Of a stretch of 48,710 nt of DNA, positions 1 to 48,710 are shown piece after piece (the first letter of the stretch is position 1; every line of letters begins with the position of its first letter). Position numbers and translations under genes: made by a program. Source of the DNA: Mycobacteriales bacterium (lineage in GTDB: Bacteria; Actinomycetota; Actinomycetes; JAFAQI01); contig DASZRO010000121.1 in NCBI GenBank assembly GCA_035550055.1, positions 1-48,710 on the forward strand. Reading direction: 5' to 3'. The notes beneath the pieces were generated by a model. That model was not told the origin of the DNA. It saw nothing but the letters and a program-made list of their open reading frames with translations, and made no database searches.

Positions 1-42
1 GCGCGCCTCCGTGTCACGCGCCGGTCGAGCCGGCTTCGAGCA

Positions 43-462
43 TTACGAGCAGGTCGTGCCCTGGTCGAGCAGACCGCCGTTGGCGCTGTCGTAGTACCAG
101 GTCTTGCCCGACGCCGAGTCGGCGTGGAGGCAGTACGACCCGTTGCCATTGCGGACCGAGATGCTGATCGTCTGAGCACCGTTCTTGTAGTCGGTCTTGC
201 TGGACGGCTTCCAACCCTCGGTGACGAGCTCGGCCTGCGTCGTCGCGTAGCCGCTGTAGTCGGTGAGGTAGGTCTCCTCGGCCGTGGCCGCGTTGCGCAG
301 GTCGGACTTGATGCCCGCGTCGTAGCCCTTCTTGCGCTGGTTGAGGAAGACCGGGATCGCGATCGCGGCGAGGATGCCGATGATGATGATGACGACGAGG
401 AGCTCGATGAGGGTGAAGCCGCCCTCGTTCTCCTCCTGCATCTTGCGGATGCGAGCGAGCAT
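43..462 (-). CDS. pilA: type IV prepilin (major pilin-like)
   Basis: This 139-residue protein is a class III (type IV) prepilin, the building block of a type IV pilus. A short basic/acidic leader ends in EGG, and prepilin peptidase would cut between G15 and F16. The mature protein would begin FTLIELLVVIIIIGILAAIA, with the conserved Glu at mature position 5 (E20 here) and a long hydrophobic helix to about residue 40. Two cysteines near the C-terminus (C111 and C138) could form the D-region disulfide. The ATG at 462 is preceded by GGAAGG at a normal distance. The gene is last in the minus-strand series pilB-pilT-pilC-pilA, but 270 bases separate it from pilC, so it may have its own promoter for high expression. 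No prepilin peptidase gene lies in the window. It could be a minor pilin, but its position and size fit a major pilin. Confidence 0.93.
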   Translation of the reverse strand: MLARIRKMQEENEGGFTLIELLVVIIIIGILAAIAIPVFLNQRKKGYDAGIKSDLRNAATAEETYLTDYSGYATTQAELVTEGWKPSSKTDYKNGAQTISISVRNGNGSYCLHADSASGKTWYYDSANGGLLDQGTTCS

Positions 463-733
463 GTGATGGATCCTTCCGTAGCACTACGGTGAGCCTCGCG
501 ATCGACCACGGGCGGGTACCCCCGGACCAGCCGATCGGCTCGATGACGTAGAGGTATTCGGGATTCCGCGATGCCGACTTGAATGACGATTTCGGCAACT
601 GCGAGTGTCTTTACGCCATTCGGCCCATGCTTTTGCAGCGCCCGGCGCAGCCGCACGGGACAAGCGGCCAAATCGGCCGAGAAACCACCCGTATTGCCTA
701 CCGGGAATAGTGCGCGCCGCGATTTGCGGCGAA
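463..733 (-). other. intergenic leader between pilC and the prepilin gene
   Basis: This 271-base stretch has no convincing gene. On the minus strand just past the pilC stop, the sequence at 715-731 forms a hairpin with 6-bp arms and a 5-base loop, a possible weak terminator without a T run. A two-tier stem-loop follows at 655-692: outer ACGGG/CCCGT arms and inner CGGCC/GGCCG arms. Further towards the pilin lie GCAAAAGC (629-636) and GTTGCCGAAA (590-599), a faint echo of a c-di-GMP-I riboswitch that I could not confirm. The length and structure suggest a regulated 5' leader for the pilin mRNA. Confidence 0.4.
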
Positions 734-1957
734 TCAGCTGCCGATGTGGTTGTAGACCGAGAAGATCGGCAGGTAGAGGCAGACGATCATGCCACCCACC
801 AGGCCACCGAGCACCGCAATCATGATCGGCTCGATCAGCGCGGTCAGCGACTCGGTGGTCGCCTCGACCTCCTGGTCGTAGAACTCCGCGATCTTTGCCA
901 GCATCGTGTCGAGCGCGCCGGTGTCCTCACCGACCGCCATCATCTGCACCACCATCGGCGGGAACACGTCGTGCTGGCTCAAGGGCTGGGTGAGCGCCTC
1001 ACCCTGCCGGACGCTGTCCTGGACGTCGTGCACCGCCTGGGTGATGGTCCAGTTCCCGGTGGTGTCCGCCACGATCTCGAGCGCCTGCAGGATCGGAACG
1101 CCCGACTTGATCATCGTCCCGAGGTTGCGGGCGAAGCGGGCGATCGCGACCTTCTGGAACAGCGGCCCGAAGACCGGCACCTTCAGCTTGAGCGGGTCGA
1201 CGAACGCCCGGACCTTCTCCAGGTCGCGGATCCGGCGCCAGACGATCATGCCGGCGATGCCGCCGATGATCCCGGCCGGGATGAGGTACTTCATCCAGTG
1301 CGAGATGTCGACCAGCATCTGGGTCGGCGCCGGCAGCTTCGAGCCGAGTGAGGCGAAGATGTTGGCGAACGTGGGGACCACGAACGTCAACATGACCGTC
1401 AGTGCGATGAGCGCGATGCACCCGACGACCACGGGATAGGTCATCGCCGACTTGATCTTGGAGCGGAGCTTGACCTCTGCCTCGTAGTTCTCGGCAATCT
1501 GAAGCAGCACGGTGTCGAGGAAGCCGCCGATCTCGCCGGCGCGGCAGAGGTTGACCATCAGCGGCGGGAACACCTTGGGGAACTTGCCCATGGCGACGGA
1601 CAGCGAGTTGCCGGCCTCGACCTCGTTGCGTACCTCGCCGACCAGCCGGGCGAGCTCCGGGTTCTCGGTCTGCTCGGCAAGGATCGTGAGCGAACGCATC
1701 AGCGACAGGCCCGAGTTGATCATCGTCGCGAACTGGCGCGAGAAGATCGCAAGGTCCTTGAGCTTCACCTTCTTCCCGAAGCCGGGAATGGTGATCTCTT
1801 TCTGCATGCCGGTGTTGCCCTGGCTGATCGAGACCGGGGCGTAGCCCATCGAGCGCAGCCGCGAGACCAGCGCGGCCTCTGTCTCGGCCTGAAGCTCGCC
1901 GCTGATCAGCTTGCCGGTGCGGTCCCGGACCTGGTACTTGAACAGGGTGGTGGCCAT
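734..1957 (-). CDS. pilC: type IV pilus inner-membrane platform protein PilC
   Basis: This 407-residue protein is the PilC/GspF polytopic platform protein that couples the cytoplasmic PilB and PilT ATPases to pilin insertion and extraction. The N-terminus (TTLFKYQVRDRTGKLISGEL) is typical of the family. It contains two T2SSF repeats, at about residues 69-192 and 272-394, each starting with the FSRQFATMINSGL / FARNLGTMIKSGV signature and each followed by hydrophobic helices. The last membrane segment lies near residues 375-400. The length equals the family norm of about 400. The ATG at 1957 lies 11 bases after the pilT stop, so the two genes are probably co-transcribed. Confidence 0.96.
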   Translation of the reverse strand: MATTLFKYQVRDRTGKLISGELQAETEAALVSRLRSMGYAPVSISQGNTGMQKEITIPGFGKKVKLKDLAIFSRQFATMINSGLSLMRSLTILAEQTENPELARLVGEVRNEVEAGNSLSVAMGKFPKVFPPLMVNLCRAGEIGGFLDTVLLQIAENYEAEVKLRSKIKSAMTYPVVVGCIALIALTVMLTFVVPTFANIFASLGSKLPAPTQMLVDISHWMKYLIPAGIIGGIAGMIVWRRIRDLEKVRAFVDPLKLKVPVFGPLFQKVAIARFARNLGTMIKSGVPILQALEIVADTTGNWTITQAVHDVQDSVRQGEALTQPLSQHDVFPPMVVQMMAVGEDTGALDTMLAKIAEFYDQEVEATTESLTALIEPIMIAVLGGLVGGMIVCLYLPIFSVYNHIGS

Positions 1958-1968
1958 GTTGCGTCCTC

Positions 1969-3654
1969 TCAGCCCCTACCGGCCAGCCGGTTGAAGTCCT
2001 CGACGTGATGGCACTTCTCGAGCGCCGTCTCGTAGGTGATCCGGCCGGACTTGACCAGCTCGGCGAGGTGCTGGTCGAGGGTGTGCATCCCGTGCTTGGC
2101 GCCCGCCTGAAGCGATGAGTAGATCTGGTGGGTCTTGCCCTCGCGGATCAGGTTGCGGATGGCGGGCGTGGCAACCAGGACCTCGGTTGCGACCGCGCGA
2201 CCCTTGCCGTCGAAGGTCTTCGCCAGCGTCTGGCAGACGATGCCCTGCAATGCGCCTGCGAGCTGCACCCGGATCTGCTGCTGCTGGTGCGGCGGGAACA
2301 CGTCGATGACACGGTCGATCGTCTGGGCCGCGTCCTGGGTGTGCAGCGTCGCAAACACCAGGTGGCCGGTTTCGGCTGCGGTCAGCGCGACCGAGATGGT
2401 CTCCAGGTCACGCATCTCCCCGACGAGGATGATGTCGGGGTCCTGGCGCAGCACGTGCTTGAGCGCGTTCTGGAACGACCAGGTGTCCTCGCCGACCTCC
2501 CGCTGGTTGACCAGGCAGCTCTTGTGGCGGTGCAAGAACTCGATCGGGTCCTCGCACGTCATGATGTGGTCTTTGCGGGTCCGGTTCGCCAGGTCGACCA
2601 GCGCCGCCAGCGTGGTCGACTTGCCGGAGCCGGTCGGGCCGGTGACGAGGACGAAGCCACGCGGCAGCATGGCGAAGTTGGCCACGCTCGGCGGCACACC
2701 GAGCTCCTCGAGCGACTTGATCTCGTACGGGATGATGCGGAACGCCGCACCGAGCGCGTCGCGCTGCCGGTAGAGGTTGACCCGGAACCGCGCCCGGCCG
2801 GGCAGGGCGTAGGCGAAGTCGAGCTCGAGCTCCTCTTCGAAGGTCTCCCGCTGCTTCTGGGTGAGGATGGCGTAGAGCATCCGCTGGATCACCGGCGGAG
2901 TCAGCAGCGGCTGGTCTTCCATCGGCGCCAGCGAGCCGTGGATCCGCAGCGTCGGACGAGCGCCCGAGCTCAGGTGAAGGTCGGAGGCGCCGCTGTCCTG
3001 CACCGCGACGAGGAGATCCGCGAGTAGCGTCGCCTCGAACTTGCTGTCCTCTTCGAGCGCGGCCCGGGCGTACGCGGTGTCCTTCTCGACCGCGTCGTCA
3101 GGTGACTCTTCCGGAGGGTGGAAGGCGGTCGGCGGCTGCACCGGCTCGAACGCGCGTGGCGGCTCGAAGGTGGCCGGAGCGGGCGCGGCGGGGGCGGGAG
3201 GGGCAGGCGCAGCGGCCGGAGGAACAGCTGCGGCAGGCGCTTCTGGGACCGCCGGGGGGGCTGCGGCCGGGAGCACGGTCGCACTCGGTGGCGCGACTGC
3301 GGGGGCGGGTGCGAACGCACTGAACGTCGGGGCGGCGGGCGCCGGTCCCGCGGCGGGCTCGGCGACCTCAGGCTGCGCCGGCACAGCGGCGACGGGCGCA
3401 GCACCGACGGGCGCAGCGGGGGCGGCAGGTGCGGCGACCGCCGACTCGATCGTGGCTGCGCCGGGCGATCCGGCCGGGATGGCGGGCGCGTAGGAGCCGT
3501 AGGTCGGGTCGTAGCCGGTGGTGGGGATGTTGGTCGCGGGGTCGACCGGCGGGGCAAGCCCCACTCCCTGGCTGCTCGGCAGCCAGCTGCCGCCGTCGGC
3601 CGGCGGCAGGCTCGAGGGCGCGAACGGTGTCGCTTCGGTGTCCTGAGTCTCCAC
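1969..3654 (-). CDS. pilT: type IV pilus retraction ATPase PilT with a long Pro/Ala-rich N-terminal extension
   Basis: The C-terminal 355 residues are a complete PilT-type secretion ATPase, which would power pilus retraction in the cytoplasm at the inner membrane. Visible motifs are Walker A GPTGSGKST (339-347), the Asp box ending CEDPIEF (367-373), Walker B DIILVGEMRD (407-416), the His box HTQD (438-441) and the PilT hallmark AIRNLIREGK (498-507). The first 205 residues or so are low-complexity Ala/Pro with scattered acidic residues, unlike ordinary PilT of about 340-370 residues. The GTG start at 3654 has AGGGG about eight bases upstream, so the extension belongs to the ORF. The gene lies between pilB (136 bases upstream) and pilC (11 bases downstream). 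The extension may tether the motor to a partner; that is inference. Confidence 0.95.
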   Translation of the reverse strand: METQDTEATPFAPSSLPPADGGSWLPSSQGVGLAPPVDPATNIPTTGYDPTYGSYAPAIPAGSPGAATIESAVAAPAAPAAPVGAAPVAAVPAQPEVAEPAAGPAPAAPTFSAFAPAPAVAPPSATVLPAAAPPAVPEAPAAAVPPAAAPAPPAPAAPAPATFEPPRAFEPVQPPTAFHPPEESPDDAVEKDTAYARAALEEDSKFEATLLADLLVAVQDSGASDLHLSSGARPTLRIHGSLAPMEDQPLLTPPVIQRMLYAILTQKQRETFEEELELDFAYALPGRARFRVNLYRQRDALGAAFRIIPYEIKSLEELGVPPSVANFAMLPRGFVLVTGPTGSGKSTTLAALVDLANRTRKDHIMTCEDPIEFLHRHKSCLVNQREVGEDTWSFQNALKHVLRQDPDIILVGEMRDLETISVALTAAETGHLVFATLHTQDAAQTIDRVIDVFPPHQQQQIRVQLAGALQGIVCQTLAKTFDGKGRAVATEVLVATPAIRNLIREGKTHQIYSSLQAGAKHGMHTLDQHLAELVKSGRITYETALEKCHHVEDFNRLAGRG

Positions 3655-3790
3655 GTCGGCATCCCCTCGTCGGCGGGCTCGGATGGCTGGGCAGGCGGGC
3701 CGCGCTCATAGTTCCGCTCTACGCGTGCATCGGCCCCCATTCGGCGGATCTTGAGCGTGTCAGCCGGGCGCATGCCGCGCGCGGATCGGG

Positions 3791-5452
3791 CTATACGACG
3801 ACCCGCAGCACCTCTTCGATCGAAGTGAGGCCTTTGACCGCCTTGTCCATCCCGTCGAGCCGGAGCGAGATCATTCCCTGCTCGATCGCGACCCGGGTCA
3901 CGTCGACCGACGTCGCGCGCTCGACGGTCATCCGCTCGATCTCCTCGCTCATCATCATGACCTCGGTGAGCGCGATCCGGCCGCGATAGCCGGTCTTGGC
4001 GCATGAGGAGCAGCCGACCGGCCGGTAGAGCGTCGGGAGCGGCTCCCCCGGCCGCCAGGGGAACCTCGCCGACTCGAGCACCGACGGCTCGGGGACGTAG
4101 GTCTCCTTGCATTTGTCGCAGAGCCGGCGAGCGAGGCGCTGAGCGAGCACGCTGTCGAGCGCCGAACCGACCAGGAACGGCTCCATCCCCATCTCGACGA
4201 GCCGGGTCAGGGCCGAGGGCGCGTCGTTGGTGTGAAGGCTGGACAGCACGAGGTGACCGGTGAGCGCCGCCTCGATCGCGATCTGGGCGGTTTCATGGTC
4301 ACGGATCTCCCCGATCAGGACCACGTCAGGGTCGGACCGCAGGATCGATCGCAGCGCGCTGGCGAACGTGAGGCCCGCCTTGGGGTTGGTCTGCACCTGG
4401 TTGATGCCGCCGATGCGGTACTCGACCGGGTCCTCGACGGTGATGACGTTGATCTCGGGACGGCTGACGATGTTGAGCGTGGCGTACAGCGTCGTCGACT
4501 TGCCGGAGCCGGTCGGTCCGGTGACGAGGATCATCCCGTAGGGCTTGGTGAAGCTCGTGGAGTAGCGGGCGTAGTTTGCGTCGCTGAATCCGAGGTCGGA
4601 CAGCTTGAGCATCGCCGTCGTGTTGTCCAGGATTCGCATGACGACCTTCTCGCCCCACACCGTCGGCAGGGTGGCGACACGAAGGTCGATCTTCTTCCCT
4701 TGGGCGGTGACGGAAAGCCGGCCGTCCTGCGGGATCCGCCGCTCAGCGATGTTGATGTCGGCCATGATCTTCAGCCGGCTGATCACCCCGGCCTGGATGT
4801 TGCGGGGCGACCGCATGATGTCGTGCAGCACGCCGTCGATCCGGAACCGGACTCGGAGGTCGCGCTCGTTGGGCTCCAGGTGGATGTCGGAGGCCCGGTC
4901 GTTGATCGCCTGCGTGATGAGCAGGTTCACGAACTTGACGATCGGCGCATCCTCGACGACCTGCTTGAGCTCGGAGAGGTCGTGCTCCTCCTCCTGATCC
5001 AGCGCCATCGTGAGGTCGTCGAGGTCGGAGTCCGCCCGGTGATAGCGGTTGATGGCCGCCACGACGTCGGCCTTCGTCGCGACAACCGGCTTGACGTCCA
5101 TGCCGGTGATCGAGCGGAGATCGTCGAGGGCGAAGACGTTCGCCGGATCGGACATCGCGACGACCAGCCGGCCGTCCTCGTACCCGATCGGCATGGCGTT
5201 GTAGCGACGGCACACCGCGGCCGGGACCGAAGCCAGGGCGGCACCGTCGATCGGGAAATCGCCCAGGTCGACGAAGCGCATGCCGATCTGCTGCGCGAGC
5301 GCCGCGACCAGCTGGCTCTCGGTGAGCACACCTCGGTCGACCAGGACTCGCCCGAGCGCGCGGCCGACACGCTGGTGCTCGTCGTAGGCCTCGGCAAGCT
5401 GATCCTGGGTGACCAGCCCGTCCTCGAGCAGGATGTCGCCCAGCTGTTTCAC
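3791..5452 (-). CDS. pilB: type IV pilus extension ATPase PilB (GspE/PilB family)
   Basis: This 553-residue protein is the assembly ATPase that drives pilin polymerisation. The N-terminal 150 residues form a MshEN-type domain (KQLGDILLEDGLVTQDQL at the start), a fold known to bind c-di-GMP in some homologues. The ATPase core has Walker A GPTGSGKST (312-320), the Asp box ITVEDPVEY (337-345), Walker B DPDVVLIGEIRD (374-385) and the His box HTND (407-410). The zinc-binding tetracysteine motif is intact (C445, C448, C481, C484), which separates PilB from PilT. Length and domain order are normal. It is the first pilus gene in the minus-strand series; the upstream ligase-like gene ends only 42 bases before it, so transcription may run through. 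Confidence 0.96.
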   Translation of the reverse strand: MKQLGDILLEDGLVTQDQLAEAYDEHQRVGRALGRVLVDRGVLTESQLVAALAQQIGMRFVDLGDFPIDGAALASVPAAVCRRYNAMPIGYEDGRLVVAMSDPANVFALDDLRSITGMDVKPVVATKADVVAAINRYHRADSDLDDLTMALDQEEEHDLSELKQVVEDAPIVKFVNLLITQAINDRASDIHLEPNERDLRVRFRIDGVLHDIMRSPRNIQAGVISRLKIMADINIAERRIPQDGRLSVTAQGKKIDLRVATLPTVWGEKVVMRILDNTTAMLKLSDLGFSDANYARYSTSFTKPYGMILVTGPTGSGKSTTLYATLNIVSRPEINVITVEDPVEYRIGGINQVQTNPKAGLTFASALRSILRSDPDVVLIGEIRDHETAQIAIEAALTGHLVLSSLHTNDAPSALTRLVEMGMEPFLVGSALDSVLAQRLARRLCDKCKETYVPEPSVLESARFPWRPGEPLPTLYRPVGCSSCAKTGYRGRIALTEVMMMSEEIERMTVERATSVDVTRVAIEQGMISLRLDGMDKAVKGLTSIEEVLRVVV

Positions 5453-5494
5453 GGACTCCCTTTCGTCGTGCGCCCCTCATGGTGATCGGAAGCG

Positions 5495-7387
5495 TTACGC
5501 GCCACCTTGATCGCCGCTCGGACACGCTGCGGTAGGCGCGGCGGTGGTCGGCGGTGTAGTCGGCACCCCCTCGGCCTGGAGCAGCGGTCGGGCCGCATCG
5601 AGCTCACACGCATAGCTCGCGCCTGTCCCGAGTCGCTGCGCCCAGATCTGGATCTCCTCCTGCAGGTCCGGGCTGGCGAGGTTCTGCATGACCTGACGCG
5701 CGATGTCCGACGCGAGCAATGAGCTGGCCCCGCTCGCGTCGCCCGCTTCCAGCCGGACGATGACGAGGTCGGGCACGTACGGCGCGGTCGATCCGTCGAC
5801 GAGCCGCAGCTCGCGCTGCGCGGCCGCAACCGCGTCGTGGATCAACCCGAACTTCGCCTCGATCGCGTCCCGCAGCAAGGCCAGGTGGATGTCGACCGTC
5901 GCCTCTCGCGCGGTGAGCGCCAGCGCGCGCTTCGCCTGGGCCTCGGTGATCACCCGCTGCCCGTAGGCGGTGTCATTGAGGACCGCCTGCGCGGGACGGT
6001 AGTCGCCGAACGTCCCGCCCGCCGCGGCGAGGAGCGCGCCAGTGGAGTGCGTCAGGTTCGGCTGGTCGATTTGCCACTCGTGCAAGGCAGGGATCGAGAC
6101 CACCAGCACACCGCCGAGCGCTAGCAAAGGTGCCGCGGAGAGCGCTCGCCGGCCGGATCGGGCGACCGGCGGCGCGATACAGGCTGCGATCAGCGCCAGC
6201 TCGACGAGGACCGTGGGGTGCGACCAGTCGAAGTCGACCGCGGAGTGGGCGTACGCCGCCAAAAGGGCCACCGCGGCCGCGACCTCGATCACGTCCGGAC
6301 TTCGCACCCGCCGGCGGAGCATGGCCAGCAGCGGCCGCAGCGCCCACCACAGAACGGCGAGAAGCCCGAAGACGAACGGCAGTCCGAGCACCAGGCCGCC
6401 GTCCGAGAACGCCTGAAGGAAGCCGTTGTGGGCTTGCGGTGATCGAACCCAGCCGCTCGGGGTGTAGAGCGCGCTGGCCACCGCCAGGTCGTTGAACCCG
6501 CTGCCGACGATCGGATGATGCGTGGCCAGTTGGACGGCCTCACGCCAGAACTCGGTGCGGTACGTGCCGTTCTGGGTCAATGTCTGTCCGGTCGCGTCGC
6601 GCGCGGTCGTTGCGGTCCACGGCGCGGTGTAGCTGGGAAAGAACGGCGGACCGGGCAGCGCAAGAACCACCACGGCGGCCAAGCCGATCGTGCCGACCGC
6701 GCGGCCCAGCGCCTGCCGGCTCCGAACGCCGAAGGCGAACACCAGGACGAGGGCCACGGCAAGCGCGGCCATCGTCGCGCGGCTCGTCGAGAAGACGATG
6801 CCGGCGACACATACCGGCACGCTCACCCAGCCCACGAAGGTCCAGGGCCGCTTGGCCTGAAGTATCAAGCCGAGGCCGAGGATCGCCCCCGGCATGAGAA
6901 ACGCCGCATACGGGTTGTACCAGTAAAAGGTGCCGTCCATCGGCGAAGCAGGGTTGCGGTTGCCCCACCAGGGGCTGAACGCGAGTGAGAACTGGTACAC
7001 CCCGGCCAGGCAGACCGCAGCGCACACGAGCAGGCGGCGATCCGAGTCCCGCACGTACCTGCGCGCGGCGACGAACATCCCCGCCGCGATCGCGTATCCA
7101 GCCGCGACGTTGCTGCCGTACCAGCCGCTCGGCGCGAACGCGCATACCAGCAGCGCGCCAATGGCGGTGACTGCGGCAACGCTGATCGACGGAGTAGGAC
7201 CCCGCCACGCCCTGACCGCAGGCAGGACCAGCAGCAACACCACCGCGAACACCAGCTCGTTGTGGACGCCGCGACCGCCGGTAGCGCGGGTGAACGGCAC
7301 GGCCCAGACCGCCAGCGCCACAAGCATCGCAACATGCTCGAGGAGCTCCAGGCGGCCGGTACCCGCGAGGCCGGTGGCCACCTCCAA
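5495..7387 (-). CDS. O-antigen ligase/polymerase-like membrane protein (Wzy_C family)
   Basis: This polytopic membrane protein of about 630 residues resembles WaaL/Wzy/PilO-type enzymes, which transfer or polymerise lipid-linked glycans on the outer face of the membrane. There are about ten hydrophobic segments in the first 430 residues. The large extracytoplasmic loop carries the signature around HPIVGSGFND and SPQAHNGFLQAFSDGG; the conserved His is typical of the catalytic loop. The C-terminal 200 residues are soluble and helical, possibly TPR-like, ending in a Thr/Pro-rich tail. I chose the TTG at 7387 because GGGAG lies nine bases upstream and coding bias begins there. The frame stays open to 7507, but that would leave no room for a promoter beside the divergent gene at 7510. 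Its place just upstream of pilB allows a role in pilin glycosylation or in polysaccharide export. Confidence 0.8.
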   Translation of the reverse strand: MEVATGLAGTGRLELLEHVAMLVALAVWAVPFTRATGGRGVHNELVFAVVLLLVLPAVRAWRGPTPSISVAAVTAIGALLVCAFAPSGWYGSNVAAGYAIAAGMFVAARRYVRDSDRRLLVCAAVCLAGVYQFSLAFSPWWGNRNPASPMDGTFYWYNPYAAFLMPGAILGLGLILQAKRPWTFVGWVSVPVCVAGIVFSTSRATMAALAVALVLVFAFGVRSRQALGRAVGTIGLAAVVVLALPGPPFFPSYTAPWTATTARDATGQTLTQNGTYRTEFWREAVQLATHHPIVGSGFNDLAVASALYTPSGWVRSPQAHNGFLQAFSDGGLVLGLPFVFGLLAVLWWALRPLLAMLRRRVRSPDVIEVAAAVALLAAYAHSAVDFDWSHPTVLVELALIAACIAPPVARSGRRALSAAPLLALGGVLVVSIPALHEWQIDQPNLTHSTGALLAAAGGTFGDYRPAQAVLNDTAYGQRVITEAQAKRALALTAREATVDIHLALLRDAIEAKFGLIHDAVAAAQRELRLVDGSTAPYVPDLVIVRLEAGDASGASSLLASDIARQVMQNLASPDLQEEIQIWAQRLGTGASYACELDAARPLLQAEGVPTTPPTTAAPTAACPSGDQGGA

Positions 7388-7509
7388 TCGCGGCAGCTCC
7401 CGGCGGTGTTGCTCGTCAACCGCCACACAACCGCATCGACCGGCATCGGCAAGTACTTGACCGGCACGCATTCGGTTAAGGCTCCGGCGAGCACCGTCGA
7501 TGAACACCC

Positions 7510-8895
7510 GTGCGTATCCTGGCCGCCGCGTCCCGTCTCGTCGAGAGGACCGCGGCGCGAACGGCAGTGCGGATCGAGGAAGCCGACGGCTGGTTGATCG
7601 CGCTGGGCGTGTTCGCGGTGCTGGCGGTGGTCTACTTCGCTACTGCCGACGTCGGCCGGGACAGTGTCAGTCCTGACACGGTCGCGGCGGCTTTGCCGGC
7701 CTGGGCATGGGCGACCCACCACACGTTGTATCTCGATCGCGTGGCGGTGCCGAACATCTGGGAGTACCAGCCGAAGGCGCATGTGGTGAGCAACCGGACT
7801 CCCGGCGTGGTCTTCTTCAGCATCCCCTTCTACCTCGCGGTCGGCCGGTCTGCCATCTTCAGCATGTTCGCGGCATGTCTTGCCGCGGCGACGGCCGCCG
7901 CCGGTTCCGCGGCGTTCCTGTTCGCGGCGATTCGGCGGCTGTGCGGAGCCAACCGAGCGCTCATCGCGACGGCGGTCTTCGCGTTCGGGACGGCGACTTG
8001 GTCGGTCGCGGCAGACACGCTGTGGCCGCATGGCCCGGACGAGCTCTTCCTCGCGGCGGCGATGTATTTCCTGTCGCGCAACCGTGCACTGCTCTCAGCC
8101 ATCTCCGTCGCGCTCGCAGTGCCGATTCGAGCCCATGTCGCCGCGTTCGCGCTCGTTGCCGGCGTATGGCTGGCGGTTCGGCGCCGGTCAGCGTGGCCCC
8201 TCGTGACCTTCGGGCTGCCATCGGGGATCACGCTCTTCCTGCTGTGCTTGTACAACCACTGGATGTTCGGAACCTGGGCGATCTCGGGCGGGTACCCGTA
8301 CGTCAACCACGACCTCGCGGCGTTGTCCGGCAGCGGGCACGTCAACTTCCCGATCGACGTCCTCGGCGCGTTGGTCTCCACCGACCGAGGCCTGTTGGTC
8401 TGGTGCCCGCTGATCGTCGTGCTCGCCTTCGCACTACGCCCTGCGTGGCGGCTGGCGCCGGACTGGGTGCGTATCAGTGCGGTGGCAGCCGTCGGCTACT
8501 TCCTGATCCAGATGAAGCTCAACTACTTCTCAGGAGGCGACCGGTTCTGGTCGTACCGGCTCACACTGGAACCGTTGATTCTGCTCACCCCGTTGCTCGT
8601 GCTCGCTGCCGTCGAGGTCAGCAGGCGACACCGGCTGTGGGGCGGCGGCGCAGTCGCGGCGGCGGTCTACGGCGTCGGAACGCAGGCAATCGGCGCGATC
8701 TTCTGGACACCGGACGATCTCGTCCATCACAGCCCATGGAGCTACTCGCATCTCGCCCACGAGCTTCGCTACGCGGGATGGGGGCCGAGAGTCGTGATGA
8801 TCGTCACCGTCGCGCTCATGCTGTACGCCATCGGCGTCAGGCTGCGGCCGAGGCAGCCGGCCGAGCCGGCAATCGAACTGGCGGCGTCAGCCTGA
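7510..8895 (+). CDS. polytopic membrane protein, GT-C-like glycosyltransferase
   Basis: This 461-residue protein has about ten to eleven predicted membrane spans and a short basic N-terminus. The first extracytoplasmic loop contains acidic residues and aromatic motifs, and TLWPHGPDELFLAAAMYFLS (about residues 172-191) lies in a pattern seen in GT-C fold (GT39/ArnT-like) polyprenyl-phosphate-sugar transferases. I cannot assign a sugar or acceptor. The GTG at 7510 is the first start and has no good ribosome-binding site; a start further in is possible. The gene diverges from the ligase-like gene and converges with the next gene, with a 9-base overlap of the 3' ends. The neighbours support a role in the glycan pathway. 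Confidence 0.65.
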   Translation: MRILAAASRLVERTAARTAVRIEEADGWLIALGVFAVLAVVYFATADVGRDSVSPDTVAAALPAWAWATHHTLYLDRVAVPNIWEYQPKAHVVSNRTPGVVFFSIPFYLAVGRSAIFSMFAACLAAATAAAGSAAFLFAAIRRLCGANRALIATAVFAFGTATWSVAADTLWPHGPDELFLAAAMYFLSRNRALLSAISVALAVPIRAHVAAFALVAGVWLAVRRRSAWPLVTFGLPSGITLFLLCLYNHWMFGTWAISGGYPYVNHDLAALSGSGHVNFPIDVLGALVSTDRGLLVWCPLIVVLAFALRPAWRLAPDWVRISAVAAVGYFLIQMKLNYFSGGDRFWSYRLTLEPLILLTPLLVLAAVEVSRRHRLWGGGAVAAAVYGVGTQAIGAIFWTPDDLVHHSPWSYSHLAHELRYAGWGPRVVMIVTVALMLYAIGVRLRPRQPAEPAIELAASA

Positions 8896-10770
8896 CATCA
8901 GCTCGAGGTAGGCGTCCGTGACCGCCGACCACGAGAACTTCTCCCGGGCCCGGTCGGCGCTGAGCGCCCGCAACCTGCCGAGCTCGGTTTTGCCCAGCGC
9001 GTCCGCCTTGCGGATCAGATCGGCCAGGTCCGCCTCGTCCGCGAAGTACCACGCGTCAGGACCGGCCACCTCACGATTCTCCGGGGTGTCCAGGACCAGG
9101 CACAGGTTGCCGGCACCCATCGCTTCGATGAGCGCCGGATGCGTGCCGCCGACCTCGGTGGCATGGATGTAGCACCGGGCGTTGCTCTGAAGCGCCCGGT
9201 AACCCTCGCCGAAGATCGGTCCCGGCAGGATCGCGTCCGGGTGCGCGGCCGCGCGCACGTCACGCTCGAGGTCAGGGTCGTACGTCGCCCCACCGAGCAT
9301 GACCAGGCCGAGCCGGGTGCCCGCGGCGGCGTGTGCACGAGCAACCATCAACGGGTTGTTCTCCCGCTCCCACCGCGAGACATAGAGCGCGAAACGATCG
9401 GGACGAGCCGGAATGTCCGGTGGGAGCGGCGCTCCGCGAGGGATCGGATCGGCGCCGTACGGGATCATGACGGAGTCCGCGTCGTACCTGACCCGGTAGT
9501 AGGTGCGCACCTCCTCCGCGTCCGTGACGAGAACGCTGGCCCACTGGACCGACAACCACTCCCCTGCGCGATACCAGGCGCGTCCCGCGATTCCCCATTT
9601 GCCGCGACGCCACTCCAGCCCGTCCACGTTGATGAGGGTCCGACGGCCGGCAACCCGCAGCAGCGGCAGCACCGGGGCGTTGGCGGCGTTGCAGAGGATG
9701 ACGTCTCGGATTCGGGTGCGTGTGACGAGATGCGCCACCGACAGCACGGTGTGCACCACGGTGTCGAGGTATTTGTTCGAGATCGTCGGCAACGTCACCA
9801 GCCGCACTCCCCGCCACTGCGACCCCTCCGTCGCGTAGGTCTTCCGGCAGTACACCGTCACCGGGACGCCGCGCTCGACCAGCCGCAGCGCAAGCCGCTC
9901 CGCGAACGTCTCGAAACCGCCGTAGTTGGCAGGGATGCCGCGCGTGCCGAGGATGGCAACGCCATGGGCAAGGCGCCTGGGCTCGCTACGGATCGCCCGC
10001 AGCTTGGGTGTCAGGCCGGTGGCGCGCAGCAGCGGTACGCCGTGCAGCATGGCGATGCTGGCGACCCGCATCTCCAGACCCAGCATCCCGGGGGCGATGA
10101 GGACGTCGATCCCGGCGTCCGCCAGCGCGCCGGCCAACCGTCCCGCCCGCAGCGGATCGGTGTCGCTCGGCAGGATCAGCCCGTCCAAACGGAGCTCGCG
10201 GGCCCGCGCGACGAGCTCGTCCGCGGCAAGGTCGCCGGGCAGTACGTCGACGACGACGAACGGCGACCCTGGTGCGCGGGTCAGGTCCCCCAGCAGGCGT
10301 CGCCCCGCCGCGTCGTCACCGACGACGGCGTAGCGTTCCAGTCCGATCCCGATCGGGACCAGCATCCGGCGCAGTCTGCGGATCGCACCTCGCGTCGCGA
10401 TGCCGAACACCAGCAGCCACAGCGTGACGAGCCCGATCCAGGCCCTCGACAGGTCGGCGTCGATCAGAGCCTCGTTGACGATGAAGATCGCCACCCCGAC
10501 GACGAAAGCCGCCTCCACCGCTTGCTCGACGTTCGTCTCGCCGAGTCGCAACGCTCCGCGCCGGTACAGGCCCGCCGCCCGGCCTGCCAGGACCCATCCC
10601 ATGGCCATGGCAGCTGTCGTCACCTGGTAGCGAACGACGTACACGCCCGGAAGCCCCGCACTGCCGAAGCGCAGCGTGTAGGCAATCCATGATGCGAGCA
10701 CCGCGGATCCGAGGTCGACGATGGCGAGCATGAGATCGGCACGGCGCCGAAGCGCGAACATTTGCCGCAC
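8887..10770 (-). CDS. fusion: phosphoglycosyltransferase-type membrane/Rossmann domain + DUF1972/GT4 glycosyltransferase
   Basis: This 627-residue protein joins two parts usually found separately. Residues 1-260 look like the N-terminal half of polyprenyl-phosphate hexose-1-phosphate transferases (CoA_binding_3-like): four hydrophobic helices at about 12-34, 45-68, 88-105 and 108-128, then a Rossmann-like region (YAVVGDDAAGRRLLGDL) ending in HGVPLLRATGL. The catalytic Bac_transf domain expected next is absent. Instead, residues 270-627 are a DUF1972 plus GT4 glycosyltransferase (GTRGIPANYGGFETFAERL; later EVGGTHPALIEAMGAG with the GT4 EX7E-type motif). DUF1972 enzymes are known to add rhamnose to lipid-linked glucose in capsule synthesis. 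The fusion probably fixes the GT at the membrane. The 3' end overlaps the convergent gene by 9 bases. Confidence 0.82.
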   Translation of the reverse strand: MRQMFALRRRADLMLAIVDLGSAVLASWIAYTLRFGSAGLPGVYVVRYQVTTAAMAMGWVLAGRAAGLYRRGALRLGETNVEQAVEAAFVVGVAIFIVNEALIDADLSRAWIGLVTLWLLVFGIATRGAIRRLRRMLVPIGIGLERYAVVGDDAAGRRLLGDLTRAPGSPFVVVDVLPGDLAADELVARARELRLDGLILPSDTDPLRAGRLAGALADAGIDVLIAPGMLGLEMRVASIAMLHGVPLLRATGLTPKLRAIRSEPRRLAHGVAILGTRGIPANYGGFETFAERLALRLVERGVPVTVYCRKTYATEGSQWRGVRLVTLPTISNKYLDTVVHTVLSVAHLVTRTRIRDVILCNAANAPVLPLLRVAGRRTLINVDGLEWRRGKWGIAGRAWYRAGEWLSVQWASVLVTDAEEVRTYYRVRYDADSVMIPYGADPIPRGAPLPPDIPARPDRFALYVSRWERENNPLMVARAHAAAGTRLGLVMLGGATYDPDLERDVRAAAHPDAILPGPIFGEGYRALQSNARCYIHATEVGGTHPALIEAMGAGNLCLVLDTPENREVAGPDAWYFADEADLADLIRKADALGKTELGRLRALSADRAREKFSWSAVTDAYLELMSG

Positions 10771-10858
10771 GACAGCAAACTACTGTGCGCTCAGCCCGGT
10801 GCGCCCGCGTGCACGGACCACAGGCGGGCGCGCCGCGTAGCATGGCTCACGAGCCCTG

Positions 10859-12130
10859 ATGAGAGTTCTGCTGGTCACGAAGTTCCTCCACTACGTCGGG
10901 GGCGTCGAGACCTATGTGCAGTGGCTCGCCCGCTCGCTCGTCGACGACGGACACGAGATCGCGCTCGTGGGCATGGCCCCGCAGCCCGAAAAGCCGGCGC
11001 TTCAGCTGCCGGCGGGTACCGAACTGTTCACCGCGCCGTCACGGTCGTACGCAGCGGACTCCGACCACCGAGTGCGGGATGCACTGGCATCGGTCTACAG
11101 TCCGGCCGCCCGGCAGACGATGGAGGCCGCCATCCGCAGCTTCCGCCCCGATGTGGCGCACTTCCACAGCACCTGCCACCAGCTCACCCCGTCGATCTTC
11201 CACGCCGCGGCCCGTCACAGGCTTCCGTCGGTGATGACTGCCCACGAGTACAAGCTCGTGTGCGCCAACCAGGTCCTGTACGACGACCGCGCCCAGACCG
11301 TCTGTACGGCGTGCGTCGGCGTCAGTGCACCGCGAAAGTTCCTCGCGATCACCAGCCGCCGTTGCATCAAGGGGAGCATCGGCGGTGCGTTGCTGGGCGC
11401 CGTCGAGGCACCGATCAGCACCCAGCTGTGGGGGCGGACGGAGGGCACCGTCCTTGCACCGTCGGCGTTCATGGCGGGCGTGCTGCGAGGCGACGGTCTG
11501 CCGAGCGACCGCGTCGAGCACCTCGAGCTTCCGTGGCCCGAGGTACGTGTCCCTGAAGCGGTCGGTCGTGACTCCGTGCTCTATTTCGGGCGCATCGAGA
11601 AGGAAAAAGGGATCTTCGTCGCCCTCGACGCGTGGGCGAAGGTGCACGAGCGGCTACCGGGACTGACGCTGCGCATCGCCGGAGCCGGTAACGCCCTCGA
11701 CGAGGCTCGGCACGTCGGAACTCGTCTGCCCCGCGTCGAGTTCCTCGGCCACCTCCAGCAGGCCGAGCTCGCGAGGGAGCTCGATCGGTCCGTCATGACC
11801 GTTCATCCGTCGTTGTGCAACGAGAACAGTCCGTTCAGCGTTCGCGAGAGCCTGTGCGCGGCGGTGCCTGCCGTCGTTTCCCGCATCGGCGGGATGCCCG
11901 AGCTCGTCGACGAGCCCACCGGTCGCATCGTCTCGCCGGGTGACGTCGAGGAGTGGGCCGAGGCGATTCTCGCGGAGGCGGAACGGGCGATCGCCGGCGC
12001 CGACGCGCTCCTCAGCGCGGTGACGGCGCGCAGGCTGTCGCCGACTCGTCACCTCGAGTCGCTCGTCGCGGCGTACCAGAAGGCGAACCGGTCGCGTTCT
12101 ACGATGGCCTCGTCGACCCAGCCGACCTGA
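10859..12130 (+). CDS. GT4-family glycosyltransferase with a Cys cluster
   Basis: This 423-residue protein is a GT-B fold retaining glycosyltransferase of family 4. The N-terminal acceptor domain begins MRVLLVTKFLHYVGGVETYV, and the C-terminal nucleotide-sugar domain contains VLYFGRIEKEKGI and the EX7E motif (ENSPFSVRE) followed by GGMPELVDE. In the middle, a group of cysteines (C141, C156, C159 and C176 approximately) in the context AHEYKLVCANQVLYD resembles the metal-binding insert of some capsule GT4 enzymes. The ATG at 10859 diverges from the fusion gene across 88 bases, which must hold both promoters. The next glycosyltransferase starts 14 bases downstream, so the two are co-transcribed. 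Donor and acceptor sugars are unknown. Confidence 0.85.
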   Translation: MRVLLVTKFLHYVGGVETYVQWLARSLVDDGHEIALVGMAPQPEKPALQLPAGTELFTAPSRSYAADSDHRVRDALASVYSPAARQTMEAAIRSFRPDVAHFHSTCHQLTPSIFHAAARHRLPSVMTAHEYKLVCANQVLYDDRAQTVCTACVGVSAPRKFLAITSRRCIKGSIGGALLGAVEAPISTQLWGRTEGTVLAPSAFMAGVLRGDGLPSDRVEHLELPWPEVRVPEAVGRDSVLYFGRIEKEKGIFVALDAWAKVHERLPGLTLRIAGAGNALDEARHVGTRLPRVEFLGHLQQAELARELDRSVMTVHPSLCNENSPFSVRESLCAAVPAVVSRIGGMPELVDEPTGRIVSPGDVEEWAEAILAEAERAIAGADALLSAVTARRLSPTRHLESLVAAYQKANRSRSTMASSTQPT

Positions 12131-12144
12131 GAGGCGAGCTTCAT

Positions 12145-13344
12145 ATGCGGCTTGGCCTCGTCGGAGTGGGCTACTTCCCGTTTCTGATTGCGGGTGAGAA
12201 GAACTTCTACTTCCGGCTGGTGCCTGAGCTACGCCCGAAGCTCGACGACCTCGTCGTCATCTCGGTCAACGACGCAGCCGAGCGCATTTCCCATCAGGAC
12301 ACGCCCGCCGGCGAGGTGCCGATCTACAACTTCGTGCGACCGATCGACGGACGACGCGACAACCGCCACTTCGGGACCACGAACGGCGTCCGTCATTACC
12401 ATCATCGCCACAACGCGATGCGCGAGATCGGCGAGAAGTCGGCGACACTCCTCCTGGGCACGCGCCGGATCCGGCAGATCGTCAAGGACCACTCGCTGGA
12501 CTGGCTATACTTCCTGGACAACTTCGGCCCTGGCATGGCGTACGCCCGCCGCGCGTTCGGCACCAGCGTCGGCTTCGCCGCCGCCAACTATCAACCCCGC
12601 GGTGCGCGGTACGACGCATTGCAGCAGCGCTTCGTCCAACCGCTGGACCTGGTCGTCACCTACTCGAAGGCCTACCGCGACATCCTGCGCACGATGCTTC
12701 CGGCGGAACGTATCGAAGTCATCCATTGGGGCGTTGACCCGGAGGGGTTCACACCGAGATCGCAAGCCGATCGCGACGCGGCGCGTGCTGAGCTCGGCAT
12801 CTCGCCCGGCGCCACGCTCGTGGTCTGGTCCGGCTTCCTCCAGCAGATCCAGGCCGAGGACTTCCGCAGGACAGTGGCGATCGCCCGTGAGGTACGCAGC
12901 GCGCGGCGCGACATCGAGTTCCTGTTCTGCTTCAAGCCAGAGACCTATCGCGCCGACTTCAGCGTCGAGTCGGCGGACGGGGTCCAGGTGCTGTGTGGCG
13001 TCCCCCGCTTCGTCGACCTCCTGGCGGCGGCGGACGTCTTCCTCTCCCCCGTCGGCAACGTCCGCTCGACGGTCTCGCCGCCGCTGACCTGGATCGAGGC
13101 GATGTCAATGGGCACTCCCGTCCTCAGCACGCGTGTCGGCGGCGCGGCAGAGGTCATCGACGACGGCGTCTCCGGCTACCTCGTCGACGGCTACGCGCAG
13201 CTCGCCGATGCGCTTCGGAGAATGGGCAGCCCCACCGAATCGATGCGAGCGGCGGCACGCCGCACCGTCATCGATCGCTACCAGATCGCGACCGCGGCCG
13301 CTCGCCACATCGACGCCTTCCAGAAGCGCGGCCGGCGTGACTGA
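12145..13344 (+). CDS. GT4-family glycosyltransferase
   Basis: This 399-residue protein is a second GT4-type glycosyltransferase. It begins MRLGLVGVGYFPFLIAGEKN, has the hinge IEVIHWGVDPEGFTP before the donor-binding domain, and ends with a typical LTWIEAMSMGTPVLSTRVGG block (E and G residues that contact the nucleotide-sugar). I chose the ATG at 12145 because GAGG lies about ten bases upstream. The frame is open further upstream, but those codons are the shadow of the preceding gene. It is the middle gene of a three-gene plus-strand set; its stop codon lies inside the start of the methyltransferase gene. Substrates are unknown. Confidence 0.85.
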   Translation: MRLGLVGVGYFPFLIAGEKNFYFRLVPELRPKLDDLVVISVNDAAERISHQDTPAGEVPIYNFVRPIDGRRDNRHFGTTNGVRHYHHRHNAMREIGEKSATLLLGTRRIRQIVKDHSLDWLYFLDNFGPGMAYARRAFGTSVGFAAANYQPRGARYDALQQRFVQPLDLVVTYSKAYRDILRTMLPAERIEVIHWGVDPEGFTPRSQADRDAARAELGISPGATLVVWSGFLQQIQAEDFRRTVAIAREVRSARRDIEFLFCFKPETYRADFSVESADGVQVLCGVPRFVDLLAAADVFLSPVGNVRSTVSPPLTWIEAMSMGTPVLSTRVGGAAEVIDDGVSGYLVDGYAQLADALRRMGSPTESMRAAARRTVIDRYQIATAAARHIDAFQKRGRRD

Positions 13345-13999
13345 CGATCCGAAGGTCGCTGAGGCCTGGCTCGACGCCGACTCGGCTGCCGACTACGAGC
13401 GTCGACGGTTCACCACGCTGGCGGGACGGCTGTCCCAGCGGCTCGACTTCATCGCGTTGCGGCGAAGCCTTCACGGACTGCCGAAGAGCGCACCGATTCT
13501 CGACCTCCCGTGCGGGACCGGGCGAGCGTTGCGGTTCATGGCGGCGCGGGGCTTTCGCAACCTCTCCGGCGCCGACGTGTCGCCGGCCATGCTTGCCGTC
13601 GCCAAGTCGGCGGCCGGCAACGTCACGTTCGTCGAGTGCGACGCCTCGAAGACCAACCTGCCCTCTGCCGGCTACGACCTGGTGTTCTCGATGCGGTTCT
13701 TCGGGCATGTAGCCCCTGAGGACCGGCCCGCCATTCTCGAAGAGATGGCCCGTCTCTCGGCGGGCCGTGTGGTCATCGAGATTCCGATCTCCTCTCGCTC
13801 GGCGCACTTTGCCAAGTCCGTCTTACGACGGCACACCGTGGGAAGCCGGTTGCCGAGCAAGTTCGACTGGCACGCGGGATCGCTTCGCACTTTCCGCGCG
13901 CAGGCCGCAGCGGCAGGGCTGGAGGTCGTGGCCGCCCGTCGCAAGCTGCCCGTCCTGTCCGACTCCCGGTTCGTGGAGCTGCGGGTGATCCCGCGCTAG
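13337..13999 (+). CDS. class I SAM-dependent methyltransferase
   Basis: This 220-residue protein has the Rossmann-like SAM fold. Motif I is ILDLPCGTGRALRFMAARGF, motif II an acidic residue at LSGADVSPAML, and motif IV NLPSAGYDLVFSMRFFGHV. The GTG at 13337 overlaps the stop of the glycosyltransferase by eight bases, so translation is probably coupled. In this setting it would methylate a sugar or terminate a glycan chain; that is inference from position. The 3' end overlaps the convergent flippase gene by four bases. Confidence 0.82.
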   Translation: MTDDPKVAEAWLDADSAADYERRRFTTLAGRLSQRLDFIALRRSLHGLPKSAPILDLPCGTGRALRFMAARGFRNLSGADVSPAMLAVAKSAAGNVTFVECDASKTNLPSAGYDLVFSMRFFGHVAPEDRPAILEEMARLSAGRVVIEIPISSRSAHFAKSVLRRHTVGSRLPSKFDWHAGSLRTFRAQAAAAGLEVVAARRKLPVLSDSRFVELRVIPR

Positions 14000-15411
14000 G
14001 AGCGCTTGCCGAGCGCATGCCGGAGATCCGCGACGGCCAGGGACGGCCACGTCCGGATCGCCACCAGCCGCCAGGCGAGGACAGCCATCGCGACGCCCTG
14101 CGCGACCGAGCCGAGTCCGGACGCCACGGCGACGCCACGCGCTCCGTAGTGCTCGCCGAGCCCGAACTCGGCGCCGAGCGTGGCGATGGTGACGGCAACG
14201 GATCCGATCATCGTTGCCCGTTGATGACCGGTCGAGGTGAGCACCACCGCCGCACCAGCGGTCAGCGCCGCCGCAGCGGGTCCGATTGCCAGCAGCGCAA
14301 GCAGCACCCCGCCGCCGGCGTAGGCGTGTCCGAACACCACCCGAATCGCCGGCCCGCCGACGCACGCGGCGACGATGCACCCCACGCAGGTCAGCCCGCC
14401 CGACACCGATGCGGCCGCGCGTGCCACCCGCTCAATGCGGTCCCGATCGTTTCTCGACCACAGCCCGGCGACGACCGGGGCGAGTACCAGCGTGCCGGCG
14501 ACGTAGGGAACGAAGAGCAGGTTGCAGATCCGCGACGCGAGGTTGTACGTCGCGGTGTCGACTCGGCTTGCCAAATGTCCGACGATCAACGTGTCGCCTT
14601 GAACGAGCAGGCGGTTGGCCACGGTGTACACGAGGATCGGCAACGCGAAACGCACCACCGCGCTTATCTCGACACTGAGATCGGCGGTCCGTCGAGTGGG
14701 GTGCGTGGCGCGACCCAACGACGCGAGCATCGCTAACGACGCACACACCGACAGCGCACACACCGCAACCGCGTAGACGAGCACGACTCGCCTGACGGTC
14801 ACGGCGTCGGCCGCCGCGAGGCCGCCGATAGCGCCCAGGATCAGGACCGCTCGGCCGGCGAACCCGAAGGTCACGGCCAGCCCGACACGATGAAAGCCGC
14901 GAAAGATCTCCGCGACCGTGATCTGAAAACCTTCGAAGACGACCCCAACCGCGACCAAGGTCGACAGCCGAGCCAGCTGCGGGTCGTGGGTGAAGTCGCG
15001 AAGGGTCGGTGGCAGGACGACGAGGGCGAGCACCGGAAGCAACAGCGCCGCGATCACCGCCGCGACGAGCCACGTCGACCATGCGGCTCGTTTCGCCCCG
15101 GAAGCGCCGTCGGAGGTCAGCCGGGCGGAGATGAGGCGGACCGCGGTCGGCGGCAGCCCGAACTGCGAAACCACCGCCCCGAGGGTCAAGACGGTGAAGA
15201 AGATCACCACGCTGCCGTAGTCCGCCGGACGCATCGCCCGTGCCAGCACGAGCAGGATGGCGAAGGTGCCGACCCGGTACGACGCCTCGCCGATGACGAC
15301 GACGCCGGCCGACGACCTCAGATAGCGGCCCAGCCTTCCGGTTTCGAGCACACCGTCGGGCGGCGGCTCGGTACCGCCAGCAATGGGCTCAGCGTCCGAT
15401 TGCAGGCTCAC
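13996..15411 (-). CDS. Wzx-like lipid-linked oligosaccharide flippase
   Basis: This 471-residue protein has about 12-14 hydrophobic helices and the polysaccharide-synthesis/MOP pattern: an N-terminal cytoplasmic stretch, then VVVIGEASYRVGTFAILLV and LARAMRPADYGSVVIFFTVL, the usual opening of Wzx flippases. It should move undecaprenyl-linked glycan units from the inner to the outer face of the membrane, where the ligase-like protein (5495-7387) could use them. The GTG start at 15411 overlaps the TGA of the upstream Pro-rich gene, so the two are translationally coupled on the minus strand. No initial phosphoglycosyltransferase for the pathway is visible in the window. Confidence 0.85.
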   Translation of the reverse strand: MSLQSDAEPIAGGTEPPPDGVLETGRLGRYLRSSAGVVVIGEASYRVGTFAILLVLARAMRPADYGSVVIFFTVLTLGAVVSQFGLPPTAVRLISARLTSDGASGAKRAAWSTWLVAAVIAALLLPVLALVVLPPTLRDFTHDPQLARLSTLVAVGVVFEGFQITVAEIFRGFHRVGLAVTFGFAGRAVLILGAIGGLAAADAVTVRRVVLVYAVAVCALSVCASLAMLASLGRATHPTRRTADLSVEISAVVRFALPILVYTVANRLLVQGDTLIVGHLASRVDTATYNLASRICNLLFVPYVAGTLVLAPVVAGLWSRNDRDRIERVARAAASVSGGLTCVGCIVAACVGGPAIRVVFGHAYAGGGVLLALLAIGPAAAALTAGAAVVLTSTGHQRATMIGSVAVTIATLGAEFGLGEHYGARGVAVASGLGSVAQGVAMAVLAWRLVAIRTWPSLAVADLRHALGKRS

Positions 15412-15920
15412 CCGAGCGGATGCGGGCCTCGGAGCGTCAGCACCTCCGCGACCGCCTTGAGCGCTACCGCGTTCGGGTCCTCCGGATGGAGCTCGAAGCC
15501 GGTGCCGTCGACGAATCCCAGCCGAACCGCGGGATCGCTCGTCGGCATCGGGTCCTCGGCGAGCGGCGGCATCGGGATGCTCGGCGACGGCGCGGGCGAT
15601 ATCGGGATGCTCGGCGACGGCGCGGGCGGCAGCGGATCGGCGGGCGGTGCCGCCACCAGCGGCGGCTGCACGAACGGCGGCGGGCCCACGGCGACCGGTG
15701 GCGGCGCGACCGGCGCGTCCGGCGCCGGCGGGGGTACGACGGTCACCGTCGTCTCAGGTGGCGGCATCACGACCGACGGGACGCCGGGATCGCCGGCTTG
15801 CGCCCACGAGCCGGGCGTATAGCTGCCCAGCGGATTCGCGCGGTCCGCGTCCTTACGCGGCGAACGTCGGGGCCAGCGCACGTACCGACTGTACGCCGCG
15901 ATCGGGGTCCCGGCGGGCAA
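15408..15920 (-). CDS. proline-rich protein of unknown function
   Basis: I do not recognise this protein (170 residues from the TTG at 15920). The first 45 residues are basic and aromatic (IAAYSRYVRWPRRSP). The middle (about residues 50-120) is Pro/Ala/Val-rich and includes two copies of PAPSPSIP encoded by a perfect DNA repeat. The last 40 residues (LGFVDGTGFELHPEDPNAVA) look like a small folded domain. The coding-like frame continues upstream to about 15965, up to the dioxygenase stop, but only ATT or CTG codons are available there, so the true start is unsure. The stop overlaps the flippase start (GTGA). Its position between a prolyl-hydroxylase-like gene and a flippase suggests a secreted or envelope-linked partner, although no clear signal peptide is seen. 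Confidence 0.6.
   Translation of the reverse strand: MPAGTPIAAYSRYVRWPRRSPRKDADRANPLGSYTPGSWAQAGDPGVPSVVMPPPETTVTVVPPPAPDAPVAPPPVAVGPPPFVQPPLVAAPPADPLPPAPSPSIPISPAPSPSIPMPPLAEDPMPTSDPAVRLGFVDGTGFELHPEDPNAVALKAVAEVLTLRGPHPLG
15571..15628. repeat. two-copy 28-bp direct repeat inside the Pro-rich gene
   Basis: The 28-bp sequence at 15571-15598 recurs exactly at 15601-15628, a 30-bp period that keeps the reading frame. It encodes two copies of the peptide PAPSPSIP. This points to recent in-frame duplication within the proline-rich segment, a length-variable site. Confidence 0.9.
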
Positions 15921-15964
15921 CGAAACGTGCAGGTCAGCGGGCGTTTCCGGCGTACCGGACGAAA

Positions 15965-16735
15965 TCAGCGGTTCCTCGCCGTCGCGCTGCCGAGGAAGCG
16001 GTTCTTGACCCGCACCGCCGCGTCGTAATGGCGGGCGAGGGAACGCTTCAGCGTCCCGGCGTCCTCCGGCGCCCAGCCCGTCGTGCGGGGCTTCGTGCTG
16101 CCGACCTCGATCCGCTGGTAGGCGTACGTCGCGATCGACTTACGCGTCACCCCAGGCGGCAGCGCCATCTTCTTGAAGCCGTGGTAGGTGTGCGCGTCGC
16201 TGAGCATGATCACGCCGCGGTTGAACAACGGCTCGATCGCCCGGGCCTCGCCGTCGAGGCTCGCCTTGATGAGCAGGCGGCCGTCGTACTCGGGCTTCCA
16301 GTCCTTGTTGAGGTAGAGCAGGATGTTCAGCGTCCGCAGCCAGTCGGGGTGCAGCGGGTGCACGTTGAAGTCGACGTGGTTGTCGAGGTACCCGCCGTCG
16401 GCGCTCTGATGGAACCCGCCACCGTGGAAGGCAGGGTCGACGAAGAGCTCCTTGCCCGTCAGCGCCGAGATGAAGGTCCGGAACTGCTCACCCATCAAGG
16501 CGTCGTAGAGGGCACGCGAGGCCTCGCCCTGCTCGGCGACGCTCGACAGCTCGTGCTTGTCCCCGAACACGTAGTCGCGCGACTTGGGCATCGCGTCCGG
16601 CTTCGGGAACTCGCGCAACACCGCGTCCGCTGCCGCCGCTTCCAGGAAGTCGTCGATGACGAGCACCGGGAACGGCGATGCCGTCCGGTAGGTCTCGGCG
16701 AGCTCCTCGCCACGACCGATCCAGTCGTTGAACAC
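15965..16735 (-). CDS. 2-oxoglutarate/Fe(II)-dependent dioxygenase, prolyl 4-hydroxylase-like
   Basis: This 256-residue protein has the double-stranded beta-helix dioxygenase pattern. The iron ligands are visible as H120 and D122 (DNHVDFNVHP) and a distal His, probably H185 (TYHGF). The 2-oxoglutarate anchor is R198 or K199 (GVTRKSIATYAYQRIE). The layout matches prolyl 4-hydroxylase-like and related small-molecule or protein hydroxylases (2OG-FeII_Oxy_3 type). It starts two bases after the GTPase stop, so it belongs to the Roadblock/DUF4388/GTPase transcript, and a Pro-rich protein gene follows. Three products of this strand carry long Pro-rich segments, making protein proline hydroxylation a reasonable guess. 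A sugar- or lipid-modifying role in the glycan pathway is the alternative. Confidence 0.83.
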   Translation of the reverse strand: MFNDWIGRGEELAETYRTASPFPVLVIDDFLEAAAADAVLREFPKPDAMPKSRDYVFGDKHELSSVAEQGEASRALYDALMGEQFRTFISALTGKELFVDPAFHGGGFHQSADGGYLDNHVDFNVHPLHPDWLRTLNILLYLNKDWKPEYDGRLLIKASLDGEARAIEPLFNRGVIMLSDAHTYHGFKKMALPPGVTRKSIATYAYQRIEVGSTKPRTTGWAPEDAGTLKRSLARHYDAAVRVKNRFLGSATARNR

Positions 16736-16737
16736 GG

Positions 16738-17316
16738 CTAGGCCTGGGCGGCGGTCGCCGTGTCGAGGGAGTCGACGACGGCGTAGAGCAGCGCGAGCAG
16801 CACACCCTTGACCGACTCGCGATCGGTCACGTCACACGGCACGATCGGCGTGCCCGACTCGAGGTCGAGCATCCCGCGGATGCGCCCCTCCTCGGCCTCG
16901 TCGAGGCTGTCGGCGCGGTTGTAGCCGACCACGAACGGGACGTGGGCCATGGCGCGGAACGCCTCGAGGATGCTGGCCGCCTCGCTGAGGGAGTCCGGCC
17001 GCGCGGCGTCGACGAGCAGCACGTAGCCGAGCATGCCTTCGGACAGGATCTCCCACATGAAGTCGAACCGGTCCTGGCCGGGAGTGCCGAACAGGTAGAG
17101 GACCAGGTCGCGGTCGATCGTGATGCGGCCGAAGTCCATCGCGACGGTCGTATCGGTCTTGCGGGACAGCTCGACGTCGCTGACGGCCTTCTCGGTCGAC
17201 AGCACCGTGATCTCGCTGATGGTGCGGATCAAGGTCGTCTTGCCGGCGGCGAACGGACCGGTCACCACGATCTTGACCGCGGTGCCGCCCTGACGTCGGC
17301 GCGTTCTGGCTACCAC
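16738..17316 (-). CDS. small Ras/MglA-like GTPase
   Basis: This 192-residue protein is a small cytoplasmic P-loop GTPase of the bacterial type found beside Roadblock proteins. G1 is GPFAAGKTT (about residues 20-28), the switch I Thr lies in KTDTTVAMDFG, G3 is GTPGQDRFDFMW with the Gln that often matters for catalysis, and G4 is NRAD in place of the usual NKxD. The GTG at 17316 directly abuts the DUF4388 stop, and the dioxygenase gene starts two bases after this stop. MglA-type GTPases set cell polarity and direct type IV pili in other bacteria; in actinobacteria similar GTPases occur in conservons. No sensor kinase or DUF742 gene is adjacent, so this is not a standard conservon. Confidence 0.88.
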   Translation of the reverse strand: MVARTRRRQGGTAVKIVVTGPFAAGKTTLIRTISEITVLSTEKAVSDVELSRKTDTTVAMDFGRITIDRDLVLYLFGTPGQDRFDFMWEILSEGMLGYVLLVDAARPDSLSEAASILEAFRAMAHVPFVVGYNRADSLDEAEEGRIRGMLDLESGTPIVPCDVTDRESVKGVLLALLYAVVDSLDTATAAQA

Positions 17317-18447
17317 TTACAACCCCCGAACGCCGGCGATCAGCCGCAGCAGCAGGCTCTTGTTGACATTTGGGTCGCGCTCGATCGCAGCCGGCGTACC
17401 GGCAGCTCCGTTCGCGGATGCGGCGGTGAACACTTCGGCCGGTTGCGGCTGCGGCACCGACGTGAACGGTCCGGGGTCGCGGTGCGGCACCACCGGCCGC
17501 GGCGCGGGCGCGGCAGGTGCAGGTGCAGGGGCGGGCGGAGTGGGTGGTGGCGCAGGGGTCTCGTAGACCGGCTGCACCGGTGTCGGCGGAACGTACGGTG
17601 CCGGGATCGGCTCCGCCGGGAACGTCGCCGGGGGCGGCGGCGCAGGGGTTGCCGGGGCGGGTTGGGCCGGTACGGCGACCGGTCCGGTCGTGACCGGAGC
17701 CTCGATGGCGCTGAACAGCTCCTGGCGGCGGGTCAGCGCGGTCACGCCGCCGTCCTCGGTCTCGAGCAGCTTGCGCGCCACGAGGTCGGCGAGGGTGACG
17801 ACGACGGCGTACTCGCCGCGGCCGCACAGATCCACGATCTCGCCGACCGAGCGCTGACCGTCGACGAGAGCGAGGATCGACCACTCGTCGGCGCTGAGCT
17901 GAGGCTCCGCCGGCGGGTCGCAGGTGATGGTCAGCACGGTGTCCTGGTCGGCGACGGCCGGGTCGATCGTGGCCCACTGGTCCAGGCGCCGTCGGGCCTC
18001 GGCCACGACGTCGTCAACCCGGCAGTTGACGCCGACCCCGTCGCGATTGGGCTCGTCGACGACGAAGGCGAACGAGCCGTCCGTCCAGCGCATCAGGTCG
18101 AAGACGGCGTCCATGATCTGCTCGGTCACCAACGAGTGCAGGTCACCTTCGTCGATCGCGTCCGCGTCGCGCAGCACGCTGGCCACCCCGGCGTCGGCGT
18201 CGAGGCGGACCTGGGTCACGGCCGCGGTGAGGGCGGCGTCGGTGACCCGACCGCTGCCGGCGATCCGCCGGCCGAGTGACTGCCGCGACAGGTCGGAGGC
18301 TCCCCCGGTCAGCATGCCGTCGGCGAACCAGACCGCGCCATGGGAGCCCGACCGCTGCAGGTGCAGCCCGCCGGTCTTCTTGGTCATGCTCAGCAGCGAG
18401 AAGATGTCGGGCAAGCTGAAGGCATCGAGGGTGCCTTCAAGCTTCAC
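17317..18447 (-). CDS. DUF4388 (PATAN) domain protein with Pro-rich tail
   Basis: The first 160 residues or so of this 376-residue protein match the DUF4388/PATAN domain: MKLEGTLDAFSLPDIFSLLS, then KTGGLHLQRSGSHGAVWFADG, with IMDAVFDLMRWTDGSFAFV later. Residues 190-245 form a small winged-helix-like segment (SADEWSILALVDGQRSVGEI). From about 250 to 330 the chain is almost only Pro and Ala, ending in a short conserved tail (NVNKSLLLRLIAGVRGL) that may bind a partner. PATAN proteins are known to bind PilB and steer type IV pili in cyanobacteria. The gene stands between the Roadblock gene and the GTPase gene, abutting the latter. The start is a GTG at 18447. Confidence 0.85.
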   Translation of the reverse strand: MKLEGTLDAFSLPDIFSLLSMTKKTGGLHLQRSGSHGAVWFADGMLTGGASDLSRQSLGRRIAGSGRVTDAALTAAVTQVRLDADAGVASVLRDADAIDEGDLHSLVTEQIMDAVFDLMRWTDGSFAFVVDEPNRDGVGVNCRVDDVVAEARRRLDQWATIDPAVADQDTVLTITCDPPAEPQLSADEWSILALVDGQRSVGEIVDLCGRGEYAVVVTLADLVARKLLETEDGGVTALTRRQELFSAIEAPVTTGPVAVPAQPAPATPAPPPPATFPAEPIPAPYVPPTPVQPVYETPAPPPTPPAPAPAPAAPAPRPVVPHRDPGPFTSVPQPQPAEVFTAASANGAAGTPAAIERDPNVNKSLLLRLIAGVRGL

Positions 18448-18494
18448 GGTTGACCTCGGCTGCTAGTGGTTGCGGTTCGGTGCGACTCGTCGGA

Positions 18495-19268
18495 TCAGGA
18501 CCAGGACTGCTGCTCGCCGACCGGGGCGCCGGCACCGTTGCTGCCGTTGGGCAGGTGCGTCGCCCACGCCGGGTCTGAGGTGATCGGTGCGTACGCCGGC
18601 AACGGCTGCGTGTCGGCATTCGGCTCGCCGACCGGCTTCACATAGGTGTCGGCACCGGCTGCGTAGGGCACCGCCTCGGGGGCCATCGGGGCCGGCACGT
18701 AGGCCGGGACCTCAGCCTGGACCGGCGGTGCGGGCGGGTAGTCGACCGGCGCCGGCGCGTACGACGGGGGCTCGTAGGCGGGCGGCTCGTACGCGGCCGG
18801 CTGCGGCTGGTAGGCAGGAGGCGCAGCGGGCGCGGGGGCGTAGCCGGCGGCCGGTGCAGCCGCGGGCGCCGCGGCCGCCTCGTGTGAGTTGCGCAGGACC
18901 TCAGCGACCCGTTCGGCCGCTCGGCGTACTTCGTAGAGCATCATGCCGACCTTGGCCTCGCGGGCCGCGACCGCGACCAGCACGGCTTCGTCCTCGGCCC
19001 CGCACAGGAACACGGTGCCGTGGTCGCCCTCGATGTAGACCTGGTTGAGTCCGCCGCGGCCGAGGCCCTCCGCGGCGCGCTCGCCGAGGCTGAGCAGCGA
19101 CGCGCTCATCGCGGCGACGCGGTCCTCGTCCATCGCGGCCGGAAGCGCGCTCGCCATCGGCAGGCCGTCGAAGGACACCACCGCCGCCGCCTCAACCTCC
19201 GGCGCCTGCGCCAGCAGATCAGCGATCACGCGGTCGAGCTGCTGTGAGCGGCTGGACAGGTCGGACAT
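18495..19268 (-). CDS. Roadblock/LC7 domain protein with Pro/Ala/Tyr-rich tail
   Basis: Residues 1-125 of this 257-residue protein form a Roadblock/LC7 domain: SRSQQLDRVIADLLAQAPEV, then AAVVSFDGLPMASALP and GTVFLCGAEDEAVLVAVAAR. Such proteins (MglB type) are regulators or activators of small GTPases. The remaining 130 residues are disordered Pro/Ala/Tyr repeats (YEPPAYEPPSYAPAP). It is the first gene of the minus-strand set Roadblock-DUF4388-GTPase-dioxygenase, starting 84 bases beyond the whiA stop with a hairpin between. This suggests a promoter of its own in the 19269-19352 gap. Confidence 0.9.
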   Translation of the reverse strand: MSDLSSRSQQLDRVIADLLAQAPEVEAAAVVSFDGLPMASALPAAMDEDRVAAMSASLLSLGERAAEGLGRGGLNQVYIEGDHGTVFLCGAEDEAVLVAVAAREAKVGMMLYEVRRAAERVAEVLRNSHEAAAAPAAAPAAGYAPAPAAPPAYQPQPAAYEPPAYEPPSYAPAPVDYPPAPPVQAEVPAYVPAPMAPEAVPYAAGADTYVKPVGEPNADTQPLPAYAPITSDPAWATHLPNGSNGAGAPVGEQQSWS

Positions 19269-19315
19269 CGCAACACACCTCGTCTCAGGGGCCGCGTCTC
19301 GTCGGCCTCACCACT

Positions 19316-19337
19316 CCATCGGCCTAATCCCCGATGG
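19316..19337 (-). terminator. hairpin after whiA
   Basis: Two 7-bp arms (19316-19322 and 19331-19337) with an 8-base loop lie 15 bases after the whiA stop on the minus strand. There is no T run. It probably ends the uvrC-rapZ-yvcK-whiA transcript before the Roadblock gene. Confidence 0.5.
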
Positions 19338-19352
19338 CCTTGAATCACCCGA

Positions 19353-20342
19353 TCACGGCGCGTCGGCGAGCATCTCCGGGGTCAGGGACGCCTCCGTGTT
19401 GGGAATACCCAGTTCGTCGGCACGTACGTCCGCCATGGCGAGCAGCCGGCGGATCCGCCCGGCGATCGCATCCTTGGTCAGCGGCGGCTCGGCCAGCGCC
19501 CCGAGCTCCTCCAGCGAGGCATTCGCATGCTCGAGGCGCAGCCGCCCGGCCGAGAGCAGATGCTCCGGCGCCTCGTCACCCAGGATCTCCATCGCGCGGG
19601 AGACCCGCGCTCCGGCGGCAACTGCCGCGCGGGCGGAGCGGCGCAGGTTCGCGTCGTCGAAGTTCGCGAGCCGGTTCGCGGTTGCCCGGACCTCGCGGCG
19701 CAACCGGCGCTCCTCCCACGCCAGGACACTGTCGTGCGCACCGAGCTTGGTCAGCATCACCCCGATCGCGTCGCCGTCGCGGATCACGACCCGGTCGACG
19801 CCCCTGACCTCCCGGGCCTTGGCGGCCACCCCGAGCCGCCGCGCCGACCCGACCAGCGCGAGGGCGGACTCCGGCCCGGGACAGGTGATCTCCAGCGACG
19901 AGGACCGACCCGGCTCGGTGAGCGAGCCGTGGGCCAGGAACGCACCGCGCCAGGCGGCGGCCGCGTCACACAGCGCGCCGGAGACGACCTGCGGCGGCAG
20001 GCCCCGCACCGGGCGGCCGTTGCCGTCCACCAGGCCGGTCTGTCGGGCGAGCGCCTGAGCGTCCTTCGTCACGCGGACGAGGTAGCGCGACCCTTTGCGA
20101 AGGCCGGCCGCAGAGACCACCGCGAGCTCCGAGCTGTGCCCGTAGACCTCGGCGAGGTCCTTGCGAAGGCGGCGCGCGGTGGCACCGGTGTCCAGATCGG
20201 CCTCGATCATCAGCTGGCCCTTGCCGATCAGGTGCAGTCCGCTGGCGAAGCGCAACAGCGTCGCGATCTCGGCCTTACGGCAGCACGGCTTGGTCACAAC
20301 GACGCGAGCCAGCTCGTCCTTGACCGCTGCCGTCATTGCCAT
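19353..20342 (-). CDS. whiA: sporulation/cell-division transcription regulator WhiA
   Basis: This 329-residue protein matches WhiA in length and pattern. It has an N-terminal degenerate LAGLIDADG homing-endonuclease-like fold (starting [20 protein letters not shown], with [20 protein letters not shown]) and a C-terminal helix-turn-helix (residues about 225-315, [20 protein letters not shown] to [19 protein letters not shown]). In actinobacteria WhiA works with WhiB to control cell division and, in sporulating species, septation; it occurs across Gram-positives. The start lies 11 bases after the yvcK stop, so it is the last gene of the uvrC-rapZ-yvcK-whiA operon. The usual actinobacterial neighbours downstream (gap-pgk-tpiA) are absent here. 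Confidence 0.96.
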
Positions 20343-20353
20343 CCAATGTCCCC

Positions 20354-21355
20354 TCAGGAGCGAAAGATCGAGGCGTACGCCGCGGCAAGCCGCTGCGGGT
20401 CGTGGGTCGGCACGGTCTGGTCCGCGCCGAGGTGGGCCACCACGAGCTGCGCACCGAGGCTCGCCGCGCCGGCCTCCAACGATGCCATGCCGTCTGCGGT
20501 GGACCTGCGGGGAGCCAGCACGACGTCGACGTGAAGGTCAGGCGCGTGGGCCGCGAGGACCTCGAGGTGGGTCGTCGGCGAGAAGCCCTCGGTCTCCCCC
20601 GTCTGCGCCGACATGTTCAGCGTGACGACGCATCGCGCCTTGGACTCGGCGAGCGCCTTGACGATCCCCGGGACCAGCACGTGCGGGATCACGCTGGTGA
20701 ACCACGACCCCGGCCCGAACACCACCCAGTCGGCGTCGAGCACCGCCTCGACCGCCTGCGGGCAGGCCTCAACGCCCGGCGGGTCGAGGCGCACGCCGAC
20801 GACCTGGCCCGGCGTGGTCGCGACGGCGACCTGTCCGCGGACCTCGTGCAGCGCCGTACGATCGCCGGGCTCGAGCCCGAGCACGTCGGCAACGATGTCG
20901 AGCGGCGTGGTCGACAGCGGCAGGACCCGCCCGACGGCACCGAGCAGCCGGCCGACCGCGTCGAGGGAGGCGACCGGATCGTCGAGGATGTCGGTGAGAC
21001 CGACCAGCAGGAGGTTGCCGACCGGGTGTCCCGCCAGGGTGGCCTCACCGCCGAACCGGTGCTGGCACACCGACGCCCACAGCTGCGAGTCCGCGTCCTC
21101 GCCGGCCAGTGCCGCCAGCGCCATGCGCAGGTCTCCGGGTGGCAGCACCCCGAGCTCCTGCCGGATCACCCCGCTGGAGCCGCCGTCGTCGCCGACCGTC
21201 ACGACCGCGGTGAGGTTCGGCGTCACCCGGCGCAGCGCGGCCAGCGAAGCCGACAGCCCGTGGCCGCCGCCGAACGCGACCACCTTGTGGGCGGATGTGC
21301 CATCCGCTCCCCGATCGGCGAGCGGAGGTGCCGTCCGCTCTTCGGGGGCGGTCAT
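20354..21355 (-). CDS. yvcK: YvcK/CofD-like gluconeogenesis factor
   Basis: This 333-residue protein is of the YvcK (GlmR) family, related to CofD, which binds UDP-sugars and affects peptidoglycan precursor supply and carbon flow. The glycine-rich [20 protein letters not shown] (about 24-43) and [18 protein letters not shown] (about 53-70) are family signatures, as is [19 protein letters not shown] further on. An N-terminal extension of about 20 residues is not conserved. Its ATG overlaps the rapZ stop by four bases, and whiA follows after 11 bases. Confidence 0.96.
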
Positions 21356-22239
21356 TCGCGGTCCTTGTCGCGATGGCTCAGCGTGACGTCGACGCCGTCG
21401 CCGCGCAACCGGTTGGTCAGCTCCTCGGCGATCGCCACGCTGCGGTGACGGCCGCCGGTGCAGCCGATCGCGATGGTGGCGTACTGCTTGCCCTCGTTGA
21501 CGTAGCCGAGCTCGTAGCGGCGCAACAGCCGGGTTGCGTCGTCGACGAACTCGGCAGCGCCCGGCTGGCCGAAGATGTAGTCGCGGACCGCCGGATCCTG
21601 ACCGGACAACGGCTTGAGCTCGGGCACCCAGTGCGGGTTCGGCAGCAGCCGGCAGTCGATGACGACGTCGGCGTCGACCGGCAGTCCGTACTTGTAGCCG
21701 AAGGTGACCATCGACACGTGCAGCTCGTTGGCGCCGCTCTCGTCGAAGACGGCGGCGATCTTCGCCCGGAGCTCGTGGACGTTGAGCGCGCTGGTGTCGA
21801 GGACGACGTCGGCGACGCCGCGCACCTCGTGGAGCAGCTCGCGCTCCTCCGCGATCCCTTCGAGGACGCGGCCCCCGCCCTGCAACGGGTGCGGGCGGCG
21901 TACGCCGTCGAAGCGGCGGACCAACACCTCGTCCGGCGCCTCCAAGAACACGATGCGGGGGTCGAATCCCCCCTCCCGCACGCCGGCGAGGGCGGCGCTG
22001 AGGTCGGAGTTGAAGCCTCGGCTGCGGACGTCCACGACGACACCGACCCGATCCACGCCGCCGCCGGACTTCGCCGCGAGGTCAGCGACGTCCGGGATCA
22101 GCGCCGGCGGCAGGTTGTCAACGACGAACCAGCCGAGGTCTTCCAAGCACTTCGCCGCGGTGCTGCGTCCCGCCCCGGACAGGCCGGTGATGACGGCGAG
22201 CTTCAACGACGGGTGAGCAGCTGCGGCGGGATCTGTCAT
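21352..22239 (-). CDS. rapZ: RapZ family nucleotide-binding protein (RNase adapter)
   Basis: This 295-residue protein is a RapZ (YvcJ) family P-loop protein. The Walker A motif is [20 protein letters not shown], with [11 protein letters not shown] close behind. The C-terminal half has [20 protein letters not shown] and [16 protein letters not shown], both family signatures. In E. coli RapZ guides RNase E to the GlmZ RNA; in actinobacteria its target is unknown but the gene is always beside yvcK. Start and stop both overlap their neighbours by four bases (uvrC upstream, yvcK downstream), so the operon is translationally coupled. Confidence 0.96.
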
Positions 22240-24272
22240 GGCGCTGTCCCCGAGCCTGCCACCGACGCGGGCACCGTGTCCTGGGATTCCAGAATCTCGC
22301 CCGTCACAGGATCCACCGCGGGCGCAGCAGGAGCAGCAGCCGCCAGTGCGGCGTGGATCGCCTCGGCAGTACGACGGCCGACCCCGGGCACCTCGGCGAG
22401 CTCCTCGACCGAGGCCGCCCGCATCCGCTTGACCGACCCGAACTTGCGCAGCAACGCCTTGCGCCGGACCTCACCCAGGCCCGGGATCCCGTCGAGGGCG
22501 CTGTCGACCATTCCCTTCGAGCGCCGCTGCCGGTGATAGGTGATGGCGAACCGGTGCGCTTCGTCGCGGACCCGTTGGAGCAGGTAGAGGGCCTCGCTGG
22601 TCCGCGGCAGGATGACCGGGTCGGGACGTCCCGGCAGCCAGACCTCCTCGAGCCGCTTCGCGAGGCCGCAGAGCGCGACGTCGTCGATGCCGAGCGCCGC
22701 CATCGCGTCGGCCGCCGCCGCGACCTGGGGCGCGCCACCGTCGACCACGACCAGCTGCGGCGGGTAGGCGAACTTGCGCGGCTTGCCGGTCTCGGGGTCG
22801 ATGGGTGACATCGGCGCGTCGTTCGGCGTACCCGCCTCGGCGGTGTCGATCTCGACCTCAGCGGTGTCGATGCGCTCTTCGAGGTAGCGCCGGAAGCGGC
22901 GGCTGATCACCTCACGAATCGATCCGACGTCGTCCTGACCCGGCCCACGGACCGCGAACCGGCGGTACTCGCTCTTGCGCGCCGACCCGTCCTCGAACAC
23001 CACCATCGAGGCGACGATGTCGCTGCCCTGCAGGTTGGAGACGTCGAAGCACTCGATGCGAAGCGGCGCCTGGTCGAGACCGAGCGCGTCCTGGAGCTCC
23101 TGTAGTGCCAGCGCTCGCGCCGTCAGGTCGCTGGACCGGCGCAGCTTGTGCCGCTGGAACGACTCCTTGGCGTTGCGTTCGACCGTCTCGATCAGCGCGC
23201 GCTTGTCGCCGCGCTGCGGCACCCGCAGGTCGACCCGCCCGCCGCGCGCGAGGCCGAGCAGCTCCGCTACGACGTCCGCGTCCTGCGGCAGCTCGGGCAC
23301 GAGCACCTCGCGCGGCACGTCCACCTCGGCGGCACCCGCGTCGAGGTAGGCCTGGGTCAGGAACTGCTCGACGAGACCGGCGGTGTCGATGTCCTCGACC
23401 TTCTCGACCACCCAACCGCGGACGCCTCGCACCCGGCCGCCGCGCACGTAGAAGACCTGCACCGCGGCCTCGAGCTCGTCCTGGGCGAACGCGACCACGT
23501 CGGCGTCCGTCCCGTCGCCGAGCACGACGGCCTGCTTCTCCATCGCGCGGTTCAGCGCACCGATGTCGTCGCGTAGCCGCGCGGCCCGCTCGTACTCCTG
23601 CGCTTGGGACGCGGCGCGCATCTCCCGCTCGAGTCGCTTCACGAACTTCTGCGTCTGGCCGGACATGAAGTCGACGAAGTCCTGCGCGATCGCGCGGTGC
23701 TCGTCGGCGCTGACCCGGTCGACGCAAGGCGCGGAGCACTTGCCGATGTAGCCCAGCAGGCACGGCCGGCCGACCTGGCCCGCCCGCTTGAACACGCCAG
23801 CGCTACAGGTGCGCACCGGGAAGACCCGCAGCAGCGCGTCGAGGGTGTCCCGGATCGCCCAGGCATGGGCGTACGGCCCGAAGTACTTCACGCCCTTGCG
23901 CTTCGCGCCCCGCATCACCTGGGCCCGGGGGTAGGCCTCGTCGAGGGTGACGGCGAGCCACGGGTAGGACTTGTCGTCGCGGTAGCGGACGTTGAACCGC
24001 GGGTCGAACTCCTTGATCCAGTTGAACTCGAGCTGGAGCGCCTCGACCTCGGTCGAGACGATCGTCCAGTCGACGGAGGCGGCGGTCCGGACCATCCGTT
24101 GGGTGCGCGGGTGCAGCGCCGCGATGTCCTGGAAGTAGGAGCCGAGCCGGCTGCGCAGGCTCTTCGCCTTGCCGACGTAGATGACCCGGCCGTGCTCGTC
24201 ACGGAACCGGTAGACGCCGGGTGAGTCGGGGATCGTGCCGGGAGCCGGTCGATAGCTCGCCGGGTCCGCCAC
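22236..24272 (-). CDS. uvrC: excinuclease ABC subunit C
   Basis: This 678-residue protein makes the dual incisions of nucleotide excision repair. It has the N-terminal GIY-YIG domain ([21 protein letters not shown], residues about 16-95), the cysteine-containing linker and UVR motif, the RNase H-like C-terminal nuclease domain ([20 protein letters not shown], with VVDGGAPQ later) and the tandem helix-hairpin-helix ([20 protein letters not shown]). Length and order are normal; a short Ala/Pro-rich tail follows. The start is a GTG at 24272. It heads the uvrC-rapZ-yvcK-whiA operon and is separated from uvrA by a long perfect hairpin. Confidence 0.97.
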
Positions 24273-24310
24273 GCCTGTCGAATCTAGTCCGCACCACCGA
24301 CAGAGCCCCA

Positions 24311-24358
24311 GTGCGTGAAGAGCGACGTGTAGCCGACTACACGTCGCTCTTCACGCAC
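24311..24358. terminator. 22-bp perfect hairpin between uvrA and uvrC
   Basis: The arms at 24311-24332 and 24337-24358 are perfectly complementary over 22 bp with a 4-base loop (CCGA). The hairpin begins eight bases past the uvrA stop on the minus strand. It has no T run but is strong enough to stop or process the uvrA transcript, and lies 38 bases before the uvrC start. The structure is symmetrical, so it would work on either strand. Confidence 0.8.
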
Positions 24359-24366
24359 CGCAGAGG

Positions 24367-27264
<2,898 letters not shown>

Positions 27265-27355
27265 GGCTGCTTTCTCGGTGTCGGACGGCAGGGGGCGGGA
27301 GTCGGGTCCGATGTTACGTGCCGACGCCGACAGCCTCGCGCCGTATCGTGCGGTC

Positions 27356-28018
27356 ATGACCGATGACTACACCGGGGCAGTGACAGTCGGCGGGCCGCCC
27401 GACATCCGCGACCTCGGCGGCGGGCTGCGCCTGGCGAAGGTGGCGGTGGGGCCGTACGACAACAACTGCTACTTCCTGAAGTGCGCCGACACCGGCGACG
27501 TCCTGCTGATCGACGCCGCGCACTCCCCCGACGTACTTCTCGGGGTCCTCGACCAGGACCGGCTCCAGCGGATCGTCACCACGCACCAGCACCCGGACCA
27601 CTGGGCCGCGCTGCCGGAGATGGTGGCGGCCACCGGGGCGCCGGTCGCGGCTCACCCGCAGGACGCCGAGCCGCTGCCGGTTCCGGTCAGCGAGCCGATC
27701 AACGAAGGCGACACGGTCACGGTCGGGACGCACCGGCTCTCGATCATTCATCTGGTCGGTCACACCCCCGGCTCCGTCGCCCTGCTCTACAGCGACGGTG
27801 ACCGGCCGCACCTGTTCACCGGCGACTCGCTGTTTCCCGGCGGGGTGGGCAACACGTTCGGGTCGAAGGAGAACTTCGAGCTGCTGTACGCCGACGTGGT
27901 GGCCAAGCTGTTCGACGTACTGCCCGACGACACCTGGTTCTACCCGGGTCACGGCAACGACAGCACGCTCGGCGCCGAGCGCCCGCACCTCGGCGAGTGG
28001 CACGAGAGGGGCTGGTGA
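27356..28018 (+). CDS. metallo-beta-lactamase-fold hydrolase
   Basis: This 220-residue protein is a glyoxalase II-like metallo-beta-lactamase hydrolase. The metal ligands are visible in THQHPDHW (the HxHxDH motif), [15 protein letters not shown] and the late YPGHGND. Such small enzymes commonly hydrolyse thioesters such as S-lactoylglutathione analogues, but the substrate here is unknown. The ATG at 27356 diverges from uvrA across 91 bases; no clear LexA box is seen there. Its TGA overlaps the GTG of the TrmO-like gene, starting a run of four coupled genes. Confidence 0.9.
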
Positions 28019-28485
28019 CCTACCAGGTCACCCCGATCGGCACGGTTCGCTCGTCACGGACCGAGGCGATCGACGACGACTGGGACGCGGTCAGCGCCGA
28101 AGTCGTGCTCGATCCGGACCGAGTCGGCCCTGACGCCGTCGCGGGTCTGGCCGAGTTCTCCCACGTCGAGGTCGTCTTCCTGTTCGACCAGGTCGACGAG
28201 TCGCAGATCACCCTCGGCGCGCGCCACCCGCGCGGCAACCGCGACTGGCCACTGGTCGGCATCCTCGCCCAGCGCGCCAAGATGCGGCCGAACCGGATCG
28301 GCGTCACGGCCTGCCGGCTGCTCGGCGTCGAGGGCCTGACCGTGCGCGTCGCGGGGCTCGACGCGATCGACGGCACGCCGGTGCTCGACCTCAAACCGGT
28401 GATGAACGAGTTCCTGCCTCGCGGCGAAATCTCCCAACCTGCCTGGGCAACCGAGCTGATGGCTGGATACTGGGACAACCCATGA
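28015..28485 (+). CDS. trmO: TrmO-like tRNA (N6-threonylcarbamoyladenosine37) methyltransferase
   Basis: This 156-residue protein is a TsaA/YaeB (TrmO) family beta-barrel SAM-dependent methyltransferase. In E. coli TrmO methylates t6A37 of tRNA-Thr. The start YQVTPIGTVRSSRTEA, the core FSHVEVVFLFDQVDE, HPRGNRDWPLVGILAQRAKM and the GVTACRLLGVEG block are all visible, as is DLKPVMNEFLPRGE. I chose the GTG at 28015, overlapping the upstream stop (GTGA). The stop overlaps the first phospholipase start (ATGA). It lacks the C-terminal extension of the E. coli protein, as usual in many bacteria. The tRNA target here is inferred. Confidence 0.87.
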   Translation: MTYQVTPIGTVRSSRTEAIDDDWDAVSAEVVLDPDRVGPDAVAGLAEFSHVEVVFLFDQVDESQITLGARHPRGNRDWPLVGILAQRAKMRPNRIGVTACRLLGVEGLTVRVAGLDAIDGTPVLDLKPVMNEFLPRGEISQPAWATELMAGYWDNP

Positions 28486-30242
28486 CCTCCATGTCCCGGC
28501 GCGAGCTGATCGCCGCGATCACCGCCGCCGGCGCTGCGGCCGCACTCGGACTGCCGGAGCGCGCCACCGCCTCCACCGGCGGGGCCACCGTCGGCGCCGG
28601 CCCGTCTGCCCGAGCGGCAAAGGCGGCGGCCCGGCGAGCCGCTCGGACCGCTCCGCACGGCTCGGACCTCGGCGCGGTCGAGCACGTGATCTACCTGATG
28701 CTGGAGAATCGGTCCTACGACCACTACTTCGGCGCCTACCCGAGAGGTCGCGGCTTCGACGACCACCCGAAGCACTCGCTCGGAGCGTTCGCCCAGGACT
28801 ATCCCGCCGGGACTGACCTCTCCCCCAAGGGAAAGCTGCTTCCGTTCCACCTGACCGCGGGCGCCGACGGGGACTGCACCCACGACCTCACCCACAACTG
28901 GGGTCCGCAGCACCTGTGCTGGAACGACGGAAAGATGGACTCCTACGTCAGGACCCACACCAGCAAGCAGTGGGAAGGCGTACCCGACGGCGCGATGACC
29001 ATGGGCTACTACACCCGCCGGGAGATCCCGCTCTACTGGGCACTGGCCGACGAGTTCACCCTCTGCGACGCCTACCACGCCTCGATCCTCGGGCCGACCC
29101 ACCCGAACCGGCTCATGGCGAACACCGGCACGATCGACCCGGCCGGCACCCACGGGGGGCCGGTCACGGACACCAACCCGGATCCGGCGGTGCTGTGGAC
29201 CTGCACCTGGCCGACGGTGCAGGAGGTGCTCGAGGACGCCGGGATCTCGTGGAAGGTCTACCACCCGTCGTTCGTGGGGGCGACCGGAAAGTACGCGAGC
29301 CTCGTGCAGTACCCGATCTGGGACCCGGTCCTCTACGACCCGACGGTCAATCCCGTCGTGATGCTCGCGACGGACACCGTCCTGCCGTACTTCAAGGCCT
29401 TCGAGAACCCGCTGTCGATGCTGCACCAGAAGGCGTTCAACCCGACGTTCCCGGCCGACTTCATGGCAGATGTGGCGAAGGACCAGCTCCCGAGCGTGTC
29501 GTGGCTGATGGCACCGCTCGGCTTCGACGACCACCCGTCGGCCAACCCGGAGCGAGGGCAGTGGTTCGTCCAGCAGATCATCGACATCCTCGCGTCGAAC
29601 CCGACGGTGTGGTCGAAGACGGTGCTGTTCTTGATGTACGACGAGAACGACGGCTGGTTCGACCACGTCGCCCCGCCCACCGCACCCGAGGGGACGGCGG
29701 GCGAGTGGCTGACGGCACCGAAGATCAGCTCGCAGACCCTCGGCATCCGGGGCCCGCTCGGCCTCGGCGTACGGCTGCCGTGCCTGGTCATCTCGCCGTT
29801 CAGCCGCGGCGGCCACATCGCGACCGAGGTGTTCGACCACACGTCCCAGCTGCAGTTCCTGCACCAGCGCTTCGGCATCGAGGTACCGAACGTCTCGAAG
29901 TGGCGCCGCAACACCGTGGGCGACCTCACCTCAACGCTGTTCCGCACCCCGCACGACGCGACGCTTCCGCGGCTCCCGCAGATCGCCCTGACGCCGTTCG
30001 AGCTGACCGGCGGGTGCTCTGAAGTCGGCGAGGAGTCCGAGCTCGGCGGTGTCGGACCGACGCTCGCCACCAAGCAGCGGATGCCGACGCAGCGCGGGGT
30101 GACGGTGCCGGCCAGCCGGTTCTTCGCCGCCTCGCACACCACCACGGACCGGGTCCCGCTGCGCAGCGGGCGTCGCACCGCCACGACGAAGTCGGCGTAC
30201 AACCACCTGTCCCACGCCGGCACGCCTGCCGATCGGCACTGA
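28482..30242 (+). CDS. Tat-exported phosphoesterase, phospholipase C family (paralogue 1)
   Basis: This 586-residue protein belongs to the PF04185 phosphoesterase family (phospholipase C / AcpA type). A twin-arginine signal is visible (SMSRRELIAAITAAGAAAAL), with cleavage probable near residue 30. The catalytic blocks are VIYLMLENRSYDHYFGAYPR, HPNRLMANTGTIDP, MYDENDGWFDHVAPP and LVISPFSRGGHIATEVFDHT, with the metal-binding Asp/His residues present. The final 60 residues are basic. Substrate may be a phospholipid or another phosphodiester; I cannot tell. The ATG at 28482 overlaps the trmO stop, and its own TGA overlaps the ATG of the second copy. The two copies align along their whole length, so they arose by tandem duplication. 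Confidence 0.9.
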   Translation: MTSMSRRELIAAITAAGAAAALGLPERATASTGGATVGAGPSARAAKAAARRAARTAPHGSDLGAVEHVIYLMLENRSYDHYFGAYPRGRGFDDHPKHSLGAFAQDYPAGTDLSPKGKLLPFHLTAGADGDCTHDLTHNWGPQHLCWNDGKMDSYVRTHTSKQWEGVPDGAMTMGYYTRREIPLYWALADEFTLCDAYHASILGPTHPNRLMANTGTIDPAGTHGGPVTDTNPDPAVLWTCTWPTVQEVLEDAGISWKVYHPSFVGATGKYASLVQYPIWDPVLYDPTVNPVVMLATDTVLPYFKAFENPLSMLHQKAFNPTFPADFMADVAKDQLPSVSWLMAPLGFDDHPSANPERGQWFVQQIIDILASNPTVWSKTVLFLMYDENDGWFDHVAPPTAPEGTAGEWLTAPKISSQTLGIRGPLGLGVRLPCLVISPFSRGGHIATEVFDHTSQLQFLHQRFGIEVPNVSKWRRNTVGDLTSTLFRTPHDATLPRLPQIALTPFELTGGCSEVGEESELGGVGPTLATKQRMPTQRGVTVPASRFFAASHTTTDRVPLRSGRRTATTKSAYNHLSHAGTPADRH

Positions 30243-31978
30243 TGGCCAACGGGGGCGTGTCGCGCCGCGAGATCCTCGCGGCGATCTCGGCGGTGGGCGC
30301 CGCCGCGGCGTTCGGGCTCCCCGAACGCGTCGCGGCCGCGACACCGGCGACTCCACTCGCCCGGACCGTTCGCCGCGCGGCGGCCACCAAGGCGAGGGGG
30401 TCGGACCTCGGCGCGATCGAGCACGTCGTGTTCTTGATGATGGAGAACCGGTCCTACGACCACTACTTCGGCGCCTACCCGAAGGGGCGCGGCTTCGACG
30501 ACCACCCGGCGCACTCGCTCGGCGTGTTCGCCCAGGACTATCCAGCCGGCGGTGAGCTGTCCCCACGCCGGAAGCTGTTGCCGTTCCACCTCGACGCCCA
30601 TGCCGGGATGGAGTGCACCGACGACCTCACCCACGCCTGGGGCGCGCAGCACCTGTGCTGGAACAACGGCGCGATGGACAGCTGGGTCCGCACTCACACC
30701 AGCAAGCAGTACGAAGGCAGCCCCGACGGCGCGATGACCATGGGCTACTACACCCGCCGTGACATCCCGTTCTACTGGTCCATCGCCGACGAGTTCACCC
30801 TCGGCGACGGCTACCACGCCTCGATCCTGGGACCGACTCACCCGAACCGGCTGATGGCCAACAGCGGAACGATCGACCCGGCCGGAACCCAGGGCGGTCC
30901 GATCACCTACAGCACCGACAACCCGAACGCCATGTGGACCTGCAGCTGGACGACAGTGCAGGAGCTGCTCGAGGACGCCGGGGTGTCGTGGAAGATCTAC
31001 CACCCCTCCGACGAGGGCCCGGTCGGCTCGCAGTTCCAGCAGTTCGGCGTGTGGGACAGCCGCCTCTACGACCCGACGTCGAACCCGTTGGTCCTCGCGG
31101 TCGGCGACCACATCCTGCCGTACTTCCACCAGTACAAGGACCCGAGCTCGACGCTGTACAGCAAGGCGTTCGGGCCGACCTACCCGGACGGGCTGATCCA
31201 GGACATCCAAGCGGGCACGCTGCCCAGCGTCTCCTGGATCATCCCCCCGATCGGCTGGGACGAGCACCCGTCCTCCTCGCCCGACCGTGGCGCGTTCGTC
31301 ACCAACCTCGTCCTCAACGCACTCATGGCCGACGCGGACACCTGGTCCAAGACGGTGCTGTTCCTCATGTACGACGAGAACGACGGGTGGTTCGACCACG
31401 TACCACCGCCGACGCCACCGGCCAACACCGCCGGCGAGTACCTCACCGCGGCCACCCTCGACAGCTCGACTCTGGGTATCCGCGGACCGCTCGGCCTCGG
31501 CGTACGCGTCCCGCTGCTGGTGATGTCGCCGTTCAGCCGCGGCGGGCACGTCGTCTCCCAGGTGTTCGACCACACCTCGCAGCTGCTGCTGCTCGAAGAC
31601 CTGTTCGGCATCAAGGTCGACAACATCTCCGCGTGGCGCCGAAGCACCGTCTCCAGCCTCGCGGACGCGCTGTTCGCCGGGACACCGGACCTGTCGATGC
31701 CGGCGCTCGCCTCGGTCCCCGACCCGCAGGTGATCAGCAGCGGGGCGTGCTCGGAGCTCAACCAGGACGCCGAGACCGGCGGCGCGGTCGCCTCGCTGCC
31801 GACCCGGCAGCGGATGCCCACCCAGCAGGGAACGACGGCGCCCGCCACACGGTATTTCCCGGCGGCTGCAACCAAGCGTGCTCGAGTTCCGGCGCGCAGC
31901 GGTAAGTCGACCGCGACCATGAAGTCGCGCGCCAACGCGCTGGCCCACGGCGACCGGTCCGTGCTGGAGACCGACTAG
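30242..31978 (+). CDS. Tat-exported phosphoesterase, phospholipase C family (paralogue 2)
   Basis: This 578-residue paralogue of the preceding gene has the same architecture. The Tat signal is VSRREILAAISAVGAAAAFG; the blocks VVFLMMENRSYDHYFGAYPK, HPNRLMANSGTIDP, MYDENDGWFDHVPPP and SPFSRGGHVVSQVFDHT are intact. The protein differs most in the central loop (residues about 250-330), which suggests a different substrate or specificity rather than simple dosage. The ATG at 30242 shares one base with the stop of copy 1. It ends seven bases before the ZTP riboswitch region, so the glyA leader may lie on the same transcript. Confidence 0.9.
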   Translation: MANGGVSRREILAAISAVGAAAAFGLPERVAAATPATPLARTVRRAAATKARGSDLGAIEHVVFLMMENRSYDHYFGAYPKGRGFDDHPAHSLGVFAQDYPAGGELSPRRKLLPFHLDAHAGMECTDDLTHAWGAQHLCWNNGAMDSWVRTHTSKQYEGSPDGAMTMGYYTRRDIPFYWSIADEFTLGDGYHASILGPTHPNRLMANSGTIDPAGTQGGPITYSTDNPNAMWTCSWTTVQELLEDAGVSWKIYHPSDEGPVGSQFQQFGVWDSRLYDPTSNPLVLAVGDHILPYFHQYKDPSSTLYSKAFGPTYPDGLIQDIQAGTLPSVSWIIPPIGWDEHPSSSPDRGAFVTNLVLNALMADADTWSKTVLFLMYDENDGWFDHVPPPTPPANTAGEYLTAATLDSSTLGIRGPLGLGVRVPLLVMSPFSRGGHVVSQVFDHTSQLLLLEDLFGIKVDNISAWRRSTVSSLADALFAGTPDLSMPALASVPDPQVISSGACSELNQDAETGGAVASLPTRQRMPTQQGTTAPATRYFPAAATKRARVPARSGKSTATMKSRANALAHGDRSVLETD

Positions 31979-31985
31979 ACTGCAC

Positions 31986-32068
31986 TCGTCGCGACTGGCG
32001 TGCAGTGGGTGGAATCGACCACCGGGAAGCGCAGACCGACGACGCCGTACGCCTGGGCGTCGCCACCG
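31986..32068 (+). promoter_or_regulatory. ZTP (pfl) riboswitch upstream of glyA
   Basis: The leader of glyA shows the conserved pfl/ZTP riboswitch core. It has CGCGACTGGCG (31990-32000), a hairpin with GGTGG (32008-32012) and CCACC (32019-32023), the following CCGGGAAGCGC, and CGCCTGGGC (32050-32058) in the loop of a second hairpin (GACGCC 32041-32046 with GGCGTC 32056-32061). GGCG at 31997-32000 can form the pseudoknot with CGCC at 32050-32053. ZTP riboswitches raise expression of one-carbon genes such as glyA when 10-formyl-tetrahydrofolate is short and ZMP/ZTP builds up. Just downstream GGGAG at 32072 serves glyA. Whether control is at transcription or translation is unclear; there is no terminator-like T run. 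Confidence 0.88.
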
Positions 32069-32081
32069 CTTGGGAGCGAGC

Positions 32082-33365
32082 ATGTCCGACCCGCAGGGGT
32101 TTGCAGCCCAGCCGATTCCGACCCTTCCCGCGCTGCGCGCCGAGGATCCCGACATCGCGTCGTTGATCGACGCCGAGGAGGTCCGGCAGCGCGCGAAGAT
32201 CCGGCTCATCGCCTCGGAGAACTACGTCTCGCGAGGCGTGCTCGAAGCCACCGGCACGGTGCTCACGAACAAGTACTCGGAGGGCTATCCGGGCAAGCGG
32301 TACTACGAGGGCCAGCAGGTCATCGACCAGATCGAGACGCTGGCGGTCGAGCGCGCCAAGTCGCTGTTCGGCGTCGACCACGCCAACGTGCAGCCGTACT
32401 CCGGCTCGCCCGCGAACCTGGCCGTCTACCTCGCCTTCCTGTCGCCCGGCGACAAGGTGATGGGCATGTCGCTGCCGGCTGGCGGGCACCTGACCCACGG
32501 CTGGGGCGTCTCGGCGACCGGCAAGTGGTTCACCCCGGTGCGCTACGGCGTACGCCCTGACACCGGCCGGGTCGACCTCGACGAGGTGCGCGACCTCGCT
32601 CTCGCCGAGCGCCCGAAGGTGATCTTCTGCGGCGGCACGGCGATCCCCCGCACGATCGACTTCGCCGGCTTCGCCTCGATCGCGGCGGAGGTCGACGCGG
32701 TGCTGGTCGCGGACATCGCCCACATCGCGGGGCTCGTCGCCGGCGGGGCGCACCCCTCGCCAGTCGGGCACGCGTCGGTCATCTCGACCACGACGCACAA
32801 GACGTTGCGCGGCCCGCGCGGCGCAATGCTGATGTGCAACGCCGAGCACGCCTCGGCCATCGACAAGGCGGTGTTCCCCGGTCTGCAGGGCGGACCGCAC
32901 AACCACACGACGGCGGCGATCGCGGTCGCGTTGCGCGAGGCGGCGCAGCCGTCGTTCCGCGAGTACGCCGCACAGATCGTCGCGAACGCCTCGGCGCTCG
33001 CCGGCGCCCTTCTCGAGCGCGGCTTCAACCTGGTCTCGGGGGGCACCGACAACCACCTCATCCTCGTCGACCTCACACCGAAGGGCGTCGGCGGCAAGCC
33101 GGTCGCGCAGGCGCTCGACCGAGCCGGCCTGGTCACCAACTACAACGCGATCCCCGACGACCCCCGCCCGCCGTTCGACCCGTCCGGGCTGCGGATCGGC
33201 ACCGCCGCGGTCACGACGCGCGGGATGGGCGCCGCTGAGATGACGGCGATCGCCGGCTGGATGGACCGCGTCGCAACCGCGGTCGCCAGCGACGACGAGA
33301 GCGACATCGAGCAGGTCGCGAAAGAGGTCAAGGAGCTGACCGCAGGGTTCCCGGTCCCGGCCTGA
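32082..33365 (+). CDS. glyA: serine hydroxymethyltransferase
   Basis: This 427-residue PLP enzyme interconverts serine and glycine while charging tetrahydrofolate with a one-carbon unit. It carries the family blocks RLIASENYVSRGVLEATGTV, SEGYPGKRYYEGQQ, and the PLP lysine in STTTHKTLRGPRGAMLM, with the active-site His and Asp around VADIAHIAGLVAGG. The ATG at 32082 follows GGGAG. It is preceded by the ZTP riboswitch, which fits its role in folate metabolism. Its 3' end overlaps the convergent membrane-protein gene by 38 bases. Confidence 0.97.
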   Translation: MSDPQGFAAQPIPTLPALRAEDPDIASLIDAEEVRQRAKIRLIASENYVSRGVLEATGTVLTNKYSEGYPGKRYYEGQQVIDQIETLAVERAKSLFGVDHANVQPYSGSPANLAVYLAFLSPGDKVMGMSLPAGGHLTHGWGVSATGKWFTPVRYGVRPDTGRVDLDEVRDLALAERPKVIFCGGTAIPRTIDFAGFASIAAEVDAVLVADIAHIAGLVAGGAHPSPVGHASVISTTTHKTLRGPRGAMLMCNAEHASAIDKAVFPGLQGGPHNHTTAAIAVALREAAQPSFREYAAQIVANASALAGALLERGFNLVSGGTDNHLILVDLTPKGVGGKPVAQALDRAGLVTNYNAIPDDPRPPFDPSGLRIGTAAVTTRGMGAAEMTAIAGWMDRVATAVASDDESDIEQVAKEVKELTAGFPVPA

Positions 33366-34488
33366 CCGGCGCCGCCACGCCCCACACCGCTGCGGCGAGC
33401 ACGGCGACGCGCACCGCAGCTATGAGGGCGTGCGACACCGGATCGCCGGTACCGCCGCCGAGCACCGCGGTGGGGAATGCCAGCAGCCCGAGCCAGGCGC
33501 CGATCGTGCGTACCGGAAGCCCACGGACCGGTACGACGAGGTCCCAGGCGAACGCTCCGAGAATTGGTCCCGCGGCGTAGTAGTAGACGACGGACGGGTC
33601 CAGGTTGATCCGGACCGCGAACGCGACGAACGGCACCAGCAGCCACCTGCCGCGAAGGACCGCTACGGCGCCCAGCAGCAGCGCGACGGCCAGTTGCGCC
33701 TCGCGCGGCCAAGCGGGCGCCGCGCCCACGCCGAACCCGAGGTAGTGCAGTGTCGAGGTCTGCTCGACCCGCAGATGGAAGTCGCCGACCCGCCGGGTCT
33801 CGGCGTCACCGAGGAAGTAGGGCACCCAGCTCACCAGCGCGACCGCAATCGTGACGAGCAGTGCCCGCACCCGGGTCCCGCGCACCGCGAGCGCGAGCGG
33901 CAGGACCATCAGCGCCCAGGGTTTGGCGGCCGCGGCGCAGCCCACGAGCGCCGCGGCGAGCAGCCAGCGTCGGGACACCACGGCGCGCATCGCCCCCGCG
34001 ATCGCGAGCAGCGCCAGGACGTCGTCGGGGTGGCCCTGGCTGACCGCCGGCAAGGTCCAGGTCATCAGGAAGAACGGACCGCCGAGGAGCACGAGTGTCT
34101 CGACACGATGGGCTCGCCCGACCAGCTCCACGGCCGTGCGTTCGAGCAGCCGAATCGTCACGACGCCGAGCAGCATGCAGATCGCGCTGACGAGCGCCCA
34201 ACCGTGACCGGGACCGGCGTCGCGGAACACGACCGCAACCAGCAACGCGGGGGGCCCGAACTGCAGGTCGGGCATGCGCGCGTAGACATGAAGCCCGACC
34301 CGACCGGTCAGGGCGTGCGCACCGGTCAGGAAGTAGCTCCAGTCCCGACCCTGCCAGCCGACCGCGGCGCCCGTGCCGAGCCACAGCACCACCGTCAGGA
34401 GCGCCAGGACGGCGTACCGGTGGCGCGCCAGGTCGTCGACCAGCCGCGCCGACCGCGCCGCGAGCGGCTCCTCCACCGCGGGGTTCAT
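33328..34488 (-). CDS. polytopic membrane protein, GT87/DUF2029-like
   Basis: This protein of 386 residues has about ten membrane spans and resembles the polyprenyl-phosphate-sugar-dependent GT87 (DUF2029) mannosyltransferase-like group: an early loop with GQDWSYF-like residues (GRDWSYFLTGAHAL), QGHPDDVLALLAIAGA and a KPWALMVLPLALA block. No donor can be named. I use the ATG at 34488 (MNPAVEEPLAARS); a GTG at 34515 is an alternative, and neither has a clear ribosome-binding site. The last 38 bases overlap the end of glyA, so the two convergent messages are antisense to each other there. Confidence 0.7.
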   Translation of the reverse strand: MNPAVEEPLAARSARLVDDLARHRYAVLALLTVVLWLGTGAAVGWQGRDWSYFLTGAHALTGRVGLHVYARMPDLQFGPPALLVAVVFRDAGPGHGWALVSAICMLLGVVTIRLLERTAVELVGRAHRVETLVLLGGPFFLMTWTLPAVSQGHPDDVLALLAIAGAMRAVVSRRWLLAAALVGCAAAAKPWALMVLPLALAVRGTRVRALLVTIAVALVSWVPYFLGDAETRRVGDFHLRVEQTSTLHYLGFGVGAAPAWPREAQLAVALLLGAVAVLRGRWLLVPFVAFAVRINLDPSVVYYYAAGPILGAFAWDLVVPVRGLPVRTIGAWLGLLAFPTAVLGGGTGDPVSHALIAAVRVAVLAAAVWGVAAPVRPGPGTLRSAP

Positions 34489-34531
34489 GTCCCGCGCACT
34501 CTGCGACGACCCCACTCTGCGCCGACACCTA

Positions 34532-34624
34532 TCAGTGGACGCAGCGGAGCAGCTCGATCAGGTGACGTCCGACGAAGCCGATCCCACCGGTCAGGCGGTA
34601 GGTGGTCACGACCGTAGTCTGCAC
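34532..34624 (-). pseudogene. short remnant resembling the N-terminus of an NAD-dependent epimerase
   Basis: From a GTG at 34624 to a TGA at 34532 the minus strand encodes 30 residues including YRLTGGIGFVGRHLIELLR. This is the glycine-rich nucleotide-binding opening (TGGxGFxGxxL) of short-chain epimerases and dehydratases. The rest of such a gene is missing: after the TGA, the frame does not continue in any recognisable way, and the neighbouring membrane-protein gene starts within 45-50 bases. It could be a decayed gene end, or a chance ORF; the match is short. Confidence 0.4.
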
Positions 34625-34732
34625 CCACGCACGCCCTCGGCGCGTCGTCCGGCAAGGCGCCGGTCCGGCGTAGACCCGCCCGCGGGTGCGACTCCGGCCG
34701 TCGCCCCTGCCCGGCCCAGAGCAGCGCAGGGC

Positions 34733-35032
34733 TCAGCGGCTGGTGTGGCCAGCCGCGGGTGTCGCGGTCGCGCAGTCGCGCCTGCGGCGGGCTCGCGCGT
34801 GGTGGTGGGGTCGACACGAAGGGGTCGGCGAAGCGGCGGTCGCCGTCGGGCTCGCCGCCGAACCGTCTCGCGGGCCGCAGAACTGGTGGACCCGAAGCGA
34901 GGTGCATACCGCACTCGGTGACGGCAGGCTGGTGACACCGTTCGTCGTCACGCTCGGCCCATCGCCCGAGTTCGTGCCACAGCCGGCCAGTACGGCGCTC
35001 GCGGCCATCACGAGGATGAGTCGGATTCGCAT
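34733..35032 (-). CDS. small predicted lipoprotein
   Basis: This 99-residue protein begins MRIRLILVMAASAVLAGCGT, a textbook lipoprotein signal with the lipobox LAGC; the Cys would be lipidated after cleavage. The mature part holds a short Ser/Thr/Pro linker (ASPTATAASPTPSC), several Cys residues and a His/Arg-rich end, and is unlike any family I know. The ATG at 35032 follows the uvrB stop by 78 bases. The far C-terminal composition is close to random for high-GC DNA, so a frameshift or a shorter real protein is possible. The 34625-34732 stretch past it contains nothing I can identify. Confidence 0.5.
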   Translation of the reverse strand: MRIRLILVMAASAVLAGCGTNSGDGPSVTTNGVTSLPSPSAVCTSLRVHQFCGPRDGSAASPTATAASPTPSCRPHHHARARRRRDCATATPAAGHTSR

Positions 35033-35110
35033 GCCGGCGGGTTACCCGTCAGGGCGCGCGGCACTCCCTGTGAGGGGAACTGTCACGGGCAGGTCTCGCT
35101 GTCGCGCCGC

Positions 35111-37207
35111 CTACGCGCCCACCGCAGTCATCTGCCGCAGCTCCTTCTTGAGCTCGTTGACCTCGTCGCGCAAGCGTGCGGCGAGCTCGAACTGGAGCTC
35201 CTCGGCGGCGGCGTGCATCTGGTCCTGGAGCTGTTGGATCAGCTGTGCCAGCTCCGCGCGCGGCATGCCGGCCAGGTCGGCCGCGTGCTGTCCGGCGGTG
35301 GGCGACGGGCTCGTCATCCCCGGCACCGGCGTCTTGCCTCGCGACTGCGCCCGGCCGCTGCCGCCGATCAGCTCGTTGGCGTCGCCGCGAATGATGCCGT
35401 CGAGGATGTCGGCAACCTTCTTGCGGAGCGGCTGAGGGTCGATACCGCGCTCGGCGTTGTAGGCGAGCTGCTTCTCACGGCGCCGGTTGGTCTCCTCGAT
35501 GGCGGCCTTCATCGAAGGCGTGATCGTGTCGGCGTACATGTGCACCTCGCCGGACACGTTGCGCGCGGCGCGGCCGATCGTCTGGATCAGCGACTTGTCC
35601 GAACGAAGGAAGCCCTCCTTGTCCGCGTCGAGGATCGACACCAGCGACACCTCGGGAAGGTCCAGGCCCTCACGCAGCAGGTTGATCCCGACGAGCACGT
35701 CGTACTCCCCGAGCCGGAGCTCGCGCAGCAGCTCGACCCGACGCAGGGTGTCCACCTCGCTGTGCAGGTAACGGACGCGAACGCCGTTCTCGAGCAGGTA
35801 GTCGGTCAGATCCTCGGCCATCTTCTTGGTCAGCGTCGTCACGAGCACCCGCTCGTCGCGCTCGACCCGCAGGTGGATCTCGTGCATCAGGTCGTCGATC
35901 TGGCCCTTCGGCGGCTTCACGACCACCAGCGGGTCGACGAGCCCGGTGGGTCGGATGACCTGCTCGACGACGTCACCGTTGACCTTCTTCATCTCGTAGC
36001 TGCCCGGCGTCGCAGACAGGTAGACGGTCTGCCCGATCCTGTCGAGGAACTCCTCCCAGCGCAGCGGCCGGTTGTCCATCGCGCTCGGCAACCGGAAGCC
36101 GTGGTCGACAAGGGTCCGCTTGCGGGACATGTCCCCTTCGTACATCCCGCCGATCTGCGGAACGGTGACGTGCGACTCGTCGATGACCAGCAGGAAGTCG
36201 TCCGGGAAGTAGTCGAGCAGCGTGTGCGGCGGGGAGCCGGCCGCGCGTCCGTCGATGTGGCGGGAGTAGTTCTCGATCCCGGAGCAGAAGCCGACCTGGC
36301 GCATCATCTCGATGTCGTACGTCGTACGCATGCGCAGCCGCTGCGCTTCGAGCAGCTTGCCTTGCCGTTCCATCTCCTCGAGCCGCTCGGTGAGCTCCGC
36401 TTCGATCCCTGAGATCGCGCGCTCCATGCGCTCGGGACCTGCCACGTAGTGGGTCGCCGGGAAGACGAAGACGGACTGCTCGTCGCTCATCACCTCGCCG
36501 GTCAGCGGGTGCAGGACCGAGATCCGCTCGATCTCGTCGCCGAACATCTCGATCCGGATCGCGAGCTCCTGGTAGACCGGGAAGATCTCGATGGTGTCGC
36601 CGCGCACCCGGAACGTGCCCCTCGTGAAGGCGAGGTCGTTGCGGGTGTACTGGATGTCGACGAAGCGGCGCAGCAAGGCGTCGCGCTCGATCGTTTGGCC
36701 GAGCTCGAGCTGGACGCAGCGGTTGACGTACTCCTCCGGCGTACCGAGGCCGTAGATGCACGAGACACTCGCCACGACCACGACGTCGCGCCGGGTCAGC
36801 AGGCTCATCGTCGCCGAGTGCCGCAGCCGCTCGACCTCCTCGTTGATCGAGGAGTCCTTCTCGATGTAGGTGTCGGTCTGCGGGACGTAGGCCTCAGGCT
36901 GGTAGTAGTCGTAGTAGGAGACGAAGTACTCGACCGCGTTGTTGGGCAGCAGCTCCCGGAACTCGTTCGCCAGCTGTGCCGCGAGGGTCTTGTTGGGCGC
37001 CATGACCAGCGTCGGTCGCTGCAACCGCTCGATCAGCCACGCGGTGGTGGCCGACTTGCCCGTGCCGGTGGCGCCGAGCAGGACCGTGTCCTTGTGGCCG
37101 TCGCGGATCCGGCGGGCCAGCTCGTCGATCGCCGCCGGCTGGTCGCCGGACGGCTCGAACTCCGACTCGACGACGAACGGAGCCTTGGTCGGACGGATCG
37201 AGGTCAC
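35111..37207 (-). CDS. uvrB: excinuclease ABC subunit B
   Basis: This 698-residue helicase-like protein loads onto damaged DNA with UvrA and recruits UvrC. Walker A is [20 protein letters not shown], and the beta-hairpin region has [20 protein letters not shown]. The helicase motif [17 protein letters not shown] is present, and the C-terminal UVR domain ([20 protein letters not shown]) is intact. I start at the GTG at 37207 ([20 protein letters not shown]); the open frame upstream to 37270 is not conserved and runs into a hairpin. No LexA box is visible in the leader. Confidence 0.97.
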
Positions 37208-37257
37208 AGCGGCCACAAATCCACAACGTACGCCGCCCCTCCGACACTTCCCGCGTC

Positions 37258-37338
37258 CGAAGTAGCACACAACCTGCCGCGAAATGCCGCCCTTGCCCCT
37301 TGATGACCGGTTCCAGGGGCAGGTTGTGTGCTACTTCG
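37258..37338. terminator. 21-bp perfect inverted repeat between coaE and uvrB
   Basis: The arms at 37258-37278 and 37318-37338 match perfectly over 21 bp across a 39-base gap. The right arm includes the last codons and stop of coaE, so the repeat begins inside that gene. On the minus strand it lies between coaE (upstream) and uvrB (start at 37207). It may fold in RNA as a long stem that ends the rpsA-coaE transcript or slows it. No T run follows. Confidence 0.7.
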
Positions 37339-37936
37339 AACGGGCGTGGAGGGCCTGCCAGACCTGGTCGACCTGCGCTTGGAGTGAGTCGAGGTCACCG
37401 TCGTTGGTGAGCACGTGGGTGGCGAGGGCGAGGCGCTGCTCGCGGCTGGCCTGTACGTCGATGCGGGCCTGCGCTGCCTCGCGGGTCATCCCCCGCAGTC
37501 GCACGAGCCGGTCGAGCTGGACCTCCACGGGCGCGTCCACGACGATGATCACCTCGTAGCGCTCGGCCACTCCGGCTTCCGCGATCAGCGGTACGTCGTT
37601 GATCAGGATCCCGTCGGGATCATCGGCGTCGTACTCGGCGAGCAACGCCGCCACGCGCTCACCGATGAGCGGGTGCACGATCGCGTTGAGCCGTGCACGG
37701 GCGTCGTCGTCGGCGAAGACGATCGCGGCCACGGCGTCGCGGTCGAGTGACCCGTCTGCGGCTTGCACCCCGGCGCCGAACTCCGCGACGACCGCGGCGA
37801 GCCCCGGCGTACCGGGCTCGACCACCTCACGAGCGATCGCATCGGCGTCGATGACCTTGGCCCCGAGCGCGGCGAACCGCTTCGTGACCTCGCTCTTGCC
37901 AGCGCCGATCCCGCCGGTCAGCCCGACGTTGAGCAT
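37331..37936 (-). CDS. coaE: dephospho-CoA kinase
   Basis: This 201-residue enzyme makes the last step of coenzyme A synthesis, phosphorylating dephospho-CoA at the 3' hydroxyl. Walker A is GLTGGIGAGKSEVTKRFAAL (about residues 5-24), followed by DADAIAREVVEPGTPGLAAV and the LID region with RLVRLRGMTREAAQARIDVQ. The fused DUF/GrpB domain seen in mycobacteria is absent, so length is the bacterial norm. The ATG at 37936 lies 24 bases after the rpsA stop; rpsA-coaE order is conserved in actinobacteria. Confidence 0.96.
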   Translation of the reverse strand: MLNVGLTGGIGAGKSEVTKRFAALGAKVIDADAIAREVVEPGTPGLAAVVAEFGAGVQAADGSLDRDAVAAIVFADDDARARLNAIVHPLIGERVAALLAEYDADDPDGILINDVPLIAEAGVAERYEVIIVVDAPVEVQLDRLVRLRGMTREAAQARIDVQASREQRLALATHVLTNDGDLDSLQAQVDQVWQALHARSK

Positions 37937-37960
37937 CGAGACGATCCCCGCAGGCGGGTG

Positions 37961-39454
37961 CTACTCCGCCGCGTCCGACGCCTCGTCGTCACCACCGGTC
38001 AGCTTGCGGCGAAGCTCGGCGAGCGCTTCGTCGCTGGCCAGCGTGCCACCGGACTCGGCGTCGGAGGCACCCTCCGGCGAAGAGCTGTACGACGTCGCCT
38101 CAGCGGCCTCCGCGTCAGCGGCCTGGGCGGCCTGCATCTGCTTCTGGTGGGCCTCCCAGCGCTCGTGCGCCTTGGCGTACTGCGCTTCCCACTCGGCCTG
38201 CTGCGCCTCGTAGCCCGGCTTCCACTCGTTGGTGTCGGAGTCGAAACCCTCGGGGTAGATGTAGTTGCCCTTGTCGTCGTACTGGGCCGGCATGCCGTAC
38301 TGGGTCGGGTCGAAGTGGTCCGCGACCGCCTCGCCGACGGTGCCCTCGTTGGCCTGCTTCAGCGACAGCGAGATCCGGCGACGCTCGAGGTCGATGTCGA
38401 TGACCTTGACGTAGATCTCGTCGCCGACGTTGACGACCTGCTCCGGGATCTCGACGTGGCGCTCGGCCAGCTCGGAGATGTGAACCAGGCCCTCGATGCC
38501 CTCCGCGACGCGGACGAACGCACCGAACGGGACGAGCTTGGTGACCCGACCGGGGACGACCTGGCCGATCTGGTGGGCACGGGCGAAGGCCTGCCACGGG
38601 TCTTCCTGCGTCGCCTTGAGCGACAGCGAGACCCGCTCGCGGTCCATGTCCACGTCGAGCACCTCGACGGTGACCTCCTGGCCGACCTCGACGACCTCGC
38701 TGGGGTGGTCGATGTGCTTCCAGGACAGCTCGGATACGTGGACGAGACCGTCGACGCCACCGAGGTCGACGAACGCACCGAAGTTGACGATCGAGGAGAC
38801 GACACCCTTGCGCACCTGGCCCTTGAGCAGCTGCGTCAGGAACGTCTGCCGAACCTCGCTCTGCGTCTGCTCGAGCCACGCGCGACGGGACAGGACGACG
38901 TTGTTGCGGTTCTTGTCGAGCTCGATGATCTTGGCCTCGAGCTCCTTGCCGACGTACGGCTGGAGGTCGCGCACCCGGCGCATCTCGACCAGCGAGGCGG
39001 GCAGGAAGCCCCGCAGCCCGATGTCGAGGATGAGGCCGCCCTTGACGACCTCGATCACCGTGCCGGTGACGATGCCGTCCTCTTCCTTGATCTGCTCGAT
39101 CGTGCCCCAGGCCCGCTCGTACTGAGCGCGCTTCTTGGACAGGATCAGGCGGCCTTCCTTGTCCTCCTTCTGGAGGACAAGGGCCTCGATCTCGTCCCCG
39201 ACCGAGACGACCTCGTTAGGGTCGACGTCGTGCTTGATCGACAGCTCGCGGCTGGGGATCACACCCTCGGTCTTGTAACCGATGTCGAGCAGCACCTCGT
39301 CGCGGTCGACGCGAACGATGACCCCTTCGACGATGTCGCCGTCGTTGAACTCCTTGATGGTCCCCTCGATGGCGGCGAGGAAGTCCTCGGCGGTGCCAAT
39401 GTCGTTGATCGCGACCTGGGTGAGGGCGTTGGGCTCGGCGACTGCAGCGGTCAT
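37961..39454 (-). CDS. rpsA: 30S ribosomal protein S1
   Basis: This 497-residue protein has four S1 RNA-binding domains (about residues 34-105, 120-185, 205-275 and 290-360). The conserved linker motifs VDLGGVDGLVHVSELSWKHI and VAEGIEGLVHISELAERHVE mark repeats 3 and 4. The C-terminal 130 residues are rich in Glu, Gln and Ala and probably disordered, as in other actinobacterial S1. It holds mRNA on the ribosome during initiation. The ATG at 39454 follows a good GAGGAT ribosome-binding site. The upstream leader has a 12-bp direct repeat. It is co-transcribed with coaE. Confidence 0.97.
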   Translation of the reverse strand: MTAAVAEPNALTQVAINDIGTAEDFLAAIEGTIKEFNDGDIVEGVIVRVDRDEVLLDIGYKTEGVIPSRELSIKHDVDPNEVVSVGDEIEALVLQKEDKEGRLILSKKRAQYERAWGTIEQIKEEDGIVTGTVIEVVKGGLILDIGLRGFLPASLVEMRRVRDLQPYVGKELEAKIIELDKNRNNVVLSRRAWLEQTQSEVRQTFLTQLLKGQVRKGVVSSIVNFGAFVDLGGVDGLVHVSELSWKHIDHPSEVVEVGQEVTVEVLDVDMDRERVSLSLKATQEDPWQAFARAHQIGQVVPGRVTKLVPFGAFVRVAEGIEGLVHISELAERHVEIPEQVVNVGDEIYVKVIDIDLERRRISLSLKQANEGTVGEAVADHFDPTQYGMPAQYDDKGNYIYPEGFDSDTNEWKPGYEAQQAEWEAQYAKAHERWEAHQKQMQAAQAADAEAAEATSYSSSPEGASDAESGGTLASDEALAELRRKLTGGDDEASDAAE

Positions 39455-39475
39455 GTAGTGGTGATCCTCGGGAAC

Positions 39476-39504
39476 GGACAGATGTCGAAGGTGGACAGAT
39501 GTCG
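39476..39504. repeat. 12-bp direct repeat in the rpsA leader
   Basis: The 12-bp sequence GGACAGATGTCG occurs at 39476-39487 and 39493-39504, starts spaced by 17 bp, 22 bases or more upstream of the rpsA ATG. It may be a binding site or an mRNA element controlling rpsA. No clear -10/-35 pair overlaps it. Confidence 0.5.
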
Positions 39505-39597
39505 GGTTGTGCGCCGGGGGTCCCGCGACGCGACCAGCAAGTTTAGTCCGCGCCTACCCGCACGTCGAACGCCGCGACGAGCGCTCGAACCAGCCCG

Positions 39598-40395
39598 ATG
39601 ACGGTCATCAAACCGGTACGCCGGCATCTCGACCCGGCGACCAGCCTGCGGGCATCCCGGAGCTGGTGGGACGCCTCCGCCGCCGACTACCAGGTCGAGC
39701 ACGGCGACTTCCTCGGTGACGCCGACTTCCTGTGGTGTCCGGAAGGTCTGCGCGAGTCCTCGGCCGGCCTGCTCGGCGACGTCCGCGGCCGACGAGTGCT
39801 CGAAGTCGGAGCCGGCGCCGCGCAGTGCAGCCGCTGGCTCAACGCGGCCGGCGCCTGGGCCGTGGGAGTCGACCTGTCCGCCTCCCAGCTCGCCCACTCA
39901 CGGCTGATCGACGCGGCGTTGGGGGTACGGACCCCGGTCGTCGTCGGCGACGCCCAACGGCTGCCGTTCGGCGACGCGGTGTTCGACGCGGCGTGCTCGG
40001 CGTACGGTGCCGTTCCGTTCGTCGCTGACTCCGCTGCCGTGATGAGCGAGGTCGCCCGGGTGCTGAAGCCGGGCGGACGCTGGGTGTTCTCCCTGACGCA
40101 CCCGATCCGGTGGTCCTTCCTCGACGACCCCGGCCTGGGTGGGCTGATCGCGAAAACGTCGTACTTCGACCGCCGGCCCTACGTCGAGGTCGACGAGGAC
40201 GGCGTCCCGACGTACGTCGAGCACCACCGCACGATGGGCGACCGCATCCGGGAGATCGTCGCGGCCGGCCTGGTGCTCGACGAGCTGGTCGAGCCGGAGT
40301 GGCCCAAGGAGCACGAGCGCACCTGGGGCCAGTGGAGCAAGCTGCGCGGCCAGCTGATCCCCGGCACCGCGATCTTCCTGACCCACAAACCCTGA
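39598..40395 (+). CDS. class I SAM-dependent methyltransferase
   Basis: This 265-residue protein has SAM-binding motif I VLEVGAGAAQCSRWLNAAGA (about residues 66-85), motif II WAVGVDLSASQL, and motif IV LPFGDAVFDAACSAYGAVPF followed by VARVLKPGGRWVFSLTHPIR, a common motif VI. The N-terminal SRSWWDASAADYQVEHGDFL block occurs in a group of actinobacterial methyltransferases next to rpsA or polA whose substrate is unknown. The ATG at 39598 diverges from rpsA across 143 bases. The gene ends two bases before a tandem repeat array and converges with polA. Confidence 0.88.
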   Translation: MTVIKPVRRHLDPATSLRASRSWWDASAADYQVEHGDFLGDADFLWCPEGLRESSAGLLGDVRGRRVLEVGAGAAQCSRWLNAAGAWAVGVDLSASQLAHSRLIDAALGVRTPVVVGDAQRLPFGDAVFDAACSAYGAVPFVADSAAVMSEVARVLKPGGRWVFSLTHPIRWSFLDDPGLGGLIAKTSYFDRRPYVEVDEDGVPTYVEHHRTMGDRIREIVAAGLVLDELVEPEWPKEHERTWGQWSKLRGQLIPGTAIFLTHKP

Positions 40396-40397
40396 CC

Positions 40398-40541
40398 AGC
40401 AACGCTCCATTGCTGGGCGATCCGCCGAAGCAACGGTCCGTTGCTGGGCATTCCGCCGGGACAACGGTCCGTTGCTGGGCAATCCGCCGGGGTAACGGTC
40501 CGTAGCTGGGCGATAGCCACAGCAACGGAGCGTTGCTGGGA
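40398..40541. repeat. five-copy 31-bp palindromic repeat array between methyltransferase gene and polA
   Basis: Five imperfect copies begin at 40398, 40429, 40460, 40491 and 40521, a period of 31, 31, 31 and 30 bp. Copy 2 has a perfect 8-bp inverted repeat around one base (AGCAACGG T CCGTTGCT); copy 5 keeps 7-bp arms. Each unit is joined by a short linker such as GGGCGATCCGCC, itself nearly palindromic. The array fills almost the whole space between the two convergent stops. It may terminate both transcripts or be a protein-binding array; 31 bp is about three DNA turns. Confidence 0.85.
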
Positions 40542-40553
40542 ACGGGTTGGGGG

Positions 40554-43265
40554 TTAGTGGGCGGCGGCGTCCCAGTTCTGGCCGTAGCCGACCGAGACGT
40601 CGAGCGGGACGTCACCGAGGACGTACGCCGAACACATCTGTCGGCGGACCAGCTCCTCGATCTGCTCGCGCTCGCCTGCGGCGACCTCGAGGACGAGCTC
40701 GTCATGCACCTGCAGCAGGAGCCGCGAGGACAGCGACGCCTCCCGCAGCGCCCGCTCGACACCGAGCATCGCGACCTTGATGATGTCCGCCGCTGAACCC
40801 TGGATCGGAGCGTTGAGCGCCATGCGCTCGGCCATCTGCCGGCGCTGCATGTTGTCGCTCGTCAGATCGGGCAGGTAGCGGCGCCGGCCGAGGATCGTCT
40901 CGGTGTAGCCGTCCTTGCGGGCGACGTCGACCACGCCCTTGAGGTAGTCCCGCACCCCGCCGAACCGCGCGAAGTAGGCGTCCATCTGGGCCTGCGCCTC
41001 ACTCGTCGAGATCCCCAGCTGCTGGGCGAGGCCGAACGACGACAACCCGTACGCCAAACCGTAGGACATCGCCTTGATCCGCCGCCGCTGCTCGGGCTCG
41101 ACCGCGTCGACCGGGATGCCGAAGGCCTGCGCCGCCACGAAGGTGTGCAGGTCCTCACCCGACGTGAACGCCTCGATGAGCCCGGCGTCGTGAGACAGGT
41201 GGGCCATGATCCGCATCTCGATCTGGGAGTAGTCCGCGGTCATCAGCGACTCGAAGCCCGCCCCCACGATGAACGCCTTGCGGATCTCCCGGCCCTCGAC
41301 GGTGCGGACCGGAATGTTCTGCAGGTTCGGATCCGTGCTCGACAGCCGGCCCGTCGCCGCGACCATCTGGTTGAAGGTGGTGTGGATGCGCCCGGCGTCG
41401 TCGACCATCGGGATCAGCGAGTCGACGACGGTCTTGAGCCGCGCCACATCGCGATGCCGGAGCAGATGCTCGAGGAACGGGTGCTGCGACTTCGCGTACA
41501 GCTCCTGCAACGCGTCCGCGTCGGTCGTGTAGCCGGTCTTGATCTTCTTCGTCTTCGGCAGGCCGAGCTCGTTGAACAGCACCTCTTGCAGCTGCTTCGG
41601 CGACCCGAGGTTCACCTCGTGCCCGATGACCGCGTACGCCGCGTCGGCGACACGCTTCACCTCGCCCGCAAAGCGGGCCTCGAGCTCCGCCAGCCAGTCG
41701 ACGTCAGCGGCGATGCCGACCCGTTCCATGTCGGCGAGCAACGCGGTCAACGGCAGCTCGACCTCCGCCAGCAGCCGGGCGCCGCCTCGCCGCTCCAGGT
41801 CGGCGTCGAGGGCGCCGGCGAGGTCAACGATCGCCCGGGCGCGCACCATCTCCGCCTGAGCCGCGTCCGCCTCTGCTGAGCCGTCGAGGGAGAGCTGGCC
41901 GTCCTGGACCTCGGCGCGCAGCTCACGGCGCAGGTATCGCAACGCCAGGTCAGCGAGATCGAACGTCCGCTGGCCCGGCAACGCGAGGTACGCCGCCAAG
42001 GCGGTGTCACTTCGTACGCCGGCGACCGTCCAACCACGGGCACCCAGAGCGAGCAACGGGCCTTTGACGTCGTGGAACACCTTCGTGACCGTGGCGTCCG
42101 CGAGCCAGCCGGCGAACGCCTGCTCGTCGGCGGCGGTCAGCTGTTCCGGGTCGATGGCCGCGGTCGCGCCGTCCGGCGCAGCGACGGCGACCCCGGTGAC
42201 GTGGCCGGTGCCGCGTCCCCACTTGCCGGCGACGGCGACCCCGTGGTCACCCGTTCCACGGGCGTGTACGTCGAGCCACGCGGCGACCTGATCCGGCCCG
42301 AGGGTCTCGCCTTCGACCTGGAAGCCCTCGTCGGCCTCCGGCTCGACCGCGGACAAGGTCGCATACAGCCGCTCGCGCAGCACCCGGAACTGCAACGTGT
42401 CGAACAGCTGATGGACGGCCTCCCGGTCCCACTGTCCGACCTGGAGGCCGGCAGGAGTCACCTCCAACGGCACGTCACGGCGCAGCTCGGTGAGCTGACG
42501 GTTGCGGATCACGTCGGCGAGGTGATCCCGCAGCGCCTGTCCGGCCTTCCCCGGCACCTCGTCGACCCGCGCCACGAGCTCGTCGAGCGAGCCGAAGTCG
42601 CGCACCCACTTCGAGGCGGTCTTCTCACCGACGCCCGGGATCGACGGCAGGTTGTCGCTCGGATCACCGCGCAACGCGGCGAAGTCCGGATACTGCGCGG
42701 GCGTCAGGTCGTACTTCGCCCGCACCTCTTCCGGCGTGAAGCGGGTCATGTCGCTGATTCCCTTGCGGGTCATCAGCACGGTGATGCGGTCGTTGACCAG
42801 CTGGAGTACGTCGCGATCGCCCGTGACGATGAGCACGTCCATCCCGGCGTCCGCGCCCTGCACCGCAAGCGTTGCGATGAGGTCGTCGGCTTCGTACCCG
42901 TCGAGGGACAGCGCCGGCACGGTGAGCGCCGCCAGCACGTCCTTGATGAGATCCACCTGACCCCGGAACTCACTCGGCGTCTCCTTGCGGGTCGCCTTGT
43001 ACTCCGCGTAGGCCTCGGTTCGGAATGTCTTGCGCCCGACGTCGAATGCGACGGCGACATGCGTAGGTGCCTCGTCGCGCAAGACATTGATGAGCATCGA
43101 GGTGAAGCCGTAGACCGCGTTCGTCGACTGCCCGGTGGTGGTGGAGAAGTTCTCGACTGGCAACGCGAAGAAGGCGCGGTACGCCAGCGAGTGCCCGTCG
43201 AGCAGCAGCAGTCGCTGACCGCCTCCCGGACTGGTACCTACGTCGCCCGCGGCCATGCTCGGCAT
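40554..43265 (-). CDS. polA: DNA polymerase I
   Basis: This 903-residue polymerase acts in repair and Okazaki-fragment processing. The N-terminal 300 residues are the 5'-3' exonuclease (LLLLDGHSLAYRAFFALPVE, with YEADDLIATLA and VTGDRDVLQLV). Residues about 310-490 hold a 3'-5' exonuclease-like fold that has lost most catalytic acidic residues, as usual in actinobacteria. The polymerase domain has motif A (TADYSQIEMRIMAHLSHDAG), motif B (RRRIKAMSYGLAYGLSSFGL) and motif C (QVHDELVLEV). I start at the ATG at 43265; a second ATG at 43256 is possible. The divergent thioesterase gene starts 14 bases away, so their promoters overlap. Confidence 0.98.
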   Translation of the reverse strand: MPSMAAGDVGTSPGGGQRLLLLDGHSLAYRAFFALPVENFSTTTGQSTNAVYGFTSMLINVLRDEAPTHVAVAFDVGRKTFRTEAYAEYKATRKETPSEFRGQVDLIKDVLAALTVPALSLDGYEADDLIATLAVQGADAGMDVLIVTGDRDVLQLVNDRITVLMTRKGISDMTRFTPEEVRAKYDLTPAQYPDFAALRGDPSDNLPSIPGVGEKTASKWVRDFGSLDELVARVDEVPGKAGQALRDHLADVIRNRQLTELRRDVPLEVTPAGLQVGQWDREAVHQLFDTLQFRVLRERLYATLSAVEPEADEGFQVEGETLGPDQVAAWLDVHARGTGDHGVAVAGKWGRGTGHVTGVAVAAPDGATAAIDPEQLTAADEQAFAGWLADATVTKVFHDVKGPLLALGARGWTVAGVRSDTALAAYLALPGQRTFDLADLALRYLRRELRAEVQDGQLSLDGSAEADAAQAEMVRARAIVDLAGALDADLERRGGARLLAEVELPLTALLADMERVGIAADVDWLAELEARFAGEVKRVADAAYAVIGHEVNLGSPKQLQEVLFNELGLPKTKKIKTGYTTDADALQELYAKSQHPFLEHLLRHRDVARLKTVVDSLIPMVDDAGRIHTTFNQMVAATGRLSSTDPNLQNIPVRTVEGREIRKAFIVGAGFESLMTADYSQIEMRIMAHLSHDAGLIEAFTSGEDLHTFVAAQAFGIPVDAVEPEQRRRIKAMSYGLAYGLSSFGLAQQLGISTSEAQAQMDAYFARFGGVRDYLKGVVDVARKDGYTETILGRRRYLPDLTSDNMQRRQMAERMALNAPIQGSAADIIKVAMLGVERALREASLSSRLLLQVHDELVLEVAAGEREQIEELVRRQMCSAYVLGDVPLDVSVGYGQNWDAAAH

Positions 43266-43279
43266 CGTAATGTCGCCCT

Positions 43280-43675
43280 GTGACTGACAACCCGCCTGAG
43301 GCGACGCTGCCCGATCTGCCCGAGCGCATGGGGATCGAGTTCCTCGAGTTCGGCGCAGACCGCATGGTGGCGCGCATGCCGGTCGAGGGCAACCGCCAGC
43401 CCTACGGTCTGCTTCACGGCGGGGCGTCGTGCGTGCTGGCCGAGACCCTCGGCTCGGTCGGTGCCGCGATCCACGCCGGGGAAGGCCGCATTGCGGTCGG
43501 CATCGAGATCAACGCCACCCATCATCGATCGGCCACCGAGGGTTACGTCACCGGCGTGGCGACCCCACTGCACCTGGGCCGAACGCTCGCCACCTACGAG
43601 ATCGTCATCACCGACGAGCAGGACCGGCGGGTCTGCACCGCGCGGCTCACCGCGCTGCTGCGCGACGCGACCTAG
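43280..43675 (+). CDS. hotdog-fold thioesterase (PaaI-like)
   Basis: This 131-residue protein is a hotdog-fold acyl-CoA thioesterase of the PaaI/4HBT family. The signature is GLLHGGASCVLAETLGSVGA (HGG and the catalytic-type Glu), followed by VGIEINATHHRSATEGYVTG. It would release CoA from aryl- or acyl-CoA in the cytoplasm; substrate unknown. The start is a GTG at 43280, divergent from polA. It ends next to a short tandem repeat array shared with the convergent acetyltransferase gene. A similar thioesterase beside polA is common in actinobacteria. Confidence 0.92.
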   Translation: MTDNPPEATLPDLPERMGIEFLEFGADRMVARMPVEGNRQPYGLLHGGASCVLAETLGSVGAAIHAGEGRIAVGIEINATHHRSATEGYVTGVATPLHLGRTLATYEIVITDEQDRRVCTARLTALLRDAT

Positions 43676-43681
43676 CCGCTC

Positions 43682-43819
43682 CTAGCGCGCTTCCGCGCTG
43701 CCCCCTCTAGCGCGCTTCCGCGCTGCCCCTCTAGCGCGCTTCCGCGCTGCCCCCTCTAGCGCGCTTCCGCGCTGCCTCTAGCGCGCTTCCGCACTGCCTC
43801 TCTAGCGCGCTTCCGCGCG
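43682..43819. repeat. six-copy 22-25-bp tandem hairpin repeat at the end of the GNAT gene
   Basis: Copies of CTAGCGCGCTTCCGCGCT begin at 43682, 43707, 43731, 43756, 43778 and 43802. Each can fold as a hairpin with 6-bp arms (AGCGCG/CGCGCT) and a 4-base loop, joined by C-rich linkers. The last copy contains the GNAT stop codon and its final Arg/Ala codons, so the array looks like repeated duplication of that gene end. It lies between the convergent thioesterase and GNAT stops and could act as a multi-hairpin terminator. Confidence 0.88.
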
Positions 43820-44425
43820 ACGCGCCGCGGTGGTGTCGGCGCTGCCGCGGCTGCCCCTCGGGTACGGCACGCTGCGGACGAGCCGGGCCCGCCGCCGCGT
43901 TGCCTCGACACCGACCGCCGTCCCTGCGTCAGCCCCCAACCTCCGGCGCAGCAGGCTGACCGGAGCGACGCGGCGCGTCGCGGCGGGCGCGAAGCCGAGG
44001 CGGGCGAAGAAGCGGTTCGCCTCCCGCAGCGACGGATAGATGCTGACCGACACCTGGTCGAGCCGCTTCTCCGTCGCGAAGTCCACGGCAGCCTTCAGCA
44101 ACGCGTGACCGACCCCCTTGTGCTGTGCCGACCGCGACACGACGAGATGCGCGACATTGAGCACCTTCGCGTCAGCGAACGGATCCGGGCGGGTCGTCTG
44201 CAGCACCGCCATTCCTGCCGGGACGTCGGCGAAGGTGGCGAGCAGGATCCGGTACGACGGGCTCGACAGCACCGCAGTGAGCCGCTCGCGGACGTCGATC
44301 GCCGACACCGGGTTGTTCGCCCGCTCGCTTCGACCGCCGATCTGACGCAGCTCGTCCCAGAGGTCGACAAGGACCGGAATGTCCTCGATGGTCGCCATGC
44401 GAGTGGCCACCTGTGTCCGCGACAT
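43802..44425 (-). CDS. GNAT-family N-acetyltransferase
   Basis: This 207-residue protein has a GNAT acetyltransferase fold in its first 145 residues: MATIEDIPVLVDLWDELRQI, then AHLVVSRSAQHKGVGHALLK (motif A with the acetyl-CoA loop) and FFARLGFAPA. The C-terminal 60 residues are Arg-rich and lie outside the fold. I start at the ATG at 44425 because GGGAGG lies six bases upstream; the frame open to 44524 is not needed. The acceptor is unknown. The stop lies in the last copy of the tandem repeat. The 44426-44558 space upstream holds its promoter, with no other feature seen. Confidence 0.88.
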   Translation of the reverse strand: MSRTQVATRMATIEDIPVLVDLWDELRQIGGRSERANNPVSAIDVRERLTAVLSSPSYRILLATFADVPAGMAVLQTTRPDPFADAKVLNVAHLVVSRSAQHKGVGHALLKAAVDFATEKRLDQVSVSIYPSLREANRFFARLGFAPAATRRVAPVSLLRRRLGADAGTAVGVEATRRRARLVRSVPYPRGSRGSADTTAARRAEAR

Positions 44426-44558
44426 CACGGGCCTCCCTCGCGCCGATCCGAACCCTGCGACCTTCGGGAAGCACCGCTGGGTAGAAGCACGGTAGCGCCC
44501 CGACGAACCTCCGGCGAGGGCCAATCGGCGGTAGCGGGCAAACAGCGGGTGACCGGCG

Positions 44559-44588
44559 TTGACCCACCAAGTGGCGGGTCACTAAATT
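44559..44588 (+). promoter_or_regulatory. candidate sigma-70-type promoter of the intergenic small RNA
   Basis: TTGACC (44559-44564) and TAAATT (44583-44588) are spaced by 18 bases, a reasonable -35/-10 pair on the plus strand. A start would fall near 44595, directly before the small-RNA hairpin. This is a pattern match only. Confidence 0.45.
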
Positions 44589-44595
44589 CGGCGCA

Positions 44596-44675
44596 CAGCC
44601 CGGCACCGAGTAGACAACGACCACGCACGGGGAAGGCGTGGCCGGACCCAAAGGTGCCGGGCTTCCTTTTGTTTT
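44596..44675 (+). ncRNA. candidate small RNA with its own terminator
   Basis: In the space between livF and the GNAT gene the plus strand has a compact structured unit of about 80 bases. An 11-bp perfect outer stem pairs 44597-44607 with 44653-44663. Inside is a second hairpin, CCACGC (44621-44626) with GCGTGG (44636-44641), around a 9-base loop. The outer stem is followed at once by a T-rich run, TTCCTTTTGTTTT, the only clear intrinsic-terminator tail in the window. A promoter-like pair lies just upstream. No ORF fits. It runs opposite to both flanking genes and does not resemble a riboswitch I know. It could be a lone terminator for an unseen transcript. Confidence 0.5.
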
Positions 44676-44690
44676 CAGCGGATTTGCCCG

Positions 44691-45401
44691 CTACGCGACA
44701 CTTTCGCCCAGGTACGCCGAGCGCACTCGGTCGTCTGCGAGCAGTGACTCGGCCCGGTCGGCGAGCGCGATCGCTCCGGTTTCCAGGACGTAGCCACGAC
44801 CGGCGAGGCGCAGCGCCTGCGCCGCGTTCTGCTCGACGAGCAGGATCGTCGTACCTTGCGAGTTGATCTCCCGGAGGATCTCGAAGATCTTCGCCACGAT
44901 CATCGGTGCCAGACCCATCGACGGCTCGTCCAGCAACAGCAGCCTCGGCCGCCCCATCAGTGCCCGGCCGATCGCCAGCATCTGCTGCTCGCCGCCGGAC
45001 AGGGTGCCCCCGGTCTGGGTACGCCGCTCCTGTAGCACCGGGAACAGCGAGAACACGCGATCCATGTCCTCGGTGAGGTCGCCGCGGCGCTGGTAGGCGC
45101 CGATCTGCAGGTTCTCGACAACCGTCATGCGCGGGAAGACCCGGCGACCCTCCGGCACGTGACCGATCCCGGCGGCGACGATCTCGTGCGCGGGACGGCC
45201 ACTGATCCGCTGCCCGTCGAACGTCACCGATCCGGCGGTGGGTGGGAGCAGCCCGGAGATGGTGCGCAACGTGGTCGTCTTGCCGGCACCGTTTGCGCCG
45301 AGCAGGGTGACGATCTCGCCCTCCGCCACCTCGAGATCGATGCCGTGCAGCGCCTCGATCCGGCCGTAGGCGACCCGCAGGCCCTCAACCTGAAGCAGCA
45401 T
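44691..45401 (-). CDS. livF: branched-chain amino-acid-type ABC transporter ATP-binding protein LivF
   Basis: This 236-residue ATPase powers a LIV-type importer. It has Walker A LLGANGAGKTTTLRTISGLL, the Q-loop and LSGGEQQMLAIGRALMGRPR with LLLLDEPSMGLAPMIVAKIF (Walker B), all close to E. coli LivF. I start at the ATG at 45401 (MLLQVEGLRVAYGRIEALHG); the frame upstream overlaps livG and is not conserved. The start overlaps the livG stop by 17 bases. It is the last gene of the minus-strand liv operon. A weak hairpin overlaps its stop (44677-44692). Confidence 0.95.
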   Translation of the reverse strand: MLLQVEGLRVAYGRIEALHGIDLEVAEGEIVTLLGANGAGKTTTLRTISGLLPPTAGSVTFDGQRISGRPAHEIVAAGIGHVPEGRRVFPRMTVVENLQIGAYQRRGDLTEDMDRVFSLFPVLQERRTQTGGTLSGGEQQMLAIGRALMGRPRLLLLDEPSMGLAPMIVAKIFEILREINSQGTTILLVEQNAAQALRLAGRGYVLETGAIALADRAESLLADDRVRSAYLGESVA

Positions 45402-46227
45402 CGCCGTCTCCCTTGTCCGCCGTGCCGAGGTAGGCCTCGATGACCGCCGGATCACGCTGGACCTGCTCCGGCGTACCGCTCGCGATGACTCTGCCGAAAC
45501 TGAGGACGACCACCCATGTCGCCACCGACATGACGAGCTTCATGTCGTGCTCGATCAGCAGCACGGAGACGCCGAGCTCGGAGTTGATCCGGCGGATCAG
45601 GCTCGCCAGCTCGAGCTTCTCCGCCGGGTTCGTGCCCGCCGCGGGCTCGTCGAGCAGAAGCACCTGCGGCGCGGTCGCAAGCGCACGCGCGATCTCGAGG
45701 CGGCGCTGCTCGCCGTAGGACAGCGAGGAGGCGATCGCATCGTGCCGGCCGCTCAACCCGACGAAGTCGAGCAGCTCGAGGGCGCGGTCGGTGTTGGCCC
45801 GCTCCTCGCGGCGCGTACGCGGCAGGCCGAGCATCACGCTGATCGGGCCGGCACTGCCGCGCGAGTCGCCGCCGACCTTCACGTTCTCGACGGCGGTCAG
45901 CGCGTTGAACAGCCGGATGTTCTGAAACGTCCGACCGACGCCGAGCCGGGTGACGACGTGCGGCTTGCGGCCGGACAACGTCGCCGTCGACCCGCCGGCC
46001 TGATGCAAGGTGATCCGGCCCTCCTGGGGGACGTACACCCCGGTGAGGCAGTTGAACAGCGAGGTCTTCCCGGCGCCGTTGGGGCCGATGACCGCCATGA
46101 CCTCGCCGCGCGGTGCGGCGAGCGTGACATCCGCCAGGCTGGTGACCCCGCCGAACCGCAGCGTGATCCCCTCGACGGTGATCACCGGATCGGTCATGGG
46201 CGCAGCGACCGGCGCGGGGGCGGTCAC
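45385..46227 (-). CDS. livG: branched-chain amino-acid-type ABC transporter ATP-binding protein LivG
   Basis: This 280-residue ATPase is the LivG partner of LivF. Walker A is VIGPNGAGKTSLFNCLTGVY, the signature SSLSYGEQRRLEIARALATA, and Walker B VLLLDEPAAGTNPAEKLEL. The AAGTNP after Walker B and the C-terminal block FGRVIASGTPEQVQRDPAVI are LivG marks. Its ATG at 46227 overlaps the livM stop by four bases, and its end overlaps the livF start, so the set is coupled. The transported solute need not be an amino acid; urea, amides and aromatic acids use the same family. Confidence 0.95.
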   Translation of the reverse strand: MTAPAPVAAPMTDPVITVEGITLRFGGVTSLADVTLAAPRGEVMAVIGPNGAGKTSLFNCLTGVYVPQEGRITLHQAGGSTATLSGRKPHVVTRLGVGRTFQNIRLFNALTAVENVKVGGDSRGSAGPISVMLGLPRTRREERANTDRALELLDFVGLSGRHDAIASSLSYGEQRRLEIARALATAPQVLLLDEPAAGTNPAEKLELASLIRRINSELGVSVLLIEHDMKLVMSVATWVVVLSFGRVIASGTPEQVQRDPAVIEAYLGTADKGDGDAASG

Positions 46228-47576
46228 TGCTGCATCTCCTTCGGCAGGCCGAGCGCATCGGCTTCGCCGACACCGCCTTCGGCTTGCTTGATCTCCAATG
46301 CCCTGCGCCGGGACGGGATCATCCCCTGCGGCCGGAAGATCATCATGAGGATGATCAACATGCCGAAGTAGACGAACCGGTCAGCGGGCGGCACGGTGCT
46401 TCGCAGCTTCTCGGGCAGCCATTCGAGGAACGCCGCTCCGGCCAGGACTCCCCACATCGAGCCCATGCCGCCGAAGATCACGAACACCAGCACCAGGATG
46501 CTGGTCTGGACGATGAAGTCCTGGTCGGTGATGACGCTGACGTTGGAGGCGTACAGCACGCCGGCGAACCCGGACGTGGACGCCCCGATCGCAAATGCCA
46601 GCAGCTTGTAGCGCACCGTCGGGATGCCGGACGCCGCCGCTGCGACCTCATCCTCCCGGATCGCGGTCCAGGCCCGGCCGACCCGGGAGTTCTCCAACCG
46701 CCGGAACAGGAAGAAGACGAGCACGATGATGACGAGCAGCACCCAGTAGTACGGGAGCTGTTCGACGCCCCAGGTGTAGTGGATGCCGGCCGCGTGGATC
46801 GACAAGTGCGGGATGTTGAAGGCGCCGCTGTCGCCACCGGTGACGCTCGTCTTGTTGCGTACGAAGCTGTACGCGACCTCACCGAACCCGAGGGTGACGA
46901 TCGCCAGGTAGTCACCACGCAGCCGCAACGTCGGCGCGCCGAGGATCACGCCCGCGATCAAGGCCGCCACCACCGCGATCGGCAGGATCCAGAACGGGTT
47001 GAGCGTGAAGGGCGGGTGCACCGGCAGCCGGCCGGTGAAGTACGCCGTTGCGTAGCTGCCGACGGCGAAGAACGCGATGTAGCCGAGGTCGAGCAGACCG
47101 GCGAATCCGACGACGACGTTGAGTCCGAGCGCGAGCAACGCGAAGATGCCCATCTCCTGGACCAGGACCGTCTGCCAGAACCCGTTCAGGAACGGCGGCA
47201 CCGCCACCGCGACCGCGAGCACCGCTACGGGGACGGCGAACCGGCCCGCGGGATTGCCGCGCAGCGCCGCGGTCTTGCGCTCGACGAGCTCCCAACGGCG
47301 CAGGACCGCCGCGGAGAGCTGATCGCGACGTGGGCGGACGAGTTCGACGACGGCCCACACCACGAGGGCGGTCACGAGGAACGGGATCACGCGGGGGCGC
47401 AGGATCGAGTGCCGGAAGCCGTAGGAGTACGCGCTGCTGCTCCCGCCCGGCCCGCTGACCAGCGCGAGCACCAGCGCGACCGAGATCCAGCCGCCGAGCC
47501 GGCCACGAGCCCCCTGCGCCAGGTGGATCCTCACGCGGTCACCACCGGTGGCTGCTGCGTTCGCCTGCCCGGTCAT
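46224..47576 (-). CDS. livM: branched-chain amino-acid-type ABC transporter permease LivM
   Basis: This 450-residue permease has about ten membrane helices. Blocks LGLNVVVGFAGLLDLGYIAF, LRLRGDYLAIVTLGFGEVAY and SRVGRAWTAIREDEVAAAAS (the cytoplasmic loop that meets the ATPases) identify LivM. The first 120 residues are an extension with two extra hydrophobic segments, as in E. coli LivM. I start at the ATG at 47576 (MTGQANAAATGGDRVRIHLA), which overlaps the livH stop as ATGA. The frame stays open far upstream through livH but that part is a shadow. Confidence 0.95.
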   Translation of the reverse strand: MTGQANAAATGGDRVRIHLAQGARGRLGGWISVALVLALVSGPGGSSSAYSYGFRHSILRPRVIPFLVTALVVWAVVELVRPRRDQLSAAVLRRWELVERKTAALRGNPAGRFAVPVAVLAVAVAVPPFLNGFWQTVLVQEMGIFALLALGLNVVVGFAGLLDLGYIAFFAVGSYATAYFTGRLPVHPPFTLNPFWILPIAVVAALIAGVILGAPTLRLRGDYLAIVTLGFGEVAYSFVRNKTSVTGGDSGAFNIPHLSIHAAGIHYTWGVEQLPYYWVLLVIIVLVFFLFRRLENSRVGRAWTAIREDEVAAAASGIPTVRYKLLAFAIGASTSGFAGVLYASNVSVITDQDFIVQTSILVLVFVIFGGMGSMWGVLAGAAFLEWLPEKLRSTVPPADRFVYFGMLIILMMIFRPQGMIPSRRRALEIKQAEGGVGEADALGLPKEMQQ

Positions 47577-48499
47577 GCGGCACGCCCGAGGCTCTCGCCG
47601 AACAGACCGGTCGGCTTGATCATCAGCACGAGCACGAGCACGAGGAAGGCGATCGTGTCCGACCATTCGGTCTGGATGCAGGCCACCCCGAGTGACTCGA
47701 TGACGCCGAGCAGCAGTCCACCAACGACGGCGCCGCGGATGTTGCCGATACCGCCGAGCACCGCCGCCGTGAACGCCTTCAGGCCAGGGAAGAAGCCCAT
47801 GTTGAACTGCACGCTGTAGGCCATGCCGTAGAGAAAGCCGCCCGCGCCGCCGAGCAACCCGCCGAGAACGAACGTCGCGACGATGATCCTCTCGACGTTG
47901 ACACCCATCAGGCTCGCGGTCTCCGCGTCCTGCGCGACGGCGCGGATTCCCTGCCCGAGCCTCGTCCTGGCGATGACTTGGTCGACGATCAGGTAGAAGA
48001 CGGCGGCGACGCCGACGATGATCAGGTAGGTGTTCAGCACGGGGGCGCCGAAGACGTGGAACACCGCGTGCTGGTCGTAGAGCTGCGGCACCGAGATCGG
48101 GTTGTTGCCGAACTCCTTGCCGGCGAGGTTGAGCGCGAAGAACGACGCGCCGATCGCGCTGATCAGGAAGGCCAGCGGAGGTGCGCCACGCCGTCGAAGC
48201 GGCCGGTAGGCGACCCGTTCGAGGACGAACGCCGCGAGCCCTCCGACGACAGCTCCCGCAGCGACGCCAAGCGCGATCAGCCACACCGAGGTCCAGCCGT
48301 GCGGCGTACTGCTTCCCACGACTTCCTGGACCGCGAACAGCCCGCCGAAGGAGCCGCTCATGAAGACCTCGCTGTGCGCGAAGTTGATGAGCTGCAGGAC
48401 GCCGTAGACCAGCGTGTAGCCGAGTGCTACGAGCGCATAGACCGACCCGTTCTCAATGCCGCTGATCAACAGCGGCCAGAAGTTATGCGAGAAGCACAT
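47573..48499 (-). CDS. livH: branched-chain amino-acid-type ABC transporter permease LivH
   Basis: This 308-residue permease has eight hydrophobic segments. The start LLISGIENGSVYALVALGYT, then YGVLQLINFAHSEVFMSGSF, is the LivH pattern, and the cytoplasmic loop AVAQDAETASLMGVNVERII contacts the ATPases. GLKAFTAAVLGGIGNIRGAV lies near the end. The ATG at 48499 is separated from the substrate-binding protein gene by 109 bases containing a strong hairpin; livM follows with a 4-base overlap. Confidence 0.95.
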   Translation of the reverse strand: MCFSHNFWPLLISGIENGSVYALVALGYTLVYGVLQLINFAHSEVFMSGSFGGLFAVQEVVGSSTPHGWTSVWLIALGVAAGAVVGGLAAFVLERVAYRPLRRRGAPPLAFLISAIGASFFALNLAGKEFGNNPISVPQLYDQHAVFHVFGAPVLNTYLIIVGVAAVFYLIVDQVIARTRLGQGIRAVAQDAETASLMGVNVERIIVATFVLGGLLGGAGGFLYGMAYSVQFNMGFFPGLKAFTAAVLGGIGNIRGAVVGGLLLGVIESLGVACIQTEWSDTIAFLVLVLVLMIKPTGLFGESLGRAA

Positions 48500-48540
48500 C
48501 GGTCGCAGGCGCTCCCGGGTCGAACGGACGGCGCAACGCA

Positions 48541-48585
48541 GAGCGCCGCGGGACGGACGTTACAACGGTCCGGCCCGCGGCGCTC
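48541..48585 (-). terminator. strong hairpin between substrate-binding protein gene and livH
   Basis: Arms at 48541-48552 and 48574-48585 match over 12 bp; inside, CGGAC (48554-48558) pairs with GTCCG (48568-48572). No T run follows. It lies 24 bases past the binding-protein stop. In liv-type operons such a hairpin commonly protects or partly terminates the abundant binding-protein message, giving less of the membrane components; that is the likely role here. Confidence 0.72.
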
Positions 48586-48608
48586 CTATTGCCTGGCTTC
48601 GTACTCGG

Positions 48609-48710
48609 TCAGACCAGGTCGCTGATCTCGCCGAGATAAGCGATGTTGCCGTTCTTGACCTGGTACAGGTAGACCGCCGTGGACTTCAGCTCGTGGTTCG
48701 CGCCGAAGGA
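48609..48710 (-). CDS. ABC transporter substrate-binding protein, C-terminal fragment (cut by window edge)
   Basis: The last 33 codons of a gene that starts beyond the window are visible; they end YLYQVKNGNIAYLGEISDLV and a TGA at 48609. Such a tail (VYLYQVKNG followed by a Tyr/Leu-rich end) fits a periplasmic-binding-fold protein of the LivJ/LivK group, and the gene lies immediately upstream of livH on the same strand. In actinobacteria it would be a lipoprotein that captures solute outside the membrane. The ligand cannot be judged from this fragment. Confidence 0.75.
   Translation of the reverse strand, partial: SFGANHELKSTAVYLYQVKNGNIAYLGEISDLV

Follow-up and report, generated by a model that had tools for sequence, protein, structure and literature searches.

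The reading we favour, with rather better than even confidence, is that a Roadblock/LC7 protein, a DUF4388 (PATAN) protein and a small Ras-like GTPase form a G-protein module dedicated to controlling the type IVa pilus of actinobacteria; the module would gate docking of the PATAN protein on the extension ATPase PilB and thus extension. Because this triad lies directly before the pilus genes in many little-studied actinobacteria of soil and water, it probably decides when pili extend. The proposal builds on the observed gene content and domain make-up, the gene order in synteny with pilB-pilT-pilC-pilA, and the gain and loss of the cassette. The window, i.e., the whole analysed stretch of 48,710 nucleotides, is contig C121 of a source genome of 3.5 Mb in 122 contigs. 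The three adjoining minus-strand genes, first named in a sequence-only reading of this DNA, were each recognised by Pfam. The features of the triad are as follows.

18495 to 19268, minus strand: Roadblock/LC7 protein (257 aa; PF03259, Robl_LC7, E 5e-18)
17317 to 18447, minus strand: DUF4388/PATAN protein (376 aa; PF14332, E 5.5e-24, full-length domain)
18109 to 18285, minus strand: helical insert (alpha-clip) of the PATAN domain (residues 55-113)
17698 to 17961, minus strand: winged-helix domain of the PATAN protein, DUF742 (CvnC)-like (residues 163-250)
17320 to 17385, minus strand: conserved extreme C-terminus of the PATAN protein, IERDPNVNKSLLLRLIAGVRGL (predicted helix 359-375)
16738 to 17316, minus strand: small Ras-like GTPase, CvnD-like (192 aa; Pfam)

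The Roadblock and PATAN genes are spaced by 47 bp, and by coordinates the stop of the PATAN gene abuts the start of the GTPase gene. The Roadblock protein, encoded by the only Roadblock gene that a search of the source genome returned (18495-19268), consists of an N-terminal Robl domain with the motif SFDGLPMAS and a Pro/Ala-rich tail, and is a predicted GTPase-activating protein. The GTPase, of the P-loop kind, was matched in Pfam by PF03029 (E 8e-23), Arf (6e-6) and Ras (2e-5). The G1, G3 and G4 motifs previously ascribed to this protein stood the comparison with relatives unevenly: G1 (GPFAAGKTT) and G3 (FGTPGQ) are kept across the family, whereas G4, present in the window as N-R-A-D, has an Asp that varies among relatives. 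Many triad GTPases carry NRxx and not NKxD at G4, so that with the loss of the Asp their base specificity may be relaxed. The PATAN protein comprises the PATAN (DUF4388) domain, a winged helix, a disordered linker and a C-terminal helix. Its AlphaFold2 model reached a pLDDT above 90 over residues 1-230 and displayed both the alpha-helical insert of the PATAN domain (PF14332) and the helix at the C-terminus IERDPNVNKSLLLRLIAGVRGL, which is near-invariant in the family alignment (A1/A4). No REC (receiver) domain was found in the PATAN protein, and the PDB searches returned no close structure for the whole protein. Two tandem PF04185 phosphoesterase (phospholipase C-like) genes are also present in the window, at 28482-31978.

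The surroundings of the triad contain the pilus genes and two further blocks.

43 to 462, minus strand: PilA-type prepilin (TIGR02532 above cut-off; GspG/PilA-type matches)
734 to 1957, minus strand: PilC platform protein (T2SSF, E 1e-67; NF052606, E 2e-129)
1969 to 3654, minus strand: PilT retraction ATPase (TIGR01420, E 1.8e-145, 484 bits, curated cut-off 319)
3791 to 5452, minus strand: PilB extension ATPase with an N-terminal MshEN (c-di-GMP-type) domain (TIGR02538, E 1e-192)
5495 to 16735, no single strand assigned: polysaccharide and other genes between the triad and pilB (Pfam)
19353 to 27357, minus strand: whiA-yvcK-rapZ-uvrC-uvrA block (whiA, yvcK and rapZ by Pfam; uvrC and uvrA by sequence)

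PilB was additionally matched by NF053729 (60 bits, cut-off 38) and PF05157 (E 4e-25), PilT starts with a Pro/Ala-rich extension, and the prepilin has an N-terminus of the GFxxxE type. Two more ATPases of the PilT/PilU family, of a second subtype, are encoded on contigs C66 (5814-6842) and C96 (303-1331), at about 453 bits. The distance from the stop of the GTPase gene (16738) to the start of pilB (5452) is 11.3 kb, in agreement with the earlier estimate of about 11 kb to pilB-pilT-pilC-pilA on the same strand; the pil genes were identified by TIGRFAM, NF and Pfam matches. Genes on the opposite strand lie inside this gap (7510-8895 and 10859-13999), so that in the source genome pilB is not transcribed together with the triad. 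The interval 5495-16735 encodes an O-antigen ligase-like protein, glycosyltransferases, a flippase and a 2OG oxygenase, and an insert of this kind between the GTPase gene and pilB is missing in most relatives. The whiA block is the upstream neighbour of the triad in part of the window's family, and aroE takes that place in most relatives. In several genomes of the window's family the triad adjoins whiA and polysaccharide genes precede pilB (the same layout is seen in L036). Judged from these gene arrangements, the gap between the triad and pilB in the window is a secondary split. In several families, an O-antigen ligase-like gene and/or a DUF1972 glycosyltransferase gene recurs in the space separating the triad from pilB (window 5495-10770, L036, L042, L043, L062 and L071), hinting at a link between pilus and polysaccharide.

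The neighbourhoods were mapped in relatives, including 57 named loci; the named relatives are mostly MAGs of Frankiales, Nanopelagicales or other Actinomycetes, and the genus-level relative of the source genome is a Frankiaceae MAG. The usual order, on one strand, is alaS-ruvX-mltG-aroE-Roadblock-PATAN-GTPase-pilB-pilT-pilC-pilA (upstream genes by Pfam). Among the 33 loci in which the GTPase gene is followed by 2.5 kb or more of contig, pilB was located downstream of the GTPase gene in 28, with a median gap of 378 bp. The nearest upstream gene of the triad was aroE in 34 loci and whiA in three. The arrangement of the triad before pilB is spread over many families, and other classes of the phylum show the same operon order (L189-L207), in two cases with two Roadblock genes. 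The proposed link of the triad to a type IV pilus was thus upheld by its normal position directly upstream of pilB, within the class and in other classes. Two public MAGs named Spirochaetaceae and Mycobacterium (L091 and L103) carry the actinobacterial triad-pil operon; probably their names are wrong or the bins are mixed.

Co-occurrence was evaluated in 394 genomes of the class, with thresholds of E <1e-50 for PATAN orthologues (45 genomes) and E <1e-80 for PilT (102 genomes). The test set by the sequence-only reading, co-occurrence and joint loss with pilB/pilT, came out in its favour. PilT was detected in 44 of the 45 PATAN genomes, which cover 16 families, in comparison to 58 of the 349 PATAN-negative genomes (counts 44/1/58/291; Fisher p 1e-28); the single PATAN genome without PilT is 80% complete. 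For PATAN and the triad-type GTPase the counts were 40/5/0/349 (Fisher p 1e-49), and no triad-type GTPase was found without PATAN among the 394 genomes. Both p-values are too small, since related genomes were treated as independent. Outside the class, PilT was present in 68 of 69 PATAN genomes, yet also in nine of 11 sampled PATAN-negative genomes; PilT is common there anyway, so only adjacency is informative. The cassette was cleanly absent, with aroE directly before pilB, in several pilus-bearing relatives (L140, L141, L148, L150-L153 and L155). On the PilB tree, the presence and absence of the triad requires six changes, of which strongly supported branches force only one. Many genomes have the same pilus locus without the triad, and the triad is therefore not essential to the pilus.

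Synteny of this kind could also be a matter of descent, the triad being an unrelated actinobacterial signalling module within an old gene string from alaS to pilA. The string does include the unrelated housekeeping genes alaS, ruvX, mltG and aroE, and the triad has parted from pilB and adjoins whiA in the window's family. We nevertheless regard this explanation as improbable, given that PilT was missing in only that one incomplete genome, that PATAN is a pilus-motor regulator domain elsewhere (PMC12288463), and that the PATAN gene alone stays beside pilB or pilT after the loss of the other two. The PATAN gene remains between aroE and pilB or pilT in L209 and L198, from which the genes for the GTPase and the Roadblock protein have been lost. 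This retention singles out PATAN as the component linked to the motor and suits a dedicated pilus module. Lone PATAN genes, at an aroE-pilB, aroE-pilT or aroE-aroC site, were located in L198 (8519-9991), L209 (10760-11779) and L099 (6062-7516). The C-terminal helix is kept in L209 and altered to RGLLxRLIDVRK in L198 and L099. The idea that this helix serves solely as a dock for the GTPase was weakened by the persistence of the PATAN tail without a GTPase in all three loci. A second PATAN protein of about 800 aa, with no other Pfam domain, is encoded in L052 at 9701-12100 (genome contig C18, 164703-165404). Its relatives, mostly frames of 400-1,300 aa, occur in nearly all triad genomes and also in a small number of genomes that have the pilus but not the triad, a distribution by which the long form looks like another pilus-associated PATAN protein.

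The premise that PATAN proteins bind PilB in cyanobacteria agrees with published work, in which the PATAN regulators of Synechocystis bind PilB1 and PilC (PMC12288463, PMC9090330). The cyanobacterial PATAN response regulators (PixG, PixE, LsiR and PatA) share with the triad protein the PATAN domain and the pilus motor as a proposed target. In contrast, no REC domain was found in the triad PATAN protein, its C-terminus is DUF742-like, and its proposed input is the GTPase/Roadblock pair and not phosphorylation. When the PATAN insert (residues 55-113) was compared with the N-terminal half of the MshEN domain of PilB sequences from the same gene clusters, hhalign gave a probability of 94%, E 1e-7 and 26% identity, versus E 0.06-0.41 for shuffled controls. 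The fold agreed, as VIA-align matched residues 55-113 to the N-domains of MshE and PilF with Z about 5. The two closing Gln positions of the MshEN ligand residues (RLG...Q) are not conserved in the alignment of the PATAN family, and binding of c-di-GMP by the PATAN insert is therefore not claimed.

Conservons act in development, antibiotic regulation and drug tolerance in Streptomyces and mycobacteria. The search with the triad GTPase was bimodal: triad-type proteins reached as far as E 1e-115, and CvnD-type proteins, set apart by a gap, began at about 1e-54 and grew weaker from there. These next relatives are CvnD proteins encoded beside DUF742 genes (E about 1e-54 to 1e-41), whereas MglA matched at only E 2e-5 in a comparison without MglA group 5 sequences; classical MglA was rejected on these values as the best assignment of the protein. 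A tree was built from 37 triad GTPases, 24 CvnD proteins and one MglA; in it CvnD formed one clade (100/100) with the triad GTPases outside, the root being unsure because the MglA branch is very long. The Roadblock profile matched the structures of CvnB5 (3leq, E 6e-12) and MfpD (9hef, E 8e-9) and also CvnB genes located beside DUF742, so that a CvnB-type Roadblock gene stands beside the GTPase gene. The Roadblock protein also has the Asp-Gly motif described for MfpD (PMC13015309). By sequence similarity, the GTPase and the Roadblock protein are nearest to CvnD and CvnB, and not to classical MglA.

The middle protein extends this relation. Its winged helix was aligned with DUF742 by hhalign (probability 93%, E 3e-7; shuffled controls E 0.05 or worse), and the exact C-termini of the two proteins align (LLLRLIAGVRGL versus LLERVLSGLRRL). 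A matrix built from the DUF742 tail only placed PATAN family tails in the top 19 positions among 1,702 ORF C-termini; as these tails are related to one another, the 19 places amount to a single observation. When the PATAN protein and a DUF742 protein (L113) were modelled with AlphaFold2, both models retrieved the same domain first (Z about 10), ranked above other winged helices, in a chain that we take to be NPRL2 of GATOR1; since the winged helix is a common fold, the shared match supports the relation but does not prove it. Nothing convincing came from searching the PDB with a single DUF742 sequence. The matched domain is the small middle domain of NPRL2, from the eukaryotic Rag-GTPase regulator GATOR1, and the likeness between models and structure makes a deep link between bacterial and eukaryotic GTPase regulators possible.

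The triad thus shares with conservons and the mfp operon the gene order Roadblock - winged-helix protein - GTPase, and with conservons the GTPase sequences TTVAMDFGRI (with a conserved Lys before TTVAMDFG) and YLFGTPGQ, the Asp-Gly motif of the Roadblock protein, and a middle protein with a DUF742-like winged helix and C-terminal helix. It differs in its location in a pilus operon, in the shorter switch I loop of the GTPase, in the position of its GTPases outside the CvnD clade, and in a middle protein that starts with PATAN and not with the DUF742 sequence RPYxxTGGRT. DUF742 (PF05331) had no match in the source genome, and the operon contains no histidine kinase: where CvnA would come first, the upstream genes are whiA or aroE. 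This genome, with a single Roadblock gene and nothing matching DUF742, thus yielded no canonical conservon. The former claim of a design different from the conservon therefore stood as to the operon kinase and DUF742 and failed as to unrelatedness. The triad is probably a conservon core that lacks the kinase and carries a PATAN domain directed at the pilus, its PATAN protein resembling DUF742 remotely. We put forward tentatively, as a possibility short of an even chance, that the pilus-operon cassette is the ancestral actinobacterial G-protein system, that conservons arose from it through loss of PATAN (leaving DUF742) and gain of a kinase, and that PATAN imitates the MshEN domain of PilB.

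The winged helix also raises the question of transcriptional control, in which it would bind DNA and the GTPase switch would regulate pilus or polysaccharide genes. DNA binding is frequent among winged helices, the conservon Cvn8 alters gene expression (PMC13343842), and several genomes have polysaccharide genes next to the triad. However, EYAVVVTLADLVA, the putative recognition helix, is devoid of basic residues, and the structure matched best by the winged helix is the NPRL2 domain of GATOR1 and not a DNA-bound regulator. DNA binding was accordingly judged unlikely, and transcriptional control very improbable.

For the favoured control of PilB, we infer all contacts and the direction of control as follows. 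The GTPase would be the switch, cycling between GTP and GDP, and the Roadblock protein the brake, speeding GTP hydrolysis as does MfpD, which has GAP activity on MfpB (PMC9769811). The PATAN protein would act as the adaptor: its winged helix and C-terminal helix would engage the GTPase/Roadblock pair, and it may promote nucleotide exchange, an activity proposed for the DUF742 protein MfpC (PMC13343842). The PATAN domain would dock on PilB, probably via the MshEN-like helical insert, and the nucleotide state of the GTPase would decide the engagement of PilB with the pilus base and extension; c-di-GMP sensed by the MshEN domain of PilB is a candidate co-signal. In the mfp operon the effector gene mfpA likewise follows the GTPase gene mfpB, and MfpA binds MfpB (PMC9769811, PMC4316618); for the triad, pilB occupies that place.

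Alternatively, the triad could be a spatial polarity switch, placing the pilus machine at a pole or septum and not switching PilB activity. MglA/MglB set a precedent in Myxococcus (PMC4316618, PMC11580455), where MglA recruits PilB through SgmX (PMC11580455), and PixG, itself a PATAN protein, localises to the leading pole and interacts with PilB1 (PMC12288463). The MglA/MglB systems of Myxococcus, Thermus and Bdellovibrio resemble the triad in pairing a small GTPase and a Roadblock partner connected with type IV pili, and PATAN genes occasionally lie near group 1 and 5 mglA (PMC4316618). In contrast, the triad is embedded in the pilB operon with a dedicated PATAN adaptor, its GTPase is nearer to CvnD than to MglA, and the operon showed no gene resembling RomR or SgmX. 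Location and activity are difficult to distinguish on sequence grounds; we consider the spatial switch rather unlikely and prefer control of PilB activity.

PATAN genes near mglA or mglB were noted earlier (Makarova 2006, as cited in PMC4316618), and the actinobacterial pili examined so far are of the Tad/Flp kind (PMC6916266), type IVa pili being hardly studied. A search of the open-access literature, with subscription papers outside its scope, returned no description of an actinobacterial pilus-operon G-protein module, of its near relation to conservons or of the likeness between the PATAN insert and PilB. This likeness suggests how PATAN proteins, the cyanobacterial ones included, recognise the motor. 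A phylum-wide G-protein module in the pilus operon would offer a compact, testable case of a Ras-like switch controlling a pilus motor, one that stands without the many extra polarity factors of Myxococcus. For the poorly understood conservons, the module would supply a probable relative whose target is concrete, together with a role predicted for DUF742 and possibly a shared ancestry.
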